Assembly (NCBI RefSeq): GCF_000685295.1 | Contig: NZ_ARYL01000017.1 | Coordinates: forward strand, 1-64,000 | DNA length: 64,000 nt | From: Hyphomonas oceanitis SCH89 | Lineage (GTDB): Bacteria; Pseudomonadota; Alphaproteobacteria; Caulobacterales; Hyphomonadaceae | Direction of reading: 5' to 3' | Shown: positions 1 through 64,000 of the stretch, piece after piece | Layout: every line of letters begins with the position of its first letter | Position numbering within the stretch: the first letter of the stretch is position 1 | Translations under genes and position numbers: made by a program | Notes under the pieces: generated by a model | Databases searched by the model: none | What the model saw: the letters and a program-made list of their open reading frames with translations, nothing else | What the model was told of the DNA's origin: nothing

Positions 1-70
1 GATCAACCCTGATCGTTGCACTCAATGCGCTGCGGCTTCTTGCATTCAAAGAGCGAAAGGAAGCAGAGGC

Positions 71-370
71 ATGATCAGAGTTCGCAGGAAACTGTTTCAC
101 GCGTCGGCGTCACAATGGCGAACGACGCTGCTTTTGCTCGCGACATGGGTCGGCCTTGGTGCCGGGATCAGTGGGTGTGCCACAATTGCAGGCAGCACCA
201 AGCCTCTGACAGATTTTGAGCGAGCGGCTATACGCACCGAATGTGGAAATTATCCGGTATCGCGAATTCGCGCTGGCGGCGCTGGCAGGAAGTATCGCTA
301 CCTTGCCTGCAAACAGACCGTTCTGGACCGCGAGAGCGGCCAAACAGCCGTCTCATCAGGTGTCGACTAA
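71..370 (+). CDS. small predicted lipoprotein, unknown function
   Basis: The 99-residue product starts with a basic stretch (residues 3-17), then a hydrophobic segment (about 19-34) ending in ISGC, which fits a lipobox with Cys36 as the lipidated residue. The mature part is only about 63 residues and carries no domain I recognise. The ATG has a purine-rich stretch (GGAAGCAGAGG) just upstream. The gene lies on the island side of the dusA junction at about 714, in DNA that is less GC-rich than the rest, so it may be cargo of an integrated element. The function is unknown, and it could also be a spurious reading frame. Confidence 0.5.
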   Translation: MIRVRRKLFHASASQWRTTLLLLATWVGLGAGISGCATIAGSTKPLTDFERAAIRTECGNYPVSRIRAGGAGRKYRYLACKQTVLDRESGQTAVSSGVD

Positions 371-713
371 GCCGATCTGTGGACGTCGGCCAGCCTTACG
401 CAAGCTACTTGCTGCGTCAGCCAAGAACGGCGATCAATTTCCCGACTTTTCACACCACATCGTAACACGTCCGCCTGACTTGGCTGGAACCAACGCTGTT
501 CTCAATTGACATACCGCAAAGCGATCTGGGTATCCGAAGCCCCTACGCAACCGATGCCCAAACTAGACGAATGGACGATCCCAATTCGGTTTGGATAGCA
601 GAGCAGAACCAACAACCCGATTGCCGAAATGAACGAACAACACGCGCTTGAGGCTGCACACGTAGCGCACACGCAAGCTTGTAATATATTGTTTTACCTA
701 TGTTTTTTATGCC
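371..713. other. non-coding stretch at the edge of a putative island
   Basis: I see no convincing gene in this stretch. It becomes AT-rich towards 680-710, with short T-runs, immediately before the dusA fragment. The reading frame that crosses it on the minus strand continues the dusA fragment but no longer resembles DusA. The most likely content is the terminal part of an integrated element, including an attachment-site arm. Confidence 0.4.
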
Positions 714-752
714 ATCCATCATGGGGGCCACGGAGAAGCGGTAGTCGGTCAT
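714..752 (-). pseudogene. dusA: 5' fragment of dusA (tRNA-dihydrouridine synthase A), probable att junction
   Basis: Reading the minus strand from the ATG at 752 gives MTDYRFSVAPMMD, which matches the conserved N-terminus of DusA (Y/H-R-F-S-V-A-P-M-M-D-W-T-D). Immediately after the second Met-Asp, where WTDRHCR is expected, the sequence changes to unrelated AT-rich DNA. That frame runs to a stop near 543 with no DusA features. DusA catalyses dihydrouridine formation in the tRNA D-loop and is normally about 330 residues. The 5' end of dusA is a documented integration site for a family of tyrosine recombinases of prophages and islands. The remnant is divergent from slyX. I infer that it is the host-side arm left by such an insertion. 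Confidence 0.6.
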
Positions 753-848
753 GCGGCCCCGTTTAGTGCGGGGGATGGGGGCGCGTCCAGCGTCTTTGCC
801 GTGATCAATGTATTTGCAGGCAGGGCGCCCGGCAGCTATGAGCAGGGG

Positions 849-1058
849 ATGACAGATACAGCCCGCATCGACACGCTTGAAATCCGCGTCGCCCATCAGG
901 ATGAGGTGATCGACGATCTGAACAAGACGGTGATTGCGCAGTGGAAAGAGATCGACCGGCTGACGCGGCAAATGGCGCGGCTGACCGAGCAGTTCGCCAA
1001 CATGGGACAGGCCGAGCGGCCCACGCAGGGCGACGAGCCGCCCCCGCCGCACTGGTGA
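849..1058 (+). CDS. slyX: SlyX family protein
   Basis: This 69-residue protein is almost entirely one coiled coil (residues 5-50, heptads of Ile/Leu such as IDTLEIRVAHQDEVIDDLNK). It ends in the proline-rich PPPPHW tail typical of SlyX (usual length about 70). A GTG at 801 is in frame, but the ATG at 849 follows GCAGGGG and gives the family length, so I chose it. SlyX was named from phiX174 lysis genetics in E. coli, where it lies by slyD; its molecular role is unknown. Here it sits four bases before the VOC gene, probably co-transcribed. Confidence 0.85.
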   Translation: MTDTARIDTLEIRVAHQDEVIDDLNKTVIAQWKEIDRLTRQMARLTEQFANMGQAERPTQGDEPPPPHW

Positions 1059-1062
1059 CGCG

Positions 1063-1590
1063 ATGAGCCGCATTTTCGGGAAAGTCTGCCAGAACGGCTA
1101 TGTCGTGCGCGATATCGAAGCGGCGATGAAACACTGGATCGAGGTGATGGGCGTTGGCCCCTGGTTCTATATTGAAGACGTGAAGACCGACTGGTTCACC
1201 TATCGCGGCGTGGCCTCCGACGTGAAGATGAGCATTGCGCTCGCCAATTCCGGCGACCTGCAGATCGAACTGATCCAGCAGCGCAATGACGCGCCGTCGA
1301 TGTACAAGGACTTTCTCGATGCGGGCCGTGAGGGGCTGCAGCACATGTCCTACTGGACCGAGGATTATCAGGGCCTCTACGACAAGGCCCTTGGGCTTGG
1401 TTACACAGTGGGCCATGAGGGGCAGATCGGCGGCGAGAAGGGCCGGTTTGCCTATTTCGATACCGAGGCCCATCCCGGCACCGTGGTCGAGATTTCCGAT
1501 ATCAGCGGCGCCAAGGGCAAGACCTTTGCCTATATCCGCAAGCAGGCCGAAGGCTGGGACGGGACGAACCCGATCCGCACGTTCAGCTGA
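1063..1590 (+). CDS. VOC (glyoxalase/bleomycin-resistance fold) family protein
   Basis: The 175-residue product has a single vicinal-oxygen-chelate unit. The N-terminal module opens with FGKVCQNGYVVRDIEAAMKHW, and the C-terminal module includes RFAYFDTEAHPGTVVEI, whose terminal Glu is a typical metal ligand. This arrangement is like glyoxalase_4 proteins and methylmalonyl-CoA-epimerase-like enzymes. The substrate cannot be read from the sequence. It directly follows slyX and overlaps the convergent kinase gene by 8 bases. It could act on an acyl-CoA or lactone intermediate of the nearby catabolic block, but that is inference only. Confidence 0.85.
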   Translation: MSRIFGKVCQNGYVVRDIEAAMKHWIEVMGVGPWFYIEDVKTDWFTYRGVASDVKMSIALANSGDLQIELIQQRNDAPSMYKDFLDAGREGLQHMSYWTEDYQGLYDKALGLGYTVGHEGQIGGEKGRFAYFDTEAHPGTVVEISDISGAKGKTFAYIRKQAEGWDGTNPIRTFS

Positions 1591-2323
1591 TCCGATCTTC
1601 CGCAATTTCGACTGTGTGATCGCGCGCCTTGTGCACGACGATATCGGCGTGGGCTTTCAGCGGATGGATATGGTCGCGCAGGTTCGGCAGGTTGACGCCG
1701 TCCCAGACGGTCTTTGCGAAGGCGCGCAGCTCTGTTTCGCTCATGTGGAGCCATTGGGCGTAGAAGGAGCTTGGGTCGGTTCGCGCCGCGTTCCAGAAGC
1801 CGACGAAGCGTTCGACATACCAGAATTCAAGATCGGCCTCGGAGGCGTCCAGATAGACCAGCACGTCCGGCTCGCCGTCCGGGCGCTCGGGACGGGTTGG
1901 CGGCTGGAAGCCGAGGCCTTCCAGGATGAGCATGTCCGGCAACTGCACAGTGCGCGTCAGGGCGGGGTCGATGTCATAGATGTCGTGGCTGTGGGCCGGG
2001 AACGCGGCCGCCCCTTGCCTTATGCTGACGAGCGCATTGGTAAAGCCATCGCGGTCAAAGGTTTCCGGGAAGCCCTTGCGCATGAGCAGGCCCTGCGGTT
2101 CCAGCACGGCGTTCGGGAAGAGGAAGCCGTCGGTCGAGACGGTCTCGACGCTGAGCGGCGGGTTGAGCGCGTCAGCCACGTCGCGGGCGAGCGTGGTCTT
2201 GCCGGCGGCGACCGAGCCGGTGAGGCCGACGATGCGGGCGGCAGCACTGGACTGTAGCTCGGCGAGGCGTTCGGCCAGCGCGGCAATGCCGGCGCCTTGA
2301 TGGATGATCACGTCGCGGTCCAT
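1583..2323 (-). CDS. type I pantothenate-kinase-like P-loop kinase
   Basis: The protein (246 residues) has a Walker A GSVAAGKTT (about 36-44), then STDGFLFPN and LLMRKGFPETFD. These match the type I PanK signatures TDGFLYPN and RKGFPESYD. The C-terminus NLPNLRDHIHPLKAHADIVVHK parallels the NLxxNIxPTRxRA end of E. coli CoaA. PanK phosphorylates pantothenate, the first step of CoA synthesis. At 246 residues it lacks about 70 N-terminal residues of CoaA (about 316), so it may be a compact variant or a relative with another substrate (PRK/uridine-kinase superfamily). It is convergent with the VOC gene. Confidence 0.75.
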   Translation of the reverse strand: MDRDVIIHQGAGIAALAERLAELQSSAAARIVGLTGSVAAGKTTLARDVADALNPPLSVETVSTDGFLFPNAVLEPQGLLMRKGFPETFDRDGFTNALVSIRQGAAAFPAHSHDIYDIDPALTRTVQLPDMLILEGLGFQPPTRPERPDGEPDVLVYLDASEADLEFWYVERFVGFWNAARTDPSSFYAQWLHMSETELRAFAKTVWDGVNLPNLRDHIHPLKAHADIVVHKARDHTVEIAEDRIS

Positions 2324-2468
2324 GCAGTCAGTTCCCTAGCTTGCGCGCACAGCTTAGCGGTGGAGCGCCAAGGAACCAACGGGAAAACGGCCCGGACGGA
2401 CCCGCTTGGTGGCGCCCCCTCCCCCTGTTAGATTGAAGAGGTACCGGACGGGGGAAGGACAGCCTACG

Positions 2469-3389
2469 ATGCTGGGCATGAAAACATATCTCGGATGGAA
2501 AGTGGATTTCCTGCAGCCTACAGGCGAGCCCGCCTATGCGGGGCCGGACTCCGTATCATGGCGCGTGTTCAAAAACCCGATTGCGCTGGGCGTGGGCGGC
2601 ATTGCCGCCGTGCTGCTGGAATTTGCCGATGCGCGCATACGGTCCGGCGTGTGGGACCATTCCACGTTCAAGACGGACCCGGTCGGGCGATCCAAGCGCA
2701 CCGGCATGGCCGCCATGGTGGGCGTTTACGGACCGCAGAGCGCGGCGCGCCGGGTTATCCAGGGTGTCACGAACATGCACACTCAGGTGAAAGGCGAAAC
2801 ACCGTCTGGCGAAGCCTATTCAGCGCTGGATGTGGAGCTGCTCGACTGGGTGAGCGCGACGGCGACCTATGGCTTCCTGACCGCCTATGACCGGTTTGTG
2901 GCGCCGCTGTCGGATGCCGACAAGACGCGCTTCTATGAAGAGGGCGAGGCGGTGGCGCGGCTCTATGGCGTGCAGAATCCGCTGCGCAGCGAGGCAGACT
3001 TTCATGCGATGCTGGCAAAACTGATGCCGCGCTTCGAGCCGCACCCGATCAATACCGAATTCCTCGATATCATGAAGTCCGGCCGCGCCGCCAAAGGCGT
3101 GCCAAAAGGCCTGCAAAGCGCGGTCGTGAATGCGGCGGTGTCGATCCTGCCTGTGGACGTGCGCGACCGGCTGGAGCTTGGGGCGGACTATGACCTGCGG
3201 CCCAAGGGAGTCGCGACGGTGAAGGCCATGGGTGCCCTTGCGGAACGTCTGCCTTTGCCTGCAAGTCCCGCGGGTCAAGCTTGCGTCAGGCTGGGTCTTC
3301 CTGCCACATTTCTATGGAAGAGCCCTGAGAAACAGGCAAGTATACGCCACACAATACAAGAGGGACGGGCGGCTTCACTGGCGCACTGA
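2469..3389 (+). CDS. MpaB/Lcp-type (DUF2236) oxygenase family protein
   Basis: This 306-residue protein has the pattern of the DUF2236 family. A segment with ARRVIQGVTNMHTQVKGETPSG holds the conserved His (MHTQVKG) expected to bind haem. It is followed by LDVELLDWVSATATYGFLTAYDRF, an acidic helix-rich core and a proline-containing C-terminus. Family members include latex-clearing protein Lcp and MpaB, haem-dependent oxygenases that cleave C=C or polyisoprenoid bonds. The ATG at 2469 follows GGAAGGAC. It is the first gene of a run of plus-strand catabolic genes up to 7.3 kb; the substrate is unknown. Confidence 0.8.
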   Translation: MLGMKTYLGWKVDFLQPTGEPAYAGPDSVSWRVFKNPIALGVGGIAAVLLEFADARIRSGVWDHSTFKTDPVGRSKRTGMAAMVGVYGPQSAARRVIQGVTNMHTQVKGETPSGEAYSALDVELLDWVSATATYGFLTAYDRFVAPLSDADKTRFYEEGEAVARLYGVQNPLRSEADFHAMLAKLMPRFEPHPINTEFLDIMKSGRAAKGVPKGLQSAVVNAAVSILPVDVRDRLELGADYDLRPKGVATVKAMGALAERLPLPASPAGQACVRLGLPATFLWKSPEKQASIRHTIQEGRAASLAH

Positions 3390-3408
3390 TCCCCGGAGGA
3401 GCGGCAAA

Positions 3409-4614
3409 GTGAATCTGGAATTTCTTCCCGAAGAAGAGGCCTTTCGTGACGAGGTGCGCGCGTTCCTCGACCGCGAACTGACGGCAGACCTGCGCGCCTA
3501 TGCAGCGCGGATGACGAGCGTCTATTCTGACAAGGAAACGGCCCTCGCCTGGCAGGCCATTCTTGTCAAACAGGGCTGGGCCGCGCCCGGCTGGCCCGTT
3601 GAATATGGCGGCTGCGACTGGACCGTGGCGCAGAAATATATCTTCGACGTGGAGATGGCCCGCGCGGGCGCCCCGCCCCTCTCGCCGATGGGCATTGCCA
3701 TGTGCGGCCCGGCTTTGATCGGCCATGGCACGAAGGAACAGAAAGACCATTACCTGCCGCGTATCCTCTCCGGCGAGGATTTCTGGTGCCAGGGCTATTC
3801 CGAGCCGCATGCAGGGTCTGACCTCGCCTCGCTGACCATGTCGGCCAAGGATGATGGCGACGCCTTCATCTGCAATGGCTCGAAGATCTGGACGACGCAT
3901 GCCCATGAAGCCAACATGTGTTTCTGCCTGGTGCGCACAGATGCCAGCGGCAAGCCGCAACAGGGCATCACCTTCCTGCTGATCGACATGACGACGCCAG
4001 GCGTGCGCGTCGACCCAATCATCATGACATCCGGCGAGCATATCCAGAACGCGATCTTCTTCGATGATGTGCGCGTGCCGAAGGCCAATGTGATCGGCAA
4101 GGTCAACGAGGGCTGGACGGTCGCGAAATACCTGCTCGAGTTCGAGCGCGGCGGATCAAGCTACGGCCCCCGCCTGAAGGCACGGGTTGCGTCGCTGCGC
4201 ATGCATGCGGTGGAGGCCGGCACGGGGCCGGACATGTTGGCGAAGCTCTCTCAGGCGGAAGCGGATGCCTCGGCGCTCGAAGCGGCCGAGCTGATGATGA
4301 TGTCGGAACTGTCGGGCGGCGGCACACCGGGCCTCAAGGCCTCGATGATGAAGATCAAAGGCACGGAACTCAGCCAGCGCCTGACGGAGCTTGCGCTCGA
4401 GATTGCCGGCAACTGGGTCGAACCCTTCCAGCCTCACCACACCAATCCCGGCGGCGAAGTGGTCAACGCACCATCGAACTCGGGCGCGCTTGTCGGGCCT
4501 GAAAGCGCCGTGACCGTGTCTGCCAAATACCTGAACGACCGGGCAGGTTCGATCTATGCCGGCTCGAACGAAATCCAGCGCAACATCCTTGCCAAGGCCC
4601 AGCTCGGGCTTTGA
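3409..4614 (+). CDS. acyl-CoA dehydrogenase
   Basis: The 401-residue flavoenzyme starts with a GTG preceded by GGAGGAGCGGCAAA, which fixes the start; a longer upstream extension in the same frame is not protein-like. It has the ACAD order: an N-terminal helical domain, the FAD/substrate signature WCQGYSEPHAGSDLASL (about 125-142), a beta domain with TTPGVRVDPI, and the C-terminal helical bundle ending in YAGSNEIQRNILAKAQLGL. It oxidises an acyl-CoA at the alpha-beta position. It is a clear paralogue of the dehydrogenase at 10.1-11.3 kb (for example QGWAAPxWPVEYGG and ARAGAPxLSPMG are shared). It is followed by GST, nitronate monooxygenase and enoyl-CoA hydratase genes, probably one operon. 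Confidence 0.92.
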   Translation: MNLEFLPEEEAFRDEVRAFLDRELTADLRAYAARMTSVYSDKETALAWQAILVKQGWAAPGWPVEYGGCDWTVAQKYIFDVEMARAGAPPLSPMGIAMCGPALIGHGTKEQKDHYLPRILSGEDFWCQGYSEPHAGSDLASLTMSAKDDGDAFICNGSKIWTTHAHEANMCFCLVRTDASGKPQQGITFLLIDMTTPGVRVDPIIMTSGEHIQNAIFFDDVRVPKANVIGKVNEGWTVAKYLLEFERGGSSYGPRLKARVASLRMHAVEAGTGPDMLAKLSQAEADASALEAAELMMMSELSGGGTPGLKASMMKIKGTELSQRLTELALEIAGNWVEPFQPHHTNPGGEVVNAPSNSGALVGPESAVTVSAKYLNDRAGSIYAGSNEIQRNILAKAQLGL

Positions 4615-4638
4615 TCACCTAACGGAGCACTAAACCGT

Positions 4639-6451
<1,813 letters not shown>

Positions 6452-6469
6452 ACCTCAGGAGGATATGTG

Positions 6470-7333
6470 ATGGCCTACGAGCAGATCCTTTTGGAAAAGG
6501 ATGGCCCGGCGGCCATCATAACCCTTAACCGTCCGGAAAAGCTGAACGCGTTCACCGCGCAACTTGGCCAGGAGCTGGCCGATGCGGTATATGCGTGCGA
6601 CGCTGACGATGAGGTGCGCGGCATCATCCTGACGGGTGCGGGCCGCCACTTCTGTGCGGGCGCCGACATTTCCGATGGTGCCGATGCGTTCGATACGAAG
6701 AGCGGCACGGGCGCGAAGAATTTCGGCGCGTCAGAGCCCGGCAAGAAGCGCGACGGGGCTGGTTTCATCGGCGCGCTCTATAATTGCCGCAAGCCCGTGA
6801 TTGCCGCTTTCAATGGCGCGGCTGTCGGCGTTGGCCTGACGCTGGCCTTGCCGACCGATATCAAGATCGCCTCGGAGAAAGCCAAGTTCGGCTTCGTGTT
6901 TGCGCAGCGCGGCCTGCCGCCGGAAGCGGGCAGCGCGTGGTTCCTGCCCCAGCTGGTCGGTCTGCCGCAGGCGCTGCGCTGGTGCATGACGGGCCGCGTG
7001 TTCGATGCGGAGGAAGCGCTGGCCGGCGGCCTGATCAGCGAGATCCATCCGCCGGAGGAGCTGTTGCCGGCTGCCAAGCGCATTGTGGACGAGATTGCCC
7101 GCAACACAGCGCCGGTCTCTGTCGCGCTGGTGCGCCAGCTGCTCTGGCGCTTCGGGCCGACAGGTGATCCGTTCGAATTGCTGAAAGTGGACGGACAATT
7201 TGCGCTGACGCTCGGCTCATCGCCCGATGTGAAAGAGGGCGTCGGATCGTTCCTCGAAAAACGCGCGCCTAATTTTCCCGGAAAGATCTCCACCGACATG
7301 CCGGAAGGCTATCCCTGGTGGGAGCGTACCTGA
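6470..7333 (+). CDS. enoyl-CoA hydratase/isomerase family protein (crotonase fold)
   Basis: The protein has 287 residues. A GTG one codon upstream is in frame, but the ATG at 6470 lies 6 bases after AGGAGG, so I chose it. Crotonase signatures are visible: IITLNRPEKLNAFT, the oxyanion-hole HFCAGADISDG (about 62-72), and AFNGAAVGVGLTLALPTDIKIAS. One catalytic Glu sits near LPPEAGSAWFLPQLVG. The C-terminus (EGVGSFLEKRAPNFPGKI) is typical. It probably hydrates the enoyl-CoA made by the neighbouring dehydrogenases. It is the last gene of the plus-strand run and faces the TonB receptor gene. Confidence 0.9.
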   Translation: MAYEQILLEKDGPAAIITLNRPEKLNAFTAQLGQELADAVYACDADDEVRGIILTGAGRHFCAGADISDGADAFDTKSGTGAKNFGASEPGKKRDGAGFIGALYNCRKPVIAAFNGAAVGVGLTLALPTDIKIASEKAKFGFVFAQRGLPPEAGSAWFLPQLVGLPQALRWCMTGRVFDAEEALAGGLISEIHPPEELLPAAKRIVDEIARNTAPVSVALVRQLLWRFGPTGDPFELLKVDGQFALTLGSSPDVKEGVGSFLEKRAPNFPGKISTDMPEGYPWWERT

Positions 7334-7348
7334 CGCCTCCCCTGCCCT

Positions 7349-7383
7349 AAAAAAACGGCCGCGATCCAGAAGGATCGCGGCCG
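7349..7383 (-). terminator. intrinsic terminator of the TonB-dependent receptor gene
   Basis: A perfect 12-bp stem (CGGCCGCGATCC with its complement, 7356-7383) closes on a 4-base loop. On the minus strand it is followed by seven T residues (7349-7355). It lies 33 bases after the receptor stop codon and may also stop the convergent enoyl-CoA hydratase transcript. Confidence 0.85.
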
Positions 7384-7415
7384 CGGTGCCCGAGGGGAGG
7401 AAACACTTTTCGGTT

Positions 7416-9959
7416 CTAGAACCGGTACGTGAGGGAGGCACCATAAGTCCGTGGCATGCCTGCAAAGCGCATGACGACGTTCGCGTTTGTCGTGATCTGC
7501 TGCCAGTAATACTCGTCGGTCAGGTTCTTGCCCCAGACCGAAACTTCCCAGTTCTGGTCGATGGAATAGACGCCGATCGACCCGTTGAGCAGACCATAGG
7601 AGTCGATGTCGTAGAGCGGGTCATTTGGCTGACCAGCTGTCGACTCGCTCTGCCAGCGACCACTGAGCGATGCACGCAGGCCCAGGTCCGTCGTGACCGG
7701 ACGATCATAGAGCAGCGCGAGGCTGACAACGGATTCAGGACTGTAGAGGAAGGGATCGCCCTGACGGTTTGTCGGCAGGCCGAAGCTGTCGACCGTGTCG
7801 AAGTCGCCGATCTCGGTGTGCAGAAGCGTGAGGCCACCCATCGCCGTCAGCTCTTCACTGATCAGGTAGGTGACTTCTGCATCGAGACCGTAGGCTTCAG
7901 CGGTTGGCACGTTCTGAAGACGGGCGAGCGCCTTGTAGATCGGGTCGGCGAAGAAGGCCGAGATCTGCTTGTCTTCATAGTCGTAATAGAAGAGCGCCGC
8001 GTTGGCCTGCATGCGCTGGTCGAGCAAGCTGGCCTTGAAGCCGACTTCATAGGCGAGCAGGCCTTCCTGCGTTGCAGGGGCGTTCTGTTCGGACTTGGAC
8101 GCCGCGTTCACAGGCGTGGAGGCCGACTTGTAGCCCTGCGTTGCCGAAGCAAAGAGCACGAGGTTGTCAGTCGGTGTCCAATTGCCAACGATGCGCCAGG
8201 AGACGTTGTCTTCCTTGGTTGAAGACGCGACCGGGCCGAAGGAGTTGGTTGCGACGTCAAACGTGTTGCAGCCGTTTTCGAGCAGTGGCGCGGCTGGAGC
8301 CGTCCCGTAGATCAGCGCGAAATAGGTGCGATTGAAGACGTTGACGTTCGGCTGCATCGAGCCGTTCACGTCGCCCGAGCAGCCGACATAGTCCTGCGTG
8401 TCTTCAGTGTAGCGGATGCCTGTCGTGAGCGTGAATTCAGGCGTCAGCTCCCAGTCGGCGTTAGCAAAGATGCTCCAGGTTTTCGTCTCGAATTCGCCAG
8501 TGTCCCGATAGGTCTGGAACGAGTTCAGAAGCTCGGCCACCGTGTAGGGCACGCCGGTTTCCGGATCCACGTTCAGGGGCGAGGCCGCAAGCGTGGCAGC
8601 GATGGTTGCGACATAGCTGGAGTTAGCATTGTCGAGCAGGAGCGTGCGGTTCGTATCCGAGGTTTCGTCCTTGCCGTAATAGGCGCCGACGAGCCAGTTG
8701 GCCTTGCCGGTCTCGCCTTCCAGACGCAGTTCCTGGCTGAAGGATTTGATCTCGGCATCGACATCCTGGAGCAGGACCGCGAAGGGCGCGGATGAGAAGT
8801 CCAGCACGGCCTCGCGGTCCAGCTTGTTGTAGCCGGTCAGCGAAACAAGGTTGAGGCCATTGTCGAAGCCATAGCGGACACCGAGCTTAAGGGCGTCAAA
8901 CTTGGAGTCCTCTTCCAGTGGACCATCAATGCCGTTAACACCGATGCCGTCCGTTGTGCGAGCGTAATTTGGTGCCCAGTCGGTCTGTTCCGCATTGGTC
9001 GGGAAGTTATTATTGACGAAGTCAACGAGGCTGAGCCCGGTGACCGGATCAACCGCATTGAAGAGCGAGGTGGTGGACGGGCCGCCGGTGCCGGGAACCA
9101 CGAAAGTCGGATCGGTGTTCGGTGTCAGCGCGATGGCCTGACCACCGATCGTGTCGGACTTGTTGCGCCAGCCATTATAGGAAACGTCGATGTCGAGGCT
9201 GTCGGTTGGCTGCAGGGCCAGCGCGGCGCGGAAGCCGAGCTTGTCTTTCGTGCCGCGATCTTCACCGCGCGTGATCGACTTTTGCCAGCCTTCGTCGCTG
9301 TTTTCGCTTCGGATGGCGAAGCGGGCCTGCGCGCGCTCGGACAGCGGCACGTTGAGCATGCCTTCTATGTTCCAGGTGTCATAGTTGCCGACATCGGCAC
9401 TGACAGACCCTTCGAACTGGTCGGAGGGCTTGTTGGTGACCATATTGATCAGGCCGGCCGTCGTGTTGCGGCCAAACAGGGTGCCTTGCGGTCCTTTCAG
9501 CACTTCGACGCGCTGAATGTCGAACACAGGGCCCGAGTTCATGAACGGATAGGGATAGGCCACTTCGTCAACATAAGTACCGACCGTGGAGGTGGCCGAG
9601 ACGTTGATCGTGTTGAAGCCGATGCCGCGCAGCGTGTAGGTCGGCACGCCCTGATAGCTCTGCGAGACAGAGAAGCTCGGCACGACATTCTGGAGGTCGT
9701 CGACACTGTCGACGCGCAGGGCATCCAGCGTGTCTTCGCCGAAGGCCTGAATACTCATCGGCACGTCATTGATGGATTCTTCGCGGCGCTGCGCGGTCAC
9801 GACGATCGAGCCAAGCTTCAGCGAGCTGTCAGCGGGCGTCTCGGCAGGTGCCGCCGGTGCAGCGTCGGTTTCCTGCGCCATGGCTGGCATCTGCGAGGCC
9901 AGCGCGAAAAGCGAGGCGCCCAACATGGCATAACGGCGGATTCGGGGTGTCTGGGTCAT
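7416..9959 (-). CDS. TonB-dependent outer-membrane receptor
   Basis: The 847-residue protein has a signal peptide (about 1-28, ending MPAMAQ), a short acidic/Ala-Pro spacer and a TonB box SIVVTAQRR (about 51-59). The plug domain (about 60-175) includes DVPMSIQAF, TYTLRGIGFNT and GRNTTAGLINMVTNKP. A 22-strand barrel follows, ending in the aromatic F of SLTYRF. Such receptors import siderophores, but in sphingomonads and hyphomonads often carbohydrates, steroids or aromatics. It lies downstream of an acyl-CoA dehydrogenase on the same strand and beside a lipid-type catabolic run, so a hydrophobic substrate is a reasonable inference. A potential hairpin covers the Shine-Dalgarno region (9972-9998). 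Confidence 0.95.
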   Translation of the reverse strand: MTQTPRIRRYAMLGASLFALASQMPAMAQETDAAPAAPAETPADSSLKLGSIVVTAQRREESINDVPMSIQAFGEDTLDALRVDSVDDLQNVVPSFSVSQSYQGVPTYTLRGIGFNTINVSATSTVGTYVDEVAYPYPFMNSGPVFDIQRVEVLKGPQGTLFGRNTTAGLINMVTNKPSDQFEGSVSADVGNYDTWNIEGMLNVPLSERAQARFAIRSENSDEGWQKSITRGEDRGTKDKLGFRAALALQPTDSLDIDVSYNGWRNKSDTIGGQAIALTPNTDPTFVVPGTGGPSTTSLFNAVDPVTGLSLVDFVNNNFPTNAEQTDWAPNYARTTDGIGVNGIDGPLEEDSKFDALKLGVRYGFDNGLNLVSLTGYNKLDREAVLDFSSAPFAVLLQDVDAEIKSFSQELRLEGETGKANWLVGAYYGKDETSDTNRTLLLDNANSSYVATIAATLAASPLNVDPETGVPYTVAELLNSFQTYRDTGEFETKTWSIFANADWELTPEFTLTTGIRYTEDTQDYVGCSGDVNGSMQPNVNVFNRTYFALIYGTAPAAPLLENGCNTFDVATNSFGPVASSTKEDNVSWRIVGNWTPTDNLVLFASATQGYKSASTPVNAASKSEQNAPATQEGLLAYEVGFKASLLDQRMQANAALFYYDYEDKQISAFFADPIYKALARLQNVPTAEAYGLDAEVTYLISEELTAMGGLTLLHTEIGDFDTVDSFGLPTNRQGDPFLYSPESVVSLALLYDRPVTTDLGLRASLSGRWQSESTAGQPNDPLYDIDSYGLLNGSIGVYSIDQNWEVSVWGKNLTDEYYWQQITTNANVVMRFAGMPRTYGASLTYRF

Positions 9960-10067
9960 CTGATTTATCTCCTCCCGGCAGCCTCCTCTTGGCGGGAGCT
10001 GTCCATTGAGCGGGACAGTCAGTAATTATTGGACAATCAACAAGCTATCGGAAGTGACAGGGTCGGC

Positions 10068-11255
10068 TCACAGCCCCAGCACCATCTTGGCCATGATGTT
10101 GCGCTGGACCTCGTTCGAGCCGCCATAGATGGAGGCCGCCCGATTGTTGAGGTAACGTGGCACAAGCGTCACGCGGTCAGACGGACCGACAGCGTCAATA
10201 TTGCTGCCCGGCTGGCGCGCATCCAACTGCTCGACACATGCATAGGTGCCGCCCGCCTCGACCCCAAGCGTGTCGATCCGCTGCATCATCTCGGTGCGCT
10301 GGACCTTGAGCATGGAGGCCGCAGGGCCGGGGTTTCCGCCGCTGGACAGCGCGGAAGAGACACGCTGCTCGGTGATCTTGATGGCTTCGAGGCCAATCTC
10401 GGCTGCTGCCAAACGGCTGGTAAAGCCCGGATCGGATGCCAGCAGGCCATCGCGCTGAGCAAGCGCGCGAATGCGGCCGACACTGGCTTCGAGGCCAGCG
10501 GACGAGCCGCCGCCCCGCTCGAACTCGAGCAGGTATTTGGCGACGGTCCAGCCATCATTTTCGGCGCCGAGGCGCCCGGCCTTGGGCACGCGTACATCAT
10601 CAAAGAAAACCTGATTGACCTCATGCTCACCCGCCAGCGTGATGATCGGATCGACTTTGATGCCCGGCAGGGTCATGTCGAGCAGGAGGAAAGTGATGCC
10701 TTCCTGCGGCTTGCCATCGAACCGCGTGCGCACGAGGCAGAACATCATGTTCGCGTGGTGGGCGTGCGTGGTCCAGATTTTGGTGCCGTTGAGGATATAG
10801 TCGTCGCCGTCGGACGTCGCCTTCAGGCTGAGGCTGGCGAGATCGGAGCCTGAACCCGGCTCGGAATAGCCCTGGCACCAATAGTCCTCACCAGCGAGTA
10901 TGCGCGGTAGGTAATAGGCCTTCTGCTCGGGCGTGCCGTGCCCGATGATGCAGGGGCCGACCATGGCGAGCCCCATGGGCGAAAGGGACGGCGCCCCTGC
11001 CCGCGCGCACTCAGAGGCAAAGATATAGCGCTGCATCTCGGTCCAGCCCGTGCCACCATACTCCACGGGCCAGGCGGGCGCGGCCCAGCCCTGGGCATGC
11101 AGGATTTTTTGCCAGGGCAGGCTGAACTGCGGCTCGATGAACACACTCGTGACCAATCGCCCGGCATCTGCCAGTTCTTCGGTCAGGTTGTCGCGAAGGA
11201 ACGCTCGCACTTGCGAACGAAATTCACTATCCTCAGTTGTGAGATCGAGGTTCAT
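10068..11255 (-). CDS. acyl-CoA dehydrogenase (paralogue of the one at 3.4 kb)
   Basis: This 395-residue enzyme starts at the ATG preceded by GGAGGCCCAAA. An in-frame start 7 codons upstream has no such site. The FAD motif YWCQGYSEPGSGSDLASLSL (about 122-141) and the C-terminal YGGSNEVQRNIMAKMVLGL are intact. Many blocks are shared with the dehydrogenase at 3409-4614, indicating an old duplication or two subunits of a heteromeric enzyme, as known for alpha2beta2 steroid-type ACADs; the second reading is inference. It is divergent from the LuxR-type gene with only 74 bases between, and upstream of the TonB receptor on the same strand. Confidence 0.92.
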   Translation of the reverse strand: MNLDLTTEDSEFRSQVRAFLRDNLTEELADAGRLVTSVFIEPQFSLPWQKILHAQGWAAPAWPVEYGGTGWTEMQRYIFASECARAGAPSLSPMGLAMVGPCIIGHGTPEQKAYYLPRILAGEDYWCQGYSEPGSGSDLASLSLKATSDGDDYILNGTKIWTTHAHHANMMFCLVRTRFDGKPQEGITFLLLDMTLPGIKVDPIITLAGEHEVNQVFFDDVRVPKAGRLGAENDGWTVAKYLLEFERGGGSSAGLEASVGRIRALAQRDGLLASDPGFTSRLAAAEIGLEAIKITEQRVSSALSSGGNPGPAASMLKVQRTEMMQRIDTLGVEAGGTYACVEQLDARQPGSNIDAVGPSDRVTLVPRYLNNRAASIYGGSNEVQRNIMAKMVLGL

Positions 11256-11329
11256 TTTGGGCCTCCGGGTTTGCACGACTCCGATGCCGCGTCCGCTTAT
11301 CAGGTAAGCTGACAGTATACGGCCTGATC

Positions 11330-12130
11330 ATGCAACCTGCTCTATTTGATAGGGTTTATTTATTGACGGATTTTGCCGACACGCAGGATGCTCCCGGAGA
11401 CGCTGGCGCCCAAGCCATGCGCCTCGCCCGCGAGGTTGCTGCGCTGGGCGAGGACATTGGCCTGCCCTACATTGCCGTCAGTGCCGATATTGGCAGCCCG
11501 GAACCCATGTGCGACCCGACCGGCCGTCCGCTCGCCGAAACGCTGTTTCGCTGGATAGACCCCGAACTGGCCTATTGGAAAGACCGCGCCTTTGCGCTGA
11601 GGTCTGGCTATGTGCGCGGGGCACGGACCTGCGCCGAGCCGTTCTTCCATGCCGACAAGCAAATTGGCAGCTGGCGCCATATTGCGGCCCTGGACGGCCT
11701 GGCCAAGACGATGCGGGCCGAGGACTATAGTGTCGGGGCCGCAATCATTTCACCCTGCCATCTTCCGTCTGGCGTGATTGGCGCCATCGTGTGGGCAACA
11801 CCCGAGAAGGGTTTCCCAATCCGGAACGTGTTCGACGCTCGGGCCGCCGAGATCCACGTCCTGACTTTGAAGTTCATTGCCACCTATCACGAGTTCAGGG
11901 GCGCCGGGCCGACTGACCTCGCCGTCGCCCTCACGCGCCGCGAAATCCAGTGCCTGAAATGGGCCGCCGCCGGCAAGACCGACCATGAGATCGCGACCAT
12001 TATCGGCATTTCCCAACCGACGGTGCGGTTCCACATTACCAATTCGAGCCGGAAGCTCGGCGTCTCCGGCCGGTCGCAGGCCGTCCATCGCGCGACGACG
12101 CTTGGTTATATCGGCGGCAGTGCGAGCTGA
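11330..12130 (+). CDS. LuxR-family transcriptional regulator, solo
   Basis: The 266-residue protein has an N-terminal region (about 1-190) resembling the autoinducer-binding fold, with RWIDPELAYWKDRAF and a following Trp-rich part (GSWRHIAALDGL). A C-terminal GerE/LuxR helix-turn-helix (about 200-260) reads LTRREIQCLKWAAAGKTDHE followed by IGISQPTVRFHI. No luxI-type synthase gene is in the window, so it would be a solo that could sense another small molecule. It is divergent from the acyl-CoA dehydrogenase across 74 bases, where it most likely acts. The start codon has no clear Shine-Dalgarno sequence. Confidence 0.8.
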   Translation: MQPALFDRVYLLTDFADTQDAPGDAGAQAMRLAREVAALGEDIGLPYIAVSADIGSPEPMCDPTGRPLAETLFRWIDPELAYWKDRAFALRSGYVRGARTCAEPFFHADKQIGSWRHIAALDGLAKTMRAEDYSVGAAIISPCHLPSGVIGAIVWATPEKGFPIRNVFDARAAEIHVLTLKFIATYHEFRGAGPTDLAVALTRREIQCLKWAAAGKTDHEIATIIGISQPTVRFHITNSSRKLGVSGRSQAVHRATTLGYIGGSAS

Positions 12131-12210
12131 AACACAATTTGCGGAGCGGGGTTTCCCGACCGGAATTGCGGCCTATCATCGCCCATGAACCCGACAAGAG
12201 GAAACGCGCC

Positions 12211-13101
12211 ATGACCCGACTGCCACACAACCAGCCTGTGCCCCAGGGCGTGCTCGACCTTTATGATGGCTATTGCCATGGCGCGATGTCGCGGCGGGAC
12301 TTCTTCGACAGGCTCGGCAAGTATGCCGTTGGCGGGCTCAGCGTGTCGATGCTGGCCGCCTGCGTCATGCCGGATTACGAGGGCACTTTGCAGACGTCGG
12401 CGGATGACGCGCGCCTGAGCGTCGAGACCTTCCAGTATAATTCACCCAATGGCGCAGGCGACATGGCGGGCGATCTGGTGCGCCTCAAGAAGGGGCCTGC
12501 CAAGCGGCCCGGCGTGATTGTCGTTCATGAGAACCGGGGCCTCAATCCCTATATCAAGGATGTCGCCCGGCGTACGGCGCTTGAGGGCTATATCGCTCTT
12601 GCCCCGGACGCGCTCTACCCGCTCGGTGGCTATCCCGGAAACGATGACGATGGCCGCGAGATGCAGGCGACACGCGACCGCGACGCGATGATCCAGGATT
12701 TCATGGCTGCCGCCGAGGCCTTGCGCGACCATCCAGAATGCAATGGCAAGGTCGCCTGTGTCGGCTTCTGCTTTGGCGGCAGCGTGACCAACATGATGGC
12801 GGTGAACCAGCCCTGGCTGTCAGCTTCAGCTCCCTTCTATGGCGGCTGGCCGACCGAGGAAGAGGCCGCAAAGGTCGAGGTGCCGCTGATGATCCATCTC
12901 GCCGGCCTCGACGAGCGCGTGAATGCCGGCTGGCCGGAATATGAAGCCGCGCTCAAAGCCAATGACGCCGAGTACCAGGTCTTCATCTATGACGGCGTGA
13001 ACCACGGATTCCACAATGACACGACGCCCCGCTATGACGCGGACGCGGCAACGCTCGCCTGGTCACGGACGATGAATTTCTTCAAGGCGAAGCTGGCTTA
13101 G
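12211..13101 (+). CDS. dienelactone hydrolase family protein, Tat/lipoprotein signal
   Basis: The protein has 296 residues. The N-terminal part carries SRRDFFDRLGKYAVGG (twin Arg at about 28-29) followed by a hydrophobic stretch and LAAC, so it looks like a Tat-exported, possibly lipidated enzyme. The alpha/beta-hydrolase core has the DLH triad: nucleophile Cys in GFCFGGS, Asp in LAGLDERVN and His in GVNHGFHN. It cleaves a lactone or ester; the substrate is unknown. The arrangement resembles YghX-type exported DLH proteins. The ATG at 12211 is preceded by AAGAGGAAACGCGCC. It follows the LuxR gene by 80 bases and could be its target. Confidence 0.85.
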   Translation: MTRLPHNQPVPQGVLDLYDGYCHGAMSRRDFFDRLGKYAVGGLSVSMLAACVMPDYEGTLQTSADDARLSVETFQYNSPNGAGDMAGDLVRLKKGPAKRPGVIVVHENRGLNPYIKDVARRTALEGYIALAPDALYPLGGYPGNDDDGREMQATRDRDAMIQDFMAAAEALRDHPECNGKVACVGFCFGGSVTNMMAVNQPWLSASAPFYGGWPTEEEAAKVEVPLMIHLAGLDERVNAGWPEYEAALKANDAEYQVFIYDGVNHGFHNDTTPRYDADAATLAWSRTMNFFKAKLA

Positions 13102-13109
13102 TTCGACCG

Positions 13110-13883
13110 TTACATGACCCGGCTGATGGTGTTTCCATCTGATGGCCACTCAGCCGTCGGCAAGACACCAAGACCGGGCCGCGCAAACAAAAAGCCCTGC
13201 ATGAGATTGACGCCGAGATCGCGCAGCATCTCGTACTCGCCGACGGTTTCGATGCCTTCGCAGATGGGAATTATGCCGAGATCATCGAGCATATTGAGCG
13301 TATTGCGCACGATGACCTGTTTCACGCGATTCTTATCGACGTCGCGGATAAGCTCCATGTCCAGCTTAACGAAATCCGGCTGAAAGTCGGCCAGAAGGCC
13401 AAGCCCGGCATAACCTGCCCCAAAGTCATCAATCGCCGTCTTGAGGCCCAGGGACCGGTAGGTGCGCAGGATGTTGAGAATATGCGCTGAATCGAGACGC
13501 TCCACCTCGGTGAACTCAAACATGATCTGCTGAACCGGAAAGCCTGTCCGCATCGCAGCGGCCAGCGTCATGCGAATACAGGCGCGTGGCTCATAGACGG
13601 CGTTGGGCAGGAAATTGATCGACAGGAGCGTGCCGGACTTTGCAAGGTCCAGTCCGGCTGCCATCTCGATCGCCGTCGTACGGCATTGCTGGTCAAATGC
13701 GTACCTGTTGGAATCCGATACGTGGGCCAGAACCTCCCCGGCGCCCATGCCATCAACACCGCGCACCAGAGCTTCGTATGCGAACGTGCTGCGCGCATTG
13801 GTATCGGCAATCGGCTGGAACGCCATCGTGATCGGCAGGTCAAAGCCGGCGCCATCGTGGCAGCCATTGCATGCGGTCGTCAT
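13110..13883 (-). CDS. EAL-domain cyclic-di-GMP phosphodiesterase
   Basis: The product (257 residues) is a stand-alone EAL domain. The key residues all seem present: YEALVRG (the EAL Glu), INFLPN (Asn), EFTEVE (Glu), DDFGAGYAGL, FVKLDMELI (Lys), CEGIETVGE (Glu) and QGFLFARP (Gln). It should therefore be able to hydrolyse c-di-GMP. The N-terminus has CNGCH, a compact Cys/His group that could bind metal; that is unproven. No sensory or membrane domain is attached. It is convergent with the DLH gene, with 8 bases between stops. Confidence 0.9.
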   Translation of the reverse strand: MTTACNGCHDGAGFDLPITMAFQPIADTNARSTFAYEALVRGVDGMGAGEVLAHVSDSNRYAFDQQCRTTAIEMAAGLDLAKSGTLLSINFLPNAVYEPRACIRMTLAAAMRTGFPVQQIMFEFTEVERLDSAHILNILRTYRSLGLKTAIDDFGAGYAGLGLLADFQPDFVKLDMELIRDVDKNRVKQVIVRNTLNMLDDLGIIPICEGIETVGEYEMLRDLGVNLMQGFLFARPGLGVLPTAEWPSDGNTISRVM

Positions 13884-14013
13884 TGTAACTTCCCCCGTAG
13901 ATCAGAGCAGGAGAGTTTCGCATGATTAAAATGAAGAAAATGTGTGTGGCTGCAACGCTTCTACAGGCCAACGTGCATCAGGTAACATCCGGAACGCGCG
14001 CACCGGCTTGGAA

Positions 14014-14088
<75 letters not shown>

Positions 14089-14133
14089 GATCCATTCGGG
14101 AAGCAGGGGTAATGGATAATTCGGGGCGTGCCG

Positions 14134-14454
14134 TCAAGACGCGTTTGACGGTGTCACTATGTGAAGGGCGATTTTCTGCAGTATCGCTTCAGGTGTTTCC
14201 GGGTCGTCGGCATAGAACCAGACCTCCCGGAGGGGGTCGCTGGCCGTGAAACTGTAGCCATCCAGCTGGAAAACCAGCCATTGGCCTATCTCGGCCGGCA
14301 CCAGCGAGGCGATGTCGATACCGTCCATCGCAATCAGCCGGATGACACAGTCATCCATACTCATTTGTGCCGGCGCATCAAAGAAATGACGCCCCGTATC
14401 GGTCACAGTGGATTTGATCAGCTTCGGCGGCTCGTCGGACGAACCGCCGGCCAT
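14134..14454 (-). CDS. unknown protein translationally coupled to cpdR
   Basis: This 106-residue, acidic, soluble protein has no signal peptide or membrane segment. I do not recognise the family. The middle (CVIRLIAMDGIDIASLVPAEIGQ) and end (DPETPEAILQKIALHIV) look like an alternating beta/alpha fold. Its start codon overlaps the cpdR stop as TGATG, so it is almost certainly translated with CpdR at a coupled ratio. A role as an accessory of the CpdR/ClpXP pathway is a reasonable hypothesis from position only. Confidence 0.75.
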   Translation of the reverse strand: MAGGSSDEPPKLIKSTVTDTGRHFFDAPAQMSMDDCVIRLIAMDGIDIASLVPAEIGQWLVFQLDGYSFTASDPLREVWFYADDPETPEAILQKIALHIVTPSNAS

Positions 14455-14813
14455 CAGGCAGCCATCACCTTGTCAACTTCGTCGACAATCTCACGCAGGT
14501 GGAACGGCTTGGAGAGGACTTTCGCCCCGGCCGGCGTCGGCGCGCTGGAAGACAGCGCCACAGCGGCAAAACCCGTAATGAAAACAATCTTCATGGCCGG
14601 GTCGAGCTCTGCGCCGCGACGGGCAAGCTCGATGCCGTCCAAGCCGGGCATGACGATATCGGTCAGCAAGAGGTCAAACACTTCGCGCTCGAGCGCGTGC
14701 AGGGCTGTTTCGCCGTCCGCATAGTCCTGGATCTCATGGCCAGCCCGGCGCAGGGCTGCAGCCAGGAATGTGCGCATTGAGTCGTCGTCTTCTGCGAGAA
14801 GGATCTTGGTCAC
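14454..14813 (-). CDS. cpdR: single-domain response regulator CpdR
   Basis: The 119-residue receiver-only protein has the acidic triad EDDD (8-11), phosphoacceptor Asp52 in LLLTDIVMPGLDGIELA, Thr in FITGFAAVAL and Lys in VLSKPFHLREIV. These segments match Caulobacter CpdR closely. In Caulobacter, unphosphorylated CpdR brings ClpXP to the pole and primes it for substrates such as PdeA; CckA-ChpT controls its phosphorylation. The C-terminus ends in two Ala, as is common for ClpXP-linked proteins. The N-formylglutamate amidohydrolase gene is divergent upstream, a common alphaproteobacterial neighbour. Confidence 0.92.
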   Translation of the reverse strand: MTKILLAEDDDSMRTFLAAALRRAGHEIQDYADGETALHALEREVFDLLLTDIVMPGLDGIELARRGAELDPAMKIVFITGFAAVALSSSAPTPAGAKVLSKPFHLREIVDEVDKVMAA

Positions 14814-14963
14814 GCTCGCCCCCTTGGATGCCAGTAATTGATTTAAGACATAAACAGCCTATCCGGTAAATCAGCGGTGAAGACGGGTGAAATTTCAGAG
14901 TTCTTTTTTACCAGACCCCTGAAAAGGCTTGACCTTCATGCGAACAGGCAAACCATTGGCCCC

Positions 14964-15866
14964 ATGACCGGCGCCCTCCCCCTGACACGATCGGCCACTT
15001 CGCCCCCTGCCGGGCCGTTCGGCTATGACACGCCCTATACGCTGGACGTGCCCGAAGGCCCCCCGGCGCCGGTGCTGTTTGCGTCACCCCATTCGGGCCG
15101 CGACTATCCCGAGAGCATGCAGGCGGCCCTACGCGTGCCCCTGATTGATGTGCGCCGCACCGAAGATGCGTTCGTGGAAGAATTGTTCGGCGAAGCCCCC
15201 ACGCTTGGCGCAACGCTGATGGCCGCGCGCTATGGCCGGTCGGTAGCCGATCTCAACCGCGACCCGCGCGAGCTGGATGCCAGCATGTTCAGCGACGGCC
15301 TGCCGCGTGCGTCCGGCCTGCCGACGGCGCGGGTGGATGCGGGACTCGGGTGCCTGCCCCGTGTCGGCGCCCGGGGCGAGGCCATTTATGCCCGACGCCT
15401 GACCCGTGAGGAGGGCGAGGAGCGCCTCAGCTGCGTGCATGATGCCTATCATGACCGGCTTGGCCAGGAGCTGGCCCTGCTGCGCGAGGCGCATGGCGCC
15501 GTTCTGCTGATCGATTGCCATTCCATGCCATCGGTCCAGCCGGGCCGCAGGCAACTGGCCGATATCGTGCTGGGTGACCGGTTCGGATCGAGCTGCGATC
15601 CGCGCCTGACAGGACGGGTTGAGCGGGCCTTCCGCACGCATGGCCTGAGCGTGGCCCGCAATGCGCCCTATGCCGGGGGATATACGACGCGACGCTATGG
15701 CCGACCTAAACGCCAAGTGCATGCCTTGCAGATTGAGATAAATCGCGGGCTCTACATGGATGAGCACACGATCAGCCGCCTTGAGCGATTTGCTGAAATA
15801 AGAGCCATCATTACAGATGTGACAGCGGAGATCCTTGAGATCGCCGCGCTTGTCGTCCGTCCCTGA
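14964..15866 (+). CDS. N-formylglutamate amidohydrolase
   Basis: The protein has 300 residues; the ATG at 14964 is chosen because upstream codons in frame do not resemble the family. FGase motifs are visible: VLFASPHSGRDYP (His/Ser of the metal site), YGRSVADLNRDPRELD, LLIDCHSMPS (Asp/His metal ligands) and HALQIEINRGLYMDE. The enzyme releases formate from N-formyl-L-glutamate in histidine degradation (HutG type). In alphaproteobacteria such genes often sit by cpdR without other hut genes, as here, so the physiological substrate may differ. Confidence 0.88.
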   Translation: MTGALPLTRSATSPPAGPFGYDTPYTLDVPEGPPAPVLFASPHSGRDYPESMQAALRVPLIDVRRTEDAFVEELFGEAPTLGATLMAARYGRSVADLNRDPRELDASMFSDGLPRASGLPTARVDAGLGCLPRVGARGEAIYARRLTREEGEERLSCVHDAYHDRLGQELALLREAHGAVLLIDCHSMPSVQPGRRQLADIVLGDRFGSSCDPRLTGRVERAFRTHGLSVARNAPYAGGYTTRRYGRPKRQVHALQIEINRGLYMDEHTISRLERFAEIRAIITDVTAEILEIAALVVRP

Positions 15867-15875
15867 CATTCCGAC

Positions 15876-15906
15876 AAAAAAAAGGGCCGCACCCGTGGGT
15901 GCGGCC
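15876..15906 (-). terminator. intrinsic terminator of the candidate small RNA
   Basis: A perfect GGCCGCACC stem with a 4-base loop (15885-15906) is followed on the minus strand by C and eight T residues (15876-15883). No annotated minus-strand protein gene lies upstream for more than 2.5 kb, so it should terminate an unannotated transcript. Confidence 0.85.
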
Positions 15907-16000
15907 AAAGTCAAAGGGAGGAAACGCCAGAGGCGTCTGCACCGAAGTGCAAGGACAGGAATATGTTGCGGTGCACAAATAGGCAAGCGCAGGAATGTCG
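15876..16000 (-). ncRNA. candidate structured small RNA with CCUCCC motif
   Basis: Read on the minus strand, this 265-base gap holds a UUCG-capped hairpin (15938-15951), a second hairpin ACGCC-UCU-GGCGU (15924-15936), and an unpaired stretch with GUUUCCUCCC (15916-15925). A strong terminator follows (15876-15906). A 7-base segment at 15969-15975 can compete with the UUCG hairpin for pairing. No protein-like frame explains these structures. The unpaired CCUCCC is complementary to Shine-Dalgarno sequences, as in several alphaproteobacterial regulatory RNAs. The 5' end and promoter are not determined; 16000 is only an estimate. Confidence 0.55.
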
Positions 16001-16131
16001 CACCTGTGCAATTAACCTCAACTGCCCGTTTATTGGGCACAATAATGCTCTGCGGCACACCTATTGCGTAGGACTTGCTCGAAATTCCTGTTTTGGGACT
16101 GAAACGGTCCTGCATAAGTTTGGAGCAAGTA

Positions 16132-16530
16132 ATGGCTGATGAAACCGATCTGCACGTAGGCAAGCGCCTTCGCCGCCGCCGCCGCCTTCTGGGCATGACC
16201 CAGCAGGATCTCGCGGGCCAAGTTGGCGTGCGATTCCAGCAAATCCAGAAGTATGAGTGCGGTGCCAACCGCATTACGTCCTCGCGTCTTTATGAACTGT
16301 CGCGGGCACTGAACGTGTCGGTGCAGTACTTCTTTGACGGCATCCCGGTGGCCGATGCCCCTGACGCCGCCAATGACGCCAATGAATACATGGAAGGCGA
16401 TATTCTTTCGCAGAAAGAAACGCTGGAACTGGTTCGGGCCTATTACCGCCTAGGCGAGCGCCCTCGCAAACGTCTGCTGGAGCTTGCAAAAGCACTGGAA
16501 GGCGACCAGTCGAGCCACGGCGCCGCTTGA
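16132..16530 (+). CDS. XRE/Cro-CI family helix-turn-helix regulator
   Basis: This 132-residue protein has an N-terminal HTH_3 domain (about 8-65) with LLGMTQQDLAGQVGVRFQQI and the conserved QIQKYECGANRIT. A C-terminal helical tail (LVRAYYRLGERPRKRLLELAKAL) probably serves dimerisation. Such regulators are common near cpdR/FGase loci in alphaproteobacteria. The start is the ATG at 16132, after GGAGCAAGTA. Ligand and targets are unknown. The divergent candidate small RNA lies directly upstream. Confidence 0.85.
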   Translation: MADETDLHVGKRLRRRRRLLGMTQQDLAGQVGVRFQQIQKYECGANRITSSRLYELSRALNVSVQYFFDGIPVADAPDAANDANEYMEGDILSQKETLELVRAYYRLGERPRKRLLELAKALEGDQSSHGAA

Positions 16531-16542
16531 CGCCGGGCGCAA

Positions 16543-16560
16543 GGCAGGGCTAGCCCTGCC
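16543..16560. repeat. perfect 18-bp palindrome over the hisN ribosome-binding region
   Basis: GGCAGGGCTAGCCCTGCC is self-complementary (7-bp stem, CTAG loop in RNA). It ends two bases before the hisN ATG, where the Shine-Dalgarno sequence should be. It could sequester initiation or serve as a protein operator. Confidence 0.7.
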
Positions 16561-16562
16561 GG

Positions 16563-17432
16563 ATGCCAGACGGAATTTCCCTCGAAGATGAGCTTGCCCT
16601 CGCCGGGCGGCTCGCAGATGCGGCCTGGACAGCAATCCGGCCGCATTTTCGTGCGCTGACAAACGTGGATAACAAGGCGCAAGACACCTCGCTCATCCCG
16701 TCAAACGGGCGCCCGAAACCCACATCGACCCCGTCGGTCCCGACAAGAACACCGTTCGACCCGGTAACCGAGGGCGACCGCGCCGCCGAGCGCGTCATTC
16801 GCGACATCCTCACATCCGAACGCCCCCACCATGGCGTCACCGGCGAGGAATTCCCAGAAACACCGTCGCAGAGCGGTTATCGCTGGCTGATCGACCCGAT
16901 TGACGGCACCCGCGCCTTCGTGGCGGGCCTGCCGGTTTGGACGACGCTGATTTCACTGGTTGATCCGGATGATGTGCCGGTCATCGGCATTATTGACCAG
17001 CCGGTTCTGGGCGAGCGCTATCTCGGCTGGCCGGGCGGCGCCGCGATGGAAAAAGGCGGGGAGCGCACACCTATTCATGTGTCCGGTTGCCAAGACCTGC
17101 GCGAAGCGACGATCGCAACAACCGATCCCTTCATCTTCAATCCGGCAGAACAGGGCGCGTGGACGCATTTGCGCGCGACGGCCCGGATCACGCGCTATGG
17201 CCTCGACGCTTATGCCTATGCCCGCGTAGCCGGGGGCACGGTGGACCTTGTCGCCGAGTCAGGCCTCAAGCCCTGGGACGTGGCAGCACTGTTCCCGGTC
17301 GTGCGCGGCGCTGGCGGCCTCGTGACCGACTGGCGCGGCAACACGCCGAAGCTCGGGGGACAGATTGTCTGCGCCTCAAGCGAAGGCGTCATGGAACAGG
17401 CGCTGCTGGCCCTCAGGCGATCTGCAACATAA
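16563..17432 (+). CDS. hisN: histidinol-phosphatase, inositol-monophosphatase family (HisN)
   Basis: The 289-residue protein has the IMPase motifs in order: FDPVTEGDRAAE (about 65-76), VTGEEFPE (metal-binding Glu), WLIDPIDGTRAFV and, near the C-terminus, GGTVDLVAESGLKPWDVAAL. The spacing and wording match HisN, which dephosphorylates histidinol phosphate in histidine biosynthesis. A Pro/Thr-rich insert of about 25 residues (about 36-62) precedes the first motif and is unusual for the family. The gene follows the XRE regulator by 32 bases, with an 18-bp palindrome in place of a normal Shine-Dalgarno sequence. Confidence 0.85.
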   Translation: MPDGISLEDELALAGRLADAAWTAIRPHFRALTNVDNKAQDTSLIPSNGRPKPTSTPSVPTRTPFDPVTEGDRAAERVIRDILTSERPHHGVTGEEFPETPSQSGYRWLIDPIDGTRAFVAGLPVWTTLISLVDPDDVPVIGIIDQPVLGERYLGWPGGAAMEKGGERTPIHVSGCQDLREATIATTDPFIFNPAEQGAWTHLRATARITRYGLDAYAYARVAGGTVDLVAESGLKPWDVAALFPVVRGAGGLVTDWRGNTPKLGGQIVCASSEGVMEQALLALRRSAT

Positions 17433-17463
17433 GGCCGACACAATCGGCAGGCACTTTCAAAGC

Positions 17464-18144
17464 ATGACGACCCATCCCTATGCCGCCCTGATTTTCGATT
17501 GCGACGGCGTACTCGTCGACTCCGAGACGATCCATGTGGCCGTGGAAATCGCGCTGCTGACCGAGATGGGCCTCGCCTATGAGTGGGACATCTATCTCTC
17601 GCGCTTTGTCGGGCTCGGTGTTCCGGAGTTTCACGCCGCCCTTGCGGAGGACTATGCCGCCCTTGGCTACGGCCCCTTCCCTGATGATTTCGGACCGCGC
17701 CTGCATGCGCGGGCCTGGCCGCGTATCGAGGCTGAGCTGACAGCCTTGCCGGGCGCGGCGGCGCTGGCCGCGAAATTTTCCGGACCGATCGCGGTCGCTT
17801 CCTCGTCCATCACACCAAAGCTGCGCCGCAAGCTGGAATTGACCGGTCTGACGGAAACGTTTGCCCCACACATCTATTCGGCTGACCAGGTGGCACGCGG
17901 AAAACCTTCGCCTGATCTATTCTTGTTTGCCGCAGACAACATCAAATCCGCCCCGGCAACATGTCTCGTCATAGAGGACAGCGTGAATGGCGTGAAAGCC
18001 GCGCGCGCGGCGGGCATGACCGCTTTTGGCTTCACCGGCGGAGGTCATGCCGATGCGGGCTTGTGCGAACGGCTTATCGCCGCCGGCGCTGTGGCAAGTT
18101 TCGACAGCCATGACGCCATCGCCGCACACCTCTTCCCCTCCTGA
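17464..18144 (+). CDS. HAD-family hydrolase (beta-phosphoglucomutase-like)
   Basis: The product has 226 residues. HAD motif I is FDCDGVLVDSE (about 11-21), motif II is IAVASSS, Lys and motif III fall in GKPSPDLFLFAADN, and motif IV is CLVIEDSVNGVKAARAAGM. A helical cap (about 22-90) follows motif I. The DxDGVLVDSE form marks the PGM/GPH subgroup of small sugar-phosphate phosphatases or mutases; the substrate is not predictable. It starts 31 bases after hisN and may be in the same operon. Confidence 0.88.
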   Translation: MTTHPYAALIFDCDGVLVDSETIHVAVEIALLTEMGLAYEWDIYLSRFVGLGVPEFHAALAEDYAALGYGPFPDDFGPRLHARAWPRIEAELTALPGAAALAAKFSGPIAVASSSITPKLRRKLELTGLTETFAPHIYSADQVARGKPSPDLFLFAADNIKSAPATCLVIEDSVNGVKAARAAGMTAFGFTGGGHADAGLCERLIAAGAVASFDSHDAIAAHLFPS

Positions 18145-18159
18145 CCCGTTCGCGCAAAC

Positions 18160-18187
18160 AAAAAGCCGGCCCCAGAAGGACCGGCCC
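18160..18187 (-). terminator. intrinsic terminator of the PRC-barrel gene
   Basis: On the minus strand a GC-rich stem (GCCGGUCC with GGGGCCGGC, UUCU loop) is followed by five T residues. It lies about 20 bases after the PRC-barrel stop and faces the convergent HAD gene. Confidence 0.8.
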
Positions 18188-18207
18188 TTGATGGCATCAA
18201 GCTGAGA

Positions 18208-18540
18208 TCAGCCGTAATGCGTCGTCATCGATGTGCGAAACTGCGGGTCGGCGAAATCCGGCCACTTATCCTTGTCGAAGCCCGGCGCGTTCTTGAGTCG
18301 CTCTTTTTCCACGTTGAGGACCATGCGCTTGTTGGCGCGGTCAACGCTAAGGCGTTCGAAAGGCACGGCGAAATACTTGTCGCCCATGCCGAGAAAGCCA
18401 CCAAAACTTAGAACGGCATATTCAATCTGGCCGCTGTCTGTGTCGACCATGAGGTCCTCGATCTTGCCAAGATCCTCACCGGCAGCGTTGTGAACAGAGT
18501 CGCCATTGATAGACGAAGCAGACAATACGAAATGTGTCAT
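18208..18540 (-). CDS. PRC-barrel domain protein
   Basis: The protein (110 residues) has one PRC barrel (about 8-75): VHNAAGEDLGKIEDLMVDTDSGQIEYAVLSFGGFLGMGDKYFAVPF. A short charged C-terminus with KWPDFADPQF follows. Such single-barrel proteins are frequent general-stress proteins of alphaproteobacteria; their molecular role is unknown. A GGAAC box lies upstream on the minus strand near 18600, but the matching sigma-EcfG -10 element is imperfect. It has its own terminator and looks monocistronic. Confidence 0.85.
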   Translation of the reverse strand: MTHFVLSASSINGDSVHNAAGEDLGKIEDLMVDTDSGQIEYAVLSFGGFLGMGDKYFAVPFERLSVDRANKRMVLNVEKERLKNAPGFDKDKWPDFADPQFRTSMTTHYG

Positions 18541-18618
18541 AAGCGTTTCCTTTCCATTTGACTCTATGGAAAACCAATGCGCGGGACCGGCCTCGCGTTC
18601 CGATGCGCCAGCCTTAAA

Positions 18619-19443
18619 TTACATAGAGGTTGCAAGCACTTCCCGGTAGCGTCGGCTGCCCGTAATGACCCGGTCGTCATCAAGCGTGATATCGACATCA
18701 CCGGAAGCGCGCGGTTTGAGCGCGCCGATCCGGGCCCTGTTGACGAGGCGGGAACGATGCACACGGACAAAACCCTGACCCCCGAGACGCCCCTCCCAAG
18801 CTGCCAGCGTTCCCCGCACCAAGTGTTCCTTTTCCTGCGTATGAAAGGCCACGTAATTCCCGGCCGATTCGACGAACAGGATATCGCGCGCAGAAAGGAA
18901 GACAGACGTATTCCCTTCCCTCAGCTCAATGCGTGAGGCATCTGGCGGGACAATGGGCGGCGAGACAGCAAAGCGTTCAAACGCCCAGTAGGTCGCCGCG
19001 ACCAATGCATAGGAGAGCACATCCTTGCGCCATTCATAAATGAAGGCGAGCAAGACACCATCGCCGAAGAAGTCATAGCGGATGCCCATGGCGCCGAGCC
19101 ACAGGTTGCGCAGCACAACCATGCCGCCAACATGGATCAGAGAGATCACGACAGTCATCGCAGCATGGAACAAGGCAAAGCGTGCATAGTGTCCGCCGCG
19201 GGGCGGCACGCGGCGTATGGCGAGGCCAATCAATGGCGCCAGCCCTATCCAGAAGATGTAACTGGTCGCTTCAAGAATGAAAGGGACAGCCGTATTGATC
19301 GCATCTCCGTCGCTCCGCGCTTCCAAGATGCCGGACGTCGCGTTGACGAACAGGTTGACCAGACCGATGACGATCACCGTCAGCCATGGCCACAGCCACA
19401 GGCGCCTGTCACCGCTCGTCCCGCCAGTCCCTCCACTCGTCAC
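18619..19443 (-). CDS. membrane-anchored LytTR-family DNA-binding regulator
   Basis: The 274-residue protein starts with four or five predicted membrane helices (about 14-155, for example WPWLTVIVIGLVNLFV and FALFHAAMTVVISLIHVGG). A LytTR domain (about 170-272) follows, with SARDILFVESAGNYVAFHT and FVRVHRSRLVNRARIGAL. LytTR domains bind direct repeats through beta strands. The membrane part probably senses a signal or anchors the regulator. It is divergent from the acyltransferase gene (102 bases between starts), a likely target. Confidence 0.88.
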   Translation of the reverse strand: MTSGGTGGTSGDRRLWLWPWLTVIVIGLVNLFVNATSGILEARSDGDAINTAVPFILEATSYIFWIGLAPLIGLAIRRVPPRGGHYARFALFHAAMTVVISLIHVGGMVVLRNLWLGAMGIRYDFFGDGVLLAFIYEWRKDVLSYALVAATYWAFERFAVSPPIVPPDASRIELREGNTSVFLSARDILFVESAGNYVAFHTQEKEHLVRGTLAAWEGRLGGQGFVRVHRSRLVNRARIGALKPRASGDVDITLDDDRVITGSRRYREVLATSM

Positions 19444-19545
19444 AAGGTCATCTCCGTTTGTCCCGGCCCGCTGCCGCTCGCGTCACGACGATAGCGCGGC
19501 CCGCAGCTTCGCGAAAGGAAGAGGGACACGCGAAGGAGACGCTAC

Positions 19546-20751
19546 ATGACCGAACGCCGCTATGACCTCGACTGGCTTCGCATTGGCGCCTTCGGCCTTC
19601 TGATATTCTATCATGTCGGCATGTTCTACGTGACCTGGGACTGGCACGTGAAATCCAGCCATGCGAGCGCGCTGATCGAGCCGATCATGCAGCTGTCGAG
19701 CCCCTGGAGGCTGGTGCTGCTCTTTCTGATCTCGGGCGTCGCAACGCGTTTCATGGCCAACAAGATCAGCACATGGCAGCTGACCAAAGCGCGGATGGGG
19801 CGCCTCTGGCCGCCCTTGCTGCTGGCAATGTTCGTGATCGTGCCCCCTCAGAGCTATTACGAGGTTGTCGAAGCGCTGAGCGCCATGCACGCGCCGCAAT
19901 CGCCCTGGCTTGATGATTTCTATGTGAAATACGTGACATCCTCGGGTCACTGGTGCGACGCTGACGGGTGCCTGATGACGCCGACCTATAACCACATGTG
20001 GTTCGTCGCCTACCTGATCCTCTACTCACTTGCGCTTTTGCCTCTGATCCCGCTGCTGCGCCGCCTGCCGGCAGCACTGGCGGCCCTCATCCGGGGGCCG
20101 GGCCTGATTATCGCGCCATGGCTGTTCCTCTATGCAGCGCGCGTCTTTCTCATGCCGCTGTTCGGCGAGACGCATGATTTCCGCAATGACTGGTATCTCC
20201 ATGTCACCTATTTCGTCACTTTCCTGTTCGGATTCGCCATCGCGAAGCACGCGACCTTCTTCGAGACTTGTATGCGCTGGCGGTGGGCTGCGCTGGCCAT
20301 CATGGGTGCCGCCTGGGCAGCGCTGATGACTTATTACGCCGCATGGCCGGGCGATTCCATCCCGCCCGAATGGCAGCGCATCATCTTCCGTGGCGTGCGC
20401 GAGATGCAGGCGTGGACCGCAATTGTCGCGGCCATCGGCTTTGCGCACCGGCATCTGCGGGGCCATGATGGCCCGGTGCGGCGCATGCTGACAGCAGCAG
20501 TGTTCCCGTTCTACCTGATACACCAGACCATTATCGTGGTCGCCGGGCACTATCTGAATGAACTGCACCTGCCTGTGACATTAGAGGCGAGCCTCCTGAT
20601 CCTGATCACATTTGCCGGTTGCTGGCTTTTCTACGACCTTGGCCGGCGTATCCCTTTCCTGCGCATATGGATCGGGCTGCCCTCGCGGGCAAAGACGGCG
20701 CGGGCCGCTATGGCCCCGCCACGTCCAGACCCTGCGCCCTCAGGAGGGTGA
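19546..20751 (+). CDS. acyltransferase family (AT3/OpgC-like) integral membrane protein
   Basis: This 401-residue protein has about ten membrane helices. It carries the AT3 N-terminal motif YDLDWLRIGAFGLLIFYHVGMF, with the conserved His in the first helix, and an Arg-containing LFLISGVATRFM. Later helices include MWFVAYLILYSLALLPLIPLL and FPFYLIHQTIIVVAGHY. AT3 proteins transfer acyl groups to glucans, lipids or polysaccharides at the inner membrane; this one resembles the glucan-modification/OpgC branch. A GGAGACGCTAC Shine-Dalgarno supports the start. The 3' end overlaps the convergent TraB/GumN gene by 44 bases. Confidence 0.85.
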   Translation: MTERRYDLDWLRIGAFGLLIFYHVGMFYVTWDWHVKSSHASALIEPIMQLSSPWRLVLLFLISGVATRFMANKISTWQLTKARMGRLWPPLLLAMFVIVPPQSYYEVVEALSAMHAPQSPWLDDFYVKYVTSSGHWCDADGCLMTPTYNHMWFVAYLILYSLALLPLIPLLRRLPAALAALIRGPGLIIAPWLFLYAARVFLMPLFGETHDFRNDWYLHVTYFVTFLFGFAIAKHATFFETCMRWRWAALAIMGAAWAALMTYYAAWPGDSIPPEWQRIIFRGVREMQAWTAIVAAIGFAHRHLRGHDGPVRRMLTAAVFPFYLIHQTIIVVAGHYLNELHLPVTLEASLLILITFAGCWLFYDLGRRIPFLRIWIGLPSRAKTARAAMAPPRPDPAPSGG

Positions 20752-21697
20752 TAACACTGTCGTCACCAGCAAGGTGGCCCGAGCCGACCGCGACCAGACG
20801 CGTGCCGGGCGTGTCCAGCATCGCGGCGATCTTGGGCGCCCAGGTCTCGTTGCGCGTCTTGAGGAGGGCGTCATAGACCTCCTCGGAGCCCATCATTTCC
20901 GGGTTGGCCATTAGAAGTCCGAGGCCATTCACGTCGCCATCGGTCCATTCTTCAACCAGCATGTCGAGCATTTCGGCACCGTCCTCTATGGATTCCGCCG
21001 AGCTGATCAGAAAGTCCACCTGCACATCATCAGGCAGGCGGGCGAGGCGGCCCAGCTGGTCATCGACGGTTTCGAGATAGGCGAAGGATTTGCCCTGCGC
21101 CGCGCCCTCGGCCATCAGCACCTGCTCGACGCCAGCTGTCGGGTCGAAGCCATCCTTGGTCATCTGCATGACTGACAGGTTCACGGCGGCAAACCAGGGC
21201 CGCATGTTCTGCACCGCGCCGAGCGGCAGGCCGACATAATCGAGCGCCGCCTGAAGCTCGACCGTCTCGGCATCGCTCAACAGGTTGGTCAGCTGGCCGC
21301 CATTGGCAAAGAGGCCTTCCTCGCGGACGAATTTCATCATTTCAGCGCCCGCCTCAGGGCTCGAAACGTCGGCCTCGAAGACAAGCGTATCGGCCGCATT
21401 CACGGCCTGATTTATTGCATCGCTGCGCCAGTCGAGTTCCGGGCGCAGGAGGTGGACCGTGCCCATTACATATATGGTCGTGTCCTCATCCTTGAGCACC
21501 CAGAGGGCCGGCTCACCAATGCCATGCGAGGCCTTCGCCGCCGCAACAGCTGCCTCTGTGGCTGCTTCCATCTCGGCGCGGGCCTCGGCCGCCTGTGCAG
21601 CTACACTGGCCGCATCGGGCGCCTCCTCCTTACAGGCTGCAAGGCCCGTCAGCGAGAGGCCAATGATCAGGGAGAGGGCCAGGCCGCGAATCTGCAT
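20708..21697 (-). CDS. TraB/GumN family lipoprotein
   Basis: The protein has 329 residues with a lipoprotein signal (LSLTGLAAC, lipid Cys about 21) and an Ala/Glu-rich linker. The TraB/GumN domain contains PALWVLKDEDTTIYVMGTVHLLRPELDW, GxxH-type residues typical of the family's putative metalloprotease site, and a conserved end (RNETWAPKIAAMLDT, VAVGSGHLAGDDSVITLLRAQG). Family members are erythromycin-esterase-like/Tiki-type putative proteases; the function in bacteria is unclear. The 3' end overlaps the acyltransferase gene. Confidence 0.88.
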   Translation of the reverse strand: MQIRGLALSLIIGLSLTGLAACKEEAPDAASVAAQAAEARAEMEAATEAAVAAAKASHGIGEPALWVLKDEDTTIYVMGTVHLLRPELDWRSDAINQAVNAADTLVFEADVSSPEAGAEMMKFVREEGLFANGGQLTNLLSDAETVELQAALDYVGLPLGAVQNMRPWFAAVNLSVMQMTKDGFDPTAGVEQVLMAEGAAQGKSFAYLETVDDQLGRLARLPDDVQVDFLISSAESIEDGAEMLDMLVEEWTDGDVNGLGLLMANPEMMGSEEVYDALLKTRNETWAPKIAAMLDTPGTRLVAVGSGHLAGDDSVITLLRAQGLDVAGP

Positions 21698-21815
21698 GTC
21701 GGTTCCTTTTCGGTTGCCGCCCTAGCTAGCGCATAAACCAGCCAGCGCAAACGACCTCAGGCGGCATTGAACCGTTGCACCCCCGCCCGGCTTGGCCTAA
21801 AGACACGGCCACCCC

Positions 21816-21892
21816 GCACCCATAGCTCAGCTGGATAGAGCGCTGCCCTCCGAAGGCAGAGGTCACAGGTTCAAATCCTGTTGGGTGCACCA
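21816..21892 (+). tRNA. tRNA-Arg (CCG)
   Basis: The 77-base cloverleaf has acceptor GCACCCA/TGGGTGC, D-arm GCTC-AGCTGGATA-GAGC, anticodon stem CTGCC/GGCAG with loop CTCCGAA (anticodon CCG), T-loop TTCAAAT and an encoded CCA. The next gene downstream starts an accessory stretch. Confidence 0.95.
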
Positions 21893-21968
21893 TTCTCCAA
21901 GCAAATGCGCGAACAGTCAGGGCCGTTCAGAAGGCGCTGGACAAATTATCGAAATTCGATATGCCTTG

Positions 21969-22820
21969 ATGATGACACGTGCTCAAACCGATCAGCGGGA
22001 TGCCTGGATAACGATTTCCATATTCATGGGAATCCTGTGCGGCCTGAGCGCGATTGCGCATTTTGCCATCCTCGAACTCAATCCCACCAGCCTCTATGTC
22101 GGCGCATTGATGCTGACTCCGGCGATCGCCGCCCTGGCGACACAAAAGATCAGGGGCCGCACGATTTCCAGCCTGCCTTGGGCATGGGGTAAGTGGCGGA
22201 GCAATATTCAGGCATATCTAGTACCGGTCGCTTATATCGCATTGGCTTATGGTCTGATCTGGGCATTCGGGCTGGGCACGCCGTTCAACCCTGAAACCCT
22301 TTCCGAATGGTCTGATGACCTCGGCTTTCCGCCAAATGTGCCTGCGGTTTCCATGTTTGTGATGATCGCCCTTCTGGCCAGTGTGCAACTGGTCAAGTCC
22401 CTTGGGTCCATAGCCGGGGAGGAGATTGGCTGGCGCGGCTTCCTTGTCTGGGAATTGCGCAAGGTCATGCCCTTTGGCGCCGTGTCCGTGGTGAGCGGAC
22501 TGATCTGGGCCGCATGGCACTATCCCATCGTCATCAAGTATGGCGGCGGCGATCCGCTATTCCAGGTCGCGTGTTTCACACTGATGATCACAGCCATGTC
22601 CGTGATCATGACGTATTTCACATTCAAATCCGGAAGTGTCTGGCCCGCGATCATGTTTCATGCCGCCCATAATATTTTCATCCAGAAGATCTTCACGCCC
22701 CTGACAGGGGAGACCGCCGGCACGCAAATGTGGATCGACGAATACGGGCTGATGATCCCCCTCGTCGTGACCGGTTTTGCCCTCTTCTACTGGCGCAAGG
22801 CCAAGGCTGAAGGGTTCTAG
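21969..22820 (+). CDS. CPBP-family intramembrane glutamic/metal protease
   Basis: The product (283 residues) has about eight membrane helices and the three CPBP (Abi/CAAX-protease-like) motifs: EEIGWRGFLVWEL (Glu-Glu...Arg), WAAWHYP (His) and MFHAAHN (His-Asn). The catalytic Glu and His are present. Members process prenylated peptides or confer bacteriocin immunity; the substrate is unknown. The frame extends upstream into the tRNA, so I place the start at the Met pair at 21969; either of the two ATGs is possible. It lies 76 bases after tRNA-Arg. Confidence 0.88.
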   Translation: MMTRAQTDQRDAWITISIFMGILCGLSAIAHFAILELNPTSLYVGALMLTPAIAALATQKIRGRTISSLPWAWGKWRSNIQAYLVPVAYIALAYGLIWAFGLGTPFNPETLSEWSDDLGFPPNVPAVSMFVMIALLASVQLVKSLGSIAGEEIGWRGFLVWELRKVMPFGAVSVVSGLIWAAWHYPIVIKYGGGDPLFQVACFTLMITAMSVIMTYFTFKSGSVWPAIMFHAAHNIFIQKIFTPLTGETAGTQMWIDEYGLMIPLVVTGFALFYWRKAKAEGF

Positions 22821-22965
22821 GAGGGCTTTGTTGGAGGGATGAGCCCATATCTTTTCTCAATCGCACTACAGGCTTTTTCATCGTCAGATTCCTGAACGCG
22901 CCAGCGAATGGAAGAAATTGATGTGTTAGGGCTTGCAACTCTACCCCAACGTGAAAATGTAGCGC

Positions 22966-23496
22966 ATGGGTATTGAACAAATTATCGCCAGCCTGCCAGA
23001 CAAGTCACCTTCTGATCGCGAGAAGATACGCGCAAATATTAGTCGGCTTCTTGAGAAGGGCAGCGAAAAAGAGCGCAAGGACGCTCAAGCCCTGCAGGAT
23101 GCGATGAACGCTCTGGCCCACACGGAAGCCCAATCACTTTTTGAACGGCTCGACGGGCTTGATGACGCCCAGCTCGTTGCTGCAGCTTTTGCTTTCCTTC
23201 CGGCGACCGATACGGAAGTGAAAATCATTGAAGCGCTCTTGAACCATCCTGCCAGCACCTCGACGGAACTCAGCAAGGCCTGTGGCTGGAAGGCCCAGAC
23301 CTGGCACATGCATTTTGGAAAAATGTGTAAGGATCGCGAAATTTATCTCTGGCCCGCGCCACCCTCGGTGGTGCGCGATGGCGAGAAAATCATGACAGCC
23401 ATACTCGCAGACCTGGATGAAAACGAGAACCGCTGGACCATGAAACCAAATGTGGCCGCCGCATTCCGTGCCATGAATATCGGTGCTGGCAAATGA
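22966..23496 (+). CDS. unknown helical protein
   Basis: This 176-residue soluble protein is not one I recognise. The N-terminal half is charged and helical (KSPSDREKIRANISRLLEK, KERKDAQALQDAMNALAHTEA). The middle (TEVKIIEALLNHPASTSTEL, SKACGWKAQTWHMHFGKMC) resembles a winged-helix segment that could bind DNA, with a conserved-looking WKAQTWHMHFG. The C-terminus repeats helices. No Shine-Dalgarno sequence is obvious. It stands alone between the protease and the LysR remnant. Confidence 0.7.
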   Translation: MGIEQIIASLPDKSPSDREKIRANISRLLEKGSEKERKDAQALQDAMNALAHTEAQSLFERLDGLDDAQLVAAAFAFLPATDTEVKIIEALLNHPASTSTELSKACGWKAQTWHMHFGKMCKDREIYLWPAPPSVVRDGEKIMTAILADLDENENRWTMKPNVAAAFRAMNIGAGK

Positions 23497-23542
23497 GTGC
23501 CGCGCCAGCGCAAATGTAGTTCAATTCAAACAGCCCCCGTTT

Positions 23543-23695
23543 CACGCGCGCTTTTCGGCGAGGAAGTCGATGAAGGCGCGGACTCTCGCCGGAAGGGTTG
23601 CACCGCCGAGATGGAGTTCGCAGAACGGCTCGATATCGTGGGGGCAGTAATCCTTCAGAATCTCGACCAGCGGGCCGACCCAGACATTGATCAGG
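23543..23695 (-). pseudogene. C-terminal remnant of a LysR-family regulator
   Basis: Reading the minus strand to the TGA at 23543-23545 gives about 50 residues, including GLINVWVGPLVEILKDYCP and, at the end, RVRAFIDFLAEKRA. This is the usual tail of LysR-type regulators (LVxxLxxy..P then RVRAFIDFLxE). No start codon, helix-turn-helix or effector domain precedes it; upstream lies the autotransporter terminator. It is a degraded fragment, pointing to past rearrangement here. Confidence 0.65.
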
Positions 23696-23701
23696 CCACA
23701 T

Positions 23702-23740
23702 AAAAAAGGCCGGCTGCAGTTTCCCGCAGCCGGCCTCTTT
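23702..23740 (-). terminator. intrinsic terminator of the autotransporter gene
   Basis: A perfect 10-bp stem GGCCGGCTGC/GCAGCCGGCC (23708-23735) with an 8-base loop is followed on the minus strand by six T residues. It is 17 bases after the autotransporter stop codon. Confidence 0.85.
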
Positions 23741-23756
23741 CAGTTTGGGGTGAGGC

Positions 23757-26700
23757 CTACCAGGCGACGTTCACGCCGACCATGAGCTGTTGGGCATCAT
23801 AGTTGTCGCTGTTGTAACGGCCGGTGTACTCAATCTCGAAGCCAACCCGCTCAGTAATGTCGCGGCGGGCGCTGGCACCGTAATTATAGGTGTCCAGTCC
23901 GCGGCCAACCGACCGGGTCTGCCAGATCGCATTGCCCAGCGACACCGCACGTTCGACGGTCGGATCATCACCGAGGTCATGTGCCCAGTTGGTGAACACG
24001 GCGAGATCCGTGCCGCGATAGCTGTGAACTACTTCACCGCCGAGTTTGGACTGAACCGTGTTACGCGATTCCGCCATGACATCGAGCTGGGTGTAATCGA
24101 CATTGCCGTACTCGGTGTAGCCATCCTGATTGAGGCTGGCTGCGCGCAGGCCGCCAATCGCATAAAGGCTGGTCGCACCACGCTGGAGGAGCGCATAGCG
24201 CGCCTCGGCCTGAACGTGCATGACCGAGAAATCTTCCTTCGACTTCGAGGCGGCAACGAGGCCACCCAGCGGTGTCACGCGGTCGGTCTTGGGCGAAGCC
24301 TTCGTGTAGCCGACAAGGCCCGAAAGGGTCAGGCGCGGTGTCACTGTGCGGCTGCCATAGGCGTAGAGCGATGCCATGTGGTTGGTCGCCCCACTGGCCG
24401 TGTCGGTGTAGAGTTCGACCGTGTTATAGCTGGCTGCGACGCCCACACGCATTTCAGATGTATTTATGAAAGTCGCGCCCAGCGTAACGCCATACGTGTC
24501 TTCATCGAAGCCCATCGTGTTGCCGTCCGGATCATAGCTGGCGCCGCGCGCGTCGACGCGTGACCAGACACGAACCCCGTTTTCGAGCTGATTGTCGACA
24601 CCCCCGAGACCAGTGTTCCCTTGCGCGGCGGCGATAATGATATCGTCAGACCCAAACAGGACCGATTCTGTGCTCTCAAGGACATGAGCATGCATGTCGC
24701 CCGACAGGGATTCCATCGCCACACCAATCTGAGCAGCCCGCATGGGCATGAGGGAGACAAGCAGGTCGTCAAGATCGCCCGTCGCGGCGTTGCCATAGCC
24801 CGTGCCATAATCAATGGCCTGAGCTGCAGCAATCGCATTACCCGTTCCATACATATCCGTGACCAGAACTCTCAGGCTCTCTGGAACTACCGCCAGCTGT
24901 ACAGAGTCCGCATTGTAGATGACCTTGAACCGGGCATTTGCCTGAAGGCCTTCGCTCGGCTGTGTCAGGGCATCAAACTCCCCTGTCACATTGGCCGCCG
25001 TCACGATTGTGAACATATCGCCGATGACCGGCTCGAAATCGTTATTGGCGGTGCCCGAAATTCCGCGAAGGATCGGATTGACCGAACCTGCCGCCGTGAA
25101 GGTCGAATCCGCGCCTGTGAGAACGACCCGGTCATAGCTGCCAGCACCACCAACGAGTGAGTAATCGCGACCGTCTATTTCTGTAAGGAAGATGGACCCG
25201 TCATTCAGCGTGACATCGCCGGACACATAGAGCGTGCCCGGAGAGTTGCCCGGTGTCAGCGTGCCGCCGCTCAACACCCGGACTGAGCCGTCGACCACGC
25301 CGGAACCATAGAGAGAGGCCGTGTCATAAACGATCAGATCGCTCGTGCCGAATAATCCATTCACGCTCAGGCTGCCGGACTCGACCGTGCTTGTGCCTGT
25401 CATCGTGCTATTACCCGTCAGCATCAGCATGCCGTTGCCCAGCTTGCGCAGACCGCCGCTGCCGGACAGGACGCCTGCAAAAAGGCCGTTCTGCGACTGG
25501 TTGAACTCGACCGTACCATTGTTCGCGATATTGCCCTGAAGCGAGTTCGTCGAACCGGCCAGCGTACCCTGCTCGACAAAAGTGCCGCCGGAATAAGTGT
25601 TCATCCCGGTCAGGACGAGACGGCCTGTCCCCAGCATGTTGAGCTGCCCTGTCCCGGAAAGGACACCCGCATAGGTGCCTGCATCCGACTGGTCGAACTC
25701 AACCGTTCCGTTATTCTCGACATCGCCCTGAAGCGAGTTCGTCGAACCGGCCAGCGTGCCCTGCTCCAGAAAGGTGCCACCGGAATAGGTGTTGGCACCC
25801 GTCAGCTCAAGTCGCCCCGCGCCGAGCACATTCAGCGTGCCATCTCCGGCAATCTTGCCATTCCAGGCCACCGAGTTGCTGCCAACATCCATGCGCGCGG
25901 ATGTGCCATCGACGATGATGTCCTGCGTACCGGTCATGTCACCGGAAACCTGGAGCGATCCCTTTCCGATTGTCACCGTACCCGTACCAAGATTGGCGGC
26001 TTGCGATATCTGCAGCGCGCCTTCTGCAATGGTGAAGCCGCCCGTCGTCGTGTTAGTGCCTGACAGGGCCAGAATGCCCGTGCCCTTCTTGATGATATTG
26101 CCGACGCCGGAGAATGTGCCGGTCACAACAACGGCATTGCCTTCTGTATCAATCGTGCCGCCTTCTGACTGGACCGTGAAGTCTGCACCGACTGCGGCAT
26201 TATCAGCAAACTTCAGTGTGCCACCTACAAAGTTCGGTTTGACTTGCGATCCATTGAGCTGCGAGGCCTGATAATAGGCGCTGTTCGTATCGATATTGAA
26301 AGCACCCGACAGCGACGGGTCGACGGAAGAAGAACCTTGCGGAACGCTGTTCAGGGCTACCGACGAGAAGGCAAGATAGGCGCCCGCGCCGAAATATTCC
26401 CCGTTGCCGGTCGCAATGATGGTCACACTGTTGAAGAGGCCGGTATCGTTGATCGCTCCGACGAAGTGTTCCGTGCCGCTAATTGATTGCTCGATCCCGC
26501 CCAGCAGAAGAGGATCACTGGCCCCAAAACGGAAGTAGACTGCCGATGCGCCCGTAGAATTCCCGTCAGGATCAACGCCATTCGTGCAGCACGTACCCCA
26601 GTCATTCACATATGTTCCCAGGGCGTTCATGTCGTAGGGCGTTACACCATCGGCCTCGAAGAATTTGTATGTATACCCCATGGCCTCAGCATCGGCGAAG

Positions 26701-27119
26701 GTTGAAGAATAGCTGTTGCTCCAGTTGGTAAAGCCATCGCTACCCGCATCGCCGGTGAAGTTATTGGGCGCCAAATTCCCGAGCCGCACGGTTTCAACGA
26801 CAATGTCGTCACCACCATTCGTGCTCGAGACCGTGAATTGACCACCCGTCGTGTTGAGAATGTCGAATGTGTAAACATCAGACGTATGAGGTGTTGTCGG
26901 GTTCGCTGTGTTGAACGATGCGTCGGCCGCAAGGACCGTATCAATAAACGTCTGCAGCCCTGCTGATGTATCTTCGTTGAAGAAAACGGCGGGCGTTGCG
27001 CTGGCGGTGCCCGGCGCCAGAACCGCCAGAACGAGGGTGAAAACGGAGGCGGAACCCAATGCCCGCCCCATCAAATGTTTTCGGCCGCAAGCGCGGCCGG
27101 TGTCGTGGTTTAAATCCAT
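23757..27119 (-). CDS. autotransporter (type Va) with passenger repeats
   Basis: The 1120-residue protein has a signal sequence (about 18-42, SVFTLVLAVLAPGTASATPA); the true start may be the Met at residue 17. An N-terminal 250-residue domain of unknown type follows. The beta-helix passenger contains autotransporter-associated repeats (TGANTYSGGTFLEQGTLAGS and similar). The C-terminal beta barrel (about 840-1120) ends in the aromatic VGVNVAW. It should be secreted to the cell surface. Two 64-residue units are nearly identical at DNA level. It is isolated, with long flanking gaps and its own terminator, next to a LysR remnant, suggesting an accessory region. Adhesion is the usual role, unproven here. 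Confidence 0.92.
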   Translation of the reverse strand: MDLNHDTGRACGRKHLMGRALGSASVFTLVLAVLAPGTASATPAVFFNEDTSAGLQTFIDTVLAADASFNTANPTTPHTSDVYTFDILNTTGGQFTVSSTNGGDDIVVETVRLGNLAPNNFTGDAGSDGFTNWSNSYSSTFADAEAMGYTYKFFEADGVTPYDMNALGTYVNDWGTCCTNGVDPDGNSTGASAVYFRFGASDPLLLGGIEQSISGTEHFVGAINDTGLFNSVTIIATGNGEYFGAGAYLAFSSVALNSVPQGSSSVDPSLSGAFNIDTNSAYYQASQLNGSQVKPNFVGGTLKFADNAAVGADFTVQSEGGTIDTEGNAVVVTGTFSGVGNIIKKGTGILALSGTNTTTGGFTIAEGALQISQAANLGTGTVTIGKGSLQVSGDMTGTQDIIVDGTSARMDVGSNSVAWNGKIAGDGTLNVLGAGRLELTGANTYSGGTFLEQGTLAGSTNSLQGDVENNGTVEFDQSDAGTYAGVLSGTGQLNMLGTGRLVLTGMNTYSGGTFVEQGTLAGSTNSLQGNIANNGTVEFNQSQNGLFAGVLSGSGGLRKLGNGMLMLTGNSTMTGTSTVESGSLSVNGLFGTSDLIVYDTASLYGSGVVDGSVRVLSGGTLTPGNSPGTLYVSGDVTLNDGSIFLTEIDGRDYSLVGGAGSYDRVVLTGADSTFTAAGSVNPILRGISGTANNDFEPVIGDMFTIVTAANVTGEFDALTQPSEGLQANARFKVIYNADSVQLAVVPESLRVLVTDMYGTGNAIAAAQAIDYGTGYGNAATGDLDDLLVSLMPMRAAQIGVAMESLSGDMHAHVLESTESVLFGSDDIIIAAAQGNTGLGGVDNQLENGVRVWSRVDARGASYDPDGNTMGFDEDTYGVTLGATFINTSEMRVGVAASYNTVELYTDTASGATNHMASLYAYGSRTVTPRLTLSGLVGYTKASPKTDRVTPLGGLVAASKSKEDFSVMHVQAEARYALLQRGATSLYAIGGLRAASLNQDGYTEYGNVDYTQLDVMAESRNTVQSKLGGEVVHSYRGTDLAVFTNWAHDLGDDPTVERAVSLGNAIWQTRSVGRGLDTYNYGASARRDITERVGFEIEYTGRYNSDNYDAQQLMVGVNVAW
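25470..25855 (-). repeat. two tandem 192-bp units in the autotransporter passenger
   Basis: The period is 192 bp (64 codons). The block GCCCTGAAGCGAGTTCGTCG and its flanks recur at 25533 and 25725 with near identity. A third, diverged unit follows at the C-terminal side (SGSGGLRKLGNGMLMLTGN). The unit boundaries given are approximate. Confidence 0.85.
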
Positions 27120-27628
27120 CTTGGAACTCCAGTATCACTCAATCCTAAAGCGATCTCCGCAGGCTCTCCCCACGCAACGCTGGCTTGAATAAATAAGGGT
27201 CCGAAATGAAGCAGATATTACTATTTGGCCATATTGCAGCCCGATGTGTTAGCAATTATTGCCATGATTTTAACGGGTTAAAACGATTTGTTCATCATCC
27301 CTTCCATGAGGTTAAATAGGGATGGATTTCGCGTTCTGCTGTGCTTTCAGCAGATAAAGGACACATATAGAAAGTCTTTGCAGGGACTGATTGCGCAACT
27401 GCATTGACCGATTTAAGAGCACAGTAATATTCCCGCCAGCAGGCAGGGTTGGCCATTAACCTTAAAATCAGAGCATGCGAAGCAACTTATCGTTGCTTTC
27501 GATTTGACGCACTCGCTGGAATGGGTCGCGCCCATATAGGTAGAAGTGCTTATTCATTCCTATGCCCTCGAGCTGATATCGTTCCATTCTAGATCAATTT
27601 TTCTGCGATTGGCGGGTGGTGCATATAA
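27120..27628. other. intergenic region upstream of the autotransporter
   Basis: This 509-base AT-richer stretch has no convincing gene. It holds the upstream control region of the minus-strand autotransporter, including a palindrome at 27268-27283. A plus-strand promoter-like pair TTGACC/TAATAT (about 27404 and 27425) has a spacing of 15-17 bases, too weak to call. Confidence 0.4.
27268..27283. promoter_or_regulatory. operator-like palindrome TTTTAAC-GG-GTTAAAA
   Basis: Two perfect 7-base arms surround a 2-base centre, about 150 bases upstream of the autotransporter start. The shape suits a dimeric repressor or activator. It is not a CtrA site, because the spacing between the TTAA halves is wrong. 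Confidence 0.4.
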
Positions 27629-27961
27629 ATGGAACTCAATGATCAGCCTGAGGGCGAAGCAAAAGCGGTTTCATACGCCGTGTTTGCAGATGCGCTGGAG
27701 CGCGAAATCGTGCCTCTCCGCGCCATGACATTGACAGCAACCGGTGACCCCGAACTGACCGAACGTATCGTTGCCGGATTCCTCCTGCGCGTGTTGGACC
27801 GGGAGATCCCAAGGCCGATGGCGATCAAGCCCGACACGATCGAGATACTCTATCTTGAATACCTCAAGGACGTGCTTGAATCCGACATGGTGAAAGTCGC
27901 CATAGCCAACAACGTAACTGTCTTTCTTTCCCTGGATCAACTCCGCGAGGCGATGAGATAG
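27629..27961 (+). CDS. small unknown protein
   Basis: The 110-residue protein is soluble and helical, with ERIVAGFLLRVLDREIPRPM and DTIEILYLEYLKDVLESDMV. I do not recognise the family. The start ATG has no clear Shine-Dalgarno sequence; the frame looks coding from its third-position GC and residue composition. It lies between the autotransporter upstream region and a second small frame. Confidence 0.55.
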   Translation: MELNDQPEGEAKAVSYAVFADALEREIVPLRAMTLTATGDPELTERIVAGFLLRVLDREIPRPMAIKPDTIEILYLEYLKDVLESDMVKVAIANNVTVFLSLDQLREAMR

Positions 27962-28018
27962 GCGCTCTAACAAAGCCATCGCCACCCACCTCCCCCACCG
28001 CAAAAAAGTACAAATCCC

Positions 28019-28210
28019 GTGGCCCAAAAAGACGATGATACCCCCCCCACTACGCACGCCTCACACCTCAATGGCGGAGGAAATGGAAAACTTCCCGAAG
28101 GCTTGCGGAGCGCTGTTAAGCAAGCATCTGAAACCGACCGCTCCACGCCGCTGTCTGAAAGGCTGATGGATATCATCCGGCGTATCCGGAAAATGCCGTC
28201 GGACGACTAA
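28019..28210 (+). CDS. very small protein, weakly NepR-like
   Basis: The 63-residue product with a GTG start has a polar N-terminus and a C-terminal part reading LPEGLRSAVKQASETDRSTP then LSERLMDIIRRIRKMPSDD. The layout LR...(P)LxxRLxDIIRRI loosely resembles NepR anti-sigma factors (LR..Y....E.xPdrlxdLLxkL), which have a similar length. The resemblance is weak, and no phyR or ecfG gene is adjacent. The frame may also be spurious. Confidence 0.35.
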   Translation: MAQKDDDTPPTTHASHLNGGGNGKLPEGLRSAVKQASETDRSTPLSERLMDIIRRIRKMPSDD

Positions 28211-28357
28211 GCCTACCACTCCCAAACCGCCCCTCACGCTTTTTTAGCCAGTCTCTGCCACGCTCGCATTTCGGCCTAGAGATTGCAGTATGCAGGCCGT
28301 GAGCGTGTCGTCGGGGGACGACGTGCATGAGGGCAAGTCGTCGGGAGCGTGCGAGCC

Positions 28358-28879
28358 ATGAATCTGTTTTTCCGGTTCCTCCGGATATTTCTGCCTGCCT
28401 GGTTTGCGCGCGAGCGGACCCAGCCGCTGGATGTCCACGTCATCAAGTCAGCCGTGTGGATCGGCGACCATGACCCGATGGGGCACATGACGAATTCGCG
28501 CTATGCCTCATTCACCGATCTCGGCATGCTGAACTATATCGCCCGCACCGGCTTTCTTAAAGTCTTCCGGAAGAATGGCTGGACCCCGATCATCCAGAGC
28601 GAGGCGATCAGCTTCCACCGCATGATGCGCTTCCCGCAGAAATTCGAGCTGCACACGCGCCCCGTCGGCTGGGAGGGCAGCTATATCCTGTTCGAACACA
28701 AGTTCATGTCCAAGGGCCGCACGGTCGCCGAGAGCCGCATGGTCGCGCGCCTTGTCGGCCGCAAGAAACAGCGCGTGACGATCGACATGGTGTTTGAAGG
28801 CTATGGCCTGCACATGGACAGCCCGGAAATATCCCCGGCCTTTCGCGCCATGCTTGATGACCTGCAGGTTCGCCCCTAG
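28358..28879 (+). CDS. thioesterase-like (hotdog, THEM6/4HBT type) protein
   Basis: The protein (173 residues) starts at the ATG at 28358, 11 bases after GGGAG; a GTG three codons upstream is too close to that site. The N-terminus has a short hydrophobic helix (LFFRFLRIFLPAWF). The hotdog fold includes AVWIGDHDPMGHMTNSRYASFTDLGMLNYI, matching the DxxGHMNNxxY pattern in which the Asp is usually catalytic. Thioesterases of this group hydrolyse acyl-CoAs or related thioesters. The stop overlaps the convergent cytidine deaminase gene by 4 bases. Confidence 0.8.
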   Translation: MNLFFRFLRIFLPAWFARERTQPLDVHVIKSAVWIGDHDPMGHMTNSRYASFTDLGMLNYIARTGFLKVFRKNGWTPIIQSEAISFHRMMRFPQKFELHTRPVGWEGSYILFEHKFMSKGRTVAESRMVARLVGRKKQRVTIDMVFEGYGLHMDSPEISPAFRAMLDDLQVRP

Positions 28880-29301
28880 AGGCGGAAGCCGCCCGGCAAC
28901 ACGTCTTCGACGCTCATGCGTTGGGTTTCGTCGCCTTTTTCAGCCACGCAATAGATATCCGTGCCATCGACAGCGAGTTCCGCGATCCGCTGGCGGCAGC
29001 CGCCACAAGGCGTGATCAGCGTTTCGCCGGTGCCGACAATGACAATTGCCCGGCATTCCCGGCCCCCAGACGCAACCATTGAGCCCAGCGCCACAGCCTC
29101 GGCGCATGTGCCGAGTGGATAGGCCCCATTCTCCATGTTGCAGCCGACAGACACATTGCCATGCTCGTCCAGCACGGCCGCGCCGACATGGAAACTGGAA
29201 TAAGGCGCATGGGCATTGAGGCGCACGGCGCGCGCAGCCTCAACCAGTCTTTCAAGTGTGCCTTCAGGAAGATTGGTCACGAAAATCCCCATGCTTTCCA
29301 A
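28876..29301 (-). CDS. cdd: cytidine deaminase
   Basis: The 141-residue enzyme has the zinc-site motifs TCAEAVAL (Cys and catalytic Glu; the usual Arg after CAE is replaced by Ala) and TPCGGCRQRIAEL (two Cys ligands), plus VGAAVLDEHGNVSVGCNMENGAYP for substrate binding. It deaminates cytidine/deoxycytidine to uridine. The length fits the homotetrameric class. A second Met three codons in is an alternative start. It is divergent from the nucleoside hydrolase gene, which would use the resulting uridine or other nucleosides. Confidence 0.92.
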   Translation of the reverse strand: MESMGIFVTNLPEGTLERLVEAARAVRLNAHAPYSSFHVGAAVLDEHGNVSVGCNMENGAYPLGTCAEAVALGSMVASGGRECRAIVIVGTGETLITPCGGCRQRIAELAVDGTDIYCVAEKGDETQRMSVEDVLPGGFRL

Positions 29302-29419
29302 GGGTTGAATGCAGCTTGCCGCCTGATCTCACTTGCCGGGGCGGGTCCGTTGGTTAGCATGGGCCACCACAAGCCTACAAGGGAAGGAAAACCCGTTTGG
29401 AAACGCTGGCGATACACGC

Positions 29420-30346
29420 ATGACGGCCCGCCCGATCATTATAGACTGCGACCCGGGCGTCGACGACGCCGTGATGCTGATGATGGCGCTGGCCAGCCCG
29501 GCGCTGGACGTGCGCGCGATCACGACCGTTGCCGGCAATGTGCCGCTCAGGCTGACCAGCCGGAATGCCCGCATGATGTGCCAGATCATGGACCGGCCGG
29601 ACGTGCCCGTCTTTGCCGGCTGCCCGCGCCCGATATTGCGCGAGCCAGTCACCGCCGAACATTTCCATGGCGACAGTGGCATTGCCGGGCTGGAACCATT
29701 CGAGCCTGACACACCTCTCGCCGCAAGCCACGCCGTCACCCACCTGATCGACACGTTGCGTAGCGCGGCGCCTGGCGAATACACCATCGTCGTCACCGGC
29801 CCGCTGACCAATATCGCAAGCGCCATCGTCATGGCCCCCGATATTGCCCGGGGCATCGACCAGTTCGTCATCATGGGCGGCGCTGACAGTGAAGGTGGTA
29901 ACATCACGCCGACCGCAGAGTTCAACATTTTCGCTGACCCGCATGCCGCCGCCGTCGTGTTCGACAGCGCCATTCCGGCGACACTGCTCAGCCTCGACGT
30001 GACGCATCAGGTTCGCGCCGAACCCGAGCGCCTTGAGCAGCTTCGCAAGTTGCCCGGCGCGCGGCCAGCCATCATGGTGAAGCTGCTGGAAGCCGCCAAT
30101 GTGCTCGAAGCGCGCTGGAAGGAAGGCCGCATGACGCCCATGCATGACCCGTCGACGATCGCCTACCTGCTCGCCCCACACTTGTTCGAAAGCCGCAAGG
30201 CGACTGTCAGCGTCGACACCGCTGAAGGCGCCCATTTCGGCCAGACGCGCCTCTCGGCAGAGGCAGATGGCCCGCATACATGGGTCACAAAGGCCGATGC
30301 AGACGGCTTCTTCGCCCTCGTTGAGGGGCTGATGACACCGTCATGA
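29420..30346 (+). CDS. inosine-uridine-preferring nucleoside hydrolase
   Basis: The protein has 308 residues and the N-terminal calcium-binding motif IIDCDPGVDDAVMLMMAL (DxDxGxDD). It also has TTVAGNVPL, VTGPLTNIA, FVIMGGA and the C-terminal MHDPSTIAYLLAP, all IU-NH family signatures. It cleaves ribonucleosides to base plus ribose. The ATG at 29420 gives the family N-terminus. Its stop overlaps the ribokinase start (ATGA), so ribose made here would be phosphorylated by the next gene product. Confidence 0.92.
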   Translation: MTARPIIIDCDPGVDDAVMLMMALASPALDVRAITTVAGNVPLRLTSRNARMMCQIMDRPDVPVFAGCPRPILREPVTAEHFHGDSGIAGLEPFEPDTPLAASHAVTHLIDTLRSAAPGEYTIVVTGPLTNIASAIVMAPDIARGIDQFVIMGGADSEGGNITPTAEFNIFADPHAAAVVFDSAIPATLLSLDVTHQVRAEPERLEQLRKLPGARPAIMVKLLEAANVLEARWKEGRMTPMHDPSTIAYLLAPHLFESRKATVSVDTAEGAHFGQTRLSAEADGPHTWVTKADADGFFALVEGLMTPS

Positions 30347-31194
30347 TCACCGTCACGGGCTCCATCAATCTCGATATCGTCGCCACGGGCCCCACCCTGC
30401 CCCGCCCCGGCGAAACGGTGACCAATGCCCGCCTCGCCCGCCATCCCGGTGGCAAGGGCGCAAACCAGGCGCTCGCCGCCAAACGCCTCGGCGCGGACGT
30501 CCGCCTGATCGGAGCAGTCGGCGCTGACGACATGGCCGAGGAAGCGCTGAAACTACTCCAGGCAGGCGGCGTGGACCTTTCCGGCGTGCAGCATATCAAT
30601 GGCGAGACGACGGGTGTCGCCCTGATCGCCGTCTCGGCCGATGGCGAAAACCTGATCGTGGTCTGTCCCGGCGCAAACCGCGCCCTTCGGCCGGCGGACG
30701 TGGAAGACGCAGATATCACCCACATGATGGGCGTTCTCGAAATCCCGGCCGACGCACTGCTCGCCGCCGCCAGTCGTGCCACCGGCTTTGTCAGCCTGAA
30801 CCTTGCCCCCGCCATGACCGTTCCCGACGCCCTCCTCGCCCGCGCGAGCCTGCTCTGCGTCAACGAAACCGAGGCCGCTTTCTATGGCGACGCGCTGCAC
30901 GCGTCAGGCGCGCTGGTTGCCATCTCGCTCGGCAGCGAAGGGGCGGCGCTCTACCAGCATGGCACGGAAATCGCCCGCGAGGCTGCACCAGAAGTGCAGG
31001 TTGTCGACACAGTCGGCGCCGGTGACACGTTCACAGCAGCCCTCACTGTCGCGCTGATCGAAGGCATGATTGAACAGGATGCCCTGCGCTTTGCCGTCAC
31101 GGCCGGTGCGCTCGCCTGCACAAGGGCTGGCGCCCAGCCCAGCCTGCCCAAGCGCGCAGAGGTCGACGCGCTCGTTGCGAAAACATGGCCCTGA
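30343..31194 (+). CDS. rbsK: ribokinase
   Basis: This 283-residue PfkB-family kinase has the N-terminal TGSINLDIVATGPTLPRPGETV, the substrate motif HPGGKGANQALAAKRLGADV, and the C-terminal anion-hole/catalytic motif VVDTVGAGDTFTAAL with the catalytic Asp. These match RbsK, which makes ribose 5-phosphate. It overlaps the nucleoside hydrolase gene by 4 bases, the expected pairing for nucleoside salvage. Length is slightly below E. coli RbsK (309). Confidence 0.9.
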   Translation: MITVTGSINLDIVATGPTLPRPGETVTNARLARHPGGKGANQALAAKRLGADVRLIGAVGADDMAEEALKLLQAGGVDLSGVQHINGETTGVALIAVSADGENLIVVCPGANRALRPADVEDADITHMMGVLEIPADALLAAASRATGFVSLNLAPAMTVPDALLARASLLCVNETEAAFYGDALHASGALVAISLGSEGAALYQHGTEIAREAAPEVQVVDTVGAGDTFTAALTVALIEGMIEQDALRFAVTAGALACTRAGAQPSLPKRAEVDALVAKTWP

Positions 31195-31270
31195 GGCGAC
31201 AGGCTGCATTGACCCGGCAGCGCAAATCCTTTTGAGGTCAGGCCAGCACCAAAGCCTTGGAGACCGCCCG

Positions 31271-32059
31271 ATGAAACGCCTGATCGTGACCTGCCTCATG
31301 GCCCTCGCCACCGTCATGCCGGCCCATGCGTGGGGCAAGACGGGTCACAGAGTGGTCGGCGCCGTCGCGCAGACCTATCTCAGCCAGTCGGCCGATACGG
31401 GCGTCAAGGATATCCTCGGCCCTGAAGGCATCGCAGAGGCCGCCGACTGGCCGGACCATATGCGCTCAAACCCCGAGCCTTTCTGGCGCTCAGAAGCCAA
31501 TCCCTGGCACTATGTGACTATTCCCGTGGGCCAGACCTACGCGCAGGTCACGCCGCCGCCGGAAGGCGACGCAATCACTGCGCTCGCGAAATACCGCGCC
31601 ATTGCGATTGACCCCACCGCGCCGCTGGAAGAGCGCCAGCTCGCCCTGCGTTTCATCATCCATCTCGTTGGCGACCTGCACCAGCCGCTGCATGTCGGCA
31701 ATGGCACCGACCGGGGCGGCAACCAGTTCGTCTGCACCTTCTTTGATCAAATGAGCAACCTGCACGAAGTCTGGGACGAGCTGCTGATCAATTACCAGGA
31801 GCTGTCCTACACCGAATGGACAAACTGGCTGGTCCAGAAGATCACGGCGAACCAGCTCGCCGAATGGGCCAAGGCCAGCCCTGCTGACTGGGCCGATGAA
31901 AGCGCCGCCATCCGCGACACGATCTATCCGGACACGCAGATCCTGTCCTACGACTACGCCTACCAGACGCGCGACATTATCCGCCAGCAGCTGTCAAAAG
32001 GCGGCGTGCGCCTCGCGGCCTATCTCAACGAAATGTTCGAGACAGCGGGTGCTGAGTGA
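31271..32059 (+). CDS. secreted S1/P1 family nuclease
   Basis: The product (262 residues) has a clear signal peptide ending PAHA at about residue 21, so that the mature protein starts with Trp, the residue whose backbone binds zinc in S1/P1 nucleases. Further zinc ligands lie in WGKTGHRVVGAVA, EAADWPDHM, HYVTIPV, HLVGDLHQPLHVGNGTDRGGNQ and NLHEVWDELL. It degrades single-stranded nucleic acids in the periplasm or outside. It follows the nucleoside hydrolase-ribokinase pair on the same strand, so the set forms a route from extracellular nucleic acid to ribose phosphate. Confidence 0.9.
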   Translation: MKRLIVTCLMALATVMPAHAWGKTGHRVVGAVAQTYLSQSADTGVKDILGPEGIAEAADWPDHMRSNPEPFWRSEANPWHYVTIPVGQTYAQVTPPPEGDAITALAKYRAIAIDPTAPLEERQLALRFIIHLVGDLHQPLHVGNGTDRGGNQFVCTFFDQMSNLHEVWDELLINYQELSYTEWTNWLVQKITANQLAEWAKASPADWADESAAIRDTIYPDTQILSYDYAYQTRDIIRQQLSKGGVRLAAYLNEMFETAGAE

Positions 32060-32089
32060 ATTGGATCAAATGGGAATGTCGTTATTTCA

Positions 32090-32194
32090 TTAACGAGCTA
32101 CATTCCAGACGAACCCATCACGATCCAGAAGGATGTAGGGTTGCTGACTGGTCACCATTGAGTTCGGAACACCATCGACTGGTACATCCTTGCT
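32090..32194 (-). pseudogene. duplicated C-terminal cassette after the lipoprotein stop codon
   Basis: Past the TAG of the lipoprotein gene the same frame continues for 34 residues to a TAA. It reads KDVPVDGVPNSMVTSQQPYI and LLDRDGFVWNVAR. This aligns with the gene's own last residues (GDIPVEGVPRSTYFAQDPPN, then IIDREGFLLGPDH). It is a diverged copy of the gene end, left by tandem duplication or recombination, and has no start codon of its own. Confidence 0.75.
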
Positions 32195-33496
32195 CTAATG
32201 GTCTGGCCCCAGCAAAAAGCCCTCACGATCAATAATGTTGGGGGGGTCTTGGGCAAAATATGTGCTTCTAGGAACTCCCTCGACGGGAATATCTCCAACC
32301 ATCAAAACATGACGCTTGGATAAGCCCTCGGGATCGAAGGGCGCATCATACTGCCTCTCGGTGCCTCTGAGCCAAGGAGAAGTCCTCTGCAATGAATCAA
32401 TCGGATTGAGGCTCGATGAGCACGCACCAAACCCCAGATACTCCGGGTAGAGCAAAACCTTTTGATAATAAGTGTCTTGAGCCATTTCCACGGCAGGCAT
32501 TGCAAGTGACCGTGTCTGAAAAGGATACACATCTCGATATGCAAACCCCTTTGCATTGTCTGCCGTCTCTCCCATCGGGATAATGTAACCACCTCCGGAC
32601 CGACGCAGTGTTCCGGAGTATTGCTTCCCTCCGGATACGTAATCACGATAGGAGTGCCCGTCTTGAAGCGGCCCATCGCGTGAAAACAGCTTTGTCGTTT
32701 CATCTAAAGCGATTTTTGCGGACTCGGTCGTAAACCAATACCTGCCAATATCGTCCGTCGACTTGGCGAAAATCGCATCAGCAACGTCTTTGTGTATTTT
32801 GACGCGAAAAACTGAAGTACATTGAGGCGAAACAATACCCAGTCCACCCTCGTGAGCAGCCTTTGCCCGAGATCTCATTTCTTCGTTTGTATAACTATAT
32901 CCCCACGGCCCTGGCAGCACGCCAATCTGCTCGTAGGACGCTTCCGCCTCTGCCCGCCATTTCTCCCAGTCACTTTTATCCGTGACTGATACGCTTGCGC
33001 TCACAAACTTCATTTTTGCGAGCGGACTTTCGTAGGCATCATCCGTCTTGTAACCCCATCCCCTGCTCAGGTCGTCGATGTCGTCAAACCAGATAGCAAG
33101 CGGCCGCAGATCGTCAGGTATGCGGCTCTTTCCAGCCCGCGGCCCAAACTCGACTTTGCCCCACTTCCAGTTGTCGCACATATCGATGGTAACGAGCCCA
33201 AGCGCCTGACCTTCGCCGACCGGTTGGAACATGATGATGGGATGATGCGTGTAAAAGACAGATGGTGTGGTGTAGGAATAATTCTGCACGACCCCACCAC
33301 AAGCCGCGACATAATCGAACTGAACGGTTTCGTCCGTCTCCTTCAAGATGAAGTCTGCCTTCATCCGATAGAAGAACGATGGCGGGCGGGGCGCGTGCGA
33401 TGATGCACTTCCCGAGCGCGAAGGTCCCTCCTGCTCACCAGAGCAGGACGACAGAGTAAGGGCGAACAGCAAGGCGCCAAGTATTCTGGATGACAT
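32195..33496 (-). CDS. large predicted lipoprotein, unknown family
   Basis: This 433-residue protein has a lipoprotein signal (about 1-19, LLFALTLSSC). The mature part is rich in aromatic and charged residues and has four or five Cys (AACGGVVQNYSY, DMCDNWKWGKVEF, SPQCTSVF, GFGACSSSL) that could form disulfides. I do not recognise the family. The DNA is markedly less GC-rich than rpoN upstream, so it may be acquired. The start at 33496 puts the signal at the N-terminus. It occupies the position after rpoN where hpf/ptsN are often found. Confidence 0.75.
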   Translation of the reverse strand: MSSRILGALLFALTLSSCSGEQEGPSRSGSASSHAPRPPSFFYRMKADFILKETDETVQFDYVAACGGVVQNYSYTTPSVFYTHHPIIMFQPVGEGQALGLVTIDMCDNWKWGKVEFGPRAGKSRIPDDLRPLAIWFDDIDDLSRGWGYKTDDAYESPLAKMKFVSASVSVTDKSDWEKWRAEAEASYEQIGVLPGPWGYSYTNEEMRSRAKAAHEGGLGIVSPQCTSVFRVKIHKDVADAIFAKSTDDIGRYWFTTESAKIALDETTKLFSRDGPLQDGHSYRDYVSGGKQYSGTLRRSGGGYIIPMGETADNAKGFAYRDVYPFQTRSLAMPAVEMAQDTYYQKVLLYPEYLGFGACSSSLNPIDSLQRTSPWLRGTERQYDAPFDPEGLSKRHVLMVGDIPVEGVPRSTYFAQDPPNIIDREGFLLGPDH

Positions 33497-33569
33497 CGAA
33501 GGACCTACTTCTGGTTTGCCGCTGTGATCCTGCCTTGGATTGCCTTCATGCAAAATCAGAAGACTGACC

Positions 33570-35072
33570 TCAGGCGCTGGCGCGATTGATGCGGCGGCGC
33601 TGGACGCTCGATGGAATGTGCAGGCTCTCGCGATATTTCGCCACCGTGCGGCGGGCGATCTCGATGCCGTAGCCGGTCAGGATCTCGACGATCTGGTCGT
33701 CCGAGAGCACATCATCCTCGGTCTCGCCATCAATCAGCGCCTTGATCCGGTAACGCACGGCTTCGGCTGAATGGGCCTCGCCGCCACCGGTCGACGGAAT
33801 GGCCGCCGAGAAGAAATACTTGAGTTCGAACAGGCCGCGTGGGGTCGCCATGTATTTGTTCGACGTCACACGGCTGACCGTGGATTCGTGCATCTCGATC
33901 ACGTCGGCCACCTGCTTGAGGTTCAGCGGACGAAGATGGGCCACACCATGCGCGAAGAAAGCGTCCTGCTGGCGCACGATCTCGCTCGCCACTTTCAGGA
34001 TGGTGCGGGCGCGCTGGTCGAGCGACTTGATCAGCCATGTCGCGTTCGCCGCGCATTCGGAGATGAACTCCTTCTCCTGATCGCGCATCGGCAGCACGCT
34101 CACTTCGGCATAATAGGCCTTGTCCATCAGAACGCGCGGCAGGGTCTCTGAATTGAGTTCCACGCCAAAACTGCCATTCGGCAGCTCACGCACAAACACG
34201 TCTGGCGCAACCGCAATGGTCGTGTCGCTGGAAAAGCCACTGCCAGGCTTGGGCGAGAGCTGACGCAGCTCGCCCAGCATGTCCATGAGGTCAGCCTTGT
34301 CGACGCCGCACACATCGGCGAGCGCCTTCAGGTCATGCTTCGCCACCATGTCGAGATTGGCGAGCATGGCTTCCATGGCCGGGTCGAAGCGGCCGCGCTC
34401 CTTCAGCTGCAGGGTCAGGCATTCGGGGATTGACCGCGCCATCACGCCGGTCGGCTCAAAGCCCTGACAGACAGCGAGCACGGCGGCCACGTTGGCTTCA
34501 TCCGCACCGAGAGCCTTGGCAACATCCTCGAGAGGCGCGCGCAGGTAGCCGGCTTCATCGGTCTCATCGATCAGGCGGGCACCGATCAGGCGGTCCGCCG
34601 CCGAGAGACCGGCAATGTTCAACTGGTTGTGCAGATGTTCCTGCAGGGTAAGATCGGTCGTGAGGTTCGCCGCGAAGTCATATTCCTCGCTGTTGAAGCT
34701 GCCGCCGGATGTGGCGCTCGACCAGTCCGTCTGGGCCGACGGGCCAGAGCCCTCGACCGGCATCGCCGCATCCGAGCCCGTGCCCGGTTCGAACACATCC
34801 TCGCCAGGCGCATCGAGCTGCTCGCGTGCAGCGCCGAGGCCGGAATTGTCATCAAGGGAAAGCTGCTCACGGCGCGCCGGCGCATTGCCCTGCTCGCCGC
34901 CACCATCCTCGGCATTCTCCTCGGCCTTGTTCAGCAAGGGATTGCGCTCGATCTCGTTTTCCACGAACTCGGCGAGCTCCTGGTTGGAGAGTTGCAAAAG
35001 CTTGATCGCCTGCTGCAGCTGCGGCGTCATTACCAGGGACTGGCCCTGGCGCATGTCGAGTGACTGTTTCAT
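33570..35072 (-). CDS. rpoN: RNA polymerase sigma-54 factor
   Basis: The protein (500 residues) has region I at the N-terminus (MRQGQSLVMTPQLQQAIKLLQLSNQEL), a long acidic region II (about 50-125), the core-binding region III and the promoter-binding C-terminus. The C-terminus contains the helix-turn-helix DVIEMHESTVSRVTSNKYMATPRG and the RpoN box ARRTVAKYRESLHI. All regions are complete. It lies 22 bases after lptB in the conserved lptC-lptA-lptB-rpoN order. The usual downstream hpf gene is absent; a lipoprotein gene follows instead. Confidence 0.97.
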   Translation of the reverse strand: MKQSLDMRQGQSLVMTPQLQQAIKLLQLSNQELAEFVENEIERNPLLNKAEENAEDGGGEQGNAPARREQLSLDDNSGLGAAREQLDAPGEDVFEPGTGSDAAMPVEGSGPSAQTDWSSATSGGSFNSEEYDFAANLTTDLTLQEHLHNQLNIAGLSAADRLIGARLIDETDEAGYLRAPLEDVAKALGADEANVAAVLAVCQGFEPTGVMARSIPECLTLQLKERGRFDPAMEAMLANLDMVAKHDLKALADVCGVDKADLMDMLGELRQLSPKPGSGFSSDTTIAVAPDVFVRELPNGSFGVELNSETLPRVLMDKAYYAEVSVLPMRDQEKEFISECAANATWLIKSLDQRARTILKVASEIVRQQDAFFAHGVAHLRPLNLKQVADVIEMHESTVSRVTSNKYMATPRGLFELKYFFSAAIPSTGGGEAHSAEAVRYRIKALIDGETEDDVLSDDQIVEILTGYGIEIARRTVAKYRESLHIPSSVQRRRINRASA

Positions 35073-35094
35073 TCCGTAGCCCGCGCCTTATCGA

Positions 35095-35829
35095 TCAAGC
35101 GGCGAACTGTTCACCCAGATAGACCCGGCGCACATCCTCGTTCTTCAGCACATCGCCTGGCGTGCCATCGAAGAGAACGTCGCCATCATACATGACATAG
35201 GCCCGGTCTACGATCTGAAGCGTCTCACGCACCTGGTGGTCCGTAATCAGGACGCCCAGGCCACGCTGCTTCAGGTAGCGGACAAGTTCGGAAATGTCGG
35301 AAATGGCGAGCGGGTCAATGCCGGTGAACGGTTCGTCCAGTAGCATGAAGCTCGGACGGGATGCCAGTGCACGTGCAATCTCGACCCGGCGACGTTCACC
35401 CCCCGAAAGGGATGTGGCCGCCTGGCCGCGAAGATGTTCCACATGCAGCTCGCTCAGCAGGCTGTCGACCTGTGCCATGCGTGCAGACCGGTCTTTCTCG
35501 ACCAGTTCCGCCACGGCCATGACATTCTCTTCCACTGTCATTCCCCGGAAAATGGATGCTTCCTGGGGAAGATAGCCCACGCCAAGGCGTGCGCGCTGGT
35601 ACATGGGCAGGCGCGTCACGTCTTCCCCATCGATCGAAATCGATCCGGAATCCGCGCCGATCAGGCCCATGATCATGTAAAAGCAGGTCGTCTTGCCGGC
35701 CCCGTTGGGTCCAAGCAGGCCAACAACCTCCCCGCGCTGCAGGGACAGAGAAACGTCGCGCACCACCTGTCGTTTGCCAAAGGATTTGGCAATATTCTTA
35801 ACGACAAGGCCTTCGGCCGCTTCAGTCAT
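35095..35829 (-). CDS. lptB: LPS export ABC transporter ATP-binding protein LptB
   Basis: The 244-residue ATPase has Walker A GPNGAGKTTCFYMI, the Q-loop LPQEASIFRGMTVEENV typical of LptB, the signature LSGGERRRVEIARAL, Walker B SFMLLDEPFTGIDP and the H-loop ITDHQVRETL. It powers LptFG-driven extraction of LPS from the inner membrane. It sits between lptA and rpoN, the usual alphaproteobacterial order. Confidence 0.97.
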   Translation of the reverse strand: MTEAAEGLVVKNIAKSFGKRQVVRDVSLSLQRGEVVGLLGPNGAGKTTCFYMIMGLIGADSGSISIDGEDVTRLPMYQRARLGVGYLPQEASIFRGMTVEENVMAVAELVEKDRSARMAQVDSLLSELHVEHLRGQAATSLSGGERRRVEIARALASRPSFMLLDEPFTGIDPLAISDISELVRYLKQRGLGVLITDHQVRETLQIVDRAYVMYDGDVLFDGTPGDVLKNEDVRRVYLGEQFAA

Positions 35830-35926
35830 CTCGTGAATTCGTCCCTGTTCACGGGCAGTATCGTCGCCCCGGAAATTGCATAGCCTGACATACTTAAGAT
35901 CGGCTTCACGCCATTGCTCGAATTTT

Positions 35927-36445
35927 TCAGTTCCCGGCTGTTTTCTGGTCCGGTTCGATCACCATGCGCGTCCGTCCGGCACCGCCATCAAGGGTCGTAC
36001 GGCGCCTGCCGACTTCCATTTTCAGGGTCTGGCCCTCGGCCACGTCACGATCCCGCATCAAGGCCACATGCCCCGTCATTGTTATCGTATCGACGGCGGC
36101 ATCATAAACGCCGCGGTCGCCCTTGGCCTTCAGTTCAGGCGTCACATAGAACACGTTTCCCTCGGCAACCATGGTCTCGATCGAACCAAAGCCAGAGCCG
36201 ACGCCGGAGGACTCACCGCCTTCGGCCTTGCCACTGAATATGATCGTCACCGTGTCAGCGCGCAGCCGGGCCGTGCCTTGCTGAATGTCGACATTGCCGA
36301 TCAGCAGCACCTTGCGCTCGCGCTCAAGGCTCTCGGTCCGCTCGGAATCGATATAGATTGTCCCACCTTCCGACGAAATCTGTGCCATGGCCGGGGCGGC
36401 CAGAGAGGAGAGCGCCAGCGCTGCCCCGAAGAGTTTAAGGATTGC
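35927..36445 (-). CDS. lptA: LPS transport periplasmic protein LptA
   Basis: The product has 172 residues with a signal peptide (LFGAALALSSLAAPAMA) and an OstA-like beta-jellyroll containing GGTIYIDSERTESLERERKVLLIGNVDIQQGTARLRADTVTI. It bridges LPS transport across the periplasm. I prefer the ATG at 36445, which follows AAGGTGGTG and overlaps the lptC end by 11 bases; an ATG at 36463 is possible. A Gly/Ser-rich insertion (GKAEGGESSGVGSGFGS) interrupts the repeat, as seen in several alphaproteobacterial LptA proteins. Confidence 0.9.
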   Translation of the reverse strand, partial: AILKLFGAALALSSLAAPAMAQISSEGGTIYIDSERTESLERERKVLLIGNVDIQQGTARLRADTVTIIFSGKAEGGESSGVGSGFGSIETMVAEGNVFYVTPELKAKGDRGVYDAAVDTITMTGHVALMRDRDVAEGQTLKMEVGRRRTTLDGGAGRTRMVIEPDQKTAGN

Positions 36446-37109
36446 CATCTGCACCACCTTCATCACTGGCCGCCACATTGGGCTCGGCCGGATAGATCAC
36501 TGTTTTTACGTTACCTTGAAAGACAACGCGGTTACCACCGTCAAGAATTTCATACGAGTCCGAGCGGATATCGCCAAGCGGTCCCTTGCCCTGTAGCGGC
36601 GAAAGACCTTCGACCCAATCCTGCCCGACATGCACGCGCGCGGCGGCTGTATGGAAGGAATAGCCCGACGCATCGGTGATTTTCACATCATCATAAAGCT
36701 CAAGTATGCCAGCGTCGCGGTCATACATGCCCGATGGCGCGCGCACTTCGCTACCGGCTGCATCGCGCAGGATGGGCGCGACAAGGTCAACAACATTGGC
36801 CGTCAGTTCCTTGCGGCGCGCCGCATCCGCCGTGATCGTGAAGCTCTCTCCCGCAGAATCACGCCCCGTGAACCGCGGATTGAGCATGGTGACGACCTCG
36901 TCACCGGAAATCTGAACCGGCACGGCATCACGCGTCAGGGCACTCTTGATGATGAAGCCCAGGAAAAGCCCCATAGAGACCGCCGCGCAGGCCATGAACA
37001 GGATACGCAGGCCGCGCACACGGTCCGACCGCTTGCGGGCATCGGCCAGCGTCAATTGCCGGCGGGGCACCCAGAGGGATGCCGGGTCGTGATGCTTGAC
37101 TGCGTCCAT
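36435..37109 (-). CDS. lptC: LPS export protein LptC
   Basis: This 224-residue protein has a basic N-terminus, one membrane helix (about 33-55, GLRILFMACAAVSMGLFLGF) and a periplasmic jellyroll (about 65-205). The latter contains PRFTGRDSAGESFTITADAARR and ASGYSFHTAAARVHVGQDW. It links LptB2FG to LptA. The end overlaps lptA, indicating coupled translation. The order rnd-lptC-lptA-lptB-rpoN is typical of alphaproteobacteria. Confidence 0.92.
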   Translation of the reverse strand: MDAVKHHDPASLWVPRRQLTLADARKRSDRVRGLRILFMACAAVSMGLFLGFIIKSALTRDAVPVQISGDEVVTMLNPRFTGRDSAGESFTITADAARRKELTANVVDLVAPILRDAAGSEVRAPSGMYDRDAGILELYDDVKITDASGYSFHTAAARVHVGQDWVEGLSPLQGKGPLGDIRSDSYEILDGGNRVVFQGNVKTVIYPAEPNVAASDEGGADGNP

Positions 37110-37203
37110 GAAAGCGAGCGCCTGCGGCCTGTTACTGACTATTACAGGTCGTGTTTACCTTTGATAGGGCCGAAACAAAAGCGCGCACAACATGACGCTT
37201 GCT

Positions 37204-37818
37204 TCAGGAATGGGCGAAAATGTCCTGTTCGCCCCATCCGGCCAGATCGAGTGCAGCGCGGGTCGGCAGGAAGTTGAAACAGGACTGCGCCAGTTCCAGC
37301 CGCCCTTCGCGGATCAGCATCGCCTCAAGACCTTCCTTGATGGCATGCAAGTGCAGCACGTCGGAAGCCGCATACTGAAGCTGCGCATCACTCAACTCCT
37401 TCGCCCCCCAATCGGAGCTTTGCTGGGCCTTGGAGAGGTCGACGCCTGCAATTTCGCGGGCGACATCCTTCAGGCCATGCCTGTCGGTATAGGTTCGCGC
37501 CAGTTTGGAGGCGATCTTGGTGCACCAGATCGGCGCGCAATCAACGCCGAGCCAGCGCTTGATCATACCCACATCGAACCGGGCAAAATGGAACAGCTTG
37601 ATAACCTTGGGGTCGGCCAGCAGTGCCTTCAGGTTCGGGCAATTATAATCCCGACCGAGCTGGACCAGGTGCGCAGTCCCGTCGCCGGACGACAATTGCA
37701 CCAGTGTCAGGTGATCGCGCAGCGGATTGAGGCCCATGGCTTCGGTATCGATGGCAACAATCGCGCCGAAATCGATATTCTGGGGCAGGTCGCCCTTATG
37801 CAGTTGGATTCCGTTCAT
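37204..37818 (-). CDS. rnd: ribonuclease D-like 3'-5' exonuclease
   Basis: The 204-residue protein is a bare DEDDy exonuclease domain: AIVAIDTEAMGL (DxE), LFHFARFDVGMI (Asp) and QYAASDVLHLHAI (Tyr-xxx-Asp). It lacks the HRDC domains of E. coli RNase D (375 residues), as is usual for this alphaproteobacterial form next to lptC. It should trim structured RNA 3' ends. It is 94 bases upstream of lptC on the same strand. Confidence 0.9.
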   Translation of the reverse strand: MNGIQLHKGDLPQNIDFGAIVAIDTEAMGLNPLRDHLTLVQLSSGDGTAHLVQLGRDYNCPNLKALLADPKVIKLFHFARFDVGMIKRWLGVDCAPIWCTKIASKLARTYTDRHGLKDVAREIAGVDLSKAQQSSDWGAKELSDAQLQYAASDVLHLHAIKEGLEAMLIREGRLELAQSCFNFLPTRAALDLAGWGEQDIFAHS

Positions 37819-37943
37819 GCGCAGCGCTTTAGCATGGCTTCGGTTAAGGGCAAATGATCGGTGCAGGCGGTTTCCGGAACCCGGTTCCGATTTGACGCCG
37901 CACCAATGCCGGGGCTAGCTTTCAGGCACACCAGAGGGAGCAG

Positions 37944-38348
37944 ATGATGACCAGAGACCCTATGCAGGCCATCGTTGCCTCCATGCCTTTCGCGGGCCAG
38001 ATCGGCCTGCGCGTCATCGAAGCCACGAAGCATCAGGTTATTGGCGAGGTCACTGTCCAGGCTGACAAGTGCACCTCCGGCAATATTGCCCATGGCGGCT
38101 TTCTGATGACCTTGGCAGATTGCGTCGGGGCTGTCGCAGCCTTCCTGAACCTGCCCGATGACGCGAGAGGCACGACCACGACCGAGAGCAAGACCAACCT
38201 GATCGCTGCGGCGCCCGTCGGCACAGTCCTGCGCGCCACAGCCCTGCCGATCAGCGTCGGCCGCCGCCTGCAAGTCTGGCAAACACGCGTCGAAACGCCT
38301 GAGGGCAAACTGATCAGCCTGACCACGCAGACCCAGCTGAACCTCTAG
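37944..38348 (+). CDS. PaaI-family hotdog thioesterase
   Basis: The protein (134 residues) has the hotdog core with CTSGNIAHGGFLMTLADCVGA; the GxxHGG pattern and following Asp are the PaaI/4HBT active-site signature. The end (VGRRLQVWQTRVETPEGKLISLTTQTQL) is the usual last strands. It should hydrolyse acyl-CoA thioesters. GGGAGCAG precedes the start. It is convergent with the CoA-transferase gene, overlapping by 4 bases. Confidence 0.88.
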   Translation: MMTRDPMQAIVASMPFAGQIGLRVIEATKHQVIGEVTVQADKCTSGNIAHGGFLMTLADCVGAVAAFLNLPDDARGTTTTESKTNLIAAAPVGTVLRATALPISVGRRLQVWQTRVETPEGKLISLTTQTQLNL

Positions 38349-39628
38349 AGCCCCGCCCGCACCTCGGCCCAGGCATCCGCCAGCGCCTCCCGGTGTGCCG
38401 GATCAGCAATCGAGATCAGCATTTCGGCCCGTGCATCAAGGCTCGCGCCGCGCAAGTTCACCGCGCCCTGCTCGGTCACGACCCATCCGATATCCGAGCG
38501 CGGTACGCTGACCGCCTCTGGCCCCAGCCGCGCCACGATCCGGCTGACCTGCCCCTTCGCCGCTGTCGACGGCAGCGCGACAATCGGCATACCGCCTTCA
38601 GAGGCCGCCGCACCGCGCAGGAAATTGGCGAGGCCCCCGATGCCGGACACCTGCTGCCCCTTCATGAATTCCGCATTGGCCTGCCCGAACAGGTCCACCT
38701 CCAGAACCGAATTGATCGCCGTAAAGCGCGGGATCTTCGCCAGCACCTCAATGCCATGCGTGACATCGACACCGCGAAAGCGGAACCGCTTGTCGCGCGC
38801 CACCCGCTCATAGAGCGCCTCGGTGCCCATCGCGACACCAGTGAGGATTGCGCCGGGCGCATCGACCACGCGACCTGCATCGATCAGGCCCAGCACGGGG
38901 TCGGTCACGAGGCCGGAATGGATCGTCAGGTTCGCTGGTCCGCCTGCGTCAGCCAGCGCCTTCAGCACCGCCTGCTGCACATTCCCGATCCCGAACTGAA
39001 GGCAGGCCGCCTCCCCGCCAACAAGATCCGCAATCCGTTCCCCAATGCGCGCAAACACCGGCGGCAAGGCCGATTCCGTCAGCTCCACCAGCGGCGTCTC
39101 GTCCCGGGCCACCACATCGAAGCGCGAAAGCGGCACACGCAAGGTGTCGCGCGGCGCCGGCATGCACGGATTGACCACGGCCATCACCGGAATATCCGGA
39201 CGCGCAAGAATCGCGCCTGAGAAATCCGCCGACAGGCCAAGGCTGACAGTTCCGTCGGCTTCCGGCGGCGAGACCATGATGACAGCCACGTCAATCGGCC
39301 CGGCCTGCATCTCGCGATAGCTTTCGGTATAATGCATGGGACGCAGAAGAATCTTTCCCGCCGCGAAGCCGTCCCGCATGGCGCCATACATGAAGGGCAT
39401 TTCCGCGCGTGCGGTCGCATGCAGGTGCGTCCAGTCGAGATGATTGAGGCCTGGCACGGGTACGCCGACAAAGGTGAGGTCTCGCGCCAGTTCAGCCTCG
39501 GCGCTGAGCGCATTATATAGCCCGACAGGCTCGCCGCTGCATCCGGCAAGGTAGAGCCGCGCAGGCCCCGGCTTCAGGGCCCGCAGCGCGGCAAAGCCCT
39601 CGGCAAGACTATCAGCGCGATGCATCAT
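38345..39628 (-). CDS. acetyl-CoA hydrolase/transferase (4-hydroxybutyrate CoA-transferase-like)
   Basis: This 427-residue family I CoA-transferase has VAVIMVSPPEADGTVSLGLSADF, the oxyanion segment CLQFGIGNVQQAVL, and INSVLEVDLFGQANAEF with the catalytic Glu. VSGIGGLANFLRGA follows and is typical of the acetyl-CoA hydrolase/transferase group. It moves CoA between carboxylic acids such as acetate, propionate or butyrate. Its start overlaps the enoyl-CoA hydratase stop (ATGA), so both are one operon of acyl-CoA metabolism. Confidence 0.9.
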   Translation of the reverse strand: MMHRADSLAEGFAALRALKPGPARLYLAGCSGEPVGLYNALSAEAELARDLTFVGVPVPGLNHLDWTHLHATARAEMPFMYGAMRDGFAAGKILLRPMHYTESYREMQAGPIDVAVIMVSPPEADGTVSLGLSADFSGAILARPDIPVMAVVNPCMPAPRDTLRVPLSRFDVVARDETPLVELTESALPPVFARIGERIADLVGGEAACLQFGIGNVQQAVLKALADAGGPANLTIHSGLVTDPVLGLIDAGRVVDAPGAILTGVAMGTEALYERVARDKRFRFRGVDVTHGIEVLAKIPRFTAINSVLEVDLFGQANAEFMKGQQVSGIGGLANFLRGAAASEGGMPIVALPSTAAKGQVSRIVARLGPEAVSVPRSDIGWVVTEQGAVNLRGASLDARAEMLISIADPAHREALADAWAEVRAGL

Positions 39629-40410
39629 TTGAATGTGAAATTGGCGGGGCGCTTTTCGAGGAAGGAAGAATAGCCCTCCACGAAATCCTCGCTCGCAAAC
39701 CCGTCCGCGAACAGGCCTGTCGCTTCAGACGAGGTGTCGTCCCACCCGGCCTCGATACCCGCGACCATCCGCTTTATCGCCCGTGTCGACCATTGCGACG
39801 TCGCGGCCACCGCATCGCCAAGCGCGCGGGCACCGGCCAGTGCCTCGCCTCTCGCCACCACACGGCTGAGCAGGCCCATTTCCTTCGCCTCGGCCACGTC
39901 AAAAATGCGCGCCGTAAACAGGATGTCCTTCGCGCGCGCAGCCCCGATCGCCGCCACCAGCCGCCGCGTATCGCCCGCCGGATAGACAATGCCCAGCTTG
40001 GCCGGCGTGATGCCGAACCGCGCATCCTCGCTCGCGACCCGCAGGTCTGCCGCCATGGCAAGGCTCATGCCCCCGCCAACACAGGCGCCATCAATCGCCG
40101 CAATCACCGGCTTGGTGCAGGCCTCCACAGCATTCAGCGCCGCCGCGATCACCGCGCCAGACTGCGCCGCCGCTTCAGGCGTCGAATAGATCGTCGAAAA
40201 CTCCGAAATATCTGCACCCGCCGCAAAGGCGCCAGCGTCTCCGCCATGAATGATCACCACCTTGACTGTCTCGGCCGCCACAACCCGCTCGATCAGTTCC
40301 GGGATGGCCGCCCACATGTCGACCGACAGGGCGTTACGTTTTTCCGGCTTGTTGAGAATGATCTCGCCGAAAGGCGCATTGATCTCGAGGCGTATGGATG
40401 GCTGGCTCAA
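39625..40410 (-). CDS. enoyl-CoA hydratase/isomerase family protein
   Basis: The crotonase-fold protein has IILNKPEKRNALSVDM, the oxyanion motif GAFAAGADISEFS, AIDGACVGGGMSLAMAADLRVAS and a C-terminal EGYSSFLEKRPANFTFK. I place the start at the TTG (40410), which follows GGGAGCGGCCCG and gives 261 residues. An ATG at 40479 adds 23 residues with no family similarity. It is coupled to the CoA-transferase gene by a 4-base overlap, so the pair probably handles one acyl-CoA pathway. Confidence 0.88.
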   Translation of the reverse strand: MSQPSIRLEINAPFGEIILNKPEKRNALSVDMWAAIPELIERVVAAETVKVVIIHGGDAGAFAAGADISEFSTIYSTPEAAAQSGAVIAAALNAVEACTKPVIAAIDGACVGGGMSLAMAADLRVASEDARFGITPAKLGIVYPAGDTRRLVAAIGAARAKDILFTARIFDVAEAKEMGLLSRVVARGEALAGARALGDAVAATSQWSTRAIKRMVAGIEAGWDDTSSEATGLFADGFASEDFVEGYSSFLEKRPANFTFK

Positions 40411-40495
40411 ACGGGCCGCTCCCTGGTCGGCGCGCCGCACTGGCGCTATCAGCCTCCCGTCATGGCAAGAAGCCCGCAACCACGCAAGCCGTGGC

Positions 40496-40972
40496 CTAGG
40501 GCATACGTTTCAGCTTCACCAGCGCCTCATCAAGCGCCGAGAGGAAGCGCGACCTGTCCGCCTTGGTAAAGGGCGCCGGTCCGCCCGCCCGCGGCGTGCC
40601 TGTCTCGGCAATGCCGACGCGCAAGTCAGCGAGGATCGCCCGCGTAGCGACCGCCGCGCCAATGGAATCATCGGTAAAGGGTTTGCCCGTCGTCCCGATC
40701 ACTTTCGCGCCAGCTTTCAGGCAGCGGTCGGCCAGCAAGATGTCCGCCGTGATCACGACGCTCTTGGCGTGCGCCCGCTCGGCGATCCAGTCATCTGCGG
40801 CATCAAAACCATCTGTCACGATCTGGCGTGAGAGCAGCGCATGCTCCGGCATGCGAATATAGGAATTGGACACGAGCACAGCAGGCACGCCATGGCGTAC
40901 CGCCACACGGTAGATCTCGTCCTTGACCGGACAAGCATCGCCATCAATGAAAATCTGTACGTCAGCGCTCAT
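40496..40972 (-). CDS. YaiI/YqxD family (DUF188) protein
   Basis: The 158-residue protein has the DUF188 signatures: FIDGDACPVKDEIYRVA at the N-terminus (PIN-like Asp cluster), VSNSYIRMPE, DAADDWIAERAHAKSVVITADILLADRCLKAGA and GRPFT-like GKPFTDDSIG. Members have a PIN/NYN nuclease-like fold, but no activity is established. It stands alone on the minus strand, 86 bases after the enoyl-CoA hydratase start. Confidence 0.9.
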   Translation of the reverse strand: MSADVQIFIDGDACPVKDEIYRVAVRHGVPAVLVSNSYIRMPEHALLSRQIVTDGFDAADDWIAERAHAKSVVITADILLADRCLKAGAKVIGTTGKPFTDDSIGAAVATRAILADLRVGIAETGTPRAGGPAPFTKADRSRFLSALDEALVKLKRMP

Positions 40973-41060
40973 GCGCGCCCTTTAGCAGGTGCTGGCCCGG
41001 AATTCATCTCCCGCAGTCCATTTACACACCAGGCAAGCCGCAAATAGGCGCCAAAAGCTC

Positions 41061-41108
41061 TCCCCCGGCTCCTCGTAATGTCCCAAAGGTCATCGTCAAA
41101 CCGGGGGA
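41061..41108 (-). terminator. inverted repeat after the DUF1150 gene
   Basis: Perfect 8-base arms TCCCCCGG/CCGGGGGA (41061-41068, 41101-41108) lie 22 bases after the DUF1150 stop. The loop is long (32 bases) and the T-run weak, so terminator function is only possible. Confidence 0.4.
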
Positions 41109-41130
41109 AAGCAAGCGCGATCCGTTCTGG

Positions 41131-41373
41131 TTAGTGCACGCTGAGGGGCTTCAGGTCGTTGGCAAGGGCAGCCGCAAACGCAGCATCGCGTCCCTCGACA
41201 ACCGCCAGCCGTACGCCATCGGCAGACAGGACAACAAAGAGTTCTTCGGGATCCTTGATCTGCTCCATGGCATTTGCGGGCATCAGCGTCTGCAATTCGT
41301 CAGCATCCAGGTGGCGGATGTAGACAAAGGCGTCGCTTTCAAACGGGTTCGTTTTCAGTTCGGTCGTTATCAT
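41131..41373 (-). CDS. DUF1150 family protein
   Basis: This 80-residue protein matches the small alphaproteobacterial DUF1150 family: VYIRHLDADELQTLMPANAM, the conserved DPEELFVVLSADGVRLAVVEGRDAAFAAALANDL. Homologues often sit beside hsp20-type small heat-shock genes, which is not the case here. The ATG at 41373 follows AAAGGATTGGAA; a TTG two codons upstream is less likely. The function is unknown. Confidence 0.85.
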   Translation of the reverse strand: MITTELKTNPFESDAFVYIRHLDADELQTLMPANAMEQIKDPEELFVVLSADGVRLAVVEGRDAAFAAALANDLKPLSVH

Positions 41374-41644
41374 TTCCAATCCTTTCCGTCACAAGACAGA
41401 TACCGAACGCCAGAGCCGGTTGCCGTGCCTCATGGGCGGACCCTTCGTTCAATAAGAAGGTGGGGGATCAATGTGTCCGCTTCAAGCGCCAACCTGTGGC
41501 GGAAGTGAGACAGCGTTCACACTTAAGTGAAGCTAAACGATGCTGCTGCCGCGCAGCTGCATCAGATGTTCTGTTGTAAGATCAGCCGTGAGCCCGTTCA
41601 TGTGAGGCGCAAAGCGCCGATACGGAACCCACTAAAAAACCAAG

Positions 41645-41722
<78 letters not shown>

Positions 41723-41771
41723 AATCTCGGGAAGGGCGAGAACTAGACGCAGTGAACGCGCCTTTCAAGCC

Positions 41772-42314
41772 CTAATCTTCATCCTCGTCATCAAGAACGA
41801 GCGGATCATCATCGTCATCGTCCGCATCAGCGTCGATGTCGAATGTGTCGTCCTCATCATCGTCCAGGATGACGTCATCATCATCGTCATCATCGACGCC
41901 TTCTTCGGTGAATCCGGCGGGAACCTTGGCCGTCGTGCCTTCTTCCTCGTCGTCTTCGCCAGCGCCTTCCAGGATCACTTCGGCTTCTTCGCCGCCGAGT
42001 TCCTTGGCATCTTCCTCGTCGTCGATTTCGTCTTCATCATCATCTTCGATGTCGTCGTCATCGTCGCCTTTTTTCTTGCCCTTGCCTTTAACGTCGATTT
42101 CCTCGTCGTCATCATCATCGTCATCGTCGTCAGACTTGACGGCGGCGCGGGCGGCCTTGGCTTTCACTTTCGTGATCGTCGTTTTGATCACTTCGTCTTC
42201 GGGATCGAACTCATTGCCACATTTGGGGCAAACGGCCGGGCGTTTGTGCAGGTCGTAGAAGCGGGCTTCGCAGTCTGGGCAGACTTGCTTGGTTCCGAGT
42301 TTGTCTTTCGACAC
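41772..42314 (-). CDS. TIGR02300 family acidic zinc-ribbon protein
   Basis: The 180-residue protein starts with a zinc ribbon (CPDCEARFYDLHKRPAVCPKCG, about 12-33) identical in form to the TIGR02300 family of alphaproteobacteria. A tail of about 120 residues follows, dominated by Asp and Glu with runs of 8-9 Asp. The GAT/GAA-rich coding produces a microsatellite-like DNA pattern. The function is unknown; such tails can mimic nucleic acid or bind cations. It is divergent from aroA, the usual place for the family. Confidence 0.92.
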   Translation of the reverse strand: MSKDKLGTKQVCPDCEARFYDLHKRPAVCPKCGNEFDPEDEVIKTTITKVKAKAARAAVKSDDDDDDDDDEEIDVKGKGKKKGDDDDDIEDDDEDEIDDEEDAKELGGEEAEVILEGAGEDDEEEGTTAKVPAGFTEEGVDDDDDDDVILDDDEDDTFDIDADADDDDDDPLVLDDEDED

Positions 42315-42427
42315 TGTGCGGCTCCCTCCGGAGTTTCAATGAATTTGGTCTGGCGGGCGCTTGCCATGAACGCTGCGCGCTGTCAAAGCCCCAATTCACG
42401 TTCGAACTGCTCAACTGGAATTATCCC

Positions 42428-43756
42428 ATGGTCTGGACCAGCCGCCCTGTCTCCCGCCTGCACGGCATCCTTCGCGCCCCGGGCGACAAGTCCTGCAGCC
42501 ACCGCGCCCTTATCATGGGCGGCATCGCGCACGGCACCAGCCAATTCACCGGCCTCCTGGAAGGCGACGACGTTCTGCGCACCGGCGCGGCCATGCAGGC
42601 CCTTGGCGCCACGGTCACGCGTACTGGCGCCGGGCAATGGGAAGTCACCGGCACGGGCGCGCGCGGACTCACCTCCCCTGCTGCCTCGCTTGATTTCGGC
42701 AATTCCGGCACGGGCTCGCGCCTGATGATGGGCCTGATGGCCGGCTACGCCCTCACCGTTGAACTTTGCGGCGATGCCAGCCTCAGCGCCCGCCCGATGA
42801 ACCGCATCCTGACGCCCCTGCGCCAGATGGGCCTCACCGACACGGCCGAGCCGCACGGTCGCCTGCCCTTCCGCCTCACAGGCTCTGCCGCGCTGCAAGC
42901 CATCACCTATGCGCCGCCACAGGCTTCCGCCCAGATCAAATCTGCCGTGATGCTCGCGGGCCTCAATGCTCACGGCACAACGATTGTTGAAGAGGCAAAA
43001 CCCAGCCGCGACCACACCGAACGCATGCTGCGCGGCTTCGGCGCCGAAGTCGGCGTCACGCGCGGCGCCGGTCAGGCCCGCACCATTTCGCTCCTTGGTG
43101 GCCAGAAGCTCTCGGCCATCGAGGCGGCCATTCCGGGCGACCCGTCCTCGGCCGCCTTCCTTATTGCTGCGGGCCTGATCTCGCCGGATGGCAACGTGCT
43201 GGTCGAAGGCGTCATGTCCAACCCCACCCGGTCCGGCTTCTATGATCTCGCTGAACTCATGGGCGCCCGCCTCGGCGCCGAAGACACAGGCGACGCCGCT
43301 GGCGAACGCCTGATCGACATCCAATCCGGCAGCGCCGCCCTGATCGGCCGTAACGTCCCCGAACGCCTCGTGCCTTCCATGATCGACGAATTCCCGATCC
43401 TCGGCGTGCTCGCCGCCTTTGCAACCGGCGAAACCGTCGTCACCGGCGCCGAAGAGTTGCGCGTCAAGGAAACGGACCGTGTGAAGGCCGTGGTCGACAT
43501 GCTGCGCGCCAATGGCGTCGAGGCCGAAGAGCGCGAAGACGGCTTCGTCGTCCAGGGCTGCGGCGGCCCGCCCCCCGGCGGCGGCTTGGTCGAGACCCGC
43601 CACGATCACCGCATCGCCATGAGCGCCCTGATCATGGGCACAGCCTCGCAGAAGCCTGTAAGCGTAGACGACATCTCCATGATCGACACCAGCTATCCGG
43701 AATTCCTCGCCCACATGGCGACACTGGGAGCTGATATTTCCGAGGGCGCAGCATGA
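42428..43756 (+). CDS. aroA: 3-phosphoshikimate 1-carboxyvinyltransferase (EPSP synthase)
   Basis: The 442-residue enzyme has the N-terminal GDKSCSHRALIMGGIAHGTS (K/S/R of the active site), LDFGNSGTGSRLMMGLMAGY, the class-typical SAQIKSAVMLAGLNAHG and the C-terminal IDEFPILGVLAAFATGETVV with RVKETDRVKAV. The motif NSGTGSR with Gly/Ala variation suggests a class II-like (glyphosate-tolerant) form, as common in alphaproteobacteria; that is inference. It makes EPSP in the shikimate pathway and overlaps cmk by 4 bases. Confidence 0.96.
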   Translation: MVWTSRPVSRLHGILRAPGDKSCSHRALIMGGIAHGTSQFTGLLEGDDVLRTGAAMQALGATVTRTGAGQWEVTGTGARGLTSPAASLDFGNSGTGSRLMMGLMAGYALTVELCGDASLSARPMNRILTPLRQMGLTDTAEPHGRLPFRLTGSAALQAITYAPPQASAQIKSAVMLAGLNAHGTTIVEEAKPSRDHTERMLRGFGAEVGVTRGAGQARTISLLGGQKLSAIEAAIPGDPSSAAFLIAAGLISPDGNVLVEGVMSNPTRSGFYDLAELMGARLGAEDTGDAAGERLIDIQSGSAALIGRNVPERLVPSMIDEFPILGVLAAFATGETVVTGAEELRVKETDRVKAVVDMLRANGVEAEEREDGFVVQGCGGPPPGGGLVETRHDHRIAMSALIMGTASQKPVSVDDISMIDTSYPEFLAHMATLGADISEGAA

Positions 43757-44391
43757 TCATTGCCATCGACGGAACCACGGCCTCGGGAAAAGGCACGATC
43801 GCCAAGCGGCTCGCGGCGAAATACGCCCTGCCCCACATGGATACGGGCTGCCTCTACCGCGCGACCGCCGTTGCGGCCCTGAAACAGGGCATTGCTCTCA
43901 ATGACGCGGCCGGATTGCAGCAGATCGCGATGAATCTCGACCTGTCCAAATTCCGCGATTCCGACCTGCGCACAGGGGAAGCCGGCAAGGCCGCCAGCCA
44001 GGTCGCCGTTATCCCGGAAGTCCGTCAGGCCCTGTTCGAACTGCAGCGCAGCTTCGCCACGCAGGCCGGCGGCGCCCTGCTTGATGGGCGCGACATCGGA
44101 ACAGTCATTGCACCTGACGCCGATGTGAAACTCTGGGTCGATGCCAATGTCGAGCAGCGCGGATACCGCCGCTGGAAGGAACTGGTCGGCTTTGAGCCGG
44201 ATGTGACGCTCGAAGAGGTCATCAAACAACTCCGGATTCGCGATGAACGCGACCAGTCCCGCAAGGATGCGCCCGCTGCCATCGCGTCAGATGCTGTCTT
44301 GATAGATACGACTGATCTGACTATAGACGCCGCAGTGGAGAAGGCGATTGCAGCCGTTGAGGCCGTTCTCGCCCGTGGAAAGACCGTTTGA
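43753..44391 (+). CDS. cmk: cytidylate kinase
   Basis: This 212-residue kinase has the P-loop IAIDGTTASGKGTIAKRLA, YALPHMDTGCLYRATAVAAL, the GALLDGRDIGTVIAPDADVKLWVDA motif and LIRIRDERDQSRKDAPA for nucleotide binding. It phosphorylates CMP and dCMP. Its start overlaps the aroA stop, and rpsA follows 132 bases later, the widely conserved aroA-cmk-rpsA order. Confidence 0.96.
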   Translation: MIIAIDGTTASGKGTIAKRLAAKYALPHMDTGCLYRATAVAALKQGIALNDAAGLQQIAMNLDLSKFRDSDLRTGEAGKAASQVAVIPEVRQALFELQRSFATQAGGALLDGRDIGTVIAPDADVKLWVDANVEQRGYRRWKELVGFEPDVTLEEVIKQLRIRDERDQSRKDAPAAIASDAVLIDTTDLTIDAAVEKAIAAVEAVLARGKTV

Positions 44392-44523
44392 AGGGCCCAA
44401 AAGGCTCAAATCCAAACAAACGGTACCGCTCTGAAATGACAGACCACTCTAACGGGTCGTTCCGACGCGGGCTGCAATGGTGCAGGCCCGCCTTGAACCG
44501 TTCGCCCCGTCCCCGGAGACACA

Positions 44524-46536
44524 ATGACTGACAAGATGAACCCAACAACCGACGATTTCGCGGCGATGTTCGAATCGTCCGCTGCCGCGGGCGCCATGCA
44601 GGAAGGCCAGGTTATCCCGGCCACTGTCATTCGCATCGAGAACGAAAACGTCCTGGTCGATATCGGCCTGAAAACCGAAGGCCGCATTCCGGTCAAGGAA
44701 TTCGCCCTCGAAGACGACCAGCCGAAGCCCGGCGATATCATCGACGTATATCTCGACCGGATCGAGAACGCCCTCGGCGATGCCGTCCTCTCGCGCGACA
44801 AGGCTCGCCGCGAAGAGCGCTGGATCAAGCTCGAGCGCAGCTTCAACAAGGAAGAGCCCGTCAAAGGCGCCATTTCCGGACGCGTCAAAGGCGGCTTCAC
44901 GGTCGACCTCGGCGGTGTCAACGCCTTCCTTCCCGGCAGCCAGGTGGACATCCGCCCGGTTCGCGACGTCGGCCCGCTCATGGGCGAAGTCCAGCCGTTC
45001 GCCATCCTCAAGCTCGACCGCACACGTGGCAACATCGTTGTCTCGCGCCGCGCCATCCTTGAAGAGAGCCGCGCCGAACAGCGTGCCGAAATCGTTTCGG
45101 ACATGAAAGAAGGCGACGTCCGCAAAGGTATCGTCAAGAACATCACCGATTACGGTGCGTTCGTGGACCTCGGCGGCATCGACGGCCTGCTGCACGTCAC
45201 CGACATGAGCTGGAAGCGCATCAACCATCCTTCGCAGGTTGTTGAAGTCGGCCAGGAAGTCGAAGTGCAGATCGTCAAGATCAACCCTGAAACCCAGCGT
45301 ATCTCGCTCGGCATGAAGCAACTCGGTTCCGACCCATGGGACGGCATCGACTCGCGTTATCCGGTCGGCGCACGCCTCAAGGGCCAGGTCACGAACATCA
45401 CCGATTACGGTGCATTCGTTGAACTGGAAGACGGCGTTGAAGGCCTGATCCACGTCTCCGAAATGAGCTGGACCAAGAAGAACGTCCACCCCGGCAAGAT
45501 CCTCTCGACGACCCAGGAAGTCGACGTGGAAGTGCTGGACGTCGACAGCGACAAGCGCCGCATCTCGCTCGGCCTCAAGCAGACCATGGACAATCCATGG
45601 GACGCATTCGTTGCCGAACATCCGGTCGGTTCCGAAATCGAAGGCGAAGTCCGTGGCATCACCGAGTTCGGCCTGTTCGTGGGCCTCGGTCCCGACCTGG
45701 ACGGCATGGTGCACATCAATGACATCGCCTGGGACAAGTCCGGTGAGCAAGCCATTGAAGGCTTCAACAAAGGCGACATGGTCAAGGCACGCGTCCTTGA
45801 CGTCGACGTCGACAAAGAGCGCATCTCGCTCGGCATCAAGCAGCTCAGCGGCGACCCGATCGCAGCCCCTGCTGATGGCGGCACAGGCCTCAAGCGTGGC
45901 TCGATCGTCACCTGCACCGTCACCGAGATCACCTCGGGCGGTATCGAAGTCGAGTTCGGCTCCCCGGCGATGAAATCCTTCATCCGCCGCTCCGACCTCA
46001 GCCGCGACCGCGCAGACCAGCGTCCAGAGCGTTTTGCTGTCGGCGACAAGGTCGACGCCAAGATCCTCACAGTCGACCGTGGCTCGCGCCGCGTGTCCCT
46101 GTCGATCAAGGCGCTCGAAATTGCTGAAGAAGCAGATGCTGTTGCCCAGTACGGTTCGGCTGATGCCGGCGCCTCGCTCGGTGATATCCTCGGCGCAGCG
46201 CTTGCCTCCTCTTCGGTCGGCAAGCCTGCCAAGGCGACATCCGAGAAGGTCGAAGCGACACCCGCTTCTTCCGACGGCATCAAGGCCGGTGACGCGTCCT
46301 CGCTCGACGAGCGCGGCCGTCTCGAAGGCCCGCAAGGCGATGCTGACGACCTGAAGCAAATCAAGGGTGTCGGTCCGGCATTCGAGAAAAAGCTGAACGA
46401 AGCCGGTATCTACCACTTCTGGCAGGTCGCTGCCCTCAATGAAGCCCAGATCGCAGAGCTTGAAGAAGAGCTCAGCGTCCAGGGCCGCATGGAGCGTGAC
46501 GACTGGAAAGGCCAGGCCGAGGAATTGATGGCCTAG
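44524..46536 (+). CDS. rpsA: 30S ribosomal protein S1 with C-terminal helix-hairpin-helix domain
   Basis: The protein has 670 residues, against about 560-570 in most alphaproteobacteria. Six S1 (OB-fold) repeats run from about 25 to 530; the third and fourth show the classic ITDYGAFVDLGGIDGLLHVTDMSW and ITDYGAFVELEDGVEGLIHVSEMSW. A Ser/Ala/Lys linker (about 545-605) leads to an added domain (about 608-670) reading DLKQIKGVGPAFEKKLNEAG followed by IYHFWQVAALNEAQIAELEEEL. This is a helix-hairpin-helix like that found on L21 of some alphaproteobacteria. S1 binds mRNA for initiation. Confidence 0.96.
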   Translation: MTDKMNPTTDDFAAMFESSAAAGAMQEGQVIPATVIRIENENVLVDIGLKTEGRIPVKEFALEDDQPKPGDIIDVYLDRIENALGDAVLSRDKARREERWIKLERSFNKEEPVKGAISGRVKGGFTVDLGGVNAFLPGSQVDIRPVRDVGPLMGEVQPFAILKLDRTRGNIVVSRRAILEESRAEQRAEIVSDMKEGDVRKGIVKNITDYGAFVDLGGIDGLLHVTDMSWKRINHPSQVVEVGQEVEVQIVKINPETQRISLGMKQLGSDPWDGIDSRYPVGARLKGQVTNITDYGAFVELEDGVEGLIHVSEMSWTKKNVHPGKILSTTQEVDVEVLDVDSDKRRISLGLKQTMDNPWDAFVAEHPVGSEIEGEVRGITEFGLFVGLGPDLDGMVHINDIAWDKSGEQAIEGFNKGDMVKARVLDVDVDKERISLGIKQLSGDPIAAPADGGTGLKRGSIVTCTVTEITSGGIEVEFGSPAMKSFIRRSDLSRDRADQRPERFAVGDKVDAKILTVDRGSRRVSLSIKALEIAEEADAVAQYGSADAGASLGDILGAALASSSVGKPAKATSEKVEATPASSDGIKAGDASSLDERGRLEGPQGDADDLKQIKGVGPAFEKKLNEAGIYHFWQVAALNEAQIAELEEELSVQGRMERDDWKGQAEELMA

Positions 46537-46580
46537 GCTTGCCCGGGAAGCGACACCCGCTTCCTAAAATTGATGAAATG

Positions 46581-46613
46581 TTTGCGGCGGGGGCCTAGCG
46601 CTCCCGCCGCAAA
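46581..46613 (+). terminator. perfect hairpin between rpsA and ihfB
   Basis: TTTGCGGCGGG (46581-46591) is the exact complement of CCCGCCGCAAA (46603-46613), with an 11-base loop. It lies 45 bases after the rpsA stop. No T-run follows, so it may attenuate, protect the rpsA 3' end or be a processing site instead of a full terminator. Confidence 0.55.
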
Positions 46614-46632
46614 TACGTTTAATAACAACAAC

Positions 46633-46932
46633 ATGCTAAAGTCAGAACTCATCGCGAAGCTTGCTTCAGAATATAGCCACCTGCGCCAGGAGGATCTGGA
46701 GCGCGTGGTGAATGTGATTCTGGACGAGATTGCCGATGCCCTCGCCCGCGGTGACCGTGTTGAACTGCGTGGCTTTGGTGCCTTCTCCGTTCGCAAGCGC
46801 GACGCCCGCAAAGGCCGCAATCCGCGCACCGGCGCACCGGTCAAGGTGCCTGCCAAAGCTGTCCCCTTCTTCAAGGCCGGCAAGGAGCTGCGCGCCCGCG
46901 TCAATGGCGGCGAGGATCCCGAAGCGCGCTAG
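46633..46932 (+). CDS. ihfB: integration host factor subunit beta
   Basis: The 99-residue DNA-bending protein starts [32 protein letters not shown] and has the beta-arm signature [29 protein letters not shown] with [14 protein letters not shown] at the end. The wording matches IhfB and not HU. The ATG at 46633 gives the family N-terminus. It follows rpsA, the standard order, separated by a perfect hairpin. Confidence 0.95.
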
Positions 46933-47030
46933 CGCCGGGCGCTTGCAAAGTCGTCGCTTGACCGCGGATTCGAATAGATCGACTAATTCTGTATTCTTTA
47001 CGAAACACACAATCTGGGAAGGGGCTGGCA

Positions 47031-47441
47031 ATGCTCAAGGAGTTCAAGGAATTTGCGATGAAGGGCAACCTCATCGACATGGCCGTCGGCTTTGTCATGG
47101 GCAGCGCTTTCGCAACTGTGGTCACGGCCTTCATCCAGGGCGTCTTCCTGCCACTTCTCGCGCCCATCATGGGCGGCATCGATCTCTCAGCGCTGAGCTA
47201 CACGATCTCGCCCGCTGTCGTTGATGCTTCGGGTGAAGTGACCAAGGAAGCCGCTGTCATCGAGCTCGGAAATTTCATCGCCGCCGTGATTTCCTTCATC
47301 ATCGTCGCCTTCGTCATGTTCATGATCATCAAGGGCATGAATTCGATGAAAAAGAAGGAAGAGGCCGCGCCATCAGAGCCGCCACGCCAGGAAGTTCTTC
47401 TGGAAGAAATCCGCAACCTGCTTGCAAAAGGCGCCAAATAG
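47031..47441 (+). CDS. mscL: large-conductance mechanosensitive channel
   Basis: This 136-residue protein shows the MscL N-terminal amphipathic helix and TM1 (FKEFAMKGNLIDMAVGFVMGSAFATVVTAFI), the periplasmic loop and TM2 (FIAAVISFIIVAFVMFMIIKGMNSMKKKEE). The cytoplasmic helix (LLEEIRNLLAKGAK) closes the protein. It releases solutes on hypo-osmotic shock. It ends 80 bases before a strong terminator. Confidence 0.95.
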   Translation: MLKEFKEFAMKGNLIDMAVGFVMGSAFATVVTAFIQGVFLPLLAPIMGGIDLSALSYTISPAVVDASGEVTKEAAVIELGNFIAAVISFIIVAFVMFMIIKGMNSMKKKEEAAPSEPPRQEVLLEEIRNLLAKGAK

Positions 47442-47520
47442 GCGACGCAATGCGCATTCGTAAACCGTTAGGGTTTTTTCCTTAAGGATTACGATTAGTA
47501 GAGTGCCAGGTAGAGTAAGG

Positions 47521-47555
47521 AGAAGGGCAGTCAGTTTGGCTGCCCTTCTTTTTTT
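47521..47555 (+). terminator. intrinsic terminator after mscL
   Basis: The stem AGAAGGGCAG/CTGCCCTTCT (47521-47549) is followed by seven T residues on the plus strand. It faces the convergent HAD gene that ends at 47559. Confidence 0.9.
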
Positions 47556-47558
47556 GCC

Positions 47559-48179
47559 TTAGAGGCCGAGCGCCGCGACCAGATCGTCATGCGCGCCTTC
47601 GGTAAAATGGAAGGCCTGCCAGCCAATGCTGCGCGCCGCCTCGACATTCTCCGCCATGTCATCGACCAGCAGCATGTGCGCGCCCGGCATGCCGAGTTCC
47701 TGCTCCTGATGGCGGAAATAGTCCGTGTCAGGCTTGGCAACGCGCATCCGGCCAGCCGCAAAGATCCGGTCCATGTGCCGGTCAAAGCCCATATCGGATT
47801 CAATGAATGCCGTGCGGTGGATCTCGTTATTGGTGGCCATGACATTGGCAATACCGCGCTGACGCAGCTGCGCGACCATGGCCAGTACATCCGCGTCCGG
47901 CAGGGCGTCGCTTGTGAACCAATAGTCGAGGATCTCCCCTTCCCGGCCCACTGCGCCATTCACAGCCGCCCATTCGGTCACGAGTTCCTTAAGGCAGGCC
48001 TCTCCGACCATGGCCTTCTGGAACCGTCCCTGAAAGAGAAAGCTGCTGAACGAGTCCAGCGACAGGCCAAGATCCTCGGCAAAGCCACGCGACCAGGCAA
48101 AGACGCCATCCTGAACATTCCGGTTCAGCACGCCGTCAAAATCCCAGGCGACGACCCGTATGTCTTCAGGTCTGATCAT
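47559..48179 (-). CDS. HAD-IA family hydrolase
   Basis: The protein has 206 residues. Motif I is VAWDFDGVLNRN (about 10-21), motif II is NVMATNNE, Lys/motif III lies at RVAKPDTDYF, and motif IV is MLLVDDMAENVEAARSIGWQAFHF. The cap is a small helical bundle. It resembles the YihX/dehalogenase-like group of sugar-phosphate phosphatases; the substrate is unknown. It lies 7 bases after the DUF3299 gene on the same strand and may be the last gene of the zinc operon transcript. Confidence 0.85.
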   Translation of the reverse strand: MIRPEDIRVVAWDFDGVLNRNVQDGVFAWSRGFAEDLGLSLDSFSSFLFQGRFQKAMVGEACLKELVTEWAAVNGAVGREGEILDYWFTSDALPDADVLAMVAQLRQRGIANVMATNNEIHRTAFIESDMGFDRHMDRIFAAGRMRVAKPDTDYFRHQEQELGMPGAHMLLVDDMAENVEAARSIGWQAFHFTEGAHDDLVAALGL

Positions 48180-48186
48180 GTCGGCC

Positions 48187-48906
48187 TCAGTATTCGTATT
48201 TTGTCAGGCTCGTCATCTCGATCGTATAGGCCGCATCCGCGAGATCGGAATTCTGCGTCTCCGTCCGGATCGTGCCTTCGATCCAGACCGCCTGCGCCAG
48301 ATCCTTCAGCTTGATCGGCGTATCGGTCTTGACGAAAATCGTCTGGTTCGGTGGTGGCGGCGGGGCGTGGATACAGGCGCCGAAATACGGCACCAGCAGG
48401 AATTGCGTGATCTCAGCCTTCGAGCCGTATTCGAACGGCACCGTATAGCCTGGGATGCGCACCTTCACACCATCAAGCGCGGCGACCGTATTGAACGTGC
48501 CGATCTGCATGGCCGTGTCGGCGGCAGAGCCTTCGGCGATAGGCGATCCGGAATAGAGCGAAGCCATCTGCGACTGGTACATCTGGGCGAGGCGCTCCTC
48601 CTCCCCTTCCGGCATCAGGTCTTCCCAGCCAATGCTGCGGATGCCGCGCGCCTTGAGTTCAGCTTCGATACGGGCCTCCTCGACCGCCTTGGCGACGATG
48701 GAGGCATCCTTCTCGGCCTTCTTCTCTGCGGCCTTGGCGGCCTGCTCGGCGTCGCTCTCACCAATCTTGTCGCCCACTTTGGGACCGGCATCAGAGGTGG
48801 AGGTCGCGGCGGCTGGCGCGGCAGGCGTTTCCGGCTCAGCGGTTTGGCCACACGCCGTTACAAACGTCACAAGCAGGGCGGCGGATAGGATTTGGATCGT
48901 TTTCAT
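48187..48906 (-). CDS. DUF3299-type lipoprotein of the zinc module
   Basis: The 239-residue protein has a lipoprotein signal (ILSAALLVTFVTAC, Cys about 19) and an Ala/Lys/Glu-rich helical spacer (about 45-90). The DUF3299 domain contains RSIGWEDLMPEGEE, VRIPGYTVPFEYGSKAEITQ, FLLVPYFGACIHAPPPPPNQ and an acidic end. The ACIHxPPPPxNQ motif is the family mark. Gene order with the permease, ATPase and DUF2796 genes matches the Zur-controlled PA4063-PA4066 set of Pseudomonas aeruginosa. A periplasmic metal-handling role is inferred from that context. Confidence 0.82.
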   Translation of the reverse strand: MKTIQILSAALLVTFVTACGQTAEPETPAAPAAATSTSDAGPKVGDKIGESDAEQAAKAAEKKAEKDASIVAKAVEEARIEAELKARGIRSIGWEDLMPEGEEERLAQMYQSQMASLYSGSPIAEGSAADTAMQIGTFNTVAALDGVKVRIPGYTVPFEYGSKAEITQFLLVPYFGACIHAPPPPPNQTIFVKTDTPIKLKDLAQAVWIEGTIRTETQNSDLADAAYTIEMTSLTKYEY

Positions 48907-48965
48907 GGGTCTCAACTTAAACTCCAGCTGCTGGCAGGACCAGACGGTTTGAGCGGTTCATTCAG

Positions 48966-50234
48966 TCACACTTTCACGGACAGGCCATCGGCCAGGGACC
49001 GGCGGAAGGCCGCCCAGGCTGGCACCATGCCGATCAGCAGCGAGGCCAGCGTCACCGCCAGCAATGTATAAAGGTCTGTCAGCCCCGGCCCTGTCCCGGC
49101 CAGCGACACGCCATAACGCGCTTCCACCATCGGTCCAGCCACCAGCAGGATCGCATGGATCAGCAGGATGCCGACCACGGCGCCGAGAAAGCCGACCAGT
49201 CCTGCCTCGAGCACAAGCAGGCTGAAAATATGCCCCGGCCGCGCGCCGACGGCGCGCAGGATCGACATTTCACGCCGCCGCTCATTCAGGCTCGTCAGGA
49301 TGGAGGTCAGGATCGACACCAGCCCCACAGCAATCACGAACACGGACACGGCCATCAGCGCCCGTTCTGCAAAGGCCGTCACGCTCCACAGCTCGGCCAG
49401 CGCCTCGCCCGGGATGATCGCCATCAGCGGCTCACCCTTGTTTGTATTGATCGCCCGACGCGTCGTCAGGATGGTCCCCTTGCGCTCAAGGCCGACAAAG
49501 AAGGCCGTGATGGTTTTAGGTGTCAGGTCGAAACTGCGGATCATCTTCTCGTTGATCGTGTCCGCAAGCGGATTCTTCGCGCCGGTCTCCCAGCCAACAT
49601 GGATCGCGGTGATCGCCTCCAGCGAGACATGCACCGTGCGGTCCACCGGCGTGCCGGTTGGCGCCAGAATGCCGACGACGCGGAAGGGCCGGTTCTCGTG
49701 CCCCGCACCAAGGCTCGCGGCACCTAGCCCATGGCTCAGCACAAGCGGTGTGCCGATCTCATAGCCAAGTTCACGCGCCACATCGGCGCCAATCACGGCA
49801 TCAAACAGGTCGCTGAATTCCGCGCCTTCGGCGAGCTTCAGGGGCTGCCTCCGCCCATATTTGTAATGGACGAAATAGTCATTCGTCGTGCCGAGCACCC
49901 TGAAACCGCGATGACTGTCGCCCAGCGAGATCGGCACCGTCCAGGCCACATCCGGCCTGTCGGCAATTTTCTGATAGGTCGGCCACGAGACTTCCGCCGT
50001 CGCATTGCCCATCCGGAACACCGAGTAGAGCAGCAGGTTTACACTGCCGGTCGGCGCGCCAACAATCAGGTCTGTGCCCGAAATCGTGTTGCCAAAGCCT
50101 TCGCGCGCGCCGGTCCGCGCCTTGTCGACACCGAGGAAGAGCGCCACCGAGAGCGCCACCGCCACAAGCGTCAGGATCACAGATCCCTTGCGGTTCATCA
50201 GGCTCTTCCAGGCGAGAGAAAGAACGGCGCTCAT
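48966..50234 (-). CDS. ABC transporter permease (FtsX/MacB type) of the zinc module
   Basis: The protein has 422 residues with four membrane helices: one at about 14-34, then a large periplasmic MacB-like domain (about 40-270), then three helices in the FtsX domain (about 275-415). ILTSLNERRREMSILRAVGARPGHI is the typical cytoplasmic loop. This topology belongs to type VII (mechanotransmission) ABC systems, which move lipoproteins or drive periplasmic work rather than import small ions. It overlaps the ATPase gene by 4 bases. Confidence 0.9.
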   Translation of the reverse strand: MSAVLSLAWKSLMNRKGSVILTLVAVALSVALFLGVDKARTGAREGFGNTISGTDLIVGAPTGSVNLLLYSVFRMGNATAEVSWPTYQKIADRPDVAWTVPISLGDSHRGFRVLGTTNDYFVHYKYGRRQPLKLAEGAEFSDLFDAVIGADVARELGYEIGTPLVLSHGLGAASLGAGHENRPFRVVGILAPTGTPVDRTVHVSLEAITAIHVGWETGAKNPLADTINEKMIRSFDLTPKTITAFFVGLERKGTILTTRRAINTNKGEPLMAIIPGEALAELWSVTAFAERALMAVSVFVIAVGLVSILTSILTSLNERRREMSILRAVGARPGHIFSLLVLEAGLVGFLGAVVGILLIHAILLVAGPMVEARYGVSLAGTGPGLTDLYTLLAVTLASLLIGMVPAWAAFRRSLADGLSVKV

Positions 50235-50926
50235 GCCTTCACCCCGGCGCGGTTGATCTCGGCAAGGTCTACCGCCCGGTCAAACAGGCGCGCCAACGAC
50301 GCATCATGGCTCACGAACAAGAGCGCGGCCCCAGTGCGGGCCGCCTCTTCCGACAGGAGGGTTATGAACCGGTCCCGCGCATCGGCATCGAGCGCGGAGG
50401 TTGGTTCATCTGCGATCACGATCTCCGGTGCACCGATCAAGGCTCTGGCCGCCGCCACGCGCTGCTGCTGGCCGACAGAGAGATCAGACACGCGCCGCTC
50501 AAGCAGGGCCTCATCCGTCAGGCCAAGCCGCCCAAGCAGGCGCTTCGCCTCTGCCTCCGCATCTCCGCCAACCGCCTTGCGCCGCGCCGCCGAGAATTTC
50601 AGCGGCAGCGTCACGTTCCCGACGACCGAGAGATAAGGCACCAGATTGAACATCTGGAAGATCACGCCGAGATGGTCGGCCCGCATCCGGTCGCGGGCAG
50701 AACTGGAAAGGGACGCCAGATCCTGCCCCAGCACGCTGACCTTGCCCGCATCAGCCTCCAGCACGCCCGCAATCACGCCCAGCAGTGTCGACTTGCCAGA
50801 GCCGGACGGCCCGCGCAGGAACAGCCGCTCGCCACGCGCCAGCGTGAAGGCGGGCACGTCGAGCACGGGCGCATTGCCCTTCCACGCAAAGCGCAGACCG
50901 TCGATCTGTATGGCAAGATCAGTCAT
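50231..50926 (-). CDS. ABC transporter ATP-binding protein (LolD/MacB type) of the zinc module
   Basis: This 231-residue ATPase has Walker A GPSGSGKSTLLGVIAG, the signature LSVGQQQRVAAARAL, Walker B EIVIADEPTSALDADA and the H-loop LLFVSHDASLARLFD. It belongs to the LolD/MacB subgroup, the expected partner of FtsX-like permeases. It lies between the DUF2796 lipoprotein (18 bases) and the permease (4-base overlap). Confidence 0.93.
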   Translation of the reverse strand: MTDLAIQIDGLRFAWKGNAPVLDVPAFTLARGERLFLRGPSGSGKSTLLGVIAGVLEADAGKVSVLGQDLASLSSSARDRMRADHLGVIFQMFNLVPYLSVVGNVTLPLKFSAARRKAVGGDAEAEAKRLLGRLGLTDEALLERRVSDLSVGQQQRVAAARALIGAPEIVIADEPTSALDADARDRFITLLSEEAARTGAALLFVSHDASLARLFDRAVDLAEINRAGVKA

Positions 50927-50944
50927 GCGTGCCGCTTCGAAGGT

Positions 50945-51550
50945 TTAACGGGTGGCCAGTTCGGGATTGCCCGGGGTCAGCACAGCCGCTGTCTGGGAGT
51001 CAGGACCAACGAAGACCGCATCAACGGTCTCAAAGCCCGGAAACTCGGAGAAGGCATTCAGGCGAACGCCGTCCAGCTTGTCGAGGTTGCTGCAGGTGAA
51101 CTCGAGGGTCAGCGTCAGGCCGCTATGATCGCCCACCGTGCGGGTCTGGATATGGCGGTTGCCTTCCGTGCAGTCGGCGCCGCCCTGGAAGCTGACAAGC
51201 TTGTCGCCAATACCGGTGCTGACTTCCAGCGCATCGGTGTCGCCTTCGCCGAGGCCAAAATTGGCCAGCGGCGCATCAAGCGTAACGGTCACCAGATCGC
51301 CATCAATGGCAACAGCGAACTCACCGGCGCCATGAACATGTGCCTCACCCCCTGCAGATGCGGTCTCTTCTGCCTCGGGAACCTCAGGCGTTTCCGGAAC
51401 GGCTGATTCACCCTCCATATTCTCGGGCGCTTCGACAGAGGGAACTTCCGGCGCGGCAGGCGGCGTTTCCGCTTTCTTGCTGCAACCCGCCAGCGCGAGG
51501 GCTGGAACAGTCAAAATAAGGCACAGGGCCACACGCGGTGAAGTGAACAT
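50945..51550 (-). CDS. DUF2796 (ZrgA-like) zinc-binding lipoprotein
   Basis: The 201-residue protein has a lipoprotein signal (LTVPALALAGC, Cys about 22), a Pro/Glu-rich spacer (about 28-65) and the DUF2796 domain, starting with EAHVHGAGEFAVAIDGDLVTVTL. The HxHGxGE motif and the acidic/His positions are the family's metal site. ZrgA of Vibrio and PA4063 of Pseudomonas are zinc-linked homologues. It is the first gene of the operon and lies directly after the Zur-like box. GGAGGCCCCTCTTC precedes the start. Confidence 0.88.
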   Translation of the reverse strand: MFTSPRVALCLILTVPALALAGCSKKAETPPAAPEVPSVEAPENMEGESAVPETPEVPEAEETASAGGEAHVHGAGEFAVAIDGDLVTVTLDAPLANFGLGEGDTDALEVSTGIGDKLVSFQGGADCTEGNRHIQTRTVGDHSGLTLTLEFTCSNLDKLDGVRLNAFSEFPGFETVDAVFVGPDSQTAAVLTPGNPELATR

Positions 51551-51621
51551 GAAGAGGGGCCTCCTGGCGCCGTAATGAGGGGAAATTGCGCGAACCGCAA
51601 ATTTGTACTCGCGATTTGCAT

Positions 51622-51641
51622 AATGAGACTATATAACATTT
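51622..51641. promoter_or_regulatory. probable Zur box between divergent zinc genes
   Basis: AATGAGACTATATAACATTT lies about 70 bases before the DUF2796 start and about 95 before the ZIP start. The right half TATAACATTT is identical to the Zur consensus half-site (from GAAATGTTATANTATAACATTTC). The left half keeps AATG and the central A. A Zur dimer here would control both directions. Confidence 0.65.
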
Positions 51642-51734
51642 TCCCACAAGGCCGCATTACCGTTTTTCGCTGCAGCATCGCCTATTCTGTTCATTTTCTG
51701 GCCCTGCGCGGCCTACCGAGACCGCTTTCCATTC

Positions 51735-52538
51735 ATGCTCCAGTCCATGCAGGCCCCTCTTTTCTTCGGCTTGATTGCCGCCTTTGTGACGACGATCGGC
51801 CTGCTCGCCGTTGCCGCGCGTGGCGACTGGAGCGCGCGCCATTCCGGTCTGTTCGCGCTCGCCGCCGGCGGCATGCTGGTCACGCTCAGCATCCTTCATA
51901 TCACGCCCGAAGCCTTCGCGCTCAGCCCGCATGCCCCCGGCCTCATCCTGTCGGGCTTCCTCGGCGGTCTGCTCATGAGCTTCCTTGTGCGCGTGATATT
52001 TCCCGAAGGCGGAGAGGAAAGCCATGCCGCGGCCGCAACGCCCGTGCTGGCAATCGCGCTTCACTCGTTCATCGATGGCATCGTTTATTCAGTAACCTTC
52101 GCGGCCAGCTTTTCATCCGGCGTCTATGCCGCGTCCTCGCTCTTGCTTCACAAGTTTCCCGAAGGCGTGATCGCCTTCGCCATCCTGCGTCGGCATGGTT
52201 TCGCCAACCGTCAGGCGTTCTTTTTTGCCTTCCTCGCGGCGGCTGCCACGACACCGCTGGGCGTCATTGCCTCTGCGCCATTCATGTACGGGCTGGGCTC
52301 TGAAACCATTGGCAACCTCTTCGCCATTTCAGCCGGGCTGCTCCTCTATGTCGCCACCGGCCCGCTGATGGAGCCGCTGAAGGAAGAACCACCCCTGCGC
52401 AGCTTCCTGTCGCTCGGTGCAGGTGTTGCCGTTGCAGTCGCAATTGCGAGCCTGCCATTCCATCGCCACAGCCATGCCCTGAACGAAACGCCCTTCCATA
52501 ATCACGATCCCGCGCACATCCACCCGCTCAGCGATTGA
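51735..52538 (+). CDS. ZIP-family metal transporter
   Basis: The product (267 residues) has eight predicted membrane helices. TM4 and TM5 carry the ZIP metal site: ALHSFIDGIVYSVTF (His/Asp) and LLLHKFPEGVIAFAIL (HxxxEG). The C-terminus is His-rich (HRHSHALNETPFHNHDPAHI), which fits zinc binding. ZIP proteins bring divalent metals, mainly zinc, into the cytoplasm. It is divergent from the DUF2796 operon across a probable Zur box, so both should be induced by zinc shortage. Confidence 0.9.
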   Translation: MLQSMQAPLFFGLIAAFVTTIGLLAVAARGDWSARHSGLFALAAGGMLVTLSILHITPEAFALSPHAPGLILSGFLGGLLMSFLVRVIFPEGGEESHAAAATPVLAIALHSFIDGIVYSVTFAASFSSGVYAASSLLLHKFPEGVIAFAILRRHGFANRQAFFFAFLAAAATTPLGVIASAPFMYGLGSETIGNLFAISAGLLLYVATGPLMEPLKEEPPLRSFLSLGAGVAVAVAIASLPFHRHSHALNETPFHNHDPAHIHPLSD

Positions 52539-52641
52539 CGTATCGGCCTTTCCGGGCTGCAATCAGACCTGCTGAACTGATCGGGCGCGCTTGCATCGGC
52601 ATGGCCCTTGCAACGTCGCCCCCAGTTCAGGGAGAGTCTCG

Positions 52642-53523
52642 ATGGCCTATTCACGTTTCGCACTGAAAGCAGTCTCAGCCCTGATCGCCTCCGGCATAAG
52701 CGCCTTGATCGGGCTGGCTCCCTACGCCCATGCCGAACCCGCATGTGGCCTTGCAGATGCCGCGCGCTACCAGAACGCCATCGCCGCGCCGACAGAAGAA
52801 GGTAGCCCCGCCTATTTCCTGCGCACGGCTGAGGCCTTTATTGCCGCCTGCCCTGACCGGTTTGAAGTGCGCGATGCCCACCTTGTTGCCGCCCGTGCAG
52901 CGCTGGATTCCGGGCGCGCCGATGTTTCCGCCTTCCATTACGATGCAGCCCTTGCCGCCGGCGCCCAGCTTTCACCGTCTGCCCGTATGGACCAGGCCGT
53001 GGTGCTGATGGCGACCGGTGAACAGGCCCGCAGCCGGGAAGCGCGCAACCTTGCCGTCTCCGGCTGGCTCGCGTCGCTTGATGCGACCGATGCCGCCAAA
53101 CTCGCTTCCTACAAGGTCAGCGGCGGCACGATCTATTCCGTCCGTTACACCCATCCCGATCCCGGCTTGGCCGTCACAGCGCTCTGGATGGCCGTACCAA
53201 CCGGCACAGGCCTTCCGTCGAGCATCCTGATCCGGAATGCGCCCCAGCGCGCCGCCTGGCGCAGCCTACGCGAAGGCACAGACGTGGCCGAGCTCATTGT
53301 CGCCGAACGCCTTTCCTGCCGGTCAGCCGCGCTGCTGGGCGAAGTGACGGACGATATCTCCCTCGAAGACATTGATCGCGGCGCGATCAGCGAGCTTGCA
53401 GCCTATCTGGGCGATCCCGACACGCTCCACTCGACAGACAAGGGAGAGCCGATCGCAGCCTGCTTCAGCCTCAACCGCATGATGCATGTGCCCGGCCAGG
53501 CCGACACGTCCATGCTGCGCTAG
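52642..53523 (+). CDS. unknown exported protein
   Basis: This 293-residue protein has a signal peptide (about 1-32, SGISALIGLAPYAHA) and an alpha-helical, TPR-like region (about 37-140, AARYQNAIAAPTEEGSPAYF, RDAHLVAARAALDSGRADVS, FHYDAALAAGAQLSPSARMDQ). A beta-rich part of unknown fold with YTHPDPGLAVTALWMAVP follows. I do not recognise the family. GGGAGAG precedes the ATG at 52642. The end overlaps the convergent Lrp gene by 4 bases. Confidence 0.75.
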   Translation: MAYSRFALKAVSALIASGISALIGLAPYAHAEPACGLADAARYQNAIAAPTEEGSPAYFLRTAEAFIAACPDRFEVRDAHLVAARAALDSGRADVSAFHYDAALAAGAQLSPSARMDQAVVLMATGEQARSREARNLAVSGWLASLDATDAAKLASYKVSGGTIYSVRYTHPDPGLAVTALWMAVPTGTGLPSSILIRNAPQRAAWRSLREGTDVAELIVAERLSCRSAALLGEVTDDISLEDIDRGAISELAAYLGDPDTLHSTDKGEPIAACFSLNRMMHVPGQADTSMLR

Positions 53524-53981
53524 ACCGGCAACTCTGTCGTGTTCTTCATGCATTCCATGGCGAACGTCGCGCTGACATCGGAAATATTCACACGCGCGAT
53601 CAGGTCCTTGTAGACGCGGTCATAGTCGTGAACGCTGCGGGCCTGCACTTTCAGCAAATAGTCCACCTCACCCGCCATCCGGTAGAACTCGACCACTTCC
53701 GGGATCATGCGAACCGCATCGGCAAACCGCTTCAGCCAGCCGGCCGAATGGTCATTCGTGCGAATTGCCACGAAGATTGTCTGGCCAAGCCCCAGCTTGT
53801 CGGCATCCAGCAGGGCCACGCGCCGCGCAATCAGCCCGCTTTCCTCAAGGCGCTTCACACGCCGCCAGCACGTATTGGTCGAAATATCCGCCCGCCCGGC
53901 AAGCGATTCGAGCGAAAGCGTGCCATCCGCCTGAAGTGCCCGCAGCAGGACACGGTCTGTATCATCAATTTTTTCTTCCAT
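53520..53981 (-). CDS. Lrp/AsnC-family transcriptional regulator
   Basis: The 153-residue regulator has an N-terminal winged helix-turn-helix (DRVLLRALQADGTLSLESLAGRADISTNTCWRRVKRLEESGLI) and a C-terminal RAM ligand-binding domain (about 70-145) with YRMAGEVDYLLKVQARSVHD. These proteins bind amino acids and regulate adjacent amino-acid genes. It is divergent from the cysteine-synthase-like gene (111 bases between starts), its probable target. Confidence 0.93.
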   Translation of the reverse strand: MEEKIDDTDRVLLRALQADGTLSLESLAGRADISTNTCWRRVKRLEESGLIARRVALLDADKLGLGQTIFVAIRTNDHSAGWLKRFADAVRMIPEVVEFYRMAGEVDYLLKVQARSVHDYDRVYKDLIARVNISDVSATFAMECMKNTTELPV

Positions 53982-54092
53982 TTGGCCTATATATCGAAAT
54001 ATCTACCCATATTCCATCATAATAATTGTAAGACTGCGATGATATTTGATCGCACCTGTGTGACTCTCACTCACTGAAATGAGGAGACATCC

Positions 54093-55163
54093 ATGCCACT
54101 CGCCCTTGCTACCGCGACATCCCAAAACGCAATCCGCACGGCGAACCCGGTTGATCACCCTCGCCTGCGCGCCCTGTCGAACCTGATCGGTCGCACGCCC
54201 CTCCTGTCAATCCACCTGCGCTATCGCGGTGTTGAGCGCGTCATCCACGCCAAGGCGGAACACTATAATCTCACCGGCTCGATCAAGGACCGCATGGCCC
54301 TTTCGATCCTCAGCCGCGCCATGCGCTCCGGCGCGCTGCGCCCGGGAGACCGGATCGCGGAAGCCACCAGCGGCAATGCCGGTATCGCGATCACCGCGCT
54401 CGGCCGCGCCCTCGGCCACAAGGTCGACATCTACATGCCCGACTGGATGAGCGACGAACGCAAGAGCCTGCTCCGCAGCCTTGGCGCTGACCTCCACCTC
54501 ATCAGCCGCGAGGAAGGTGGCTTCATCGGCGCCATCGAAGCCACGCGCGCCCTCGCTGCAAGCCAGGACGGCGTCTTCCTGCCCTGCCAGTTCTCCAATT
54601 GCGACAATACGGGCGGCCATTGCGACACAACCGGCCCGGAACTGCTGAAACAGATGGCCCTACTCGGCCTTGCGCCGGATGCCTTCGTGGCCGGTGTCGG
54701 CACCGGCGGCACGGTGATGGGCGTCGGCCGCGCGCTGCGCACCAGCCTGCCCGGCGTCAAGATCCATCCGCTTGAACCATTGGAATCGCCAACGCTCTCC
54801 ACCGGCCACAAGGTCGGCAGTCACCGCATCCAGGGCATCTCGGATGATTTCATCCCGGCCATCGTCGATTTTGCCCAGCTCGACGACGTCATCGCCGTCT
54901 CCGATGGCGACGCCATCCTGATGGCGCAGGCATTGGCCAGCGAACTGGGCCTCGGTGTCGGCATCTCGTCCGGCGCAAACCTGATCGGCGCCCTGAAGGC
55001 TGCCGAGCGGCTTGGCCCGGATGCCCGCGTGGCAACCGTGTTCTGTGACGACAACAAGAAATATCTCTCGACCGCGCTGTCACGCAGCGAGCCGGTCAAG
55101 GAAGGCTATCTCAGCCCCGAGGTCGAGCTGCTTGGTTTCGAAGCGACGCCCTGCCCGGCCTGA
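54093..55163 (+). CDS. PLP-dependent cysteine-synthase-like enzyme
   Basis: This 356-residue fold-type II PLP enzyme has the lysine motif [14 protein letters not shown] (Lys about 65; the usual NPTGSVKDR has become NLTGSIKDR), the substrate loop [14 protein letters not shown], and the phosphate-binding [15 protein letters not shown]. The C-terminal [14 protein letters not shown] and [14 protein letters not shown] are typical of cysteine synthases. It may make cysteine or cleave/condense a related amino acid. The divergent Lrp-type gene suggests amino-acid-controlled expression. It is longer than CysK by about 35 residues at the N-terminus. Confidence 0.88.
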
Positions 55164-55172
55164 TCGCGCGGC

Positions 55173-55511
55173 CTAGTCTGCCTTGGCGCAGATCGCCCAG
55201 ACCTTCAGCTTCCACTTCGGTGAGAAGCTGCTTTGGTTCTTGGCATTGACCATCCAGTGGCTGCCGTCATAGGCGGGCTGGCTGGTGGTTGCCTGCCCCT
55301 CCAGAATGGCGTCGGTCTTGTCGAGCGCGGCCCAGCCGCCACCCGTTACCTTTTTGTCCTTCGGACAATTGACGATGAGTTGCTTGGACACGGTCGCGTC
55401 GTAGGCGGTCACCTGCGCCACGATTTCATATCCCGCCAGCTGCGCACTAGCGGCAGGCGTAATGAGGGCTGCCGCAGCGAGGGCGAGGCTGAAGGCTTTG
55501 ATCTGGGGCAT
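55173..55511 (-). CDS. small exported protein, unknown
   Basis: The 112-residue protein has a signal peptide ending ASAQ (about 23) and a compact domain with two Cys (LIVNCPKDKKVTGGGWAALD and KLKVWAICAKAD) likely joined by a disulfide. I do not recognise the family; the GGGW motif recalls small secreted proteins with VTGGG repeats. GGGAGTATCGAA precedes the start. It follows the PHB depolymerase gene on the same strand, but a hairpin terminator lies between, so it is probably a separate unit. Confidence 0.75.
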   Translation of the reverse strand: MPQIKAFSLALAAAALITPAASAQLAGYEIVAQVTAYDATVSKQLIVNCPKDKKVTGGGWAALDKTDAILEGQATTSQPAYDGSHWMVNAKNQSSFSPKWKLKVWAICAKAD

Positions 55512-55530
55512 TTCGATACTCCCTTAGACA

Positions 55531-55557
55531 AAACGGCGCCCCGTTCGGGCGCCGTTT
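55531..55557 (-). terminator. intrinsic terminator of the PHB depolymerase gene
   Basis: The perfect stem AAACGGCGCCC/GGGCGCCGTTT (55531-55557) with a 5-base loop ends in a TTTTGTCT run on the minus strand. It separates phaZ from the small exported protein gene. Confidence 0.75.
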
Positions 55558-55593
55558 CAGTCTAACAGGAGTTGAAGGAATTGCGTAGCCGGA

Positions 55594-56889
55594 TCAGCTG
55601 ACGGCGGCCGTCTCGCGCGCGGCGACTTCGGCTTGAACATCCATGAAGCGACGCGTGAACTGGCTGACGCGCGGCGCAATTTCCGTGCGGAACCGGTTGC
55701 CGTTGAACACGCCATAATGGCCGACGCCCGGCTGGATATAGTCCGCCTTCATATCGTCGGGGATCTTCGTGCAAAGATCATGCGCGGCCTGCGTCTGGCC
55801 AATGCCGGAAATGTCGTCCTTCTCGCCCTCGACCGTCATCAGCGCCACATCGCGGATCGCCTGCGGCTTCACCAGCCGCTCGCCGCGATACATGTAGATG
55901 CCGCGCGCCAGATGGTGCTCCTGGAAAACGCGCTGGATGGTCTGCAGGTAGAATTCCTCGGTCAGGTCGAGCACGGAGAGATATTCGTCATAGAATTCGC
56001 GGTGCTTGCCGGCTTCGTCTCCGTCGCCATCGACGAGATGGTTGAAGAAGTGCCATTGCGCATCGACGTGGCGATCCCAGTTCATGTTCATGAACGAGGC
56101 CAGCTGCACGAAGCCCGGATAGACCCGCCGCATGACACCCGGATAAGGGCCAGGCACGGTGTGGATCATGTTCTCTTCAAACCACGCGAACGAGCGCTCT
56201 TCAGCCAGTTCGTTCGGCACGGTCGGGCTGCGGCGCGCATCAATGGGCGAGCCCATGAACGTCATCGAAGCCGGGCGGGCCGGATCATTGTCTTCAGCCA
56301 TCATGGAAATGGCGGCCAGCACAGGTGGTCCCGGCTGGCAGACGCCGAGCACATGGGCGCCCGGGCCGACATGGGTAATCATGTCACGGATATGGTCGAT
56401 ATAATCGTCAAGATCGAACCGGCCGAGCCAGACCGGCGCCATGCGCGCATCGGCCCAGTCGGTGATGTAGACGTCGTGATTGGGCAGGAAGGCCTCAACC
56501 GTGCCGCGCAGCAGGGTCGCATAGTGGCCCGAGAGCGGCGCGGTGATGATCATGCGGGGCAGCGGCGGTGCGCCCGGTTTGCGTACGGCAGCCAGCTGTT
56601 CCGGGTCTTTCTTGAAGTGGACCAGATTGCACCACGGCGAACGCCACGAGACGGTCGGCGTCACCTTGATCGGCGCGCTGTTCACGCGAACGGTATTAAT
56701 CTGCCATTCCGGCTTTCCATAATACCGCGTCGAACTCTCGAAAACGTCGGCAAAGGCTGCAAGCGATTTGCCGTATTCTGTCTTGCCGAGTGGATTGAGC
56801 GGGGAAAGAAGCGCCGCCCGGCCAGCCTTGGCGGCCAGTCTCATCGGCGCCATCGCCACCCGGTTCATTTCGACAAGTGAGTAAAGCAT
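55594..56889 (-). CDS. phaZ: intracellular polyhydroxyalkanoate depolymerase
   Basis: The 431-residue protein matches intracellular PhaZ of alphaproteobacteria. It has RMIITAPLSGHYATLLRGTVEAFLPNHDVYITDWADAR, the nucleophile motif HVLGVCQPGPPVLAA (Cys, as in PhaZ1), GEKDDISGIGQTQAAHDLC (Asp) and QPGVGHYGVFNGNRFR (His). It has no signal peptide, so it acts on stored PHB granules in the cytoplasm. Several His and Asp residues support the catalytic triad. It has its own terminator and a 190-base upstream gap. Confidence 0.94.
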   Translation of the reverse strand: MLYSLVEMNRVAMAPMRLAAKAGRAALLSPLNPLGKTEYGKSLAAFADVFESSTRYYGKPEWQINTVRVNSAPIKVTPTVSWRSPWCNLVHFKKDPEQLAAVRKPGAPPLPRMIITAPLSGHYATLLRGTVEAFLPNHDVYITDWADARMAPVWLGRFDLDDYIDHIRDMITHVGPGAHVLGVCQPGPPVLAAISMMAEDNDPARPASMTFMGSPIDARRSPTVPNELAEERSFAWFEENMIHTVPGPYPGVMRRVYPGFVQLASFMNMNWDRHVDAQWHFFNHLVDGDGDEAGKHREFYDEYLSVLDLTEEFYLQTIQRVFQEHHLARGIYMYRGERLVKPQAIRDVALMTVEGEKDDISGIGQTQAAHDLCTKIPDDMKADYIQPGVGHYGVFNGNRFRTEIAPRVSQFTRRFMDVQAEVAARETAAVS

Positions 56890-57081
56890 AGCGTTACAAA
56901 CCTTTCATGCTGCATCGCAACATAAGTACAAGTTTCTGGCGTAGCAATCAGATTCGCCAGATGCGCGTGATGATAGTTCCGCGCGAGAGAAATTTAATTT
57001 GCGTAAAATTTGCACGCGCCTGGTCACAAGAGAGTTAAGAAGCGGATGCTTTAACGGGAGCTACAGCGAGGACGAGACGCC

Positions 57082-57465
57082 ATGTTTCTCAAGTGTGAGC
57101 CCAATCCCCATCGCGCAGGCCGCATGACACGTTCCCTCGTATTCGAGCACGTGCCCGGCCAGCGCTACGCCATTGATGCTGAGCAGCTGCACAAAACGCC
57201 CGAGCTTCTGAACGCTTTTGGCCGCAACATGTATACGCGTTTCCGCGTGCTCGACGCGATCGCCTACATGATTTGCCTGCTCGGCTTCCTCGCCACGCTT
57301 GCTTTCGTCTGGTGGGCCTTCATACCGGGCCTTGCGATCTGTGCCCTGATGCTGGCGACCAACCGCAAATCAGCTGGCGAGATTGCCCGAAAGGCCGCCA
57401 CGCGCTCGGTCGACAATTTCCGGACGCTCCACGAAATGGGCTGTCTCTGGCTGGTCTACGCCTAA
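57082..57465 (+). CDS. small membrane protein, unknown
   Basis: This 127-residue protein has two membrane helices (about 60-95, VLDAIAYMICLLGFLATLAF and WWAFIPGLAICALMLATN) between soluble ends. I do not recognise the family. The start ATG is 12 bases after CGAGGACGAG. It overlaps the convergent next gene by 4 bases. Confidence 0.7.
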   Translation: MFLKCEPNPHRAGRMTRSLVFEHVPGQRYAIDAEQLHKTPELLNAFGRNMYTRFRVLDAIAYMICLLGFLATLAFVWWAFIPGLAICALMLATNRKSAGEIARKAATRSVDNFRTLHEMGCLWLVYA

Positions 57466-57884
57466 ATCCCGATCAGGCCGAGAATGCCGGCAATCACGGC
57501 AATCAGCATGAACATCAGTGACAGGCTGACCGATACGGCGCGCTGATCCTTGCGGCTTGTCCGCACGCCCTTCGGATTCTTGCCCTCTTTCGGCGCCAGC
57601 ATCAGCCGCGTCGAGAAGAAGCCGAAGGCCGCCAGCGCCGCTGTCACGGTCGCCGCCCAACTGGTTGCGATCGCGAAAAAGGCCATCGCCGCCAGCATGA
57701 TCCCGGCAATCGGGACGGCGGTCGCGTGCAGCAATTCGCGCACATGCCGGTCGGCCCGGCTGCCATCGAGCTTGTCGAAGCTGCAATTGGGCGAGGCGAT
57801 CGCCACGACCCAGCCCGCGCCAATGGCCATGGCACTCGCTGCTACGCCCAGCCCGCCCGCATAATGCTGTATCTCTGCAATCAT
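57462..57884 (-). CDS. small membrane protein, unknown
   Basis: The 140-residue protein has four predicted membrane helices (about 10-32, 52-70, 73-92, 118-138: GLGVAASAMAIGAGWVVAIA, TAVPIAGIMLAAMAFFAIAT, AATVTAALAAFGFFSTRLML and the C-terminal MFMLIAVIAGILGLIGI). A positively charged loop is near 100-112. I do not recognise the family. It is convergent with the other small membrane protein gene. Confidence 0.7.
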   Translation of the reverse strand: MIAEIQHYAGGLGVAASAMAIGAGWVVAIASPNCSFDKLDGSRADRHVRELLHATAVPIAGIMLAAMAFFAIATSWAATVTAALAAFGFFSTRLMLAPKEGKNPKGVRTSRKDQRAVSVSLSLMFMLIAVIAGILGLIGI

Positions 57885-58001
57885 GCGCGCTTCATGCAGG
57901 GATTCGCGTTCATGCGGGAAGCGAATTCGCTATGGGCGCTGATTGCAGTCGTGGGCCGTCCGACCAGTGATTGTCGGACGCGCCCCTCACTTTATCAGGC
58001 C

Positions 58002-59132
58002 TTAAAGCGCTGTTTCGTAGACCTTGGCATAATCATCCGCGCTCATCGTGCGTGGATTGCCGAAATGCGCGAGATCCTTGAGGGCATATTCAACGATGCC
58101 CGGGCCGTCCGCAGCCGTCAGGCCGATATCCGACAATGTCTTCGGAATACCGATCGCATCGTTCAGGTCCTGGATCGCATCACCGAGATCAGCCTTTTGC
58201 TTCAGGCCCATGGCGGCGCGCAGGCGGACATATTTCTCGTCGGCAGCGCCTTCATGGAAGCGCAGGATATGCGGCAGGAAAATCGCGTTCAGCGTGCCAT
58301 GGTGCAGTTTCTTCTCATGCAGGCGGCCCGCCGCATGGCTGAGCGCATGCACGCCGCCAAGGCCCTTCACGAAAGCCAGCGCGCCCTCATAGCTCGCCAT
58401 CATCATGTGCCAGCGCGCTTCCGGGTCACCGCCATCCTTCACGGCCTTCTCAAGCCAGCCACCGCCGAGCGCCCGCACGACGCCGTCATAGCCGATGCCT
58501 TCAGCCGGCGGGTTCACGGTTGGCGTCAGCACAGCCTCGATACAGTGCGTCACGGCGTCCATGCCGGTCGCGGCCGTCATATAGGCTGGCAGACCGAGCG
58601 TCAGGTCCGGATCGCAGATCGCCGTCGACGGAATGAGGTTCGGTGATGCAAACGTCTCCTTACGGCCATTCTCCATCGTCGTGATCATGCCGATCGAGAC
58701 TTCCGAGCCCGTGCCCGCCGTGGTCGGAATGGCAATCAGCGGCGGAATCTTGCCGATCTTCTTGGCGCCGCCAATAATGGCCGCATAATTCTCGAGCGGC
58801 TCCGGGTGGGAAGCCATCAGGCCGATCGCCTTGGCATGGTCCATCGAGGAGCCACCGCCGACGGCAATGATCCCATCCGCGCCGCTATCCTTGTAGGCCT
58901 GCGTCGCGATCTTGGCCTGCGTTTCGGTCGGGTTGGCGACCGTCTCGGCAAAGATGCCCGCAGGCGCAGTGCCCAGAGCGGCCACGACCTTGTCCAGAAT
59001 GCCCGCCGCCTTGATGCCCGGATCGGTCACGATGAAGGCCCGTGTGATGCCGAGCTTCTTCGCGGTGACTTCCAGCTGCTTCAGCGCACCGGAATCAAAG
59101 ATGCAGGGCGTAAGGAAATTGATGACGGGCAT
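58002..59132 (-). CDS. iron-containing alcohol dehydrogenase
   Basis: The 376-residue enzyme has the NAD motif GGGSSMDHAKAIGLMASHPEP, IPTTAGTGSEVSIG, and the metal-binding ALSHAAGRLHEKKLHHGTLNAIFLPHILRF (His ligands). It belongs to the Fe-ADH/FucO-like family. Substrates may be short alcohols or aldehydes. It is monocistronic between the membrane gene and the divergent ompW. No Fe or redox regulator is adjacent. Confidence 0.93.
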   Translation of the reverse strand: MPVINFLTPCIFDSGALKQLEVTAKKLGITRAFIVTDPGIKAAGILDKVVAALGTAPAGIFAETVANPTETQAKIATQAYKDSGADGIIAVGGGSSMDHAKAIGLMASHPEPLENYAAIIGGAKKIGKIPPLIAIPTTAGTGSEVSIGMITTMENGRKETFASPNLIPSTAICDPDLTLGLPAYMTAATGMDAVTHCIEAVLTPTVNPPAEGIGYDGVVRALGGGWLEKAVKDGGDPEARWHMMMASYEGALAFVKGLGGVHALSHAAGRLHEKKLHHGTLNAIFLPHILRFHEGAADEKYVRLRAAMGLKQKADLGDAIQDLNDAIGIPKTLSDIGLTAADGPGIVEYALKDLAHFGNPRTMSADDYAKVYETAL

Positions 59133-59430
59133 GAAAACTATCCTGTGAGGGCCGGGATCGGCATGAGTATGCCGGCATGTTCCCCGCTCGCGCGCACAAG
59201 TTCAAGCCTGCCGCAACGGGAAATACCCCGCCATCACGCCGCACCCCATCCATCAACGCGGCGCAATCCGTCTTGGTCCCACGCCCCGGCGGGCCCCGCA
59301 ATCGGGACTTCTACCTATCCGGGCGCTCATGTCGCGCGGCGCGCGACCGCGCGTCAAAACGGACAATTACCAAAGTAAAAACAAAGGCCTACCTCCCGCT
59401 CATCGCAGTCACTTTTCGGGGTATAGACCA

Positions 59431-60111
59431 ATGAAACATCTCCTTCTCGCCGCCCTCATGGCCAGCGCCGCCTGGGCCGGAACCAGCCCGGCCGCAGAGG
59501 CCCAGGACAATCCCTGGATGCTGCGCGCCCGGGTCATCGGCGTCCTTCCGGACGAAAGCGGCACACTCAAGGTCGGCGCGGCCACCCTGCCCGGCGATGT
59601 CGATATCGGCGACCAGTACGTGCCGGAATTCGACATCACTTACTTCTTCACGAAGCATCTCGCCGCCGAACTGATCCTTGGCGTCACGCCGCATGATGTG
59701 AAAGCCGTCAACGTCACCGTTCCCGGCGCGCTCACCAATGCCACGATCGATCTTGGCGACGTCTGGCTCCTGCCGCCCACGCTGACCGCTCAATACCACT
59801 TCACCGAAATGGGCCGCTTCAAGCCCTATGTCGGCGCCGGCGTTAACGCGACCTTCTTCTTCGACGAGGATAAAGGCAAAGTGGCCGACGGCATCAGCTA
59901 TGATTCCAGCTTCGGCCCCGCCCTGCAGGCCGGGTTCGACTATGATCTCGACGGCGAGCCAGGTGGCTGGGCCTTCAATGCGGACATCAAGAAGATCTGG
60001 ATCAACACGGACGTCACCGTCGATTTCACGACAGCGCTGGGCGCCAAGGTGAAGGCCGATGTCGATATCGATCCGCTCGTTATCGGCGTCGGGCTTGGCT
60101 ACAAGTTCTAG
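59431..60111 (+). CDS. ompW: OmpW family outer-membrane protein
   Basis: This 226-residue protein has a signal peptide (about 1-25) and an eight-stranded barrel with [61 protein letters not shown] and the terminal GVGLGYKF, the OmpW hallmarks. OmpW forms a narrow channel for small hydrophobic compounds. The frame extends upstream, but the signal peptide starts at the ATG at 59431. It has its own terminator. Confidence 0.92.
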
Positions 60112-60158
60112 CGCCGGACGGACCGCTGTTCCTCCCGGAAGCAGCGACCGTCATACTG

Positions 60159-60188
60159 AACCGCGCCTCGCAAGGGCGCGGTTTTTTT
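60159..60188 (+). terminator. intrinsic terminator after ompW
   Basis: The stem AACCGCGCC/GGGCGCGGTT with a 6-base loop is followed by seven T residues. It lies 47 bases after the ompW stop and upstream of the fused ABC ATPase gene. Confidence 0.88.
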
Positions 60189-60238
60189 GTGCATTGAAAT
60201 CATTGCACATGTCCTCACCCGATGTAGAGATTGCGGGC

Positions 60239-62074
60239 ATGAGCATACTTTCCGTGAATGACCTTGTGGTCGATTTCGACACGCCCGACGGCCTTGTGCA
60301 CGCGGTGCGCGGTATCAGCTTTGATGTTGCTGAGGGCGAATGCCTCGGCATTGTCGGCGAAAGCGGGTCCGGCAAGAGTCAGACAGCGCTTGCCGCGCTC
60401 GGTCTTCTGGCCGGAAACGGCACGGCGACCGGCCATATCGATTTCAACGGCACCAATATGCTGGACGCCCCGATTGAGGCCCTGCGCAAGATCCGCGGCG
60501 CACAGATGTCCATGATCTTCCAGGATCCGCTGACCAGCCTGACCCCCCACATGACCGTCGGCGCGCAGATGCGCGAAGTCCTGGCGCTGCATAAGGGCGT
60601 CAAGGGCGAGGAAGCCGACAAGCGCTGCGTCGAATGGCTGGAGAATGTCCGCATTCCGGAAGCTGCCCGCCGCATGGACCAGTTCCCGCACGAGCTTTCC
60701 GGCGGCATGCGCCAGCGCGTCATGATCGCCATCGCCATGCTCTGCAATCCACGCCTGCTGCTGGCCGACGAGCCAACAACGGCGCTGGATGTGACCGTTC
60801 AGGCCCAGGTCCTGGACCTGATGAATGACCTCAAGCGCGATACGGGCACCGGCATCGCCCTCATCACCCATGACATGGGCGTCGTTGCACGCATGTGCGA
60901 CCGCGTGATCGTCATGCGTCATGGCGAGATCGTCGAGCGCGGCACGGTCGACGAGATTTTCTACAATCCCCAGCACGCCTATACGAAGATGCTGCTCGAA
61001 GCGGTGCCCCGGATCGACCAGCCGGATCGGCGCGGCCGCCCGACGCTCGGCCCGGCCCCGGACGCATCAATCAAACCCGTTCTCGAAGTCGACGACATGA
61101 AGATCCACTTCCCCATCCGGGTGAAGGGCGGTCTTTTTGGCAAGACAAAGCCGCTCAAGGCGGTCAACGGCGTCTCGTTTGACCTGCGCCCCGGCGAAAC
61201 GCTGGGCGTTGTCGGGGAATCCGGCTGCGGCAAGTCCACGCTCGCGCGCGGCGTCCTGCGTCTGATCCCGCCGACCGACGGCAAGGTCGCCTGGCTCGGC
61301 AAGGACATTACCAAGGCCGGCAAATCCGAAATGGACGGCCTGCGCGACGATCTCCAGATCGTTTTCCAGGATCCGCTCGCCAGCCTCGACCCGCGCATGA
61401 CCATCGGCGCTTCGATTGCCGAACCCCTTCAGGTACATGAACCGCGCCTCACCCGCGCCGAACGTGACGAGCGCGTCCAGGCGATCATGCCCCGCGTCGG
61501 CCTCGACCCAGCCCTTATCAACCGCTACCCGCACGAACTATCCGGCGGCCAGAACCAGCGCGTCGGCATTGCCCGCGCGATGATCCTGAAGCCAAAACTC
61601 GTTATCTGCGACGAGGCCGTCTCGGCGCTCGATGTGTCCGTACAGGCACAGGTTGTCGACCTGCTGATTGAACTCCAGAAGGAATTCGGCCTCGCGATGA
61701 TCTTCATCAGCCATGACCTCTCGGTCGTGCGCGAGATCAGCCACCGCGTCATGGTGCTCTATCTCGGTCGGGTTGTGGAACTGGCCGGCCGGACCGCCAT
61801 CTATGAGGATGCCCGCCATCCGTACACGAAGGCGCTGATCGCCGCCGTCCCGGCTGCCGACCCGAAACTGGAACGCACCCGCGAGCGCATCAAGCTGACC
61901 GGAGACCTGCCGAGCCCGCTGGATAGCCGGGCCCCGCTTCGCTTCCTGAAGTCAAAGCGCGTGGACGATCCCGATGCCGAACAATACCAGCCGCAACTGG
62001 TCGAAATCGCGCCAGGACATATGGTGGCCGAGCATGACGCGGTCCTGGGCAGCGAAGGGCTGCATATAAGCTGA
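60239..62074 (+). CDS. fused dual ATPase of an oligopeptide-type ABC transporter (DppD-DppF)
   Basis: The protein (611 residues from the chosen start) holds two complete ABC ATPases. The first (about 5-245) has [18 protein letters not shown], the signature [16 protein letters not shown] and Walker [13 protein letters not shown]. The second (about 285-525) has [31 protein letters not shown] and [12 protein letters not shown] (Glu-Ala instead of Glu-Pro). The oligopeptide-specific C-terminal segment [16 protein letters not shown] follows. Such fused subunits serve dipeptide, glutathione or nickel importers. No permease or binding protein is adjacent. An alternative ATG at 60209 adds 10 residues. 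Confidence 0.93.
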
Positions 62075-62182
62075 TTATCAGCATGCAGAGCCCGGGAATC
62101 ATAACATTGGTTATTCCAGATTCTTTTAAAATGGTTAGAGTGCCGTCCGCTCGCCCCGTCCGGGGCTTCAACAGGCCAATCA

Positions 62183-63226
62183 ATGTACAAGATCAGACCG
62201 AAGCCGCCGACCGAAACCAATCGCATTGACCGGCCCGTTCCAGGCTCGTTCGACTTCCAGCAAGCCTTCGAGCTGTCGCCGAGCCCTCTGATGATCCTGA
62301 ACAGGGATCTCGACTATGTTTACGCGAACGCCGCCTATCTGGTGACCACAGGCTGTAGCCTGTCGGAAATTCAGGGACGCAATGTGTTTGAGGCCTTTCC
62401 GGAAACGGAAGCACGGACAGCCCTCTTCAGGGCGGCATTCGAACAGGCCTTTGGTGGCAGCGAAAACGTCTTGATGACCGAACCCTATGCCATCCCGGTT
62501 GATGGCGGCGGCATGCGCGAAGTGGTGTGGATCTGCACCCAAATCCCCCTCCGCAACGCCGCAGGAGAGGTCGAATACGTGATGCAGAACGCTGTCGACA
62601 TCACCGAGAAGCACCAAAGAGAGCAGGAAAACCGTGTCCTGATGCGTGAACTGGACCACCGGGTAAAGAACTCGCTCGCCACAATGCAGGCGGTCACCCG
62701 CATGTCACTCGTCGAATCCAAATCCATGCAGGAGGCGCGTGACGACCTACTGGCCCGCATGCATGCCATGTCCGAAGTCCAGAACCTCTTGGTTGAGCGC
62801 AATTGGGCCGGCTCAAACATCGAAGCCGTACTTTCAAATGCCCTGATACCCTTTGGCTATGAACCAGACGGGGCCTCCCGCATCACGCTGGACGGCCCAC
62901 ATGCCCGCGTCACCGCCAAACAGGCGCAGGCCCTTTCCATGGCGCTGCACGAGCTGGCCACCAATGCCGCCAAGTATGGCGCGCTCTCCAATGATGAAGG
63001 AACCGTCCATGTCGGCTGGACGTTCAACAACACGAACGGCTCACATTTCGATCTGACCTGGCGGGAGTCCGGCGGGCCGGCTGTGACAAAGCCAACCCGC
63101 AGGGGTTTCGGGACGACGATGTTGACCCGGATCCTCGCACAGGAAATTAACGGCGACCTATCACTGGATTACAAGCCCGACGGCCTTGTTTGTAAAATGG
63201 AAGGGTGGCTTGACAACGGAAAGTGA
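62183..63226 (+). CDS. PAS-domain sensor histidine kinase, HWE family
   Basis: The 347-residue soluble protein has an N-terminal PAS domain (about 25-145) with LSPSPLMILNRDLDYVYANAAYL and VEYVMQNAVDITEKHQRE. An HWE kinase (about 150-340) follows: the phosphoacceptor RELDHRVKNSLATMQAVTRM, the ATP-binding HELATNAAKYGALSND and the W-E motif FDLTWRESGGP. HWE kinases act in light and general stress signalling in alphaproteobacteria. It is followed by a stand-alone receiver two bases after its stop codon, its likely partner. Confidence 0.92.
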   Translation: MYKIRPKPPTETNRIDRPVPGSFDFQQAFELSPSPLMILNRDLDYVYANAAYLVTTGCSLSEIQGRNVFEAFPETEARTALFRAAFEQAFGGSENVLMTEPYAIPVDGGGMREVVWICTQIPLRNAAGEVEYVMQNAVDITEKHQREQENRVLMRELDHRVKNSLATMQAVTRMSLVESKSMQEARDDLLARMHAMSEVQNLLVERNWAGSNIEAVLSNALIPFGYEPDGASRITLDGPHARVTAKQAQALSMALHELATNAAKYGALSNDEGTVHVGWTFNNTNGSHFDLTWRESGGPAVTKPTRRGFGTTMLTRILAQEINGDLSLDYKPDGLVCKMEGWLDNGK

Positions 63227-63228
63227 CA

Positions 63229-63594
63229 ATGACCGCCACCCGAATATTCATTGTCGAGGACGAAGCCATTCTCCTCTGCGATCTCGAAGACATCGTCACC
63301 CACCTCGGATATGACCTTGCGGGCAGCGCCACCAGCCTCGACGAGGCGATGGACAAGCTGAAAGACGGTCAGAAGCCGGATATCGCCCTGCTCGATCTCA
63401 ACCTGAACGGCACGCCCAGCGACCCGATCGCCGACTATCTGATCGCCGCCGACGTGCCCATCCTGTTCGTCTCCGGCTATGGCCGCCGGGGCCTCGCCGA
63501 GCGCTTCAGCGCCTGCCATGTCCTGCAGAAGCCCTATGACGAGACCAAGCTGGCAAATGCCCTTGAGCGGCTAATCGCCGGCGAAGCCCCCTGA
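63229..63594 (+). CDS. single-domain response regulator
   Basis: The receiver (121 residues) has EDE (10-12), phosphoacceptor Asp56 in PDIALLDLNLNGT, a Ser in LFVSGYGRRGL and Lys in VLQKPYDETKL. It has no output domain. The ATG at 63229 follows the kinase stop by two bases; a GTG at 63223 overlaps the kinase. It is the probable phosphorylation target of the HWE kinase; downstream partners are unknown. Confidence 0.9.
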   Translation: MTATRIFIVEDEAILLCDLEDIVTHLGYDLAGSATSLDEAMDKLKDGQKPDIALLDLNLNGTPSDPIADYLIAADVPILFVSGYGRRGLAERFSACHVLQKPYDETKLANALERLIAGEAP

Positions 63595-63649
63595 AACCCC
63601 GCTGAACGGACTCAAAACGGTCCCTCAAGTCCCCTGATTGTCCCCGGAC

Positions 63650-63682
63650 TGGTCCGGGAGTGGTCCGGGAATGGTCCGGGAA
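63650..63682 (+). repeat. three tandem 11-bp repeats (TGGTCCGGGAR)
   Basis: The units TGGTCCGGGAG, TGGTCCGGGAA and TGGTCCGGGAA stand head to tail at 63650-63682 in the gap between the receiver and the threonine ammonia-lyase gene. They are separated from both genes by more than 50 bases. Confidence 0.8.
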
Positions 63683-63768
63683 TACCCACAGAACGACCTG
63701 CATTTCCCCGCCTTGCCCTTATGGGGTTGGGAGAATAGGGTGCGCCGACTTCAACCGGGACCCCTGAA

Positions 63769-64000
63769 ATGCCTGATACACTGACCTCCACCCTGCCCGT
63801 GACCCTGTCTGACATCGAAGCCGCCGCGCGCGTCCTCGAAGGCCAGATTGTGCATACGCCAATGCACTATTCGCGGACTCTGTCGGCCATTACCGGGGCC
63901 GAAGTATGGGTGAAGTTCGAGAACCTCCAGTTCACCGCCGCCTTCAAGGAGCGCGGCGCCCTGAACCGTCTCACGCACCTCTCAGATGCCCAGCGCAAGG
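63769..64000 (+). CDS. threonine ammonia-lyase (dehydratase), 5' part
   Basis: The first 77 residues are present; the gene continues past the window end. VTLSDIEAAARVLEGQIVHTP and the PLP-lysine motif KFENLQFTAAFKERGALNRL (Lys about 64) are typical of IlvA/TdcB-type threonine deaminases, which make 2-oxobutyrate. The order of motifs fits the short biosynthetic/biodegradative form; the presence of an ACT domain cannot be judged. The start follows a 174-base gap with tandem repeats. Confidence 0.88.
   Translation, partial: MPDTLTSTLPVTLSDIEAAARVLEGQIVHTPMHYSRTLSAITGAEVWVKFENLQFTAAFKERGALNRLTHLSDAQRK

What the first reader, a model, noticed from the sequence alone, without database searches (positions are those of the whole stretch)
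1..752. Window begins inside an element integrated at the 5' end of dusA
A minus-strand ATG at 752 opens MTDYRFSVAPMMD, the conserved start of DusA, then switches to unrelated AT-rich DNA exactly where WTDRHCR is expected. The 5' end of dusA is a known target of prophage/island tyrosine recombinases. The junction at about 700-714, the lower GC on the left and the small orphan lipoprotein all fit an element lying to the left of the window.
Basis: partly seen in the sequence, partly recalled or inferred. Interest (0 to 1): 0.72.

Follow-up and report, generated by a model that had tools for sequence, protein, structure and literature searches.

The report
dusA-inserted mobile element, far end
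The window starts inside the far end of a mobile DNA element that inserted into the start of the tRNA-modifying gene dusA and gave that gene a replacement start; this is a well-supported example of a known kind of insertion.

Summary
Window 715-752 (minus strand) is the original first 13 codons of dusA, cut off at an insertion junction. The same genome has one full-length DusA gene, on contig C1. Its first codons are different (MNKNQVHR in place of MTDYR), and a divergent tyrosine integrase sits beside it. In relative G004 the two flanks (C1 up to 300,810 and C17 from 712) lie side by side, overlapping by 12 bp. A 19-bp repeat occurs without mismatch at two places in the 4.28-Mb assembly: beside the integrase and at window 655-673. 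That ties the window's left end to that integrase. The C1 part, cut by the contig end, carries a relaxase, a coupling protein and a QueC/PfkB-deoxyribosyltransferase cassette. The window part carries the tail of a metal-transport ATPase gene and a small lipoprotein. The stretch between could not be found, because window position 1 is also the start of the contig. Insertion in dusA with a replaced 5' end is published (Farrugia 2015; Durand 2021), so this is a new member of a known kind. The paired end repeats at fixed spacing look like integrase arm sites; I met no report of them.

The parts
1..74 (+). 3' end of a heavy-metal P-type ATPase gene (STLIVALNALRLLAFKERKEAEA*), cut by the contig start
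   Evidence: Window 1-439 matches G053:C14 at 92%, where the homologous stretch is the end of a 672-aa ORF; window 1-86 also matches G004:C63 at 90%. The ATPase name is my reading of the translated sequence; it was not run against a family library.
71..370 (+). Small lipoprotein-like ORF (99 aa), start overlapping the ATPase stop (ATGA, 71-74)
   Evidence: ORF; a homologue sits in the same place in G053:C14; no match at E 0.001 in Pfam, PADLOC, NCBIfam or PHROGs.
655..673 (-). Probable integrase arm-type site, CGTGTGCGCTACGTGTGCA
   Evidence: One of only two mismatch-free places in the assembly; the other is C1:300940-300958, just before the ATG-started integrase frame. 41 bp from the core, as in 5 of 6 distal ends examined.
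715..722 (-). Crossover core (ATGATGGA on the dusA strand), exact in both ends; part of a 21-bp imperfect repeat 715-735
715..752 (-). Original 5' end of dusA (MTDYRFSVAPMMD), left at the distal end of the element
   Evidence: same peptide as intact dusA of G004, in a 94% DNA match over window 715-1600.
543..752 (-). Accidental fusion ORF: dusA start running into element DNA
   Evidence: part of the 543-1073 ORF, taken from the ATG at 752. Function was not examined.
753..20000 (.). Host chromosome flank (upstream of dusA, SlyX-like ORF 801-1058, and onward)
   Evidence: C17 712-13091 and 13998-20000 align with G004 at 92% and 89%, collinear with the dusA side on C1. Beyond 20000 the window was not compared. 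The ORF 801-1058 matches SlyX-type NCBIfam models below their cut-offs; the name SlyX is recalled.

Best explanation
The left 714 bases of the window are the integrase-distal end of an integrative element. Its tyrosine integrase, encoded at the opposite end on contig C1, recombined the element's attachment site with the conserved ATGATGGA stretch at codons 11-13 of dusA. The body of dusA was thereby joined to a substitute start carried by the element (MNKNQVHRFSVAPMMD...), and presumably to an element promoter, so DusA stays intact. The 19-bp repeats 128-129 bp (integrase side) and 41 bp (distal side) from the core are most likely arm sites that the integrase binds. Shown: both junctions, the integrase and its conserved catalytic residues, the restored dusA frame, the empty site in a relative, the shared repeat. 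Inferred: that this integrase catalysed the recombination, that the repeats are arm sites, that DusA is expressed from the new start, that the C1 end and C17 start are two ends of one element.
For: dusA on C1 is full length and scores over two DusA models (486 and 422 bits), with a replaced N-terminus and a divergent integrase next to it (PF00589 E 9.6e-27). Empty site: the C1 flank ends at G004 345933 and the C17 flank begins at G004 345922. The 19-bp repeat has only two mismatch-free places in the assembly. Among 42 genomes of the genus, the FSVAPMMD coding pattern occurs twice in 5 of 8 genomes with a close integrase and in 0 of 34 others (Fisher p 6.6e-5). Of 69 related integrase loci in named genomes, 59 have dusA divergent and adjacent. 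R209, H300, R303, H326 and Y335 are present in 58 of 58 aligned integrases (own plus 57 of the 58 loci given).
Against: The contig break prevents reading one continuous element. 3 of the 8 integrase-bearing genomes (G007, G017, G020) show no second pattern copy, and G017 shows none at all. The G042 distal end has no well-matching repeat at the expected spacing (best 7 mismatches, elsewhere) and G015's has 5 mismatches. No usable promoter was found for the new dusA start: the one site listed (9 of 12) has its second hexamer inside the first codons. None was listed before the native start either.
Confidence: 0.96

Rival explanations
1. Two or more elements sit in tandem in dusA: the C1 end belongs to one and the window end to another.
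For: The one-contig genome G019 has two stubs and one restored dusA, and in G015 the stub itself looks element-derived (KMPTKQNYR, compare KMPKKQNYR supplied by the G051 element), so arrays probably occur in this genus. Of the 10 relatives (of 69) without an adjacent full dusA, three have an integrase beside only a short FSVAPMM stub that meets a stop within 20 codons (L128, L152, L157).
Against: In the window's own assembly only two core copies encode the peptide; the two other matches at up to 3 mismatches, on C41 and C63, each have 3 and do not encode it. Only two mismatch-free arm repeats occur. A missing stretch could still hide one.
Confidence: 0.15
2. The window start is an assembly chimera at a contig end.
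For: The junction is only 714 bases from a contig end in a 188-contig assembly.
Against: The breakpoint falls on the attachment core; the foreign side has the matching arm repeat and 439 bases that occur in another genome at 92%; a full dusA with replaced start exists elsewhere.
Confidence: 0.02
3. dusA was broken by a deletion, a transposon or an inversion rather than by site-specific insertion.
For: A truncated 5' stub alone would look the same.
Against: The rest of dusA is intact on C1 with an in-frame substitute start, and the flanks meet in G004 at this point. All 9 integrase-side ends examined have an in-frame substitute start.
Confidence: 0.01

Closest known systems
dusA-associated integrases and dusA-specific genomic islands (Farrugia et al. 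2015, PMC4482086)
   Same: Tyrosine integrase at the 5' end of dusA; 21-bp semi-conserved repeats; element-supplied new dusA 5' end; native 5' end left at the other end. The integrase matches those of phages that the paper lists as carriers (AH2, BcepIL02, H66).
   Different: The words Hyphomonas and 'arm' do not occur in that main text; paired end repeats are described here. Conjugative-transfer genes are mentioned there for other islands.
IMEVchUSA3 and other dusA-specific elements of Vibrio (Durand et al. 2021, PMC8409611)
   Same: New promoter and N-terminus supplied to dusA, tested there by lacZ fusion; a tandem pair in dusA is reported there.
   Different: Those are mobilised by IncC plasmids and use RdfN for excision; neither was looked for here. 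The cargo named in the passages seen differs.
QueC 'cluster 4' with PfkB-deoxyribosyltransferase neighbour (PMC13329287)
   Same: The element's QueC-like protein has SGGMDS and CHVAEFACGFCRGCRK, matching that cluster's loop and cysteine signature, and a PfkB/NDT fusion neighbour.
   Different: Its YGQ motif has 5, not 6, residues before E. The small glycine-rich protein and a nitroreductase-like protein are not mentioned in the section read ('nitroreductase' 0 times in the main text).

Membership tests
dusA-associated integrase (DAI) islands | Tyrosine recombinase with RHRH/Y | tested here: met
   R209, H300, R303, H326, Y335, each in 58 of 58 aligned integrases; PF00589. That these are the catalytic residues is read from the motif pattern.
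dusA-associated integrase (DAI) islands | Integrase gene next to the 5' end of dusA | tested here: met
   C1, divergent; 59 of 69 relatives alike.
dusA-associated integrase (DAI) islands | About 21-bp semi-conserved direct repeats in dusA at both ends | tested here: met
   16 of 21 identical, 8 exact. The 21-bp frame was chosen by me to start at the exact part; it was not aligned to the paper's logo.
dusA-associated integrase (DAI) islands | Element supplies new dusA 5' end; native end at far side | tested here: met
dusA-associated integrase (DAI) islands | Integrase groups with DAIs/Rci in a tree | tested here: inconclusive
   37-38% identity over 96-97% to integrases of phages AH2, BcepIL02 and H66, which the paper names as carriers; no tree was built.
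dusA-associated integrase (DAI) islands | Excises as a circle and restores native dusA | not testable with these tools
   Needs PCR or reads.
Integrative conjugative or mobilisable element | Relaxase and coupling protein on the element | tested here: met
   DUF3363 E 9.6e-97 with Relaxase E 8.6e-6 (26.5 bits, cut-off 24.6), and T4SS-DNA_transf E 2.8e-101, on the C1 part.
Integrative conjugative or mobilisable element | Own mating-pair system (TrbE) on the element | tested here: inconclusive
   8 TrbE-type matches in the genome; none lies in the 11.3 kb of C1 that can be assigned; the middle of the element is unassigned.

The most novel reading that the evidence does not exclude
The element's cargo is an undescribed anti-phage cassette in which a QueC-like enzyme attaches a nucleobase to the N-terminus of the small glycine-rich partner protein (MSGGGGSG...), by analogy with the deazaguanylation reported for type IV CBASS. 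Separately, the paired 19-bp repeats at fixed distances from the core are the arm sites of the dusA-integrase family.
Probability: 0.15. Interest if true: 0.6.

Novelty: new member of a known kind. Interest (0 to 1): 0.3.

Why it matters
It gives a worked case of an element that inserts into a housekeeping gene yet hands back an intact copy, with both ends, the empty site and closed relatives available. The end repeat, found close before the integrase start in 50 of 69 related loci, gives a concrete DNA target for testing how this integrase family recognises its element. The cargo cassette, whose core also occurs on plasmids of distant bacteria, is a lead for a defence function.

Tried and rejected
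Joining the C1 end to the C17 start: a search with window 1-800 found no other place in the genome. A search with the homologous full-length ATPase found three places at 30-41% identity, so the neighbouring contig was not found. The C1 end matches C79 and C90 at 93-94% and C21 and C5 at 74-75%, so related mobile DNA in this genome may have broken the assembly; I fetched C79 and C90 but did not analyse them.

A perfect long core repeat: not present (8 bp exact). An RNA feature in window 1-3000: no Rfam match at gathering threshold. PADLOC recognises only the QueC-like protein among the 9 proteins given. Paper searches: QueC with nucleoside 2-deoxyribosyltransferase, nitroreductase and defense gave one listing that by its title is unrelated; dusA with tyrosine recombinase and arm-type gave 0; dusA, integrative element, attP, repeat and excisionase gave 2 (Durand 2021 and a prophage-finding tool that I did not open); Hyphomonas, genomic island and dusA gave 0.

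Rejected: chimera and simple deletion, for the reasons under rivals. Corrected on checking: an earlier wording placed the listed promoter site over the new dusA start codon; it lies inside the first codons, so it does not support a promoter.

Full report
What the window shows. The window begins at base 1 of contig C17 of a 188-contig assembly. On the minus strand an ATG at 752 opens MTDYRFSVAPMMD and then leaves dusA at 715. In a search of 41 genomes with window 640-1600 (at most 11 candidates scored per genome), 20 matches in other genomes are listed; the 7 that reach the dusA stub all begin at window 715. Two of these, G004 and G011, continue at 94% and 84% through window 1600 and have an intact dusA. 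GC is 0.539 left of the junction and 0.609 right of it.

The other end. The genome has two Dus-family matches. One, on C18, scores best as DusB, below that model's cut-off; only the matched 295 residues were tested. The other, on C1, is a full DusA of 333 aa (486 bits against a cut-off of 269), and it starts MNKNQVHRFSVAPMMDWTDAHCR rather than MTDYRFSVAPMMD. Beside it, reading away, is a tyrosine integrase (PF00589, E 9.6e-27), likely starting at L004:4962. Of the 69 related loci I gave 58 to an alignment; 57 passed a length filter, and with the own integrase R209, H300, R303, H326 and Y335 are present in 58 of 58.

Same insertion. In G004 the C1 side aligns up to 345933 and the C17 side from 345922, in the same order and with some unaligned gaps over about 19 kb on each side. 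So the two contig ends flank one insertion point inside dusA. The repeat CGTGTGCGCTMCGTGTGCA was searched in the whole assembly with up to 3 mismatches. The only two matches without a mismatch are C1:300940-300958, just before the integrase ATG, and C17:655-673 in the window. Two further places have 3 mismatches, one of them also beside the integrase (C1:300883-300901). The reversed control pattern gave one match on each strand at up to 3 mismatches; their mismatch numbers are not listed. Between the two ends the best 19-base window matches at 18 of 19; in 294 random segment pairs from the flanks the best was 17 (once), so 0 of 294 reached it.

Architecture. In six distal ends from five genomes (G019 has two), the repeat lies 41 bp from the core in 5: with 0-1 mismatch in 4 and with 5 mismatches in G015; in G042 the best match has 7 mismatches at another distance. 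On the integrase side the repeat lies 128-129 bp from the core in 9 of 9, with 0-3 mismatches. In the 69 related loci from named genomes, 59 have dusA divergent next to the integrase, 50 have the repeat (loosely defined, up to 2 substitutions of a degenerate pattern) close before the integrase start, and 44 have both. Three have only a short FSVAPMM stub that meets a stop within 20 codons (L128, L152, L157). L138 and L145 are unexplained. I read the repeats as arm-type sites; this is inference. A full-text search for dusA with 'tyrosine recombinase' and 'arm-type' gave 0 papers, and 'arm' does not occur in the main text of either dusA-island paper.

The dusA repair. All 9 integrase-side ends examined (G042 and G007 are identical in this stretch) carry an in-frame ATG and encode RFSVAP with differing synonymous codons; one, G017, reads RFNVAP. 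This fits selection to keep DusA working; no formal test was run. The promoter scan listed one site for the new start, with its second hexamer inside the first codons, and none before the native start. That a promoter comes with the element is therefore inference from Durand 2021.

Genus survey. Among 42 genomes of the genus, 11 have an integrase match at E 1e-30 or better. Eight of these are close (74% or more, the own genome included; for G042 and G007 the tool counts one TAA, whose place I did not check), one is a fragment with a stop (G051) and two are distant, 33-34% (G002, G021). The FSVAPMMD coding pattern occurs in 35 of 42 genomes and twice in only 5, all among the 8. The table 5 of 8 against 0 of 34, in which G051, G002 and G021 count among the 34, gives Fisher p 6.6e-5. 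The 7 genomes with no exact copy include G017, whose substitute start has a changed codon. G019, a one-contig genome, has two stubs, so tandem insertion probably occurs. The genus is inferred to be Hyphomonas: contigs of the same-genus genomes G042 and G017 have the same lengths as H. polymorpha PS728 contig 13 and a contig of Hyphomonas sp. RI_45.

Content. The C1 part (11.3 kb, ending at the contig end) encodes a T4SS coupling protein, an OGG-type glycosylase, a nitroreductase/SagB-like protein (weak matches), a QueC-like protein, a PfkB plus nucleoside 2-deoxyribosyltransferase fusion, a 116-aa glycine-rich protein without a family match, a DUF3363 relaxase and an S26 peptidase. Eight TrbE-type matches lie elsewhere in the genome and cannot be assigned. 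The window part holds the end of an ATPase gene and a lipoprotein-like ORF, 92% identical to G053:C14 over 439 bases. The order small protein - PfkB fusion - QueC-like gene recurs in 3 of 3 plasmid regions inspected, picked by me from the best rows of 50 plasmid records with a QueC-like match. The four small proteins share an invariant M-S start and a glycine-rich early region of varying length. The QueC-like protein fits cluster 4 of PMC13329287 apart from one spacing (section 8 read). A defence role is inference; PADLOC names only the QueC-like protein.

Literature. Farrugia 2015 (PMC4482086; results parts 1 and 2, section 18 and a term search read) describes this kind of island, its 21-bp repeats and the replaced dusA 5' end. 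Durand 2021 (PMC8409611; section 13 and passages read) shows that a dusA island supplies a promoter and N-terminus and reports a tandem pair. PMC13329287: section 8 and one term search. For PMC11996544 only the listing and start of the abstract were seen. Hence: a new member of a known kind.

Noticed in passing
L004:8731-12318 (C1 part of the same element): Cassette of OGG-type glycosylase, nitroreductase/SagB-like protein, QueC-like protein, PfkB-deoxyribosyltransferase fusion and a 116-aa glycine-rich protein; the last three recur on plasmids of Rhizobium, Methylocystis and Moraxella, in the last followed by a gene annotated anti-phage deoxyguanosine triphosphatase. Possibly anti-phage.
   Followed up: partly
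L087:3980 and L087:16643 (G019); L086:831 (G015): Stubs that suggest tandem insertion of elements in dusA; among the ORFs of 100 aa or more that one search printed for L087:3900-16700 I recognise no integrase by eye.
   Followed up: partly
G000 contigs C26, C35, C51, C31, C66, C1, C33, C2: Eight TrbE/VirB4-type matches in one genome, suggesting several conjugative systems.
   Followed up: no
L147 and L148 near 9852, L149 near 6607: A second copy of the end repeat in opposite orientation between dusA and the integrase in three relatives.
   Followed up: no
L004:15246-15575: Small helix-turn-helix-like ORF that could be an excisionase; name from inspection only.
   Followed up: no
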